Part shown: positions 1 through 30,947 of the stretch, one piece after another | Position numbering within the stretch: position 1 is the stretch's first letter | Layout of the letters: each line of letters starts with the position of its first letter | Source: a virus | Direction: 5' to 3' (one strand) | Virus record (IMG/VR): IMGVR_UViG_3300032182_000307 | Coordinates: 1-30,947 of that record | Length of the DNA stretch: 30,947 nucleotides | Program-made: the position numbers and the translations under genes | The notes under the pieces: generated by a model | Told to the model about the DNA's origin: nothing | What the model saw: the letters and a program-made list of their open reading frames with translations, nothing else | Databases searched by the model: none

Positions 1-792
1 GATGTCGGTGGCGTTAGTGCTACTGCTAACCCTATTGCAAATAGTAGTGGGAGCGTGACAAATCAGGCGATCCAGGTACTTCAGGGTCCTTATATCACTA
101 ACACCTACGGGAATGGCATTCAATGTCAAGGTCCAACCTTGAATGTGACGCCGTTTATGACAAGAACCGGCTCGTTCCAGCTCCCTTACGAAGATTACTA
201 TAACGATCCTGTTTATGATACAAGCGACCTAAATGATGACGGAGTTATTGATAATCCAGGCAAGATTTTATACCACCGTCCAATTAGAACTGGACAAAAA
301 AGTAACTATAGTTGGAACGGAGGATTATCTGCAACCTTATCAATACCTTTAGATGGAGGTTTGCAAGCTCGATGTAAACGTGCAGCAGAAGCACAGATAG
401 CATTGCAAGAGCAGATGCTTGCTAATCGAAGATTGGATTTTGAGATCGCTAGATTAAAAAATTGTGGAGAATTAGCTAAGGCCGGAATTACTTTTAGGCC
501 AGGTAGTCAATTCGCAAAAGTCTGTGCTGACATCGTCGTGAAGATGCCAAATGAAACAGTGGCACCACACGTTCACCCTATTTCTTTAACGCCCGCCGCA
601 ACTCACGAAGAGCACGATTCCGATCACGCTGGGCAAGACGTCTCTCTTGAAGTGATTCCATTTTCTGGGGCTTCCCACGCAACGCAGAAATCTTCTTCAT
701 TGCCTTCTTCACAGCAGGTTTCACCAGCTTTAGAAGCAAGTCGGCAAGCGGCTTTGCTAGGAGGGCCGCTGAGGTCGCGACAACAGCAATAG
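1..792 (+). CDS. Hypothetical cyanophage-type protein, 5' end off window
   Basis: The frame is open from the first base, so the true start lies outside the window; the first in-window GTG (55) is probably internal because residues before it (SATANPIANSSGS) run smoothly into the rest. The protein has a QVLQGPYITNTYGNGIQCQG stretch, an acidic DLNDDGVIDN segment that resembles a calcium-binding loop, an RTGQKSNYSWNGG segment, and a helical region with IALQEQMLANRRLDFEIARL and CGELAKAG. I recall similar unnamed proteins in cyanophages but know no function. The last 70 or so codons lie antisense to the 3' end of the minus-strand gene at 578-1300, are of lower complexity, and may not belong to the ancestral protein. 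Helical, Cys-containing and without a visible membrane segment in the part seen; possibly virion-associated. Confidence 0.7.
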   Translation, partial: DVGGVSATANPIANSSGSVTNQAIQVLQGPYITNTYGNGIQCQGPTLNVTPFMTRTGSFQLPYEDYYNDPVYDTSDLNDDGVIDNPGKILYHRPIRTGQKSNYSWNGGLSATLSIPLDGGLQARCKRAAEAQIALQEQMLANRRLDFEIARLKNCGELAKAGITFRPGSQFAKVCADIVVKMPNETVAPHVHPISLTPAATHEEHDSDHAGQDVSLEVIPFSGASHATQKSSSLPSSQQVSPALEASRQAALLGGPLRSRQQQ

Positions 793-1300
793 ATGCAGTC
801 GTTGTCACCTGCTGAGGGGATGGCAGATAATCTGTGATCGTGACAGTGGGTTCAGAAACTTCTGTTTTTACTGGCTTTTCTTCGACTTTCTCTGGAGGTT
901 GTTTCGTTTCTGTTTTTGATTGTTCCGACTTTGTACCAGGGACTGGTGCGGGTCCAGGGATTTCCGGAGCATCTGGTAGTGCCGGTGGTTCAGGCTTGTA
1001 CGAAGGAACTGGTGCCTCTGTGGTGTAAACCAAATCCTCTGGGGTGTAATCCAAAGGTGTAAAAGAAGGAGCCCCTGCGTCGCAGTGAGTCACAACCCCA
1101 TTGGGGTCGTCCTCCATGATGGAATTAGATTTACCAGACTGAGTATGTGCTTTGACACAGCCTGGTAGTTGAATTATTGGTGTACCGAGATTCACTGTGA
1201 CAGGAACCTCGATGGTGCTTACCACTGGAGGTTTGACCATCCAGCTGTGAATCCTGACAGGCGGGAGGCTGTTGATACCTATGTCAGGTATATCAGGCAT
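578..1300 (-). CDS. Proline-rich hypothetical protein with one membrane segment
   Basis: A 240-residue protein that begins directly after the stop of the upstream gene (TAAATG, no gap), so it is translationally linked to it. The N-terminal half has SLPPVRIHSW, a CVKAH motif and a later HCDAG motif that could form a Cys/His pair site, and FTPLDYTPEDL. Residues about 100-150 are rich in Pro, Glu and Lys and probably disordered. A hydrophobic segment (ASIAVVATSAALLAKPLADL, about 170-189) is followed by a very basic tail, which suggests a single-pass membrane or membrane-active protein. The 3' 215 bases overlap the convergent plus-strand gene. I recognise the general pattern from cyanophages but no function. 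Confidence 0.75.
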   Translation of the reverse strand: MPDIPDIGINSLPPVRIHSWMVKPPVVSTIEVPVTVNLGTPIIQLPGCVKAHTQSGKSNSIMEDDPNGVVTHCDAGAPSFTPLDYTPEDLVYTTEAPVPSYKPEPPALPDAPEIPGPAPVPGTKSEQSKTETKQPPEKVEEKPVKTEVSEPTVTITDYLPSPQQVTTTASIAVVATSAALLAKPLADLLLKLVKPAVKKAMKKISALRGKPQKMESLQERRLAQRDRNRALRELRRALKK

Positions 1301-1591
1301 TTATCCCAAAGGGATAGCAGGTCCGGTTTGTTTCGGAAGTGCTTTCAACTGATTGTTGTGTTGAAGCTGCATCTCTGGCTTCACCTTATCGGTGAACATC
1401 GAATCCATATTCCCGGTCAGAGCTTCGGTCTGCTTACCAAGTTGATTCGTCAGCTGACCACTGATGCTTTTAATCAGAGCTTCTTTTTGCTGTTCGATAA
1501 TCTTATCTTTGTTCAGGTAAAGATAACCGATCAGCAGGTTTGGAGCCAAAGCAAGAAGGGCCGTGACTGAAACGAGGATTTTCAGAATCAT
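1301..1591 (-). CDS. Small N-terminally membrane-anchored protein
   Basis: A 96-residue protein with an N-terminal hydrophobic segment (about residues 3-26, ILKILVSVTALLALAPNLLI) followed by a Lys/Gln-rich helical region (YLYLNKDKIIEQQKEALIKS), which suggests a signal anchor with a soluble alpha-helical tail. Its ATG overlaps the previous stop as ATGA and its stop touches the next ATG, so it sits in a tight operon between the fiber-associated 65-residue protein and the proline-rich protein. It could be a holin- or spanin-like lysis accessory or a virion membrane protein; nothing in the sequence decides this. Confidence 0.72.
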   Translation of the reverse strand: MILKILVSVTALLALAPNLLIGYLYLNKDKIIEQQKEALIKSISGQLTNQLGKQTEALTGNMDSMFTDKVKPEMQLQHNNQLKALPKQTGPAIPLG

Positions 1592-1785
1592 TCTTCAGAA
1601 TCAGCAGGGTCAGGCGTGTTGCCTTCAGCAACCCACTCAAGGTACTCTTGGTAATCGCAATTAGCAGGATCTTTTGGAACGTAAGTGATCACGTTGTTTC
1701 GAATTTTTAAAATAAAAGGTGCGACAACAACGGAGCCATCTAGTGGACTGGTGGAGTCAGCAACGAGTTGATAAGAAAAATCCAT
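1588..1785 (-). CDS. Small fiber-cassette protein with DYQEYLEWVAEGNTP motif
   Basis: A 65-residue protein directly downstream of a fiber gene (3-base gap). Its C-terminal half carries CDYQEYLEWVAEGNTPDPAD, nearly the same as in the proteins at 5703-5882 and 7530-7913, each of which also follows a fiber gene. In many phages this YxxYLxWxxxGNTPxPAD motif precedes a Phage_tail_APC-type assembly-chaperone domain; here that second domain is missing. A role in fiber assembly or attachment is an inference from position and motif. The N-terminal part (FSYQLVADSTSPLDGSVVVA) is unique to this copy. Confidence 0.8.
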   Translation of the reverse strand: MDFSYQLVADSTSPLDGSVVVAPFILKIRNNVITYVPKDPANCDYQEYLEWVAEGNTPDPADSEE

Positions 1786-1788
1786 GGT

Positions 1789-2871
1789 TCAAAGTTCGGC
1801 GGCAAATTCGCCTTGATTCATGAAAATAACAAAAGAATCAGAGGTGGCCGCCCCCGTAGCATCCATCACAAAATTAATGCCATTTTTGTTCAATGTGGCG
1901 TTGCTTGAAAGGGTGCTACTACCAAAGCTTCCAGTGTTTTCCCTATAGCTAAGAGAGCCATAAGTGGGCGAAGGCGTAGCTCTCATTTCAGGAATAAATG
2001 GTACAAATTGACTGCAAATTTCGTTACTAATTAGAAATTGTGCAGCCATATATCTTGGACTGCTTATGTGATAATACCTTTTACATCTAAAAAGCTCATC
2101 GGCGTAGCTTCTGTGCTCAAACGCTGTGGCGACGTTGCCTACTTCTAGTTGTGCTCCGGTCAAGTAAAATTCGTTAGAGGTGCTGTCGGCGATATTTATA
2201 GTCCCCACAGCACGATTTGCATTAGTCACAGCTGCAAACCCACTTGTGTTTAGTGTTCCACTTGTAAAGTCAGAGCCGCCACCTAACCAGTGATAGACAG
2301 CTAATTCAGAGGACTCGTCGTTGGCGAGAGCAGAAGCAGTATCCCCATCAATAGTGACTTCTTTATGCTCCCAGGTGTTAACAGTATTGACTGTATAAGT
2401 AGCGGAGACTTGCCTAGAATTACCGTCTTGAAAAAATTCCAAGATGTGAGTACCTGTCTTCGGTGATCTGACCCAAAACGAATACGTTAATTGTTTAGCA
2501 GAAGATGAACCGAAGTCTAAGTGCTGAAGATTTTGTCCTTCAATTTTTTGTCCTAATAAAATAAAATCACCCGCTGCTGGAGATGCATCCGCAGTCGTGC
2601 AATCAACCTTTATGGAATTTGAAAAACCGGCGGGAGCTTCAGTGCTTCGGCTAATACTGAAGCTGCCCATTGTATTGATAATAAATTGGAACCTATCGAG
2701 CACATATTGAGTTACTGTGGCCCCCGTTACATCCGAGCGTTGCCGGACTTGCATCGCACCATTGATTAACAGGTTGCGATTACTCAGCTGACCACCGTTA
2801 ATATCCGTAATCTTGGCATTAACACCGCCGCCACTCGGTGATTCGATATTCGTTACCTTGAGCGTCGACAT
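1789..2871 (-). CDS. Tail fiber / host-range protein, paralog C
   Basis: A 360-residue fiber protein. It begins with a short attachment segment (STLKVTNIESPSGGGVNAKI), then GNRxLLINGAMQVRQRSD near residues 31-48, a beta-rich domain of the carbohydrate-binding-like type, and TAFEHRSYADELFRCKRYY near residue 250. A unique C-terminal tip follows, ending FAAEL. Paralogs lie at 7910-8992 and 5879-7516. The start is fixed by a Shine-Dalgarno AGAGGTAA at 2875-2882, and a TATAAT box lies 21 bases before the start. The tip is the part least like its paralogs, as expected of the receptor-binding end. Fiber identity is well supported; the receptor is unknown. Confidence 0.85.
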   Translation of the reverse strand: MSTLKVTNIESPSGGGVNAKITDINGGQLSNRNLLINGAMQVRQRSDVTGATVTQYVLDRFQFIINTMGSFSISRSTEAPAGFSNSIKVDCTTADASPAAGDFILLGQKIEGQNLQHLDFGSSSAKQLTYSFWVRSPKTGTHILEFFQDGNSRQVSATYTVNTVNTWEHKEVTIDGDTASALANDESSELAVYHWLGGGSDFTSGTLNTSGFAAVTNANRAVGTINIADSTSNEFYLTGAQLEVGNVATAFEHRSYADELFRCKRYYHISSPRYMAAQFLISNEICSQFVPFIPEMRATPSPTYGSLSYRENTGSFGSSTLSSNATLNKNGINFVMDATGAATSDSFVIFMNQGEFAAEL

Positions 2872-2892
2872 CGCTTACCTCTAGTTAGATCT

Positions 2893-2898
2893 ATTATA
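2893..2898 (-). promoter_or_regulatory. Candidate -10 box (TATAAT) of fiber paralog C
   Basis: On the minus strand the context reads ACTTATAATAGATC, a perfect TATAAT ending 21 bases before the ATG and just upstream of the ribosome-binding site. No TTGACA-like -35 is visible at 16-18 bases. It matches a set of similarly placed boxes in this window. Confidence 0.5.
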
Positions 2899-2913
2899 AG
2901 TTGTTTTATTTAT

Positions 2914-3246
2914 TCAGCTAGGCCTCACAGGCCAGGTGGGGTTTGCTGGATCGCTGGTGTTAGCGGGTAGATCCCGCAGTGCCTGCCTGTATTCTGCCAT
3001 CTCTGTAGAAAGCGTCACGTCAGACAACGCCAGATAGTCAGTCTCTGCAAGACGACGGTTGCGCTCTTCACGCAGTTCCTTCATTGGAATCAACGATTGA
3101 AGACGGCTCATTTCCGCTTCAATTTCAGCAACTGAGGGTTGATCAATTTCAGTAGAGTGCCAAATCAGATTGGCAAGATCTCCACCAATGATTCCGAAAT
3201 CGGCCCCAGGGGCGAGGCTTTTGATTGCGTCAGATCTCAAGGACAT
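2914..3246 (-). CDS. Tail-fiber assembly chaperone-like protein (Phage_tail_APC type)
   Basis: A 110-residue protein. The N-terminal half contains a helical IDQPSVAEIEAEMSRLQSL segment. The C-terminal half (LREERNRRLAETDYLALSDV, then EYRQALRDLPANT and PTWPVRP) matches the pattern of the Phage_tail_APC family: an R..RN..L.ETD(W/Y) helix, YRQALRD, and a final WPxxP. Such proteins are thought to help fiber or tail assembly. It overlaps the preceding gene by TGATG, so the two are translated together. The DYQEYLEW module found in its relative at 7530-7913 is absent. Confidence 0.82.
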   Translation of the reverse strand: MSLRSDAIKSLAPGADFGIIGGDLANLIWHSTEIDQPSVAEIEAEMSRLQSLIPMKELREERNRRLAETDYLALSDVTLSTEMAEYRQALRDLPANTSDPANPTWPVRPS

Positions 3247-3860
3247 CAGCCTAGCTCCACAAGTGTGATTGTTGACGTTCCATTGACCGTGCCACCGTCA
3301 TATTGAAAAAACGCTGTACTAGAACTGGCATAATTTCTAGCCTGTGTTTTATATGTCAGCTGAGAAGTACCTGCCGACCTGCTGTCGTCATTGTAAATCA
3401 AGGCTTTATGTTCGTAAAGGTTTACCCCTGTTGAACCTGCTGATTGTGCAAACACATCAAACGGACCAGTTGCATCGCCAACAGGATCGTAGATAGTGGT
3501 TGAGCCTCTTAAAATCCTGATGCCAAGACCCGTAAAAAAGGTGGACGAAGTTAGTGAGAGGTATTGCTGGTTAACAATCACTAAAATATCACTGTCAGAC
3601 TTTAACGGCGTTATGTTTGCCGTCAAATTTGTATCCGTATAAGTAGTCCCTGTGATTTCTGCTTCTGTTGTTGTTTCTGCATAGACGACCTGAAGAATTG
3701 CTGTATCTCCAAAAACTAAAGATCCTGCAGTTGATCCGTTTCTTAAGGACTGAAAAGCACTGCCGTTGCTGGTTGGCAACGTAAGGGTGTTACTACCAGC
3801 TGCAGCTGGTGCATCGATCTCAGTAAAGCCTGAGCTGCTTCCGTTGAGTCTTAAGGTCAT
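3246..3860 (-). CDS. Fiber-associated structural protein
   Basis: A 204-residue beta-rich protein, high in Ser/Thr/Gly. The start (MTLRLNGSSSGFTEIDAPAA) and TLPTSNG resemble the short N-terminal modules used in cyanophage fiber and collar proteins, where LRLNGSTSGY..IDAPA and LPxxxGS recur. The rest (ILVIVNQQYLSLTSSTFF, then IRILRGSTTIY and YKTQARNYASSSTAFFQYDGG) looks like a jelly-roll-like tip that ends in TSTITLVELG. It overlaps the S74 fiber gene upstream by ATGA and the assembly protein downstream by TGATG, so it is part of one cassette. Specific function is not known. Confidence 0.8.
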   Translation of the reverse strand: MTLRLNGSSSGFTEIDAPAAAGSNTLTLPTSNGSAFQSLRNGSTAGSLVFGDTAILQVVYAETTTEAEITGTTYTDTNLTANITPLKSDSDILVIVNQQYLSLTSSTFFTGLGIRILRGSTTIYDPVGDATGPFDVFAQSAGSTGVNLYEHKALIYNDDSRSAGTSQLTYKTQARNYASSSTAFFQYDGGTVNGTSTITLVELG

Positions 3861-5146
3861 TCTGTTGCCTCCAATGCTGCAACTTTAGTCTCTAATGTTT
3901 CAATTCGCTCTTTTGCTTCTTTTAATGCCGCCACAAGAACTGGAACCATGTGGCTATATTCCAAAGTTTTATATGTGCCAAGCTCCTCATTCAGTGAGTT
4001 ATGCGAATCGAAATCACCTTCGCTTAATTTATCTGACTCAACTGGACATGCGTGCTCAATTTCTTTAACAACTTCTGGGAAATGCTGCTCAACTTCTTGC
4101 GCAATCAAGCCTAAAAACACACCATCACCAACAGTCGCGCGTTGATCTGTATTTTCTTTCCACCGATATTTAATCGGTTGTATATCGTCTAATTTGCTGA
4201 GAACATCGGTCGAAATAGGTTCGACAACATCCTTCAATCGAGAATCAGAACCTTGATAGGTTCCAGAAATGAAGGTACTACCGGCGCCGTAAAGAGCCCA
4301 AGAGTTAGTCCCGTCGAAGTAACCTAAAATTCCATAAACACCAGCAACTTGACCAATAGCGCCGCCGCCTGGGGAGCCTGTAGCTGCTATATAATTTCCG
4401 TAAAGGGCATAACGTGTTCCTGTGGCACTAGCTGTTGCGGAACTAACAGCGTATATGGTTTGGTGGGCTGTGCCTATAGAAGATGACTCGGCATAAATGC
4501 CAGTGTCGGCAATTCTATTACTGCCTGTATAGCGTAAATCTACTTCTGCGAAACTCGTAACTGCCTGCTTTATAGCCACCCCACCGTTATTTCCAATCCT
4601 CATCCGCTCTGTCGGGCTTGACGCACCATCTGCAGTAGTGGAAACCACTAAGCGGGTTGGCATGTCGTTTGAGCCAGGAGTGGTGTCTACAAATGCAGAT
4701 ATTCTGGCCCCTTCAACAAACTCAGCTCCATCATTCCCTTGAAAACCAATAAATCCCAATTCACTCCCATCGATAACAGCCGTATTCCCGCCTATAGATC
4801 CACTCGCTTGGTGGCCCAAAATTAAATAGCCACCCTCTCCACTATTGCTGCTAGATGAAAAAATTGCAGCTCCTCTAGCGCTGCTGGTAGTACCTTCAAT
4901 TTGAAACGCCTGACTGAGACTGGTTTGATTAAACGTATTACTACGCGCAGTAGACGTACCAACTAACAGCTGCCCCGAGCTATCAACCGTTGCCGCAGTG
5001 CTGCCGTTTGTTGAAATATTTACTTCGTTCGCACCAAAGAAAATACCGCTATCGGTATCATCACCTGTCAACGCAGGAGCCGCAGCTGTTCCATTTGTGA
5101 CTTTAAGTGGCGTGATGCCGTCTGTTCCGCTGATAGTAATTGCCAT
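3857..5146 (-). CDS. Tail fiber with C-terminal S74 intramolecular chaperone
   Basis: A 429-residue fiber. Residues 1-60 (TISGTDGITPLKVTNG, then TGIFFGANEVNIS-like text) form a short fiber N-terminus, and residues 60-295 are a beta-rich shaft and tip. From residue 300, SDSRLKDVVEPI, GLIAQEVEQHFPEVV and a terminal heptad helix (YSHMVPVLVAALKEAKERIE) identify a Peptidase_S74 / endosialidase-type chaperone domain. In that family the domain trimerises the fiber and cuts itself off just before the Ser of SDxRLK; Ser300 and Lys305 are the expected catalytic pair, which would release about 130 residues. A GAGGTAA ribosome site precedes the ATG. Confidence 0.9.
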   Translation of the reverse strand: MAITISGTDGITPLKVTNGTAAAPALTGDDTDSGIFFGANEVNISTNGSTAATVDSSGQLLVGTSTARSNTFNQTSLSQAFQIEGTTSSARGAAIFSSSSNSGEGGYLILGHQASGSIGGNTAVIDGSELGFIGFQGNDGAEFVEGARISAFVDTTPGSNDMPTRLVVSTTADGASSPTERMRIGNNGGVAIKQAVTSFAEVDLRYTGSNRIADTGIYAESSSIGTAHQTIYAVSSATASATGTRYALYGNYIAATGSPGGGAIGQVAGVYGILGYFDGTNSWALYGAGSTFISGTYQGSDSRLKDVVEPISTDVLSKLDDIQPIKYRWKENTDQRATVGDGVFLGLIAQEVEQHFPEVVKEIEHACPVESDKLSEGDFDSHNSLNEELGTYKTLEYSHMVPVLVAALKEAKERIETLETKVAALEATE

Positions 5147-5154
5147 AATTTACC

Positions 5155-5652
5155 TCAAATCACCACCCAACTTGAAGAGGACGGAATAGTAACCGTGACC
5201 CCTGAATTAATTGTAATCGGCCCCGCACTATGGGCGTTCCGGTTCGTAGGAATAGTGTAACTCGTATCTACCGTTTGCTCATTCAAGAAAAAGACGTGGT
5301 TACCTGCACCACCTGTGGCGCCCGTAAAGTTTGACGCCAGCTTTGCTTCAGTGACCGTTCCGTCAGCCGGGGTGTTGATGTCGACCGAGTCCCCTTGCAT
5401 GACTGCAAAGAAGTCAAGACCTGACCCCGGGGGCGTCGTAAATGTGATCTGACTATTGGCTACGGTGTAGTCGACACTCGGATTCTGAATTACACCACCG
5501 ACTGACACCGTGAGCTGCGAGGAACTAGCAGGAGCAACCGCAATCCCACTTACCTCGAGGTCAAATGTTGCTAGCGTTCCGTTGAAAGAACCGGAGATGT
5601 CATCGATCTCACGGTTCTGACCACGTGCTACGCCTCTACCGATGTATGGCAC
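5155..5652 (-). CDS. Short fiber-like protein with YIG/SVGGVIQ N-terminal domain
   Basis: A 165-residue protein with a GTG start, chosen because AGAGGTAG lies 6 bases upstream. Residues 1-92 (PYIGRGVARG, IDDISGSFNGTLATFDLEV, LTVSVGGVIQNPSVDYTV, then FFAVMQGD) match the N-terminal domain of the 545-residue fiber at 5879-7516, the probable virion-attachment module. The C-terminal 70 residues differ (EAKLASNFTGATGGAGNHVF and a beta-strand end SSSSWVVI) and have no receptor-binding tip of usual size. It may be a fiber adaptor or a minimal fiber. A TAGAAT box and a hairpin lie upstream. Confidence 0.8.
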   Translation of the reverse strand: MPYIGRGVARGQNREIDDISGSFNGTLATFDLEVSGIAVAPASSSQLTVSVGGVIQNPSVDYTVANSQITFTTPPGSGLDFFAVMQGDSVDINTPADGTVTEAKLASNFTGATGGAGNHVFFLNEQTVDTSYTIPTNRNAHSAGPITINSGVTVTIPSSSSWVVI

Positions 5653-5676
5653 AGTGAACTACCTCTTGATCACTCT

Positions 5677-5682
5677 ATTCTA
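5677..5682 (-). promoter_or_regulatory. Candidate -10 box (TAGAAT)
   Basis: The minus strand reads CCTTTAGAATAGAGTG, placing TAGAAT 24 bases before the GTG of the 165-residue protein. The same TTTAGAATA core occurs twice, back to back, at 12311-12341. No -35 hexamer is apparent. Confidence 0.42.
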
Positions 5683-5683
5683 A

Positions 5684-5710
5684 AGGAGTAAGTCTTTTGT
5701 CCTTACTCCT
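5684..5710 (-). terminator. Perfect 9-bp hairpin, possible terminator or attenuator
   Basis: AGGAGTAAG at 5684-5692 pairs perfectly with CTTACTCCT at 5702-5710 around a 9-base loop. On the minus strand the stem begins in the last codons of the 59-residue gene, includes its TAA, and is followed only by TTTA, so it is a weak terminator at best. It may instead limit read-through or act as a processing site between two fiber cassettes. Confidence 0.5.
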
Positions 5711-5882
5711 CTCCAGAGTCGGCAGGTTCCGGGGTGTTGCCTTCAGCGACCCACTCAAGGTACTCCTGATAGTCGGTATTGTCGGGCGCCATAGGAATTA
5801 GCGCACCATCCTCTTTACGAAGAATGCAAGGTGCTTCTTGGTTGAGCATGGAATCCCAGCACTTTTTATAGGTGTAAGTCAT
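5703..5882 (-). CDS. Small fiber-cassette protein with DYQEYLEWVAEGNTP motif (59 residues)
   Basis: Translating the minus strand from the ATG at 5882 gives 59 residues (MTYTYKKCWDSMLNQEAPCI at the start, DYQEYLEWVAEGNTPEPAD near the end, then SGEE and TAA). The ATG overlaps the fiber stop as ATGA, as in the cassette at 7910. The last 54 bases are nearly identical in DNA to the matching part of the 7530-7913 gene. It lacks the Phage_tail_APC half present there and ends just where that half would begin, so it is either a stand-alone motif protein or a shortened paralog. Confidence 0.8.
   Translation of the reverse strand: MTYTYKKCWDSMLNQEAPCILRKEDGALIPMAPDNTDYQEYLEWVAEGNTPEPADSGEE
5722..5775. 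repeat. 54-base near-identical repeat, copy 1
   Basis: Matches 7753-7806 at 53 of 54 bases by direct comparison (C/T difference at 5763 versus 7794). It encodes the DYQEYLEWVAEGNTPEPA part of two fiber-cassette proteins. A third, more diverged copy lies at about 1615-1660. The identity exceeds what the shared peptide requires. Confidence 0.85.
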
Positions 5883-7516
5883 AATTCTGCTGCAGCTTTT
5901 AAAATACCTGTTTGAGTGCCATTGTACACAGCTATCGCGCGGCCTATGGTAGTACTACCTGTAGCAACAGAAGCGTCAACTTCCACGCTGTCTATCGTCG
6001 GATATAAGACACTAAAACCAGTAAAAGTTCCTACACCATCCCCGTCATACCAATCGAATGAATTACTAGAAGTAATTGTAGGGGCTGCCCGCATTGTTAC
6101 TGGTAAAGTTAAACCTAGCCTGTTAAGAGCAGTGGTGCTACCTCCAACTCCACGCAATCTTGGCTTGCTAAATTGTTGATAATACCTTTGACACCTAGCA
6201 AGCTCATCGCTAATGCTTCTGTGCTCAAACGGTGTCGCCTTTTCACCAAGTTCATACTGAAAGCCAGTAAATTGAATGTAGTTACTGGTAGAACCCATGA
6301 GATTTATTTGATTTGTACTATTGACGCGGGATGCTCCATCAGTATTCCAAGAGGTAGTGTTTTGCCCTGAACTGCTAAAGTTTGATCCAGCGTCCAGCCA
6401 GATCTGAAATTCAATACCAGTAGTATTGTCGTCGTCAATAGCTGTAGCAGTATTGCCAATGAAGGTAATTGTTTTGTATTCCCAAGTATTGACAGACTGG
6501 ATCTCTACACTTCCTGCAAGATAAGGTGGTCCTGTGTTTACTTCTGAAGTTACTGATAAATTACCAGTCATATTTGATTTGACATAAAAAGACAAAGTTG
6601 TAGTCTTTGCGTCAGATGTACCGTAATTTAGATGCTGAAGGTCTTGCCCCTCAATGTTGTATTGAAGAATGTTGAAATTACCGGCGGAAGTCGGGGTACT
6701 AGCAGTTGTAGTTGCAACTTTAATTGATTTATTAAAACCAGCTGGTCCGTCTGATTCTTGCGTAACAGTAAACGCTCCACCCGAATCTTTGCTAAGTCTG
6801 AATCTGTCTACAGTGTAGACTGCGACAGCACCTGTGCCAATAGCAAAAGTTGTACCTCTTTGACTGATTCGACAGTCTCCGTTAATAATAAGATTTCTGC
6901 TACTCAACGCACCAGCAGTTGGGAAAGTTTCCCCGTGAATCGTCGTAGGCTCTAGATCACCATCAAGAGTAATCTTGTCATTACCTGCATCGACGACAAA
7001 TAAGTTTGCTTTTGTATCACCCTCTACACGGAAATCAACATTATCGCCATCTTCATTGAAGACAATTGCAGTAGGTCCAAAATCAGCGATCTTATTGTTG
7101 TTCGAGCTGACAGATGTGATCCCAGTACCGCCTCGGAATAGGCCAGTATCAAGGTCCTGGTTGAAGGTAATCGAGGGCGTGCCGGCATCCCCATCAGGGA
7201 ATGCATGGCCTGCTGTCACATAGTCGGCGCCAGCAAGAATGACACCGAAGAAGGACTGACCGGATGCTGGTGCCGCACTGAAGACGATGTTCGTACCAGT
7301 CAACTGGAAACCGTTAGTGCCTGTTCCATCCGGTTCCTGGATGACACCACCAACAGAAATCAGGCAGTTCTCCGAAGCAATCGGGAAGGGAACTGGTGAG
7401 ACACCACCAACTTGAAGGGCGAACGAAGTCGTAGATCCATCAAAGCTTGAGCTAATATCATCAATGCTTTGATACGTACTCTGAGCGATCTGCGGGCTCT
7501 GGCCGATATATCCCAT
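5879..7516 (-). CDS. Tail fiber / host-range protein, paralog B (longest)
   Basis: A 545-residue fiber. Residues 1-100 carry the attachment domain (GYIGQSPQIAQ, then CLISVGGVIQEP and FFGVILAG) shared with the 165-residue protein next door. Residues 105-195 form a linker with TPSITFNQDLDTGLFRGGTG and VVDAGNDKITLDGD, typical of cyanophage fiber shafts. Residues about 207-225 hold RNLIINGDCRISQRG, opening the beta-sandwich domain shared with its paralogs. TPFEHRSISDELARCQRYY begins near 428, followed by a 100-residue unique tip that ends AAAEL. The start has only a weak ribosome site, but a TACAAT box lies about 23 bases upstream. Confidence 0.87.
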   Translation of the reverse strand: MGYIGQSPQIAQSTYQSIDDISSSFDGSTTSFALQVGGVSPVPFPIASENCLISVGGVIQEPDGTGTNGFQLTGTNIVFSAAPASGQSFFGVILAGADYVTAGHAFPDGDAGTPSITFNQDLDTGLFRGGTGITSVSSNNNKIADFGPTAIVFNEDGDNVDFRVEGDTKANLFVVDAGNDKITLDGDLEPTTIHGETFPTAGALSSRNLIINGDCRISQRGTTFAIGTGAVAVYTVDRFRLSKDSGGAFTVTQESDGPAGFNKSIKVATTTASTPTSAGNFNILQYNIEGQDLQHLNYGTSDAKTTTLSFYVKSNMTGNLSVTSEVNTGPPYLAGSVEIQSVNTWEYKTITFIGNTATAIDDDNTTGIEFQIWLDAGSNFSSSGQNTTSWNTDGASRVNSTNQINLMGSTSNYIQFTGFQYELGEKATPFEHRSISDELARCQRYYQQFSKPRLRGVGGSTTALNRLGLTLPVTMRAAPTITSSNSFDWYDGDGVGTFTGFSVLYPTIDSVEVDASVATGSTTIGRAIAVYNGTQTGILKAAAEL

Positions 7517-7529
7517 GATGTAGATCTAT

Positions 7530-7913
7530 TTATTCATCTATTGTATTAGGGCCTGACGTAGAAGGCTTACGCGGCCAGACGACTGATTCCGGACCGGTCT
7601 CTGCATAGGTGGTCGGAATGTCGCGAAGGGTCTGACGATAAGCAGCCCATTGAGCCTGATCAACAGTGCAGCCAGGGATCATTGTCCAGTCTGAATCACG
7701 GAGGAGTTCATCACGTTTTAGACGTACATGCTCCCAAGTGTTAGTATCTTCAGCAGGTTCCGGGGTGTTGCCTTCAGCGACCCACTCAAGGTATTCCTGA
7801 TAGTCGCGATTACCCACATCGTATGGAAGCCAAATGATGCTCCCATCATCATTGATTTTTTTGATGACGACAGGATCGCCGCCATAAGGAGGGTTCGCAA
7901 GTTGATAGTTCAT
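7530..7913 (-). CDS. Tail-fiber assembly chaperone (fused EYLEW and APC modules)
   Basis: A 127-residue two-part protein. Residues about 35-55 hold the DYQEYLEWVAEGNTPEPAED module. The rest (RLKRDELLRDSDWTMIPGC, QWAAYRQTLRDIPTTYAE, then VVWPRKP) is a full Phage_tail_APC-type domain: R..RD.LL..DW, AYRQ.LRDIP and WPxxP are the family pattern. Its ATG overlaps the stop of fiber paralog A, which fits co-translation with the fiber it may help to assemble or attach. The other two cassettes carry only one half each, so this is the complete form. Confidence 0.88.
   Translation of the reverse strand: MNYQLANPPYGGDPVVIKKINDDGSIIWLPYDVGNRDYQEYLEWVAEGNTPEPAEDTNTWEHVRLKRDELLRDSDWTMIPGCTVDQAQWAAYRQTLRDIPTTYAETGPESVVWPRKPSTSGPNTIDE
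7753..7806. repeat. 54-base near-identical repeat, copy 2
   Basis: Second copy of the 5722-5775 sequence, one mismatch, same orientation, about 2.03 kb away. The interval between the copies contains all of fiber paralog B. Confidence 0.85.
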
Positions 7914-8992
7914 AGTTCAGCGCTAGCTTCAAGAATAGGTGCACCTGAAATTGAGGCTGCAAATAGTCCACCTGTCATGCCGGTGTCAGCGGTTGTGAGA
8001 TTTGCACCAATTTGGGTTGAAGAAACACTAAATACAGAATTTAACCCAGTTACGTTAACTGCAGCACGGCCAAATTGAGCAACGGTTCCAGGTGAAGATC
8101 TCAGACTACTAGGAGTCGTTGCCGTAGCCCGCTTCTCTACTTTAAAGAAAAAGACAACATCAACATCAGAGGTGTTGACCGTGCGTCCTGTGCAGTTACC
8201 CAATAGCTCGTAATACCTTAGGCACCTAGCAAGCTCATCGCCATAGCTCCTGTGCTCAAACGGTGTCGCGGTGTTACCGACTTCGATTTGGACGCCCGTG
8301 ATTTGCCAAGAAGCGTTTAGGGTTTCATTCAAATTAACGGTAGCTGATGTACCTCTTTTGTAGGTAGAGCCCCACGTCGTTCCTGCAGTGCCGTGATCAT
8401 TGGATCCAGTTCCAAGAGCCATTTGAACACCGAGCCCGATCCCATTAGTTGTGTTCCACGTTCCAGAAGTGTCACCAGGGACAGTGATCGTTTTACGCAC
8501 CCAAGTGCTTACTTCACTGGCTGCAATGGTGTAGGTTGTTAAAAAAGCTCGGTCAACGCCTGCGTTGAAAAAACTAATTGGATAAGTTCCGGTTACGCTT
8601 GACTTTACGTAAAAAGACATAGTAAAGGCTTTAGCGTCTGCCGTCCCAAACCCCATTTGAGCCCAGTTGTAACCCTCAATGCGATGGTCAGCTCCTACGA
8701 ACCGGTCATCACCAGATGATGTTTCAGTAGTTGTGACAGTTGTTTTGAGAGAGTGCTTAAAACCTGCAGGACTATCTGAAACTTGTTGGATAGTCGCAGC
8801 AAGCGTAGACATGTCATGCTTTTCATGAAGGAATCTGTCCACGCTATAAGCGGTTCCAGCTGAGTAAGAAATACTTGATCCACTATTTCTCTGATCTATA
8901 CACATATCACCATTGATAACCAGATTCCGATTACCAAGCTTGTCAGCAACGCTATCACCAAGCCGCTGACCATCGATATCAGTTAATGGCAT
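7910..8992 (-). CDS. Tail fiber / host-range protein, paralog A
   Basis: A 360-residue fiber with a very short N-terminus (PLTDIDGQRLGDSVADKLG), then NRNLVINGDMCIDQRNSGSS near residue 21 and a beta-rich middle. TPFEHRSYGDELARCLRYY lies near residue 243, followed by a unique tip ending EASAEL. The start is fixed by a perfect AAGGAGGT at 9001-9008, 8 bases upstream. It has the same domain plan as paralogs B and C, but the tips differ, which is what one expects of fibers with different receptors. The next gene (assembly chaperone) overlaps by ATGA. Confidence 0.87.
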   Translation of the reverse strand: MPLTDIDGQRLGDSVADKLGNRNLVINGDMCIDQRNSGSSISYSAGTAYSVDRFLHEKHDMSTLAATIQQVSDSPAGFKHSLKTTVTTTETSSGDDRFVGADHRIEGYNWAQMGFGTADAKAFTMSFYVKSSVTGTYPISFFNAGVDRAFLTTYTIAASEVSTWVRKTITVPGDTSGTWNTTNGIGLGVQMALGTGSNDHGTAGTTWGSTYKRGTSATVNLNETLNASWQITGVQIEVGNTATPFEHRSYGDELARCLRYYELLGNCTGRTVNTSDVDVVFFFKVEKRATATTPSSLRSSPGTVAQFGRAAVNVTGLNSVFSVSSTQIGANLTTADTGMTGGLFAASISGAPILEASAEL

Positions 8993-9006
8993 TATCGATT
9001 ACCTCC

Positions 9007-9348
9007 TTAGGTTTGCTCAAGGTAGCTAACAGAAAGATCCAACGCAGTGGCCGTGTCAGCACGTGCCCTCAACACATCACTGGATTCCATGATGATCTTA
9101 GAACCTGAGATGATCTCCAAAGATCCACCTCCAGGAACAGGAGCGTTCCTAATAATATAGATGTCATCACCCGTATTTGTCACAAGATAAATATCAACGT
9201 CAGCGCTGGTGCCGGTCTTGTTCGAGACCAAGATACTCAGAAGAACGTGAGTCGCACTAGCACCCGCAGTCAAGATATTAGTGGCGGTGTCAGTGATAGC
9301 CGTGGTTACCAGGCTTGACTTAGTAGCGATCTTAAAAGTGTTTGCCAT
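9007..9348 (-). CDS. Small virion structural protein, beta-sandwich type
   Basis: A 113-residue protein (MANTFKIATKSSLVTTAITD at the start, then ATHVLLSILVSNKTGTSADV and a PVPGGGSLEIISGSKIIMES segment). The pattern of alternating beta strands with a PxPGGGSLEI/G.KIVLE core is familiar from small cyanophage structural proteins found near fibers. It probably forms a small beta-sandwich on the virion or fiber base. It starts one base after the stop of the Mtd-like protein (gap of one base) and ends just before fiber paralog A. Confidence 0.75.
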   Translation of the reverse strand: MANTFKIATKSSLVTTAITDTATNILTAGASATHVLLSILVSNKTGTSADVDIYLVTNTGDDIYIIRNAPVPGGGSLEIISGSKIIMESSDVLRARADTATALDLSVSYLEQT

Positions 9349-9349
9349 A

Positions 9350-9754
9350 TCAGCCTAGAGCCACAATTAATGCAAGGTTTGATGTGTTTTCAAAGTTCCC
9401 AGTGACCGTAAGATCACCTGTAATTGAAACGTTACCTGGGATAGTTACAGCGCCTGCTGCGTCTATTGTAAGTCTAGCAACTCCACCGGTCACGAGACTA
9501 ATTTGATCCGGGCCACCACTGATAATTCCAGTGTTGGAATCAGTAGCAAACTTAAGAGCACAACTTGTTAATGAACCAAGTGAAAGTGCTGAGTTCGTTC
9601 CATCTTCTCTAAGAAGCGGGAAGCCTCCAGCCTGTACTCCATCGTGGACGACTGTACTGTTCTTATCAGTATCTACAGTGACTTCACCCGAAGCACCAGT
9701 GAAGCCTGAGTGCTGGGCTGTTGAGCCTCTGCGAAATTGTACTTGGGTTGCCAT
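9350..9754 (-). CDS. Fiber protein with Mtd-like N-terminal domain
   Basis: A 134-residue protein. Residues 1-50 (ATQVQFRRGSTAQHSGFTGA, GEVTVDTDKNSTVVHDG, GGFPLLRED) match the N-terminal module seen in the Bordetella phage Mtd protein and in many phage fibers (xQFRRGTTxxHxxFTGAxGEVTVDTDKxTVVVHDG). The rest is a short beta region (NTGIISGGPDQISLVTGGVA, then AAGAVTIPGNVSITGDLTVT) typical of fiber shafts. With no large receptor-binding tip it may be a baseplate or fiber-hub piece. No reverse transcriptase or variable repeat is present, so there is no sign of a diversity-generating element. GGATAGAG precedes the ATG. Confidence 0.82.
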   Translation of the reverse strand: MATQVQFRRGSTAQHSGFTGASGEVTVDTDKNSTVVHDGVQAGGFPLLREDGTNSALSLGSLTSCALKFATDSNTGIISGGPDQISLVTGGVARLTIDAAGAVTIPGNVSITGDLTVTGNFENTSNLALIVALG

Positions 9755-9758
9755 AACT

Positions 9759-11759
9759 CTATCCTAATGCAACTGCAATTGCGGTAGCAAAACTTTCGGT
9801 GGAGATTGTTCCATCGGTATCAGGAACAGTCATAGTTCGGGTATTACTTGTAGTAATGCCTGAACATTCGAAAGCAAGCTTTTTAGAACTGTCGCCGTTA
9901 TCGCTAATTCTGAAACTATCATCAACAAAAGTCCCGCCGGGAATCGTCGAAGCTGAAGTCAATAATGTGCCAGTTTCATCCGGCACTGTGATAGTTCGGT
10001 CGGCTCCTAGTGCTGCTGGTGTGAGCGTAACTGCGCGAGAGCTGGATCCACCCCCACGTCCGTTGATCAGGATTGCGTCTTGCGTTGAAGCCTGCTCAAA
10101 GCGTTGTCCAGTTGTATTTTGAAATGTATTTGACGCCGTGAATGTTTTAGCCCCCGAGATTGTTTCATTAACATCCGTAAGAGAGACTGTTCCTCCAGCA
10201 TTCGGTAATACAATTGTGCGGTTGGCACTCAAAGCTTCAGGTGTAAGGGTCACCGCATAAGAATTACTACCACCACCACGACCATTGATGACAACACCAT
10301 CGTTCGTCGCGGCCTGTTCAAACCTTTGACCGGATGAATTCCTGAATGTATTGTTGCCTGTAAATGTTTGGTCAGTGCCCAGGACAACGATTGTATCGTT
10401 GGCATCCTGAACGGTCAAAGTCCGAGTCGTTGATGTAGTGATTCCACTTAAAGCGAACGCCAACTGCTTCGTGTTGTCCGTGGTATTGCGGACTCTGAAG
10501 CCGCCATCATTCGTGACCACTGCGGTCGACGTCACTGATGTCAAACCAGCAAGGGTCAGTGTGGAAGAACCTAGAGATACAGCACTCGTGCCGATCGTGA
10601 TGGAGCTGTTGCTCAATGACGAGTTCGGAATACTCCCGAGGGCGAATACACCTGTGCTCGAGTTGTAACTGATTCCAGTGGAGCTGGTGACACTGAAATG
10701 AGCACGAACCTCAGCTGCGCTTGGGCCTGTATATGTGATTACACCCGTGCTGCTGTTGTAGCCAAGAGATCCATCGCCCCCAGAATCCGTAACACTGATT
10801 GCACCACGTGCTCTTGCGTCCGTGAAATAAAGATTTCCGCTCTCAGGAACAATGCCGGTATCAAGGGTGTCAGTGGTCGACTGGTTACTGGCATTGCCAA
10901 TGAAGATCTTGCCGTTGTCTAAGTTCGGTGTTGCGTTCGAGCGGCCTGGACCAAGTACAAGAATGCGTCCGTTGCTGTCTACCTTGGTGACCTTGCCGAT
11001 GTTTTGAATCTGGCTGGCCTCACCCGTCGGAGGCGTGGTCGTTAAGTCACCCGCTGTGGTGCTGATATAAACGGTATCACCAGCCGTAAAAGAGCTCGTG
11101 TCATAACCCTGAGCAACACCTGTAGCGATGACAGCACCATTGGCGTTATTGGTGATTTGCTCAGCGACAAGACCAATACAAGGCATTTTGGTCGCATCAT
11201 TGGCGTCTGCAGGAGCCACCAGAGGTCGATTACTGCCTGACGCGTACCCAACGATTGCAACTGGAGTGCCCTTGGCGAGAGTTGACCCCGTTTCATTACG
11301 TACAAGTTCAACTACATTCTCTGCTTCTTTAACTTGATAGGTGTCCCCAAGTGAAACAGTGGTCGTCACACCACGAGCATCTTCGAAATCAATGCTGCTG
11401 TTCGTTAAAGAAGAATTTGGAATACTTGCAAGGGCAAATACACCTGTAGAAGACGTATAAGTGATGCCTGTGGCGCTCGTAGCCGACAGCAAGCCTCTGA
11501 CCACGGCATCTGTGACCTGAGTAAACTCAAATGCACCTGTGGTGGAGTTATAAGTTAAGCTTCCTAATCCAGTTGCAGGACTGGGGCTGACAGTCGAAAG
11601 AGAAATCGAACCGCGAGCCCTTGCTTGAGTAAAGTATTGATTACTAGAACCTTCACTCAGATCATCCGTATCATTTCCGGCAAAATCTAATCCATCAGTC
11701 GGAGTATTGACCTCTTGAAAGAGACCAGATACTAATGCAATTGCCTTTCTAGTTGCCAT
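9759..11759 (-). CDS. Large fiber shaft protein with internal duplications
   Basis: A 666-residue protein, Ser/Thr/Gly-rich and beta-repetitive. Three kinds of duplication can be read: SSTGVFALASIPNSSLTNSS and SSTGVFALGSIPNSSLSNSS; GQRFEQAATNDGVVINGRGG and GQRFEQASTQDAILINGRGG, each followed by TLTPxALxAxRTI(V/T)xP; and LAFALSGITTSTTRTLTV with LAFECSGITTSNTRTMTV. A domain near residues 160-280 (GSTLAKGTPVAIVGYASG, then FTAGDTVYISTTAGDLTTTP) resembles the C-terminal part of the protein at 11764-12291. It is most likely a long trimeric fiber or side-tail-fiber shaft. It ends FATAIAVALG, overlapping nothing, 4 bases before the next start. Confidence 0.82.
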   Translation of the reverse strand: MATRKAIALVSGLFQEVNTPTDGLDFAGNDTDDLSEGSSNQYFTQARARGSISLSTVSPSPATGLGSLTYNSTTGAFEFTQVTDAVVRGLLSATSATGITYTSSTGVFALASIPNSSLTNSSIDFEDARGVTTTVSLGDTYQVKEAENVVELVRNETGSTLAKGTPVAIVGYASGSNRPLVAPADANDATKMPCIGLVAEQITNNANGAVIATGVAQGYDTSSFTAGDTVYISTTAGDLTTTPPTGEASQIQNIGKVTKVDSNGRILVLGPGRSNATPNLDNGKIFIGNASNQSTTDTLDTGIVPESGNLYFTDARARGAISVTDSGGDGSLGYNSSTGVITYTGPSAAEVRAHFSVTSSTGISYNSSTGVFALGSIPNSSLSNSSITIGTSAVSLGSSTLTLAGLTSVTSTAVVTNDGGFRVRNTTDNTKQLAFALSGITTSTTRTLTVQDANDTIVVLGTDQTFTGNNTFRNSSGQRFEQAATNDGVVINGRGGGSNSYAVTLTPEALSANRTIVLPNAGGTVSLTDVNETISGAKTFTASNTFQNTTGQRFEQASTQDAILINGRGGGSSSRAVTLTPAALGADRTITVPDETGTLLTSASTIPGGTFVDDSFRISDNGDSSKKLAFECSGITTSNTRTMTVPDTDGTISTESFATAIAVALG

Positions 11760-11763
11760 AATA

Positions 11764-12291
11764 TTAACTTAATAAGATCGGTGGTTCCAATTGAATGGCA
11801 AACTCTGTAGTTGAAGTGGCTTCACCGACTCTGACTACATAATTACCTGCACCAGTAGGTGCAGTCGTGGTGATCGCTCCTGCGCTTGCGGCAGAGAGGA
11901 AGTAGTGATCACCAGCATCAAGACCCGTCATCGCCTCCACGCCAGTCACCAGGACTTTCACTTCCTCACCTAAAGCTTTGGTTGTGTCTGCAATCCCAAC
12001 TACATAGGCCTTATCAAGAGTGTCGTTTGCAATAGCTTTACCTACCTGTCCGTCGCTCTGACGCATGTACAGAGCGTCACCCTGATCGACTGCTTCAAAA
12101 GTTGTAGCATTAAAGCCGACCCTGAAAGGAATAAAAGTTGGGAAACCGTCTTTAAGATCAATCAGCGCGTCGACGAGGCCACGGTAGTTCGGCGCATAAG
12201 GTGCTCGAGTCATCGTGAAACCATGTCCAGTCATCAGGTCAACAAGTACCTGTAGAGCTCCTTCTATGTTGGGCTCGTAGGCAACTGCCAT
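11764..12291 (-). CDS. Structural protein with DUF2190-like beta domain
   Basis: A 175-residue protein. The N-terminal 60 residues are helical (EGALQVLVDLMTGHGFTMTR, YRGLVDALIDLKDG), perhaps a virion-binding part. Residues about 65-175 (GFNATTFEAVDQGDALYMRQ, AYVVGIADTTKALGEEVKVL, then LDAGDHYFLSAASAGAITTT and a TGAGNYVVRVGEATS end) make a compact beta domain that recalls DUF2190-like decoration proteins and the middle of the neighbouring 666-residue fiber. A possible fiber or capsid accessory. It diverges from the plus-strand gene at 12360 across a perfect inverted repeat. Confidence 0.75.
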   Translation of the reverse strand: MAVAYEPNIEGALQVLVDLMTGHGFTMTRAPYAPNYRGLVDALIDLKDGFPTFIPFRVGFNATTFEAVDQGDALYMRQSDGQVGKAIANDTLDKAYVVGIADTTKALGEEVKVLVTGVEAMTGLDAGDHYFLSAASAGAITTTAPTGAGNYVVRVGEATSTTEFAIQLEPPILLS

Positions 12292-12310
12292 ATGACCGTA
12301 TACTTTTTCA

Positions 12311-12341
12311 TTATTCTAAATTGTTGAACCCTTTAGAATAA
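12311..12341. promoter_or_regulatory. Divergent promoter/operator-like perfect inverted repeat
   Basis: TTATTCTAAA (12311-12320) and TTTAGAATAA (12332-12341) are exact reverse complements around an 11-base spacer. Each arm read outward contains TAGAAT: plus strand 12334-12339, minus strand 12313-12318. They lie 20 and 21 bases from the two divergent starts (12360 GTG and 12291 ATG). The element could be two back-to-back -10 boxes, an operator for a dimeric regulator, or both. No -35 hexamer is convincing on either side. Confidence 0.5.
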
Positions 12342-12359
12342 AGAGAGGGGATTTATACC

Positions 12360-12602
12360 GTGACTCCAGAAATAATTACAGCTGCAATTACTGGAGGTAT
12401 CGGTGCATTTACCGGTCTCTCGCGTGCTCTTAATGGGTTCAGCAAAAAACTAGATCGTCGCTTCGAGAGAATAGAAGACGACATTGATATGCTCCACGAT
12501 CGGCTCGCACGAGAGTACGTATTGAAAGAAGACTTTCTACGCGAGATGGAAGCCGTTCACAATAAACTCGATCGAATTCTCGATCACCTTTTGAAGTCTT
12601 AG
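12360..12602 (+). CDS. Plus-strand 80-residue membrane-tethered coiled-coil protein
   Basis: A GTG start with AGAGAGGGG upstream. The N-terminus (TPEIITAAITGGIGAFTGLS) is a short, glycine-containing hydrophobic helix, followed by a long charged helix (KKLDRRFERIEDDIDMLHDR, LAREYVLKEDFLREMEAV, HNKLDRILDHLLKS) with heptad spacing. Similar small proteins with KLDRRFxxIExDI and REYVLKEDFLREM occur in cyanophages as I recall them, with no known role; an analogy with hemolysin XhlA-type or holin-associated proteins is possible. It is the only internal plus-strand gene. Its TAG overlaps the TAA of the convergent gene at 12599 (TTAG), a 4-base tail-to-tail overlap. Confidence 0.8.
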   Translation: MTPEIITAAITGGIGAFTGLSRALNGFSKKLDRRFERIEDDIDMLHDRLAREYVLKEDFLREMEAVHNKLDRILDHLLKS

Positions 12603-13018
12603 ATTGCTACCCAGGCAGAACCGTTCCAAATAAACAGGCCGGGAATCGCAGTGTCATAGTGGAGCTGACCACTCACGGGACTCGTTGGCTTACCTGAGCT
12701 GACAGAGGCCACTGCTTTGGGTGTCTGGAAAGCACTACCGTCGTGGATCTTAAGGATATGGGTGCTCGAGGTGTCGAGCCAGTTCTCTCCTTTACAGAAC
12801 GAACCAAAGCCTGCCGAAGGAGTGTTGGGCTGACTGGAGCCTACAAAGGTCGGGCCTGCTTTGATGAGGCCGGTAGAAGGTGAAGCCGTATCATCCTTGA
12901 AATAGAGCCCAGGATCGCCCGCATTGAAGTTGATGCAGAGCTCCGCTTCACCGATTCGTGCTGGTGTGGGACGATCATGTAAAACTTTTGATCGACGGCT
13001 CAAAATCTGGATCGTCAT
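12599..13018 (-). CDS. Small fiber/collar structural protein
   Basis: A 139-residue protein (MTIQILSRRSKVLHDRPTPA at the start, then GEAELCINFNAGDPGLYFKD). The RPTPARIGEAELCxNFNxxDPGLYFKD text is a recurrent N-terminal module in cyanophage structural proteins, functionally like the Mtd-type module in that it precedes fiber segments. The middle has FCKGENWLDTSSTHILKIHD and the end PVSGQLHYDTAIPGLFIWNG SAWVAI-like beta strands that occur in fiber tips (xG(Q/D)LWYDTxxGxLxIWNGSAWV). It probably belongs to the fiber network. It starts 2 bases after the stop of the 765-residue protein. Confidence 0.8.
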   Translation of the reverse strand: MTIQILSRRSKVLHDRPTPARIGEAELCINFNAGDPGLYFKDDTASPSTGLIKAGPTFVGSSQPNTPSAGFGSFCKGENWLDTSSTHILKIHDGSAFQTPKAVASVSSGKPTSPVSGQLHYDTAIPGLFIWNGSAWVAI

Positions 13019-13020
13019 GA

Positions 13021-15318
13021 TTAATTATTGATATAGAGGCCAGAATCAACCAAGATTGGCTGAGGTAAGAAGGGAGAATATGTTCGACAGTCTAGTTCAC
13101 TTGAAGTACCAACTGAAACAGGCGTGCCGTTGACATAAGTGCCTCCATCGATCTCACCAAACTGGAAATCACTGGTGTAATCAGTCAGAGGCTGATCCAG
13201 CATGCCGATTTTGGTGTCCTGAATAATATCTGGATCAATATTGAACAATTTATTCATCATTTGCAGCATATTCATCGTCGAATTGACCGTTCTGCCGCTT
13301 CTATCCAGTTGACCTGCTTCATTTCGACGAATAGAGTCGGTCATCATCATGCTGACCAAGTTATCGTCAAAATTACCCACCTGAGTAGGCTGATTTCGGT
13401 CGCCGCTAATTTCTTTTGCACCTGACCAGGGCATTCCGTAGCTCATCATTGACATTCTTTCAGCCTGCATACGGATTCGGTCGTTTTCTTTCTCAAGCTT
13501 GTCGTAAAAACGCTCTAAAGCCACACCTAGAGGCTGATCGTTAGGCTCGAGCAGCCAACTGCCTACATATTCATGGTTTTTAAGGTTCCTCACCACGCAA
13601 TAGCCGAGAGTTGTGTTGCTGAAGGGGTAAACAATCTTGAAATTATCTTTATCTACAACTTCTGAGACCGTATATTCACCGTCAATCGCACTTCCGCTCG
13701 TAAAATCAAGTCGAATCCTTGTATTAACACCGAGACGATGGTCCGTGGCGGTCACTGTGATATTCGGGCCACCATCTTGGCTGTACAGAGCCGATAAATT
13801 GATGGGTTCGTTTCCCTCATCGTGGACAATCGACCACATCGCAGCATAAATATGCTTGCACCACCGCGTTTGGTAGTACATGAGGTTCGGATATGAGAAC
13901 TCACTGCCGTCCTCATAGGTCGGAAGGTTGTAGAAGTTATTTACAGCTACATATCCAAAGTCACTGTAAACGCCGACATCATCACGGGTGTCAATTAGAT
14001 CACCTTCGCGGTCGATTCGCTGTCCTGGCTTAACACTGTTCAGTTGAGTGACAGGGAACTTACGTTTCTGCGCCTCCGAATAGAGATTAAAGTTGTCACG
14101 ACGCATAAAATCTTGACAACTGCACTGGTAACGAACCTCAGTGGTCAGATATCTGTCAACTTTGAAGCCCCGATGCGCTGGAGTGACTGTTGTGGGTTTA
14201 TTATCAATGACCTTTTCGCCATAGCTGTCATCACGCTGAAATAAGATCTCATTTGTATCTTTGTCAGTGCCTGTAACTGTGTAACCCACGTAGTCTTCAT
14301 AGTCATAACCACGGATTCTTCGGTTAACGATGGCGGTACCAAACGTAGTGCCTGAGGCAACTGAAGTCACAGTGAATTGAGTGGCGCTAGTAACAGTCAC
14401 ATCGTATAGACCCGGTATCGCAGTCCCTGATGTAAACACCATAAGAACTTCATTACCTGTTGCTAGACCGTGTGCAGCAGTACAGTTGACCGTAATTGTG
14501 GTTAGTGACTGAGAATAAGTTGCAAAAATGCCAGGATCACGTTCAATTACACGGTCAGCAAGACGTTCGCCGGCAAAAAAGTTGACGGGTGTAGGGATAA
14601 AACGTATTTGAACACGCATTTGCTCCCAATTAAGGTCACTAAAAGTAGTTTCTTTGCGGTAAACAACGTTTCCACTTGTCGTAACAGATGCCGCAGCAGT
14701 ACAGGTGAATGTATTTTGCGTAGTTCCAGTAATTGCAAGCGTCGCGTCAACACCAGAACCGGTTGTAAAATCTAAAAAAACATCATCGCCCGTTTCTAGA
14801 CCGTGGTCACTCGAAGTAATCGTTACAGTAGTTCCTGATTGTGAGTACGTACCAGAAACTTCACCCGTCAAATACCGTACGGCAGTAATCGGAAGACCGA
14901 AGTTGTAGAAACTGAAGCTATTGGCGTCACGGATCCCCACCATCTGCGTTCCCATCTCAGGTGTGGAGCTTGGAAAGGTGAAAACACGGGCAGGAATAAA
15001 CACTCCAGGGAACTGCTGGAATGCTACATACATTCTGAAGTCGCCACGAGTATTACGATCCTTAGAACTTGTACCCATGTATGTCTGGGTAATGCTGTAA
15101 AGATCGTATCCACGTCGCCAACGTGACCAAAGCGAGTCCCTGTTGTAGAACTTGGTCTCGCTATCGTAGTCTTCATTATCAGGCTGAAAATCGTACAGCC
15201 TTGATTTAAATTTTATATCTGTGTTCGGCTTAAAGTTTGTCTGTTTTTCAAACTTCTTTGCGTACTTGCCATCAAAGCTCTGGCTTGAAGAACCAAACCC
15301 CCCGACTTCGAATGGCAT
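13021..15318 (-). CDS. Large structural protein with three beta repeats and a SWIM-like CxC...CxH
   Basis: A 765-residue protein, the largest in the window. Residues 1-150 are mixed (WSRWRRGYDLYSITQTYMGT, FPGVFIPARVFTFPSSTPEM). Three copies of a roughly 66-residue beta repeat lie at about 156-221, 266-333 and 509-578; each starts (T/L)YSQ and contains DHGL/AHGL/DHRL...FT(S/T)GS...D..Y/F. Between the second and third copies are C399-S-C401 (QCSCQDFMRRDNF) and C487-K-H489 (RWCKHIYAAMW), the signature ends of a SWIM zinc finger with an 85-residue insertion. The C-terminus is Met-rich and helical, then beta. By size and place it may be a tail hub, nozzle or fiber-base protein; I cannot assign it firmly. 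Confidence 0.8.
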   Translation of the reverse strand: MPFEVGGFGSSSQSFDGKYAKKFEKQTNFKPNTDIKFKSRLYDFQPDNEDYDSETKFYNRDSLWSRWRRGYDLYSITQTYMGTSSKDRNTRGDFRMYVAFQQFPGVFIPARVFTFPSSTPEMGTQMVGIRDANSFSFYNFGLPITAVRYLTGEVSGTYSQSGTTVTITSSDHGLETGDDVFLDFTTGSGVDATLAITGTTQNTFTCTAAASVTTSGNVVYRKETTFSDLNWEQMRVQIRFIPTPVNFFAGERLADRVIERDPGIFATYSQSLTTITVNCTAAHGLATGNEVLMVFTSGTAIPGLYDVTVTSATQFTVTSVASGTTFGTAIVNRRIRGYDYEDYVGYTVTGTDKDTNEILFQRDDSYGEKVIDNKPTTVTPAHRGFKVDRYLTTEVRYQCSCQDFMRRDNFNLYSEAQKRKFPVTQLNSVKPGQRIDREGDLIDTRDDVGVYSDFGYVAVNNFYNLPTYEDGSEFSYPNLMYYQTRWCKHIYAAMWSIVHDEGNEPINLSALYSQDGGPNITVTATDHRLGVNTRIRLDFTSGSAIDGEYTVSEVVDKDNFKIVYPFSNTTLGYCVVRNLKNHEYVGSWLLEPNDQPLGVALERFYDKLEKENDRIRMQAERMSMMSYGMPWSGAKEISGDRNQPTQVGNFDDNLVSMMMTDSIRRNEAGQLDRSGRTVNSTMNMLQMMNKLFNIDPDIIQDTKIGMLDQPLTDYTSDFQFGEIDGGTYVNGTPVSVGTSSELDCRTYSPFLPQPILVDSGLYINN

Positions 15319-15327
15319 AACCTTAAA

Positions 15328-16098
15328 TCAATAGAAGCCGCCTTGGACGCCCACGTAGAAACCGTTGGTCAAAGCCGTAGAACCACTTACAGCAGCGTAC
15401 AAAGCTTGGCCACGTTTGAGCATCAGTCCGCGTTGTTTTGGTGCGATCTGGCTATTCGCAGCATCAAAGTTGGCGCCAGCCTGAACCACGGGATGGTTAA
15501 TTAAAGGGAGATCGCGATTAAGAGTCAGGCTGTAGCTGAGATTTTCGTAGGTCGAATCAACGCTTGCAGTAAAGACAGGGAAAAACTGATTCGTATTACT
15601 AACTGTGCCAACATTAACAAGATAAAAACAAATGTCGGTCGGAAGGTAGACACTGACATCACCACTTGTAGTTGTGCTTGGAATGGTGGCTTCAAAAGTG
15701 GTAGAAGTAACCGCTGTGACTGTAAATTCGTCATCCGTTAAAGTTCCGGATGTAAAATCGCAGTACACTTTTTGTCCAACCTGCAAATTGTGTCCTGCAG
15801 AGATCGTTACAGTGAGTGTAGTACCCGACGCACTATAGGTTCCTGATGTTGCAGATTTAGCGTCAATAAATTGATTCGTTCGCTTGGTATATGTCAACCA
15901 AATCTCATCAATGTAAGCGCCTGAGATCGAGGTATCCGTGCTGGCAGAGTCAACATCGAATACTTGTGTGGCGTTACCGACAGCGGTGGGGACTAGACTC
16001 GTACGAAACTCTTGTCCAGAGGCGACGGTCAACAACGTAGAAGTCGTTGCTGGACGGTCCACCATAAGTGGCTGTTTATTTGAACTACTACTTGACAC
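15328..16098 (-). CDS. Virion structural protein with one beta repeat
   Basis: A 256-residue protein with a GTG start and a poly-Ser N-terminus (SSSSSNKQPLMVDRPATTST). Residues 1-80 are beta-rich (ASGQEFRTSLVPTAVGNATQ, ISGAYIDEIWLTYTKRTNQF). Residues 86-151 are one copy of the repeat seen three times in the next gene (TYSASGTTLTVTISAGHNLQ, DFTSGTLTDDEFTVTAV). The end has GLMLKRGQALYAAVSGSTAL and GFYVGVQGGFY, a phrase common in phage surface beta-sandwich proteins. It is 9 bases from the 765-residue gene and probably part of the same substructure. A TATAAT box lies 27 bases upstream; the ribosome site is weak. Confidence 0.8.
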   Translation of the reverse strand: MSSSSSNKQPLMVDRPATTSTLLTVASGQEFRTSLVPTAVGNATQVFDVDSASTDTSISGAYIDEIWLTYTKRTNQFIDAKSATSGTYSASGTTLTVTISAGHNLQVGQKVYCDFTSGTLTDDEFTVTAVTSTTFEATIPSTTTSGDVSVYLPTDICFYLVNVGTVSNTNQFFPVFTASVDSTYENLSYSLTLNRDLPLINHPVVQAGANFDAANSQIAPKQRGLMLKRGQALYAAVSGSTALTNGFYVGVQGGFY

Positions 16099-16125
16099 GT
16101 CTGACTAGCGAGTTGCGTTAAAAAT

Positions 16126-16131
16126 ATTATA
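16126..16131 (-). promoter_or_regulatory. Candidate -10 box (TATAAT) before the two large structural genes
   Basis: The minus strand reads CGGCTATAATATTTTTAACG, with a perfect TATAAT 27 bases before the GTG at 16098. It shares GCTATAATxTTTT with the box before the capsid gene (21073-21078). No -35 is visible. Confidence 0.5.
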
Positions 16132-16142
16132 GCCGAGTTGGT

Positions 16143-16304
16143 TTAATCTTTTTTCTTCTTCTCTTCCATGCGCTTACGTGCCTTGGTGACAGCGTCTTTA
16201 CGCTTCTCCTTGTCAGTCTGTTTAGGATCCTTATCAGAACCTTCTTTCTCTTCTTGCTTTTTCTTGAAATGAGCTAACAGCTCAGGCGGCATTTTCTTAC
16301 CCAT
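16143..16304 (-). CDS. Small charged protein, 53 residues
   Basis: Found by translating the minus strand from the ATG at 16304: MGKKMPPELLAHFKKKQEEK begins it, and the rest is Lys/Glu/Asp-rich to KKKKD and TAA. A strong ribosome site (AGGAGG, 16312-16317) lies 7 bases before the ATG and overlaps the end of the preceding small gene. The KMPPELLxHFKKK opening recurs in small phage proteins as I remember them. It is predicted to be helical and highly charged; function unknown. The stop lies 12 bases before the TATAAT box of the next gene. Confidence 0.75.
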   Translation of the reverse strand: MGKKMPPELLAHFKKKQEEKEGSDKDPKQTDKEKRKDAVTKARKRMEEKKKKD

Positions 16305-16306
16305 GG

Positions 16307-16459
16307 TCACTCCTCCTCTTCTTCGTTTTTATCGACACCAAGTGCCTGTCCAGCCATGCGGGGCTTGGGCTCATCTCTTATTGGAGTCTGGGGTGCAGCA
16401 GCTCTTGCGCGAGCTGACCGCATCTCATCTGTCTGACTATCAGATCGGGTTTTACCCAT
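16307..16459 (-). CDS. Small protein with PRMAG motif, 50 residues
   Basis: Found by translating from the ATG at 16459: MGKTRSDSQTDEMRSARARA at the start, then DEPKPRMAGQALGVDKN and a run of five Glu before TGA. The KPRMAG motif also occurs in the gene just upstream (16472-16699, ARKPRMAGDVLDL). Arg-rich first half, acidic end, probably disordered. Its 3' end supplies the ribosome site of the 53-residue gene. The ribosome site of this gene itself is weak. Function unknown. Confidence 0.65.
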   Translation of the reverse strand: MGKTRSDSQTDEMRSARARAAAPQTPIRDEPKPRMAGQALGVDKNEEEEE

Positions 16460-16471
16460 TTTGACGGTAAG

Positions 16472-16699
16472 TTAAAGGTCTAAATCGCGGATACCCGCAC
16501 GCAGCTCATTGCGTAGATCTGCTCCAGGGGCGTACGGTTCTGGCGCAACACCTGGTTGTAATAAGTTTAAATCTAAAACATCTCCCGCCATGCGCGGCTT
16601 TCTTGCCGCAACCTTACCGGACTTAGGTTTAGGTCCGGCTGGAATATCGCGACGTCGAAGGCCAAACATGTAGCCAATATTAGTCCGAGGTTTGACCAC
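16472..16699 (-). CDS. Small basic protein with PRMAG motif, 75 residues
   Basis: A 75-residue protein with a GTG start next to the stop of the preceding gene. It is basic at first (GYMFGLRRRDIPAGPKPKSG) with KPRMAGDVLDLNL in the middle and an acidic-amphipathic end (LRNELRAGIRDLDL). The PRMAG motif is shared with the next small gene. No ribosome site is obvious, so translation may be coupled. Function unknown; the position among structural genes suggests a minor virion or assembly protein. Confidence 0.65.
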   Translation of the reverse strand: MVKPRTNIGYMFGLRRRDIPAGPKPKSGKVAARKPRMAGDVLDLNLLQPGVAPEPYAPGADLRNELRAGIRDLDL

Positions 16700-16700
16700 A

Positions 16701-17048
16701 TCAAAGAGCTGCTACTGTAAAGTCAATCGTCGCAGCCGTTCCACCAGTCTCACTGACAAAGACAGGCCGGATATATTTGACAGGACGCCCAGTCACACTA
16801 TAAAAATAGTTGCCGTTTGCAGTGATCGTCTGATCTGCAATGATGTCGGCCCAGTCGCTGTTGTTGAGGCTGCCCTGCAGAGCTACAACGACATTAGTAT
16901 TAATAGCAGCAACTTTCACAAACAGCGTATAGCTTGAAGTGGCGAAATAGTTGTTGACTGCAACCTGCACTTCGCTCCCATTCCCAGGGGCAGTCAGCTG
17001 TGTGCTGGTATCAAAGATAGTATCCTGAAAATAATTTACGCCTGCCAT
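16701..17048 (-). CDS. Small beta-sandwich structural protein
   Basis: A 115-residue protein (AGVNYFQDTIFDTSTQLTAP, YTLFVKVAAINTNVVVALQG, then ADQTITANGNYFYSVTGRPV and FVSETGGTAATIDFTVA). The order of strands, with a SLxNxDWxxI core and a final GGTxATIDFxVA, is typical of small accessory proteins in cyanophage structural blocks. It overlaps the preceding gene by 13 bases or so. A decoration or tail-associated role is an inference. Confidence 0.75.
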   Translation of the reverse strand: MAGVNYFQDTIFDTSTQLTAPGNGSEVQVAVNNYFATSSYTLFVKVAAINTNVVVALQGSLNNSDWADIIADQTITANGNYFYSVTGRPVKYIRPVFVSETGGTAATIDFTVAAL

Positions 17049-17323
17049 TGCGCCTGCACGGGTCTTTTATTAAGAATAACAGGGGGAATGCTATCGCTAT
17101 ATGAGCGTGAAACTTCCCTCATGTAAGCAGGATTGTTGAGCTGATACCTAGGATCTTCCTCACCTGTGTATGACACCACGAACTGACATCTATCGTGGTT
17201 CTCCTGTTTTGCAGTATTGAAAGGATCGCTGAATCCTGCCGTGCTCATCTGATAGTCGTTGTACATATTCCTGTACAAGACCGGAAATGACTGACTATAT
17301 CCAGGAACCTGCGCGAATCGCAT
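17036..17323 (-). CDS. Small hypothetical structural-block protein
   Basis: A 95-residue protein. The frame also allows a GTG one codon earlier (17326), but the ATG at 17323 overlaps the transglycosylase stop as TGATG, so I prefer it. Tyr/Asn/Pro-rich: RFAQVPGYSQSFPVLYRNMY, YQMSTAGFSDPFNTAKQENH, YQLNNPAYMREVSRSYSD. No membrane segment or known motif. Its 3' end overlaps the next gene by 13 bases. Position suggests a head-tail joining or minor virion protein. Confidence 0.68.
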   Translation of the reverse strand: MRFAQVPGYSQSFPVLYRNMYNDYQMSTAGFSDPFNTAKQENHDRCQFVVSYTGEEDPRYQLNNPAYMREVSRSYSDSIPPVILNKRPVQAQWQA

Positions 17324-18000
17324 CACTCAAAAAACTGAGGAGGGCTCATGGCCTCTGTCAGTGCACTCTGGACATCAACTTTTGAACCACCTAAACCGGG
17401 ACGCAAAGATCTAAACATCTTTAAAAAGTCAAATGCTTTAGGTTCTGTCTTCTTCTCGGTTTTAGCCTCTTCAACTGGAGGTGGTGCCGTAGGTGGAGTT
17501 GTCGCTGGGAGCGGCGCAGCACCACCAGCCAATGCACGTTTAGCAGCTTCTTGTGCTTCCGGGAGATACTGTTTGTATGCGCCAGAGGTATAAACCGACC
17601 AAGCTCCGAGACCTTGCCTTTTGCGGATATCTAATGCTGCTTTGGCGTTCACCGTGGGATTCTTGAGCTCTTCGTTGCTTCTCAATCCGTAACGCTGGCG
17701 CCTCTCCTCGCCGAGCTTGTATCCAGGCTCATCAAGCATGTTGATCTGAAACAGGCCATATGAATCGTCTGGGTATCTTGGATTATGTGCTTTGGGGTTT
17801 AATCCTGATTCTGCAGTAGAGATCGCAATCATTGTCGGGATCTCGGACTGCTTGAAACCAGCCTGATTAAGGATTACTGCTAATTGACCTGGAGTTACTC
17901 TTGACACGGTTTCAGCGGTGATTGGTTTCGAGAATGAGGCGGGTGCCAACAGCAACATCAGCGGGGCCAGGAAGAGCTTGGATAAACTCGGCACCTTCAC
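17323..18000 (-). CDS. Lytic transglycosylase (SLT type) with signal peptide
   Basis: The open frame begins at 18048 (241 residues), but I favour the GTG at 18000: it has AGG 7 bases upstream and makes a clean signal peptide (KVPSLSKLFLAPLMLLLAPA, then SFSKP). Numbered from 18048, the catalytic Glu is E80 in AISTAESGLNP, SYGLFQIN lies at 96-103, and W150 begins the WSVYTSGAYKQYL end. These are the marks of the goose-type/SLT transglycosylase fold that cleaves peptidoglycan glycan strands. A Pro-rich linker (PLPATTPPTAPPPVEEAKTE) and a 45-residue tail follow. The 5' end overlaps the upstream gene in another frame. It may be a virion-borne wall-opening enzyme or an exported endolysin; no other lysin is seen. 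Confidence 0.85.
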   Translation of the reverse strand: MKVPSLSKLFLAPLMLLLAPASFSKPITAETVSRVTPGQLAVILNQAGFKQSEIPTMIAISTAESGLNPKAHNPRYPDDSYGLFQINMLDEPGYKLGEERRQRYGLRSNEELKNPTVNAKAALDIRKRQGLGAWSVYTSGAYKQYLPEAQEAAKRALAGGAAPLPATTPPTAPPPVEEAKTEKKTEPKAFDFLKMFRSLRPGLGGSKVDVQSALTEAMSPPQFFE

Positions 18001-18391
18001 GGTTGAACCTATACCTAGCCTGCTCAGGATTCCTGTAGTTTGGTACATATAAATGCAGGGCCAAACGATCAGTCTCGTATAGATAAATCTGAGTCCAAGT
18101 CTTCAACGTATCTTTGAAGTCCGTGGTGGCGATCGTACGGTCGACGTCACCAGCAATGGACTCCACTCGACCACGAGGGACAGTGTTGTTATTGATTGTC
18201 CCGGTCATGTCGGTACGCTTCTCAGCTTCGTCGCACCGCTCGACCTGCTCAACGATCTTGCTATACCAATAGGAGTCCTGAACGTTATCCAGAGCTTCTT
18301 CTAATCGTGCAATGTCACCGGCAGGCACTGAGGTGAGGTTATAACCTAAATGCCACCGTACCTTTGACTTAATGAAAGTATCAAGCTGCAT
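17912..18391 (-). CDS. Putative head-tail adaptor/connector protein
   Basis: A 159-residue, mostly helical protein (QLDTFIKSKVRWHLGYNLTS, DIARLEEALDNVQDSYWYSK, IVEQVERCDEAEKRTDM) with a later SIAGDVDRTIATTDFKDTLK stretch and a beta end (LALHLYVPNYRNPEQARY). Small helical proteins placed two or three genes after the capsid gene are often adaptors, and that is the only basis for the name. The ATG has no strong ribosome site. A 69-base intergenic stretch with repeats precedes it. The last 89 bases (from the GTG at 18000) or 137 bases (from 18048) also encode the transglycosylase start. Confidence 0.6.
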   Translation of the reverse strand: MQLDTFIKSKVRWHLGYNLTSVPAGDIARLEEALDNVQDSYWYSKIVEQVERCDEAEKRTDMTGTINNNTVPRGRVESIAGDVDRTIATTDFKDTLKTWTQIYLYETDRLALHLYVPNYRNPEQARYRFNREGAEFIQALPGPADVAVGTRLILETNHR

Positions 18392-18408
18392 TAATCAACA
18401 CCGATGCA

Positions 18409-18460
18409 TTATTGGTACAGCTTTTAGATGCACCAATAACACATTAACACGCGCCAATAA
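18409..18460. repeat. Intergenic inverted and direct repeat
   Basis: TTATTGGT (18409-18416) and ACCAATAA (18432-18439) are exact reverse complements around 15 bases; CCAATAA recurs at 18454-18460. The region lies between the helix-hairpin-helix gene and the adaptor-like gene. No T-run follows the stem, so it is not a standard terminator; it could be an RNA-processing or protein-binding site. Confidence 0.45.
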
Positions 18461-18901
18461 TTACTCGACACGCACAAGGTTCTCGCCGAAAATTTGATCC
18501 CAATCAACACGCTTAATTGACTTGAGCTGCTCCAATCGCTGGAAACGCTCACCAGGGAGCGACAGCTGAAGATCTTTGATGTCGCGAGCAGTCTTCAGGC
18601 CAACACCAGGAAGAGCATCCGCGATCTGCCGCGCAGATGCGAGATTCAGATTCACACGAGTGTCAATCGGAAAAGTTTCTTTCTTGGTCGGCTTCGCTGG
18701 CTTCACACCTTCTGCAGCCAGAGACTCTGTCAGACGCTCCTCATTGCGTTCCTGCTCCATGGTTGCATCCAGATGCGGAGTCAGATCATCTTCGTCAATA
18801 TAAAGAACTTCTTCGTTGGCATCGAGACACATCAGAATGCCTTCCCCGTGCTGAGAAACAACCTCAACTAGACCTCCTGTGACACGGTTCTGGTAAAGCA
18901 T
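18461..18901 (-). CDS. Helix-hairpin-helix protein in structural block
   Basis: A 146-residue protein. Residues 1-45 (YQNRVTGGLVEVVSQHGEGI, then LDANEEVLYIDEDDL) look like a small SH3/KOW-type beta domain. Residues 46-80 are a charged linker. Residues 83-128 (VNLNLASARQIADALPGVGL KTARDIKDL-type text, then FQRLEQLKSIK) are a ComEA-like tandem helix-hairpin-helix unit, with the LPGVG hairpin that binds the DNA backbone without sequence preference. Its place between the capsid block and head-completion genes suggests a DNA-contacting head or neck protein. It has its own candidate promoter after the terminator at 18954-18979. Confidence 0.8.
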   Translation of the reverse strand: MLYQNRVTGGLVEVVSQHGEGILMCLDANEEVLYIDEDDLTPHLDATMEQERNEERLTESLAAEGVKPAKPTKKETFPIDTRVNLNLASARQIADALPGVGLKTARDIKDLQLSLPGERFQRLEQLKSIKRVDWDQIFGENLVRVE

Positions 18902-18918
18902 GATTACAATCGATTACT

Positions 18919-18924
18919 GATATA
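18919..18924 (-). promoter_or_regulatory. Candidate extended -10 for the helix-hairpin-helix gene
   Basis: The minus strand reads ATATGCTATATCAG: a TGC followed by TATATC, 17 bases before the ATG. It lies within the small palindrome GATAT-AGC-ATATC. A promoter is expected here because the upstream unit ends at a terminator only 30 bases away, but the hexamer is imperfect. Confidence 0.35.
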
Positions 18925-18953
18925 GCATATCAAAATAAATTCTTGTAGACAAT

Positions 18954-18979
18954 AAAAAAGCGGGCCATAAAGACCCGCT
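18954..18979 (-). terminator. Rho-independent terminator after the capsid unit
   Basis: Minus strand: AGCGGG, a 9-base loop, CCCGCT, then TTTTT. The GC-rich 6-bp stem and T-run are canonical. It lies 23 bases after the stop of the 273-residue protein and before the helix-hairpin-helix gene. Confidence 0.88.
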
Positions 18980-19001
18980 GTGTTGATATTGTGAGTAACG
19001 A

Positions 19002-19823
19002 TCAGGAATCGCTACCGCCCACTTGAGAGGCGAAGTCCAGGCTGCCAACAATATCCATGAAGGAAGTAGCAGCAGCAGGACGCAGGTAGTTGACGCGGCA
19101 GATGATGTAAGCGGCCTTACCAGCATCCTTATCATCAGAGCTGATGAAGACACCGTCGCCGTCCACGGTGGTGGAGGTCACGCCGTTGACGTTGTACACC
19201 TTGAAGGTGGTGTCAGTGGTGACGCGATACATCATGGCGTTTGCAGCGTCCTGGTCGTCGATACCGGCGGTGGTAACGGCGGTCCAGAAGGGTGCTTCTG
19301 CCACGGAAACGTCGGATTCACCCTGGGCGATGGTGCCTGAGGAGAATGCGGTGGTGATGGCGGTAGCAGCAGCCAGACCGTTGGCCTGGGTAGCGGGGAC
19401 GCCATAGGGAACGCCGCTGTTGTCGGGACCGAACAGCAGGATCTCGGTGTTGGTGCCGTCGATATCTGCAGTCAGAGGAGTAGCAGGATAGGAAGGCTCA
19501 CCAGCGGAGGGGATGTCCTGGCCGATTGCAATCGAAGCGCTGTAGATGTAAGCGGGACGATCAGCGTCAGCTTGGACGACCAGGGAGGTGCGGTCATCGC
19601 GCACACGGTCGCTGGAGCGACGGTCGGGAGAAGGAACCGTCAGGTTGAAGCTCTTGTTGTCAGCTTTGTCAGCGGCCAGGTTGGTCACTTTGACATAACC
19701 AACCATTTCGTAGAGCTCGAAGCCAGGCCAGCCAAAAACACCTTCGGTGTTGTAGGAGGACAGGCGGTTGATTTGATTACCGGGCTGCAGAATAGCGCCC
19801 TTTTCAGCAGTGTAAGATGCCAT
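19002..19823 (-). CDS. Probable abundant structural protein next to capsid
   Basis: A 273-residue protein (ASYTAEKGAILQPGNQINRL, then GVFGWPGFELYEMVGYVKVT), beta-rich and acidic, with no membrane segment. It contains a regular set of strands (RTSLVVQADADRPAYIYSAS, DDKDAGKAAYIICRVNYLRP) and no Lys-rich tail, which fits a capsid decoration or second major shell protein. Its start is fixed by a perfect AAGGAGGT at 19833-19840. Its codon use (C-ending, GC-rich) is like that of the capsid gene and unlike most of the window, so strong expression is likely. It ends the capsid transcription unit, directly before a terminator. No family recognised. Confidence 0.72.
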   Translation of the reverse strand: MASYTAEKGAILQPGNQINRLSSYNTEGVFGWPGFELYEMVGYVKVTNLAADKADNKSFNLTVPSPDRRSSDRVRDDRTSLVVQADADRPAYIYSASIAIGQDIPSAGEPSYPATPLTADIDGTNTEILLFGPDNSGVPYGVPATQANGLAAATAITTAFSSGTIAQGESDVSVAEAPFWTAVTTAGIDDQDAANAMMYRVTTDTTFKVYNVNGVTSTTVDGDGVFISSDDKDAGKAAYIICRVNYLRPAAATSFMDIVGSLDFASQVGGSDS

Positions 19824-19842
19824 TAGTTACGTACCTCCTTTA

Positions 19843-20988
19843 TCACTCAGTAATGGTGAAGGCGGTGGTCACGAAGTCCTTATTCAGGTTCGCGAAACCG
19901 GCGTACAGCTGCCAAATCAGGATGATGAAGCGGCTGAAGTCGTCGTTGTTGTTGATCAGCACCTGAGCGTTCGGGCCGCCGATACCAACACCAACTGCCT
20001 GAGGACCGAAGAACAGGCCAGCAGGAGTGGTACGACCAGCAACCGCGCCGGAACCATCGCCAATGTCAACAGTTGCAGTCTTGCTGGGGAAGTTAGTGGA
20101 CTCGAAGAAGCGCACACCCTCGAACACGAAGCCGGAAGGCATGACGGGCTCACCAGCCACGAACTGAGCCTGGCCATACTGACCACCCTGATACAGAGCA
20201 GCGTTAGGAGCGGTCATACCCATCAGAGGGTTGGGGGCGCCCATGCCAGGATAACGAGCCACTTCGCGGAAGCCCTGGTCAGCACGCAGGTCCTTCATGA
20301 AGGAAGGATCAGCGATACAACGGTAGTAACCGTCTTGGAACACAGGAACGTTGCGCTTACGCAGGCTCTTGACAACGTTCAGGAGGTCAGTCTTGACGTT
20401 GAACTTGAAGCGCTCTGAGGCGTACTCGGTAGCGGTGTATGCACTAACGGTGACACCAGTCTTGGTGTGATCGTTGGGATAGTAGTAACCGCCTTGGGTG
20501 TCGCCGGACTGGCCACGAGACTCAGCCTTGAACAGCTCGTCCAGGAACACACGATCGCGCCAACGACGGTAGTCGTCGAGCAGGGTCAGCGAACCGATGG
20601 ACTGGTGGAACATGTTGAGGTTCCCGGTGTCCAGCAGGAGACGCTGAGCGGTCATCAGGGTCTCGCGAGCAATCTTGAAGGTGCTCGGGAGATTGGTGTT
20701 GTTCGGATCCGCAGGGCCGGTGTACTCACGCAGAGACACAAGCACCTTGTCCTTGACGATCGAACGGCTGTTGGCAGTACCGATCGTTTGGTCTTGGGTA
20801 CGCTCGCGGCTGGTCTTCGTACCGGGGTTACCGAAGAAACGGTAACGATCCAGCTGCACGGTTTGACCAGGCTGCTTTGTGAAGTCGTGGACTACGACGG
20901 GCTCGCAAGCCATCTCCACGACATAAGCCGGGTGGGGGCGGTACAGTTCCGCACCCAACAGCTTGGGAAAGTCGTTATCGATGAACAT
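19843..20988 (-). CDS. Major capsid protein
   Basis: A 381-residue protein: FIDNDFPKLLGAELYRPHPA at the start, then VVHDFTKQPGQTVQLDRYRF, RSIVKDKVLVSLREYTGPAD and STFKIARETLMTAQRLLLDT. These match the plan of N4-gp56/DUF4043-like HK97-fold capsid proteins, with an N-arm, a long spine helix in the middle (ATEYASERFKFNVKTDLLNV, VKSLRKRNVP), then VFQDGYYRCIADPSFMKDLR, a typical peripheral-domain phrase. It is followed by a Gly-rich loop region and AGFANLNKDFVTTAFTITE. Order after portal and scaffold, size, GC-rich codons, its own promoter and leader hairpins all support a highly expressed capsid gene. The family name is from memory. Confidence 0.85.
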   Translation of the reverse strand: MFIDNDFPKLLGAELYRPHPAYVVEMACEPVVVHDFTKQPGQTVQLDRYRFFGNPGTKTSRERTQDQTIGTANSRSIVKDKVLVSLREYTGPADPNNTNLPSTFKIARETLMTAQRLLLDTGNLNMFHQSIGSLTLLDDYRRWRDRVFLDELFKAESRGQSGDTQGGYYYPNDHTKTGVTVSAYTATEYASERFKFNVKTDLLNVVKSLRKRNVPVFQDGYYRCIADPSFMKDLRADQGFREVARYPGMGAPNPLMGMTAPNAALYQGGQYGQAQFVAGEPVMPSGFVFEGVRFFESTNFPSKTATVDIGDGSGAVAGRTTPAGLFFGPQAVGVGIGGPNAQVLINNNDDFSRFIILIWQLYAGFANLNKDFVTTAFTITE

Positions 20989-21024
20989 AATGATTTCTCA
21001 GCTAAGTTTTAAGCGCTGATACTT

Positions 21025-21064
21025 GAGGACAAAAATCCTCTAAATATGGAACTATTCATTCCAT
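21025..21064 (-). promoter_or_regulatory. Two leader hairpins before the capsid gene
   Basis: GAGGA/TCCTC (21025-21029 with 21036-21040, 6-base loop) and ATGGAA/TTCCAT (21046-21051 with 21059-21064, 7-base loop). With a start of transcription near 21066 the second hairpin would sit at the very 5' end of the mRNA, where such stems often protect messages from decay. Neither is followed by a T-run on the minus strand. Confidence 0.5.
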
Positions 21065-21072
21065 TACAAAAA

Positions 21073-21081
21073 ATTATAGCA
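21073..21081 (-). promoter_or_regulatory. Extended -10 promoter of the capsid unit
   Basis: The minus strand reads CATTGCTATAATTTTTTG: TGC plus a perfect TATAAT (21073-21078), the extended -10 form that does not need a -35. TTGATA lies only 9 bases upstream, too close to be a -35. Predicted transcription start near 21066 gives a leader of about 78 bases. Confidence 0.6.
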
Positions 21082-21102
21082 ATGCTTTATCAACTGGGTT
21101 AT

Positions 21103-21363
21103 TTAAGCCTCAGGATTTACGAACTGTCCGTAGCCCAGGTTGTACCCACCGATCATGTTGCCAGGGGAATAAGGACCTGAGTTCACGACACCCATAGGAC
21201 GCATTGGGTTCAGCAATCCGTCAGGGGGCTGAAGAGCAGGATTGGCAGCAGCAATCTCAGGATTGATCGGCGCTTCAGCAGCTGCTTGAGCGGCGGCCAT
21301 CTCGAGCATTGCTTTTGCAGCCATGGCCTTGTCAACGGCCTTCTTAGCTTTACTGTTGTCCAT
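21103..21363 (-). CDS. Small Ala/Pro-rich protein before capsid gene
   Basis: An 86-residue protein: a Lys/Ala-rich helix (NSKAKKAVDKAMAAKAMLEM, then AAAQAAAEAP) followed by a Pro/Gly/Asn-rich probably disordered half (PDGLLNPMRPMGVVNSGPYS, GGYNLGYGQFVNPEA). Its ATG overlaps the previous stop (TAATG). The make-up (helix plus flexible tail, next to capsid and scaffold) could fit an assembly helper or minor capsid protein. No family recognised. Confidence 0.7.
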   Translation of the reverse strand: MDNSKAKKAVDKAMAAKAMLEMAAAQAAAEAPINPEIAAANPALQPPDGLLNPMRPMGVVNSGPYSPGNMIGGYNLGYGQFVNPEA

Positions 21364-21797
21364 TACTTTTTACCCTTGTCATATGATTGGGGGAGAGCAC
21401 CCAGCATCAATTGACCTGTGGGGCGCATGTTTTTCATCAGTTCGTACTGATTACTGGTGTTGATCTGGTTCTGCACCATCTCGGCAGTGCTCAACATCCC
21501 AGGAGCCAGAAGGCCATTGCGGGGAAGAGGTGAGCCAGGGAGATTGAGCTTGAGATAAGAATTATCCAAGTCCCGAGGCATGGGAGGGAGAGGATTATCC
21601 GCTTCACCAATCTTTGGATCGGGGTCCTGTGCACGTGCGAAGGCATACTCATCAATGTTCCCTGCCTGTACCTGACGTGCAGTATCTCCTGCACCAAACT
21701 GAACTAAGCCTGGAGCACCAATAGGTCCGCCTGCAGTACCGATAGCCGCAAGAAAATCATCTGCCCGCTGCCTAGCTCCCGCTTTCTTGTCTTTCAT
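21363..21797 (-). CDS. Hypothetical protein of the capsid unit
   Basis: A 144-residue protein (KDKKAGARQRADDFLAAIGT, then LVQFGAGDTARQVQAGNIDE, YSYLKLNLPGSPLPRNG-like text and MVQNQINTSNQYELMKNMRP). Pro, Gly and Asn rich, few hydrophobic stretches, probably largely disordered apart from short helices. It is the first gene after the terminator at 21801-21829, yet the sequence between has little room for a promoter, so it may be read by leak-through or from an unseen promoter. Function unknown; overlaps the next start. Confidence 0.68.
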   Translation of the reverse strand: MKDKKAGARQRADDFLAAIGTAGGPIGAPGLVQFGAGDTARQVQAGNIDEYAFARAQDPDPKIGEADNPLPPMPRDLDNSYLKLNLPGSPLPRNGLLAPGMLSTAEMVQNQINTSNQYELMKNMRPTGQLMLGALPQSYDKGKK

Positions 21798-21800
21798 AGT

Positions 21801-21829
21801 AAAAAAATAGGGGGCAGTTTCCTACCCCC
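21801..21829 (-). terminator. Strong rho-independent terminator after the scaffold gene
   Basis: Minus strand: GGGGGTAG, loop GAAA, CTGCCCCC, then TATTTTTTT. An 8-bp stem (one G-T wobble) capped by a GNRA-type tetraloop and followed by a T-run is a textbook terminator. It separates the terminase, portal and scaffold genes from the capsid unit. Confidence 0.9.
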
Positions 21830-21855
21830 ATTTTAAACTTAGTTAAGTTTGGAGA

Positions 21856-22866
21856 TCACTCCATCACCAGGAGCTTGTTGCGGAACACCTCAGGGGTCTG
21901 CTGAGCAGAGTTCAGGTAGCGCCAAGCGTTGCTGGGGTCGCGGTCAGCCAGGTTGCCAAAGCTGTTCCAGAAGTCGCCAGCGTTGGCAGGAGCCTGGGGC
22001 TGGGGAGGAACGGGCATCTGGGGACGCTCAGGAGCGACTTGCTGAGGAGCGGCAGGCTGCTGCTGTTGGAACTGTTGACCAACAGTCATGCGAGGGGCCT
22101 GGACTTGCTCATCGGGGATCGGATGAGGACCGTTCTCGCCGAAGAACTCACAGGTGTAGTCAGCAAGGACGTCAGGATCAGTCAGGATGGCCTCATAAGC
22201 TTTGTGCTCATTGGACAATTCCTGGAGAAGCTCACAAGCTTGGACGAGCTGCTGATTGGTTTGAATCAGAGCGTCCTCGACGTCACAGGCGTACTTGTTG
22301 ACGATCGCTGCAGCATCAGGGCCGAAGTGATCAATAACCTCAAGACTTGCTTCGCTTACTCCGTTGGCCCGCAGCTGATCCGGAGTAATCTCCAGAGAAG
22401 TTAGGGAAGAGTCGTTGGAGAATGCCTGGTTGTTGTTGATCGAAGGCGTATAGGTCTGCGCTGCCGGGTTGCTGAACTGGGTTGTTTGTTGGGAACCGTA
22501 GCTGGCCGGGTCGATCGCTGGACTCTGAGTCGATTGTTGACCCAGGGACGGGAATTGGACGGGTGAACTCAGGAGCCCCACCACCCGATTGAACGCCTCC
22601 TTGTAAGGGTTCTCCGCTTGTTGGGGAGCCTGGTACTGCTGGGGGCTGTACTGAGTAGGGGTTGAGACCGGCGCTTGGGCCGTCCCCATCTGGGCCTGCA
22701 TTTGCGGGGCTGGGGCCGTTGCCTGCTGATAAGGCGCCACCCATTGGGAAGTCGTTGAAACCGCCGGTGCCTGCGCTGCCGTCTGGGCCGGAGCCGCGTA
22801 GCTGCTCGGTTGGGTCGGGGATACTTGGGGTGCCGATTGGGTCGGCATTGCGGTATCGGCCTGCAT
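21856..22866 (-). CDS. Probable scaffold/assembly protein, dual-coded 5' half
   Basis: A 336-residue protein between portal and capsid genes. Residues 1-155 are Gln/Pro/Ala-rich and disordered-looking, with one helix (NPYKEAFNRVVGLLSS, about 87-102). Residues 160-245 are helical (EVIDHFGPDAAAIVNKYACD, VEDALIQTNQQLVQACELLQ, ELSNEHKAYEAILTDPDVLA). A Gln/Pro-rich stretch follows, and the end is a conserved-looking FWNSFGNLADRDPSNAWRYL. Helical core, disordered flanks and place are typical of scaffolds. The ATG at 22866 is well supported by AAGAGGTAACTT directly before it, so the 527-base overlap with the portal's 3' end in another frame seems real. Not identified by any specific motif. Confidence 0.75.
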   Translation of the reverse strand: MQADTAMPTQSAPQVSPTQPSSYAAPAQTAAQAPAVSTTSQWVAPYQQATAPAPQMQAQMGTAQAPVSTPTQYSPQQYQAPQQAENPYKEAFNRVVGLLSSPVQFPSLGQQSTQSPAIDPASYGSQQTTQFSNPAAQTYTPSINNNQAFSNDSSLTSLEITPDQLRANGVSEASLEVIDHFGPDAAAIVNKYACDVEDALIQTNQQLVQACELLQELSNEHKAYEAILTDPDVLADYTCEFFGENGPHPIPDEQVQAPRMTVGQQFQQQQPAAPQQVAPERPQMPVPPQPQAPANAGDFWNSFGNLADRDPSNAWRYLNSAQQTPEVFRNKLLVME

Positions 22867-24598
22867 AAGTTACCTCTTTTTGTAGGCTTTCGAGTGTGCG
22901 ATAAAGGAAGGGGGTGAGATCAAGTCTCGGATCCGCAGCCATCGGAAGATTTGGTTGCTGCGGATGTGGTGTCCGCATTTCTTGATTGATTAGATCAATG
23001 AATGCGGAGTAAGCCCTCTGTACTTCCCCTACCACACGGAATGGGAAACCGGAGAGCATGCCCGCGATCTCGTCATCCGTTTTAGAAGGGAATAGATACT
23101 TCAGTGCTTCAATGCTATCAACACCTAACTCTTGCAAGTTTCTGGTGAAGATAGACTGGTTGAGTTTATCCTGTGTTGTGTCTTCATACACAGGACCCAT
23201 CCAGCGCCAAAGGACAGTTCTATCACCATCTGGTGCAAGTCCTAAGACACCTGGAGGAAGCTCCTCCGTTTCGATGGCCTCATCAATAGCTGCTTGAAGT
23301 TTCTGCTCGTATTTAGCTTTCTGTTTATCGTATTTTTCAAGAGCTTTATCGTCTGGATCCTCGGGAAGTTCTGGATACTTGATGTTCTTTGCGTAAGCAA
23401 GAGACTTACGGAAAATCTGCTCTTCTTGGAAGATAATCAGCTCGAGGCACCTACAGATGCCGTAGGTATAAAGCTGAAGACACTTCTTCTTAGCAGTGGC
23501 GCTGACCCGACCATAAGCAGACTTGTACTCAGTCGCGGTGACATTGGTAATGCTGAGGTCATCGATGCCACCCAAGGCAAGGCGAATCTCACTACGCAGT
23601 TGCTCGGCATAACGGGCCTGGTCAGTGCTAACAGCATTCGGTGTGATGAAACCGACGCGATCGGTTGGCTCCAGGTTGGCGATGACCCTGGGGACACGCA
23701 TACCAGAACCAGGCTTCCCGACGTAACCGGGAGATTGACGGGTGATCGGGTCCTGCTTGTATGTCGAACTGGATAAAGAGAACTCAGACTCGAAGCCAGA
23801 TTGGCTTGAGATGCTGGGGCGCTGGCCAGGGGTGTCTTTGTCGTACTCGACGATGTCTTGCTTAGGCCGCGACGACAGCAACGTCGGGTTGCCGAAGAAC
23901 GAGAGGTTGGCGCGGATATTTTTTACCATCTCGTCGTGAGCAACGATCTGGTTCGCCATCCACTCAAACTCACCAGAGCCGTCAGTACCGAAAGCGTCTG
24001 GATTGTTTAGGACCTCAACACAAGGGATGAACTCCATTGTGTTTTTTAAAGTCTTCTTATCAGTAAATGCGTACTCCAGGTCAGGGTTATCGAAGCCGAT
24101 CTCCTGCTCACTGTGCTGCTCTTGAATCTCCGTGGCGGTGATCCTCAGGCGCATGTAACGCTTATCAGTACTCAGGCCGACGCCCTGGAAACCTTTCTTG
24201 GATTTGACCTTATATGGATAGATAATGATGACTTCTTCTAAGTCACCTTCGGGAGAGTAGTAAGTGCGGTAAGAATCGCGATCGAACCAATAAATACGAT
24301 AAGTTTTCTGAGTTGGTCGGATATAGAACAGTCCCTTACCGTAAGCCAGGAAACGATCCCAGATGGAGTCGAGCCGAGCATCAAGCTTGTTGAATTTGAT
24401 GACTTGCTGGACGAAGTCATAGCGCTGTGAACCGAAGTTGTCCTGCTGCGGGTAGAACTCGACACCCTGCCGAATCCCAAACATCTTCATTTGGGACAGG
24501 TGCGCGTTCACCAACATGGTGTCCGCAGGGCCTGTACTGTCGCGAGAGACTACCGACTTAAGGATAGACTCAAGTTGTGATTTAGCACTATCGCCCAT
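22340..24598 (-). CDS. Portal protein
   Basis: A 752-residue protein between the large terminase and the scaffold. The N-terminal part (MFGIRQGVEFYPQQDNFGSQ, RLDSIWDRFLAYGKGLFYIR) and a helical stem-like stretch (QARYAEQLRSEIRLALGGID, TEYKSAYGRVSATAKKKCLQ, LYTYGICRCLELIIFQEEQI) fit podovirus-size portals, as does a crown-side helix pair (QKAKYEQKLQAAIDEAIETE). It forms the dodecameric DNA channel and vertex for packaging. Residues 578-752 are Gly/Pro/Ser-rich and share their DNA with the scaffold start; they end in RSKRSKS. Name rests on place, size and helical pattern more than on a fixed motif. The ribosome site is weak. Confidence 0.82.
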   Translation of the reverse strand: MGDSAKSQLESILKSVVSRDSTGPADTMLVNAHLSQMKMFGIRQGVEFYPQQDNFGSQRYDFVQQVIKFNKLDARLDSIWDRFLAYGKGLFYIRPTQKTYRIYWFDRDSYRTYYSPEGDLEEVIIIYPYKVKSKKGFQGVGLSTDKRYMRLRITATEIQEQHSEQEIGFDNPDLEYAFTDKKTLKNTMEFIPCVEVLNNPDAFGTDGSGEFEWMANQIVAHDEMVKNIRANLSFFGNPTLLSSRPKQDIVEYDKDTPGQRPSISSQSGFESEFSLSSSTYKQDPITRQSPGYVGKPGSGMRVPRVIANLEPTDRVGFITPNAVSTDQARYAEQLRSEIRLALGGIDDLSITNVTATEYKSAYGRVSATAKKKCLQLYTYGICRCLELIIFQEEQIFRKSLAYAKNIKYPELPEDPDDKALEKYDKQKAKYEQKLQAAIDEAIETEELPPGVLGLAPDGDRTVLWRWMGPVYEDTTQDKLNQSIFTRNLQELGVDSIEALKYLFPSKTDDEIAGMLSGFPFRVVGEVQRAYSAFIDLINQEMRTPHPQQPNLPMAADPRLDLTPFLYRTLESLQKEVTYAGRYRNADPIGTPSIPDPTEQLRGSGPDGSAGTGGFNDFPMGGALSAGNGPSPANAGPDGDGPSAGLNPYSVQPPAVPGSPTSGEPLQGGVQSGGGAPEFTRPIPVPGSTIDSESSDRPGQLRFPTNNPVQQPGSADLYAFDQQQPGILQRLFPNFSGDYSGSAAGQRSKRSKS
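22872..22878 (-). promoter_or_regulatory. Ribosome-binding site that fixes the scaffold start
   Basis: AAGAGGT on the minus strand, 5 bases before the ATG at 22866 (AAGAGGTAACTT-ATG). It lies inside the portal reading frame and supports true dual coding rather than a shorter scaffold. Confidence 0.7.
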
Positions 24599-24612
24599 TC
24601 TGTTTGTTAGGT

Positions 24613-24810
24613 CTACTGATCAATATCGTAACCAGCTTCTATACGTTTGAAAGTAATGACTCCGTCCTCAGCTTCAACATCAAAGCGTTCATTGGGTTGA
24701 AGTGAGAGGTCGTGGCACAACTCATCCGGTAGAGGGATGACAGCAGAACCATAAGCATCTTGCTCAAGCTCCACTTCGTAGTAGCTGGGTGACATCGCGT
24801 TTGAATACAT
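24613..24810 (-). CDS. AbrB/MazE-like small protein
   Basis: A 65-residue protein: YEVELEQDAYGSAVIPLPDE, then LCHDLSLQPNERFDVEAEDG and VITFKRI. The strand-P-LPxEL-xxLxLxPxxxxxV-xxDGxIxxKR order is that of swapped-hairpin AbrB/SpoVT/MazE DNA-binding proteins. No toxin gene is next to it, so it is unlikely to be an antitoxin. Lying between large terminase and portal, it may regulate late genes or be a packaging accessory. M1 (24810) and M6 (24795) are both possible starts; neither has a good ribosome site. Confidence 0.72.
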   Translation of the reverse strand: MYSNAMSPSYYEVELEQDAYGSAVIPLPDELCHDLSLQPNERFDVEAEDGVITFKRIEAGYDIDQ

Positions 24811-24823
24811 ATAGTTTAAATCG

Positions 24824-26347
24824 TCAATACTCTAACTCCAATTTGCCTCTAGTCATTAGTCCATTACAAAGCCAGACCAGAGCGTCAACACAGTCATCGT
24901 GAGAGCTAACTCCAAAGTTAACAATCTCATCCTGAAGTGCCTGGAATTTCCTATATTTATTAAAGGTGATCTTCCGCTGTTCGAAGAGACCCATGATGCC
25001 ACGGAAGCGAGCAACCTTGTCTCCACGGAATCCTTTGACCGGATGCCAGTTCACGTTGTAAAGACCGTGTTCACCTTGACAGATACGTTTAAAGTCTGCC
25101 TCCAGTGATGCCTGGTAGGCCACAGCTTCTGACCAAACCTCGATACTGCTACCTGTAGGGAAATATTGATCTTTTTCTTTGTGTACAACACCCCACTCTT
25201 CCATCATCTCCATTAAGGCTTCTAATTTTTCAAGGTTTCCCATGATGCGAAGTCTCTTACAATCAATGATGTGTATCTTCCCTCCCACTCGCCCTCCCAT
25301 CACGAAGACCGTATAGTCGTTTCGTTCTCTGACACCTGCAGAAAGATCGACCCCGATTCCTAAAGTATCGAATTGAGTGGCGATTTCACCTTTGACGATC
25401 AAATCAGGAGAAAGAGAAAGTTCGCTGGTTTGAACGACCTGATTTTGGTACTGGAAAGAAAAAGCGATTGGGGCTTGGCGACGCCGGTCGCGCAAATAAT
25501 CGAGCGACCACATTTCTGGCCAATACGATTGCTCATCTCCGTTCTTGTCTACGGAAATGGCTGATTGGACGATTTGCACCCAGTTGTTGGCTGGAATGAA
25601 CGTGGAGTTATGAATGTCGTCATGGCGGAAGCGGGTGCCAAGACAGATCGCACGACCACCCTCAAACATCGTCGGAACAATAACTGAGTTCCAGTTATCT
25701 TCCATGGCTTGCCGGATATCACGGTTTTTGATGTCATCCGCACTCTTGATGGCGTCATCAATGATGCAAAGGTGTGAACGCTTCGAGGTCACCGCACCCT
25801 TGAGACCTGCACAACAGACCGTGAACTCTTCTTCACCTGCTGTCCGGATCCCGGCGAACTTCCAATCAATACTCCAATATTCATTTGAATTGATTCCCTT
25901 TGCGATCTTAACGGTGGGAAAGATCTCCTTATAAGTCTTACTCTCCTCAATGATCCTCTTGATTGCTGCGCTCTTGGGTCGTGCCACATCAACCGTGTAG
26001 GAGATGTAGAGGATTTTCAAAGGTTTTTTCGCCAATGCATGAACACCAACAGCCCAGGCTGTGTACAAACCTAAGATCGTGGATTTCGCACTACCGCGTG
26101 GCGCCAGGATATCGATATTTGGTCCACCGATACCAATTAGACATTCAGAGTCTTCACCAGTGCAAAGATACTTATGCCATTCCTTATGGTGCGTAGCAGG
26201 GGGCTTATCACCGACTACATCACAAAAATAAGCAAAATCCTTACGTGCACGTTCGATATCAATGTTCGACGTCTTCTTTACAACGCGCTGCTGAGCGGCA
26301 GCTCGTGCTGTGCGTCGATACACACTATAGATACTTGTACCTGCCAT
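24824..26347 (-). CDS. terL: Terminase large subunit
   Basis: The ATPase-nuclease motor that packages DNA into the procapsid. Numbered from an upstream TTG at 26353, the Walker A-like APRGSAKST is at 84-92, Walker B CIIDD at 196-200 and the coupling motif CLGTRF at 237-242. The RNase H-like nuclease shows D336 (GIGVDLS), E409 (VWSEAVAYQ) and D487/D490 (SSHDDCVDAL). About 507 residues is a normal length. I chose the ATG at 26347 over the TTG two codons before it. The gene lies 23 bases after the probable small subunit and 13 bases or so before the AbrB-like gene. All key residues are intact. Confidence 0.96.
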   Translation of the reverse strand: MAGTSIYSVYRRTARAAAQQRVVKKTSNIDIERARKDFAYFCDVVGDKPPATHHKEWHKYLCTGEDSECLIGIGGPNIDILAPRGSAKSTILGLYTAWAVGVHALAKKPLKILYISYTVDVARPKSAAIKRIIEESKTYKEIFPTVKIAKGINSNEYWSIDWKFAGIRTAGEEEFTVCCAGLKGAVTSKRSHLCIIDDAIKSADDIKNRDIRQAMEDNWNSVIVPTMFEGGRAICLGTRFRHDDIHNSTFIPANNWVQIVQSAISVDKNGDEQSYWPEMWSLDYLRDRRRQAPIAFSFQYQNQVVQTSELSLSPDLIVKGEIATQFDTLGIGVDLSAGVRERNDYTVFVMGGRVGGKIHIIDCKRLRIMGNLEKLEALMEMMEEWGVVHKEKDQYFPTGSSIEVWSEAVAYQASLEADFKRICQGEHGLYNVNWHPVKGFRGDKVARFRGIMGLFEQRKITFNKYRKFQALQDEIVNFGVSSHDDCVDALVWLCNGLMTRGKLELEY

Positions 26348-26370
26348 GCACAAAGCATAGCGTAAGGATC

Positions 26371-26856
26371 CTACGATTCTTCTTGCAAAATCTTAGTCCA
26401 GACGCCCATCGAGGCCTCCTGGAGTGGACCTTCAATCGGATCATCACGGAAGATCGTTAACATCTCACGAAGTGCACGATCAGCACCAGCAAGAATCAAA
26501 CCTTGCTTGTCCATCAATACCTTCTCATCATTCAACTGCTTGATCGAACCACGCAGTTCCTTCTGCATCATTGCGATGCGTGATGTACCCATATCTTGCT
26601 TCACCATCCCCATGTCGATCGCATCTCGCAACTTGGAGATGTCCATCGTCATGTGATCAATTTCCATCTCCAGAACAGCAGCAAAATCCCGCTTCTTAAA
26701 GTTCTCCGTAGACCACTCGTCACATTCGACGATTGTTCCGGTGAACCCCAGGAAACGGGCGTACAGATAGATCTGGATGGGTGTTCGGGCTCTTTTGCAA
26801 AAAGCTAGAAAGGATTCACGGTCTTTGTCGGTTAGTTCGTGAATCCAATCAATCAT
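26371..26856 (-). CDS. Probable terminase small subunit
   Basis: A 161-residue, nearly all-helical protein directly upstream of terL. The N-terminal half (LTDKDRESFLAFCKRARTPI, QIYLYARFLGFTGTIVECDE) could hold a helix-turn-helix for DNA recognition. The second half is a long charged helix (AAVLEMEIDHMTMDISKLRD, MMQKELRGSIKQLNDEKVLM) suited to the ring oligomer of small terminases, ending in a short linker (DDPIEGPLQEASMGVWTKIL). The name is from position and fold type, not a fixed motif. It overlaps the preceding repeat-protein gene as ATGA. Confidence 0.7.
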   Translation of the reverse strand: MIDWIHELTDKDRESFLAFCKRARTPIQIYLYARFLGFTGTIVECDEWSTENFKKRDFAAVLEMEIDHMTMDISKLRDAIDMGMVKQDMGTSRIAMMQKELRGSIKQLNDEKVLMDKQGLILAGADRALREMLTIFRDDPIEGPLQEASMGVWTKILQEES

Positions 26857-27467
26857 GTCCGATATTGGCTTTGCGCCTGCTCGTAATCCCTGTTCTCTTT
26901 ATAGCGCCGGAACATCTCTGCTTGCAACGCAGTAGCACGTTGTTCTTCTGCTGTTTTTCCGACGGTCTTCCGTTGCTCTTCACCAGTAGTACGGACCGTT
27001 GCACGTTCTTCTTGACCCCTGGTTTGCGTGGTCAGACGTTCCTGTGCACCAGTGGTCTCGATCGCTCTGCGCTGCTCAGTACCACGGGTCTGGATCAGAC
27101 CAGTCTCAATCTGACCGGCTTGTTCTTGCGTGAGCCGAGTTTGGCGACCAGTTTCACCAATTGTGGCGCGTTGCTCCTGACCCCGGACCCGGGTCAACCC
27201 GGTCTCGATCTCACCAGCTTGCTTCTGCGTTAATCGCGTTTCGGCACCAGTCGCTTGAATACGACGGATGTCCTGGCCAGCGAAGAACTCAGCATTCGTA
27301 CGGTCGAGCTGAGCTCCAAGCTCCATGTTCAAGCGGGATTGCTTTGCACTCGCCTCATTCAACGCAATTTGCGTCGATAAAGACTGTGTCGGAACAGGAG
27401 TAGGCTTCGGCGGCGGTGGGGCCGGAACGTACTTGACCTTTGTCTTTTTCTTCTTTTTACCGCCCAT
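26853..27467 (-). CDS. Protein of ten tandem 11-residue repeats
   Basis: A 204-residue protein. It starts with poly-Lys and Pro-rich text (MGGKKKKKTKVKYVPAPPPP). From about residue 73 to 182 the sequence divides without gaps into ten 11-residue units, such as TGAETRLTQKQ, AGEIETGLTRV, RGQEQRATIGE, TGRQTRLTQEQ and TGEEQRKTVGK, with small residues at positions 1-2 and Arg at position 6 in most. Every third unit is most alike, giving a 33-residue higher period. Hendecad repeats form straight or right-handed helices, as in LEA proteins, synuclein-like and apolipoprotein-like membrane-binding helices. The end is QAEMFRRYKENRDYEQAQSQ. It precedes the small terminase; perhaps an internal virion protein. 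No family recognised. Confidence 0.75.
   Translation of the reverse strand: MGGKKKKKTKVKYVPAPPPPKPTPVPTQSLSTQIALNEASAKQSRLNMELGAQLDRTNAEFFAGQDIRRIQATGAETRLTQKQAGEIETGLTRVRGQEQRATIGETGRQTRLTQEQAGQIETGLIQTRGTEQRRAIETTGAQERLTTQTRGQEERATVRTTGEEQRKTVGKTAEEQRATALQAEMFRRYKENRDYEQAQSQYRT
26922..27251 (-). repeat. 11-residue (33-base) tandem coding repeat
   Basis: The DNA that codes for the ten hendecad units. The 33-residue (99-base) superrepeat is visible in DNA: stretches such as GTCTC.ATCT.ACC.GCTTG recur on the plus strand near 27100 and 27200 with moderate divergence, so the array is not a recent expansion. Confidence 0.7.
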
Positions 27468-27496
27468 TACTAATACCCGTACGTTGTAATTTTAAA

Positions 27497-28162
27497 TTAG
27501 CCAAACCGGCGACCGGTTCCTAATGAACCAAACTGATTAGCGGCTTGCTGTTGCGTGGCGATTGCCATTGCTTCCTTGAGGAACGCATCAGCTGCACCAG
27601 TCATCTGCTGCTGCTTCGAAGCCATGATCGCTTGCTGCGCCAGGGGCTGCTGTTGCTTGAAGGCTAAGAAGTCCTTACTTGCAGCGAGAGCTCGAGAGGT
27701 TGCACGTGCACCAGCCGCATCCAAGATTGGATAAAGAGCCTGAGCTTGCTTCACAGACTGTTCGGTGCTGATATCACCTGAAGTCCTGAGAAGATCTTTC
27801 AAGAGCTCAGCATTGGCTGCACCAATCTCCAAATCGCGGTCAAGTGTCGTATCAAATACTTCTTGGTCCTCTCCCTTAGTCTCAGTTTTCTTTGTCTCGG
27901 CTTGATCGGCGACTAATGCGCCGGCTGCTTGCTTCAGAAGATCGTAATTAGACTGCCGTTGCTGAAGGAGATCTTCTTCAGATAGCGCAGGTTTATACAC
28001 ACCCAAGAAATCACCCACTTGCTCCAGGAGGTTCGTAGGCCCTGCTTTCTTCCCTAAGGTCGAGGTGTATCCCTCGGGGAAAAAACTCGTCCCCCGAAGC
28101 ATATCCTCATACTCAAGGTTCTTCTTGAGAAAATCCTCAGATCTTTGACGAATTGTTGTCAT
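27497..28162 (-). CDS. Helical Ala/Gln-rich probable internal virion protein
   Basis: A 221-residue helical protein (TTIRQRSEDFLKKNLEYEDM, SEEDLLQQRQSNYDLLKQAA-type text, then a Lys/Thr/Glu stretch KKTETKGEDQ). The C-terminal half is Ala/Gln-rich (ALAASKDFLAFKQQQPLAQQ, AIMASKQQQMTGAADAFLKE). No membrane segment or enzyme motif. It forms one run with the Gly-rich proteins upstream (one-base gap) and the repeat protein downstream, which suggests a shared structure. An ejection-protein role is a guess from composition and order. Confidence 0.68.
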   Translation of the reverse strand: MTTIRQRSEDFLKKNLEYEDMLRGTSFFPEGYTSTLGKKAGPTNLLEQVGDFLGVYKPALSEEDLLQQRQSNYDLLKQAAGALVADQAETKKTETKGEDQEVFDTTLDRDLEIGAANAELLKDLLRTSGDISTEQSVKQAQALYPILDAAGARATSRALAASKDFLAFKQQQPLAQQAIMASKQQQMTGAADAFLKEAMAIATQQQAANQFGSLGTGRRFG

Positions 28163-28163
28163 A

Positions 28164-28940
28164 TCACTGGTATTGGTATTGGCGGGTCAGAGCACCACCG
28201 GCTTGTTGCAGTGCGCCGAGACCAGCCTGCAGACCAGCGGTTTGAGCAGCCTGTTGCATTGCAGCGCGGGTTTGGATGTTCTGGCGGATGCCAGCACCAG
28301 CCATCTGACGCTCGAACTCTTTCTTGGAGCGGGCCTCAGAAGCTGCCTCAATCTCGGGGAGCAGAGTGCGGAGCACATCACGCTGGGTCTGTGCATCCTT
28401 CAGAGTTTGAAGACGCTGGCCCATGCCTGCGGGTCCAAGGACATCGGTCGGGCTGCCATAAGGATCAGTCGGTCCGTACTGGCCCATGCCAGGAGGCAGT
28501 GCGGCACCACCGTAGACGGGCTTACCGTCAGCGGTGTAACCGATAATGCCCGCTGCGGATTGACCGAGATTGCCAACGGCTCCGGTGGCGGCACCAGTGA
28601 GACCGCCTACAAGGCCACCCGCCATTCGTCCTGCGACAGGAGCAACAGCTGATGCTGCCAGAGGCACTAGTGCAGCGCCGATTTGCTTTGCTGCCAGAGG
28701 AGTTCCTTTAATGCCGGCCAAAGAAGCTAAGCCTGGAGCAGCTTTTGCAGTGGCAGCCATCGGAGCGCCTAATTTACCGAGACCAAAACGGCCTAATCCA
28801 TATCCAGCACCGGCGCCTAAGAGACCTCCCATTAGGCCGCCTTCTTTAGCACCTTCAGTAAAGCCAGTCGCGGCAGTAAGGTAAGGCAGAGCTTGCATCG
28901 CCAAGCGCCCAGCGCCAGCAACTAAAGGAACAACAGCCAT
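28164..28940 (-). CDS. Gly/Ala-rich hydrophobic probable virion or ejection protein
   Basis: A 258-residue protein. Residues 1-130 are hydrophobic with small-residue zippers (VVPLVAGAGRLAMQALPYLT, GGLMGGLLGAGAGYGLGRFG, GGLVGGLTGAATGAVGNLGQ), the pattern of peptides that pack in or cross membranes. Residues 140-258 are soluble and helical (PPGMGQYGPTDPYGSPTDVL, AGMGQRLQTLKDAQTQRDVL, QQAAQTAGLQAGLGALQQAG). Such two-part proteins are known among phage DNA-ejection or pilot proteins, which is the basis of the suggestion. No family recognised. Confidence 0.7.
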   Translation of the reverse strand: MAVVPLVAGAGRLAMQALPYLTAATGFTEGAKEGGLMGGLLGAGAGYGLGRFGLGKLGAPMAATAKAAPGLASLAGIKGTPLAAKQIGAALVPLAASAVAPVAGRMAGGLVGGLTGAATGAVGNLGQSAAGIIGYTADGKPVYGGAALPPGMGQYGPTDPYGSPTDVLGPAGMGQRLQTLKDAQTQRDVLRTLLPEIEAASEARSKKEFERQMAGAGIRQNIQTRAAMQQAAQTAGLQAGLGALQQAGGALTRQYQYQ

Positions 28941-28997
28941 AACTAAATACTTCTTTCTATGTTAATTAGTTTAATTTAGGTAACTTTTGGATTACAA

Positions 28998-29534
28998 CTA
29001 ACCAAGGGCGCCAGCGCCCGCGCCAATTACAGCGCCAATCGGACCACCAGCAGCAAATCCTTTCAAGCCACCCATCAGCGCACCGCCGATTCTTCCACCA
29101 GCGCCTTTGCTATAGGACCCTTCGTATTCAGCGAAATCAGGCTCTCGGGTCGGGGTGTACAGGAACATGTCATCACCCATCGACTGGATAGACCCTACTC
29201 CCTTTTTATCTTTGTCTTGGTTCTGGCTATTAATGTAATTAGCCATTGCATCACCGGCCAACTGCGTACCTGATTTCTTACCACCGCCCAAGATCGATCC
29301 AAACATGCCAGCCATGCGAGTGGCTGAAGCACGTGACTCATCACTGGGATTGAAGAAGCTTCCGGGTTTCCCAATGCCGAAACCACTAGAAGTCTTGCCG
29401 CCAAACGGGTTGTAGTCAATGTTGCCTGCTTTACCGCTCAGGACATCGCTGGGGCTAAATCCACCGACTTTTCCGCCGCCACCGAAAAGGTCAGCTGAAT
29501 TAAGTCCGCTTTTAAGTGAAGTAGAAAAAGGCAT
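28998..29534 (-). CDS. Gly-rich hypothetical protein with C-terminal glycine zipper
   Basis: A 178-residue protein, Gly/Ser/Lys-rich (STSLKSGLNSADLFGGGGKV, NPFGGKTSSGFGIGKPGSFF), with a short soluble stretch (YINSQNQDKDKKGVGSIQSM, FLYTPTREPDFAEYEGSYSK). The last 30 residues (GGALMGGLKGFAAGGPIGAV IGAGAGALG-type text) are a glycine zipper that could insert in a membrane. Together with the two neighbours it makes a set of three zipper-bearing proteins. Function unknown; perhaps part of a DNA-delivery conduit. Confidence 0.68.
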   Translation of the reverse strand: MPFSTSLKSGLNSADLFGGGGKVGGFSPSDVLSGKAGNIDYNPFGGKTSSGFGIGKPGSFFNPSDESRASATRMAGMFGSILGGGKKSGTQLAGDAMANYINSQNQDKDKKGVGSIQSMGDDMFLYTPTREPDFAEYEGSYSKGAGGRIGGALMGGLKGFAAGGPIGAVIGAGAGALG

Positions 29535-29540
29535 GATTAA

Positions 29541-30080
29541 TCAGTATTGAGGGGTTCCGCCAAAGATTCCTTGGCCAACAGCAATAGGATCAAATAATCT
29601 TGAGCCTGACATAGGTTGATTACGTGGTGTCATCGCATCAGCCCGGGCTTGTTGCAACATCAGTTGCTGCTGAAACTTTTGTTCATTCATCCGCATATAT
29701 CCCTCTTGCCTCACAAGATCAGCTTGTAACTTCTGATCAATTGCCCCCATGGCACCAGCTTGACGTACAGCAATCTCTTCTGCATTGGAGCTAGGGCCGG
29801 ATTTACCGAGCTGTTCAAGAACCGTCGGAGCAATAGCAGCAAGAGCAACAGTTCCTGCGGGAGCAAATCGACCGATCCTGGCGGCAACAGGAGCTGCTGC
29901 TCCTAACTTAGTAGCGATCTTCTCCGCTCCACGAGATATGATTCCGCCTGCTTGTGCTCCTCTCTTTTGAACCATCTCTTCCATGCCTAAGTCACCTAAG
30001 TAGGCACTCAAACCCTCACCTGCCATTTTGACAGCGGCCTTGCTTAGATCACGCTTTGCATACTCAGTTTTATAGCCCAT
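29541..30080 (-). CDS. Helical Ala/Gln-rich protein with hydrophobic middle
   Basis: A 179-residue protein. The N-terminal part (YAKRDLSKAAVKMAGEGLSA) is basic and helical, the middle (IATKLGAAAPVAARIGRFAP, AGTVALAAIAPTVLEQLG) is hydrophobic and small-residue-rich, and the end is a Gln-rich helix (QKLQADLVRQEGYMRMNEQK, FQQQLMLQQARADAMTPRNQ). The ATG overlaps the previous stop (TAATG). It resembles the other proteins of this run in make-up but not in sequence. Unknown function; possible internal virion protein. Confidence 0.68.
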   Translation of the reverse strand: MGYKTEYAKRDLSKAAVKMAGEGLSAYLGDLGMEEMVQKRGAQAGGIISRGAEKIATKLGAAAPVAARIGRFAPAGTVALAAIAPTVLEQLGKSGPSSNAEEIAVRQAGAMGAIDQKLQADLVRQEGYMRMNEQKFQQQLMLQQARADAMTPRNQPMSGSRLFDPIAVGQGIFGGTPQY

Positions 30081-30526
30081 TAAATGTTTACTCCACTAGC
30101 GCCAGGGAACTTGCTGGCTGTATTAGGACTACGCTCGTTAGATGCATAGTTTGCTGGTTGTGATACCAGTCTATCAAGGTTCTCCGGTCGAATCATTTCT
30201 TCCTGTTCAATAATTCCTCGATCACCAGCTTCGATATAAGCTTTCAAGAAATTAGAGGCACGATCGTCATACGCAGGATCGCCGAATGCAGACTCCTGAG
30301 TTTGAGCAGCCATATCAATCTTCGCCTGTGACTCAGGACTAACACTCGAAAAAGTCTCACCCCCAGCGAAGAACCCAGGCTGCCTAGGGTTCGTTTGCTT
30401 CAACTTACCGGCGAACTTACTCTGAAGACCTGCTGTTTTGACAGGCCCCAAAGTCCCTTCAGCGGGTGACTTTCCGCTTAAGAAATTTTCGTCGGCAACA
30501 TTTGTTCTTCGAATGTTACTTACCAT
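30080..30526 (-). CDS. Hypothetical protein
   Basis: A 148-residue protein, hydrophilic and probably partly disordered (VSNIRRTNVADENFLSGKSP, FFAGGETFSSVSPESQAKID, then DRASNFLKAYIEAGDRGIIE and a SPNTASKFPGASGVNI end). No motif, membrane segment or signal peptide. It begins 2 bases after the stop of the membrane-anchored gene and overlaps the next by TAATG, so it is translated as part of the run. Function unknown. Confidence 0.68.
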   Translation of the reverse strand: MVSNIRRTNVADENFLSGKSPAEGTLGPVKTAGLQSKFAGKLKQTNPRQPGFFAGGETFSSVSPESQAKIDMAAQTQESAFGDPAYDDRASNFLKAYIEAGDRGIIEQEEMIRPENLDRLVSQPANYASNERSPNTASKFPGASGVNI

Positions 30527-30528
30527 TA

Positions 30529-30921
30529 TCAGGAAGCAGTGTTAACTTTTGCGGTGATGTCTTCAGCAGCCTTACGTTGTTCGAGGGGCATGCCGTTTTG
30601 CTCCAGGAGGCGGACCTTCTGAGCGGCTGCACCAGGAAGCCAGGACTGGGCCATATGCACAGCCAGCTTCTTGATTTCATCAGCGGACAGCTGACCGTCA
30701 GCCACAGATTCGACAGCAAGCTCAAAAGCTTTATCAACCTTGGAGCCGTCCCAGTTGCTCAAGTTCTTATCAAGAACTGGGTCGATGATGTCGTAGGCTT
30801 TCTCAACAAGGGGGCCATATTTGAGAATGGCCATGGCAGTCATATTCTTCTTCAGGAACACCGCCAGGGCAGTGACCGCTGCGCCGAGAAGGGACGCAAT
30901 AACCGGTTCGAGGAAGGACAT
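30529..30921 (-). CDS. Small membrane-anchored protein, holin-like topology
   Basis: A 130-residue protein with an N-terminal hydrophobic helix (FLEPVIASLLGAAVTALAVF) followed by LKKNMTAMAILKYGPLVEKA and a soluble helical part (DPVLDKNLSNWDGSKVDKAF, LSADEIKKLAVHMAQSWLPG). One membrane segment at the start and a charged helical tail recall some phage holins, but a virion membrane protein fits too. Codon use is GC-rich and C-ending, like the capsid gene, which hints at strong expression. It is the first gene of the run in this window; its upstream region (26 bases) is AT-rich, but a promoter cannot be judged at the edge. Confidence 0.65.
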   Translation of the reverse strand: MSFLEPVIASLLGAAVTALAVFLKKNMTAMAILKYGPLVEKAYDIIDPVLDKNLSNWDGSKVDKAFELAVESVADGQLSADEIKKLAVHMAQSWLPGAAAQKVRLLEQNGMPLEQRKAAEDITAKVNTAS

Positions 30922-30947
30922 GGTTTCAGAGTATATATGAATATATT

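Follow-up and report, generated by a model that had tools for sequence, protein, structure and literature searches.

In phage lambda (C/Nu3) and in the herpesviruses (UL26/UL26.5) the start of the scaffold gene is nested in another head-assembly gene in the same frame; since the nested frames are identical, the scaffold has the sequence of one part of the longer product. The C-terminal crown of known portal proteins faces the capsid interior, and in the P22 portal a C-terminal helical barrel follows the crown. Phages of the phiX174 type are microviruses with ssDNA genomes of a few kilobases, and Synechococcus phage S-EIV1 is a cyanophage from an arctic lake. As described in the available part of one source (PMC8227390), the overlaps of phiX174-type microviruses lie on the same strand in different phase, with both frames functional.

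The locus described here resembles each of these systems in part. It lies in a 30,947-nt stretch of viral DNA, referred to here as the window (positions 1-30,947 of IMG/VR record IMGVR_UViG_3300032182_000307), in which the ORF of a probable scaffold protein starts inside the portal gene. As in lambda and the herpesviruses a scaffold start lies within a head-assembly gene, but here the two genes are out of phase with each other and their products share no sequence. The arrangement shares strand, phase difference and two functional frames with the phiX174 type, but is found in a dsDNA phage lineage; and, as in P22, the portal has a C-terminal extension past the crown, but one that is predicted to lack a fold and is dual coded.

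Gene organization of the portal and probable scaffold locus

All of the window features given here are on the minus strand. The gene order is terminase large subunit (509 aa, 24824–26353; phrog_38, E 2.7e-79), a 65-codon ORF, portal (752 aa, 22340–24598), a 336-aa ORF (21856–22866), two small ORFs, and major capsid protein (381 aa, 19843–20988; phrog_1357, E 1.1e-14). In the phage collection S-EIV1 (KJ410740; L081 in our set) alone is a clear relative, with a 79 kb genome and identities of 53%, 66% and 71% in the portal, terminase and major capsid protein, respectively. With its phrog_20475 portal and S-EIV1-like terminase and capsid genes, the window belongs to the S-EIV1 lineage. According to the available part of one marine survey, the S-EIV1 group makes up 3.3% of cyanophage content (PMC5332604).

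The 752-aa product matches phrog_20475 (E 7e-211) and phrog_64, a portal family (E 0.0005), and its predicted fold supports the assignment as a portal protein: the best Foldseek match is 8v8b (E 3.8e-9), and VIA-align pairs model residues 2–470 (23189–24595, outside the overlap) with the SaPI1 portal 8vd8_A (Z 18.3, 294 residues aligned, rmsd 4.4), a list that barely tests the region beyond residue 473. The 336-aa product is probably the capsid scaffold, as suggested by the location of its gene, after the portal gene and before that of the major capsid protein, an order also present in S-EIV1, and by its helical, partly disordered model. It has no significant PHROG or Pfam match, and the best hit in a PDB profile search has an E value of 0.16. 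Of the original naming of the two genes as portal and scaffold, the portal half is thus borne out by fold, and the scaffold half rests on position and model with no family match.

The two ORFs share 527 nt (22340–22866), encoding portal residues 578–752 with the stop codon and scaffold residues 1–175. Relative to the portal, the scaffold ORF is read in +1 phase (offset 1), and it extends about 160 codons beyond the portal stop. The original prediction of a 527-base overlap with both frames open was right to the base. It also called the length unusual, which holds against a median of 14 nt for viral +1 overlaps in the accessible part of one compilation (PMC8903798), yet annotated overlaps of more than 50 nt are present in 61% of dsDNA virus genomes according to the portion seen of another (PMC7017920). 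In cellular prokaryotes all 715 of 715 co-directional overlaps longer than 60 bp examined were assigned to error categories, as given in the available section of that study (PMC2478687).

Composition and predicted structure set the dual-coded segments apart from the rest of each protein. Gly, Pro and Ser make up 44.0% of portal residues 578–752 compared to 18.9% of the core, and Gln, Pro and Ala make up 44.0% of scaffold residues 1–175 compared to 34.8% of the remainder, in keeping with the biases predicted. The AlphaFold2 models, built from 50-sequence alignments, are weak (mean pLDDT 56.4 for the portal and 49.5 for the scaffold). Portal residues 575–674 and 688–752, which include most of the overlap, have pLDDT below 50 and are mostly without secondary structure. 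The scaffold is likewise mostly below 50 up to residue 159, except for a helix at residues 87–100 (NPYKEAFNRVVGLL; 22567–22608); this is the sole AlphaFold2 helix in residues 1–160 and coincides, at low confidence, with the structured-looking helix foreseen in the scaffold part. Further along, the low-confidence scaffold model has a long helix at 185–229 and C-terminal helices at 296–334. The overlap is thus predicted to encode mostly a disordered N-terminal half of the scaffold and a low-confidence portal tail.

The overlap is likewise present in S-EIV1, where it is 554 nt long and the scaffold ATG, at 59287, is preceded by AAAAGGAGATGAGTT. In the S-EIV1 record the downstream gene is annotated only as its 3' part, from 59863, and the overlap is absent from the annotation; this gene carries a start-site annotation error. 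There is a second annotation error in the same record, where the major capsid homologue, 71% identical, lies at 11323–12447 (+) and the record instead has an opposite-strand ORF at 11248–12009 and a shorter one at 12004–12474. The S-EIV1 terminase (L081:4544-7084) also contains an intein at residues 202–526 (Intein_splicing, E 1.4e-11), and the 509-aa terminase of the window aligns to it in two pieces that flank the intein. Elsewhere in the window three ORFs of the tail-fibre family phrog_4492 (1789–2871, 5879–7516 and 7910–8992) suggest duplicated or alternative fibre genes.

Conservation and selection in both frames

Six scans of IMG/VR and GTDB around five query sequences supplied the relatives, which are a sample of the lineage; four of the lists of relatives comprise the best 80 of 250, of at least 598 (twice), and of 121. 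Among 339 records including the window, a portal match is present in 337, and the C-terminal portal core lies on the expected strand in 327, in 12 of which the contig ends before the portal stop. Removal of exact duplicates (overlap plus 100 nt) left 256 distinct sequences, in groups labelled win, eiv, rho and far; the label rho was taken from the title of a bin and carries no host meaning. Thinning at 98.5% identity gave 51 win, 65 eiv and 41 rho sequences, of which 49, 58 and 39 have a complete scaffold gene.

An overlap of 443–641 nt in one phase is present in 255 of the 256 distinct sequences, the window included, between groups whose portal core identity reaches down to about 46%; an earlier set of relatives had kept it in 231 of 231. 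Homologues with portal-frame stops, which the original prediction had named as the contrary case, are represented by one sequence, L305, with an overlap of 179 nt. This results from the lack of 56 nt that L303 and L304 have, these being otherwise 99.5–100% identical to it there. In a separate contig (L051:6001-8280) the portal frame is interrupted by a stop at codon 113 of the part matched, possibly a sequencing error. Within the overlap, portal residues R601, E677, P683, P685, G686 and D715 and scaffold residues P87 and S171 are identical in 51 of 51 aligned sequences.

An open second frame is by itself a weak argument in the window. When codons were shuffled with the portal amino acids fixed, the scaffold frame stayed open in 555, 10, 37 and 3 of 2000 sequences (window, L081, L166 and L227), and when codons were drawn from core usage, again with the portal fixed, in 630, 4, 28 and 792 of 2000. 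With the scaffold amino acids fixed, the portal frame stayed open in 16, 193, 1 and 265 of 2000. In the window, a stop test on one genome does not convince; what carries the case is comparison among relatives, not the open frame.

Selection was measured in both frames, in the 49 win, 58 eiv and 39 rho sequences with a complete scaffold gene, from parsimony changes on portal-core trees, classed by their effect in each frame and scaled by the mutation spectrum of silent portal-core changes. The method assumes parsimony ancestral states and a single neutral spectrum, that of the portal core, uses only changes that stand alone in both codons, and takes intervals from a codon bootstrap. In the overlap 919, 1303 and 1320 changes were counted in win, eiv and rho, while 553, 711 and 1557 were left out for sharing a codon with another change, so that in rho more overlap changes were dropped than used. 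Purifying selection acts on both frames of the overlap in all three clades. Portal dNN/dSN is 0.266 [0.183–0.375] in win, 0.396 [0.284–0.573] in eiv and 0.373 [0.299–0.459] in rho, and scaffold dNN/dNS is 0.165 [0.112–0.230], 0.193 [0.143–0.259] and 0.291 [0.232–0.366], no upper bound exceeding 0.573. Phantom frames serve as controls, the +1 frame in the portal core giving 1.07, 0.93 and 1.11 and the portal frame past the overlap 1.55, 1.73 and 1.41 (win, eiv and rho). Second measures agree (portal dNS/dSS 0.41, 0.415 and 0.42; scaffold dSN/dSS 0.255, 0.20 and 0.33; phantom controls 0.93–1.53). For the third frame of the overlap, which is unused, dNN/dNS is 4.3, 3.1 and 3.0 yet dSN/dSS is 0.48, 0.475 and 0.33, and we read the latter values as a distortion from the real scaffold frame. 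The silent-site rate of the portal falls from about 0.9–1.4 in most of the core to 0.05–0.43 in the overlap. The sequence check that had been proposed, for purifying selection in each frame with a reduced synonymous rate across the overlap, thus came out in favour of dual coding.

Constraint is partly divided between the frames along the overlap. At scaffold residues 76–100, which hold the predicted helix, the rate of scaffold-only change is 0.09, 0.05 and 0.18 in win, eiv and rho, and the portal is laxer there. The reverse pattern occurs at portal residues 703–727 in win (22418–22492; portal 0.15, scaffold 0.43) and at 709–733 in eiv (0.07 and 0.44), and is weak in rho (0.20 and 0.27). The last 15 portal residues (22343–22387) are basic: across 255 sequences in five groups the mean net charge of a group is +4.7 to +7.2, with a single rho sequence at 0. 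When the scaffold frame is recoded synonymously at random the mean is 1.5 to 2.6, and the share of the null that reaches the observed mean is 0.001–0.046.

These data bear on two simpler readings of the locus. One is that the scaffold really starts near the portal stop, as in the S-EIV1 record (59863–60264, 134 codons with stop, after the portal), the upstream open frame being a by-product of a Gly/Pro/Ser-rich portal tail that would seldom yield +1 stops; the portal-fixed shuffles in which the scaffold frame stays open speak for it. This reading is highly improbable given scaffold-frame values of 0.165–0.29 where phantom controls are near or above 1, the invariant P87 and S171, and a start codon fixed by silent portal choices (see below). 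The other holds that the portal is functional only up to about residue 577, its tail frame being open solely through constraint on the scaffold. The match to solved portals does stop near residue 470, and the tail is modelled at low confidence, mostly without secondary structure; but we consider this reading very doubtful, because the portal frame has dNN/dSN of 0.27–0.40 in the overlap, few scaffold-fixed shuffles leave it open (at most 265 of 2000), six tail residues are invariant, and the C-terminus is basic.

The scaffold start and upstream portal codons

A scaffold ATG with a ribosome site inside the portal frame had been predicted, and the sequence preceding the ATG is indeed AAGAGGTAACTT, with the Shine-Dalgarno motif AAGAGGT at 22872–22878 written in portal codons and kept in relatives. 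An in-frame TAA (22872–22870), 6 nt before the ATG, excludes a scaffold ORF start further upstream. The start is embedded in the conserved portal codons L-Q-K-E-V-T-Y-A, and the codons spanning it are TAT GCA or TAT GCC in every one of the 51 win, 65 eiv and 6 far sequences. The portal Tyr at this position is thus always TAT, although TAC accounts for 44%, 46% and 83% of core Tyr codons in these groups. In rho the codons are AGT GGA in 41 of 41, providing a GTG start, and AGT is 24% of Ser usage. In all four groups tested the scaffold start is held by codon choices that are silent for the portal. Over the eight portal codons that lead up to the start, the silent-site rate is 0.19, 0.27 and 0.28 in the three clades. 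The Shine-Dalgarno-like hexamer is AAAGAG in 48 of 51 win sequences; the other two clades have AAGGAG, eiv in all 65 and rho in 40 of 41. In a wider far set the first start is GTG or TTG in 3 of 66, and the sequences upstream of the start in this set are poorer Shine-Dalgarno matches. A search of 21700–23300 found no sigma-70-like promoter, and terminator-like hairpins after the scaffold gene are within chance (2 found, 1.8 expected).

Conservation and selection on both frames lend strong support to dual coding from an internal scaffold start, and a single message very probably encodes both proteins, the second by internal initiation. Some ribosomes would translate the 752-aa portal; others would initiate at the embedded Shine-Dalgarno and ATG and read the shared 527 nt in the +1 phase to give the 336-aa probable scaffold. 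We infer both the translation of the two products and the scaffold role. As the crown of known portals faces the capsid interior, the portal tail with its basic end and the scaffold N-terminus may both act inside the procapsid, and the disorder predicted for the two tails may make the sharing of one sequence tolerable. The dosage of the two proteins may also be coupled, as had been suggested.

Portal codons 481–577 (22868–23158), immediately upstream of the start, also show suppressed silent change. The observed/expected synonymous ratio is 0.20–0.55 in win and 0.38–0.80 in eiv and is weaker in rho, compared to 0.9–1.4 in most of the remaining core. Codon identity at identical residues is slightly raised across clades at codons 481–520 (18 of 32 for win compared to S-EIV1). 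A third overlapping ORF was rejected, the longest common stop-free stretch in win and eiv being 123 nt and antisense. The suppressed stretch is likely a cis-acting regulatory RNA or DNA element. Separately, portal codons 1–20 (24539–24598) have a silent-site rate of 0.52 in win, a reduction absent from eiv and rho.

The signal for RNA structure in this region is mixed. Folding in the interval −300 to 0 exceeds that of synonymous shuffles in 8 of 8 sequences (z −1.59 to −4.97), with control windows reaching −2.6. Alifold z values within clades (25 sequences each, 40 shuffles) are −2.25, −5.83 and −1.17 for −300 to 0 in win, eiv and rho, −2.48, −2.92 and −2.78 for −150 to 0, and −1.70, −0.83 and −0.06 for −300 to −150. 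Control windows give −0.06 to −0.94, but −2.07 for −600 to −300 in rho. The covariation term gives no clear support for an RNA fold within clades, and a single consensus fold for 30 win and 34 eiv sequences was rejected as weak (−13.7 kcal/mol over 315 columns, with 37 pairs, 10 changed on both sides). Rfam has no match at cut-off in 19500–26500, and one at E 0.76.

The stronger upstream folding, together with the long window of two overlapping frames, could fit a programmed frameshift that fuses portal and scaffold, independent scaffold initiation being minor. This is extremely improbable, because both complete ORFs are conserved and portal-silent codon choices preserve a start codon in four groups, which a fusion would not need. 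On the preferred reading of internal initiation, codons 481–577 could form a conserved cis element running into the scaffold ribosome site, so that about 800 nt would carry three layers (portal, scaffold and element), with element and overlap together setting the portal:scaffold ratio. We regard this as unlikely on balance; if true, assembly control would be written inside the portal gene.

Origin and significance of the overlap

Overprinting, with either tail the newer one, is a plausible origin. No non-overlapping arrangement of the two genes was found among the relatives examined. Two outgroups found through the terminase (MW202796 and MW202426) have portal and downstream genes without profile similarity, and a tblastn search of the phage collection with two distant portals returned S-EIV1 alone.

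The portal tail may be the newer half, loss of the portal stop having extended the portal frame into the scaffold gene, a course we consider a fair possibility though short of probable. The part of the portal that matches solved portals ends well before the tail, and in win the constraint falls more for the portal (0.27 in the overlap, 0.034 in its own non-overlapping part) than for the scaffold (0.165 and 0.094). Against this, the portal frame is the better match to codon usage in all 146 win, eiv and rho sequences (146 of 146) and also in the window, compared to 14 of the other ORFs there. The same codon usage favours a newer scaffold N-terminus, arising from an upstream shift of the start into an existing portal tail, which we can propose only tentatively; the scaffold is the more constrained frame in the overlap, and in the far set codon usage is reversed, favouring the scaffold frame in 6 of 6. 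In the far set most codons for Tyr, Glu and Lys have G or C as their last base, so this reversal suggests that codon usage may only mirror base composition, and as a test of polarity it was rejected, being contradictory between clades.

Overlapping genes are well known, and what is unusual here is the length, the occurrence in a dsDNA phage that has a portal and a terminase, the gene pair, and the depth of conservation. We found no earlier report of this overlap in the literature searched; the S-EIV1 genome paper lies outside it, and prior notice there is possible. An overlap of about 500 nt between two head-assembly genes, portal and probable scaffold, has been kept in this lineage with both frames constrained. 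It provides a natural system for the study of one sequence serving two proteins, in which the balance of portal and scaffold is open to testing through portal-silent changes.

Follow-up and report, generated by a model that had tools for sequence, protein, structure and literature searches.

Genes at the locus

The window analyzed here is a stretch of 30,947 nucleotides, positions 1 to 30,947 of the IMG/VR virus record IMGVR_UViG_3300032182_000307. Details of the gene of interest, which we refer to as the hendecad-rod gene (and to its product as the rod), are given in Table 1 together with those of its neighbors.

Table 1. The hendecad-rod gene, its parts and the surrounding genes (positions in the window).
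Feature	Positions	Strand	Details
Terminase large subunit (TerL)	24824..26353	minus	phrog_38, E 2.7e-79
161-aa gene	26371..26856	minus	strongly conserved; modeled as all-helical; shares 4 bases with the end of the rod gene
Hendecad-rod gene	26853..27467	minus	204 aa, ATG start, stop included
Conserved C-terminal module, residues 183–204 (AEMFRRYKENRDYEQAQSQYRT)	26856..26921	minus	common to S-EIV1 82-aa protein
Ten-hendecad array, residues 73–182	26922..27251	minus	consensus T/R/A-G-x-E/Q-E/Q-R-L/A-T-I-x-x
Conserved N-terminal helix, residues 29–72 (LNMELGAQLDRTN, EFFAGQDIRR)	27252..27383	minus	four units, in register with the array
Lys/Pro-rich head, residues 1–27 (MGGKKKKKTKVKYVPAPPPPKPTPVPT)	27387..27467	minus	no structure predicted
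221-aa neighbor	27497..28162	minus	fast-evolving, without family match
258-aa neighbor	28164..28940	minus	Gly-zipper-enriched, upstream in many loci, always with an aromatic QYQY-like tail
178-aa neighbor	28998..29534	minus	Gly-zipper-enriched

An alignment of the rod with its relatives shows a variable array between ends that are invariant or nearly so. The N-terminal helix has invariant columns and keeps a constant spacing in relatives. The Pro-rich head differs in length by single residues from one relative to another, which means that small insertions and deletions do happen in this gene, only not in the helix.

The order rod gene, 161-aa gene, large terminase holds in nearly all loci examined, and in many loci the rod gene is preceded by the 258-aa or the 221-aa gene. 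The rod evolves with this variable upstream cluster; the packaging genes, by contrast, are conserved. The first-pass annotation had described the neighbors as glycine-zipper proteins: this applies to the 258-aa and 178-aa proteins (shuffle fractions 0.012 and 0.022), but not to those of 221, 179, 148 and 130 aa. PHROGs returned no named ejection family for the 258-aa or the 221-aa neighbor. The 161-aa protein appears to resemble a small terminase subunit solely in position and predicted layout: no meaningful PDB fold match to its model was found, nor any family or fold match to small terminase. Taken together, the gene order, the Gly-rich neighbors, the podoviral annotation (see below) and an 87-kb relative in which no ORF has the size of a tape measure gene support the placement of the rod beside candidate DNA-delivery proteins.

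An unbroken array of hendecads

Ten units of 11 residues follow one another without a gap at residues 73–182, exactly where the first-pass annotation had put them: on the minus strand, the codon of residue 73 begins at 27251 and that of residue 182 ends at 26922. Residue identity within the array is 28% at a lag of 11, compared with a mean of 12.5% and a maximum of 24% among 5000 composition shuffles; nucleotide identity is 55% at a lag of 99 as against 26–29% at three bases either side. Residues 29–204 can all be placed in this register (16 × 11 residues), and the Arg at position 6 is also found in the flanking units 40–50, 51–61 and 183–193. A higher order of 33 residues had also been claimed. 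It is real locally, with a lag-33 residue identity of 49% in the window array, but as a rule for the family it was rejected, given that relatives fall into modulo-33 classes of 45, 33 and 32.

Array length and phase among relatives

Relatives of the rod were fetched from IMG/VR using conserved peptides of the ends and of the units, an approach that misses very divergent relatives and those lacking the ends. The 336 long-form and 540 short-form matches do not bear out the view that an 11-residue array of this kind is a rarity, at least inside its own lineage. All long-form relatives are uncultured contigs. In 205/205 loci the two anchors LDRTN and RRYKE are separated by a spacing of 0 modulo 11; as these loci include some fetched twice from one contig, distinct counts were made after collapsing by sequence, which left 117 distinct arrays ranging from 5 to 40 units. 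For a second pair of anchors, spacing was a multiple of 11 in all 110 distinct proteins. Homologs that break the 11-residue phase, which the first-pass annotation had named as evidence that would count against the idea, number zero among the 205 loci and 117 distinct arrays.

This regularity has persisted through frequent change. Unordered parsimony on a 101-tip tree of the downstream 161-aa gene gives at least 68 changes in array length, a count that recombination could inflate. Adjacent units have a median DNA identity of ∼42%; the phase has thus outlasted the divergence of the units. Multiples of 11 would nonetheless also arise from unit-sized duplication by itself. The window and loci L005/L006 have TerL sequences that are 99% identical, yet their arrays differ by five units. 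Array length shows no correlation with the lengths of the nearest genes (221, 258 and 161 aa). Nominal correlations with the lengths of the portal, 273-aa and 144-aa genes (nine genes compared, uncorrected for kinship) were not used. The longest form, ∼46 units with flanks, would approach 76 nm if straight, and if kept straight might exceed the room inside the head.

Lineage, host and Synechococcus phage S-EIV1

Among annotated phage records a related terminase was found only in Synechococcus phage S-EIV1, which is listed among the Podoviridae (PMC9382816). The S-EIV1 protein AHV82216.1 (82 aa, hypothetical) is a short form of the rod: it has the C-terminal module together with two hendecads in register, and like the window rod it stands before the 161-aa gene and TerL, but its N-terminus is different and the long array is absent. 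In S-EIV1 three small genes in a row precede the 161-aa gene (L002:2483-3072); the first and third, the latter of which is the short rod form, have a common N-terminus resembling MTSSVP-GQ. A further S-EIV1 protein, AHV82213.1 (L002:1559-2437), starts with MGGKKVSYTPPPP, which is similar to the Lys/Pro head of the rod. Since such a head occurs here without the array, it looks like a module that has been shuffled.

The 87-kb long-form relative carries a psbA-like gene (L298-L302, G001:80164-81252), recognized by its N-terminal sequence. Given psbA in one long-form relative and the S-EIV1 isolate, we infer that these are cyanophages with cyanobacterial hosts. Two long-form relatives (L083 and L084) were assigned to a metagenome bin (QQUU01) that bears the name Bacteroidetes. 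In view of psbA in the lineage, both are probably viral contigs that were grouped with a bacterium during binning.

Predicted structure and helix faces

Structure prediction of the monomer, suggested in the first-pass annotation, gave a single unbroken helix from residue 28 to 203 (AlphaFold2, 54-sequence alignment, mean pLDDT 87), with block pLDDT of at least 90 from about residue 41 to 190. The pTM of 0.35 is as expected for a lone rod. At 1.5 Å per residue the predicted helix would be ∼26 nm long. The notion of a long, straight hendecad helix is thereby backed by the model and by the strict conservation of phase.

The family consensus of the repeat is T/R/A at position 1, G at 2 (82%), E/Q at 4 (88%), R at 6 (89%), L/A at 7, T/G at 8 and I at 9; position 9 holds a large hydrophobic residue in 52% of units, with Ile at 35%. 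On an 11/3 wheel Ile9 and Leu7 lie ∼164 degrees apart, and because of this the one-sided hydrophobic component is nearly gone in the family average: its amplitude is 0.04, the smallest of five components, as against 0.17 for the two-sided component. In the window array alone the two-sided signal is marginal (shuffle fraction 0.0545) and the one-sided amplitude is 0.118 (shuffle fraction 0.078), neither being significant. No 19-residue window of the rod protein has a Kyte-Doolittle value above 0. Weak stripes on opposite sides are compatible with helices that touch a neighbor on either side, which does not by itself prove a barrel.

Comparison with known systems

The rod belongs to none of the families tested. 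In PHROGs, phrog_13568 (without function) matched 7/54 members with a best E of 2.3e-4, and Pfam gave marginal matches, neither search yielding anything usable. A tblastn search in annotated phages returned no match to the rod, although S-EIV1 has the short form, and Foldseek with the rod model returned no PDB match and four weak viral ones. A profile of the rod had no match up to E 1 among all PDB chain sequences; homology to H of phiX174 was thus not found, nor was homology to T7 gp14/15/16 or P22 gp7/16/20 in Pfam, PHROGs or the PDB profile searches. A tail tape measure protein was considered and rejected: the rod has 204 residues, and no ORF in the 87-kb relative exceeds 910 aa.

In the literature on hendecad or 11-residue phage proteins, phiX174 H was the sole phage case found. 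Its DNA pilot tube (PDB 4JPP) has three hendecads followed by heptads and a lumen lined by amide and guanidinium groups; the helices pack as a barrel, with Gln, Asn and Arg inward, that takes DNA across the envelope (PMC7354561). Both are phage helices with hendecads, the rod having ten exact units in a single predicted helix. H, however, belongs to a microvirus with ssDNA and has three hendecads, in contrast to 5–40 in a tailed dsDNA phage, and the rod has been modeled as a monomer. Arg at position 6 and Gln/Glu at positions 4 and 5 would be compatible with an amide/guanidinium lumen. By analogy, the H tube may be taken as the nearest mechanistic model among the papers found.

By gene context the nearest system is that of the ejection proteins of T7 (gp14-gp15-gp16) and P22 (gp7-gp16-gp20), multi-gene sets with which short-tailed phages build a conduit (PMC8954989). 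The likeness would lie in a cluster of Gly-rich or helical genes in a short-tailed phage; observed here were the two Gly-zipper-enriched neighbors, the absence of a tape-measure-size ORF from the 87-kb relative and the position of S-EIV1 in the Podoviridae; a hendecad array is not named for the T7 and P22 proteins (PMC8954989). The undecad coiled coils of NadA (PMC6191539) share the 11-residue coiled-coil principle, but NadA is an adhesin of the bacterial surface rather than a phage protein and is not known to be related to the rod in sequence.

Possible roles of the rod

We favor, with a probability of roughly 0.4, the view that the protein is a long α-helical rod of the virion or ejection module in a lineage of short-tailed cyanophages and forms a helical bundle of variable length. 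We infer for it a place in the virion, oligomerization, a geometry and a role in DNA delivery as follows. The fixed end modules would anchor the rod, and the array between them would set its length. A period of 11 residues (three turns) would give straight helices packed side by side in parallel, by way of two opposite stripes, one formed by Ile9 together with Gly2/Arg6 and the other by Leu/Ala7 together with Glu4. Such helices would assemble into a bundle, or into an open barrel, and this would span or line the route by which DNA crosses the cell envelope; because every helix in the bundle must keep register, only whole units would be gained or lost. The conduit may possibly be like that of phiX174 H. 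That a tailed cyanophage lineage independently evolved an H-like, all-hendecad barrel that conducts dsDNA through the envelope and can be adjusted in length by whole three-turn steps is doubtful.

There is evidence against a bundle. Large hydrophobic residues number ∼1.6 per 11 residues, fewer than one would expect of a stable bundle, and Gly and Thr are abundant in the array. In addition, two units suffice in S-EIV1-like phages, and the five-unit difference between near-identical phages is difficult to reconcile with fixed structural dimensions. These last two facts mean that length is not critical to a fixed structure, and they make a strong rival of the idea that the rod is a spacer or tether, in the virion or in assembly, linking two partners at its end modules without any tube; end faces that need angular register would tolerate only whole three-turn units. 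Conserved ends, a middle whose length is free from 2 to 40 units and the missing correlation with the nearest genes all agree with a spacer. Yet a flexible tether has no need of strict phase, and a lone rod consisting of a polar helix with Gly in it would probably lack stability; we regard this explanation as possible, if on balance unlikely.

The bundle also has to be weighed against three further roles. The 161-aa gene, followed by TerL, comes immediately after the rod gene and in the window overlaps it by four bases, and the 161-aa model consists of small helices and a coiled coil, an arrangement common among small terminase subunits. The rod might thus act with these two proteins in filling the head rather than in infection, and be absent from mature virions. 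The missing match of the 161-aa protein to small terminase argues against such a packaging or assembly factor, as does the evolution of the rod, which goes with the upstream cluster and not with the conserved packaging genes, and we consider this role quite improbable. Periodicity of 11 residues and a polar composition rich in Thr, Gly, Glu and Gln recall the 11-mers of apolipoproteins and synuclein, and the first-pass annotation had entertained a lipid-binding amphipathic helix coating the inner membrane during injection. The near-absence of a one-sided hydrophobic component, the opposed positions of Ile9 and Leu7, the lack of Lys-rich interfacial borders and the hydropathy profile all speak against it and render it very unlikely. 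Repeat number that varies between close relatives would also suit the shaft of an external fiber or whisker, but here conservation is highest at the two ends, there is no variable receptor-binding tip and the gene lies apart from the tail-fiber-like genes at 578-12300; of the roles weighed, we give this one the least credence.

The rod family comprises natural variants with 5 to 40 helical units of equal length, whose phase has been kept over dozens of length changes; it is hence a clean system for asking why the phase of a helix is conserved. The lineage is one of widespread cyanophages with one cultured isolate found, and the rod is a candidate part of an uncharacterized DNA-delivery apparatus. 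As S-EIV1 is in culture, presence in the virion is directly testable.

Aromatic C-termini

The C-terminus of the rod has an aromatic residue within the last three positions in 116/116 distinct relatives, the ending being mostly QYRT, QYRA or QYRS. The 258-aa neighbor ends aromatic in 56/56 instances (mostly YQYQ) and TerL in 154/154 (mostly LEY), unlike most other head genes, where the figure is 0%. These endings may represent a tail signal common to the rod, the 258-aa protein and TerL.
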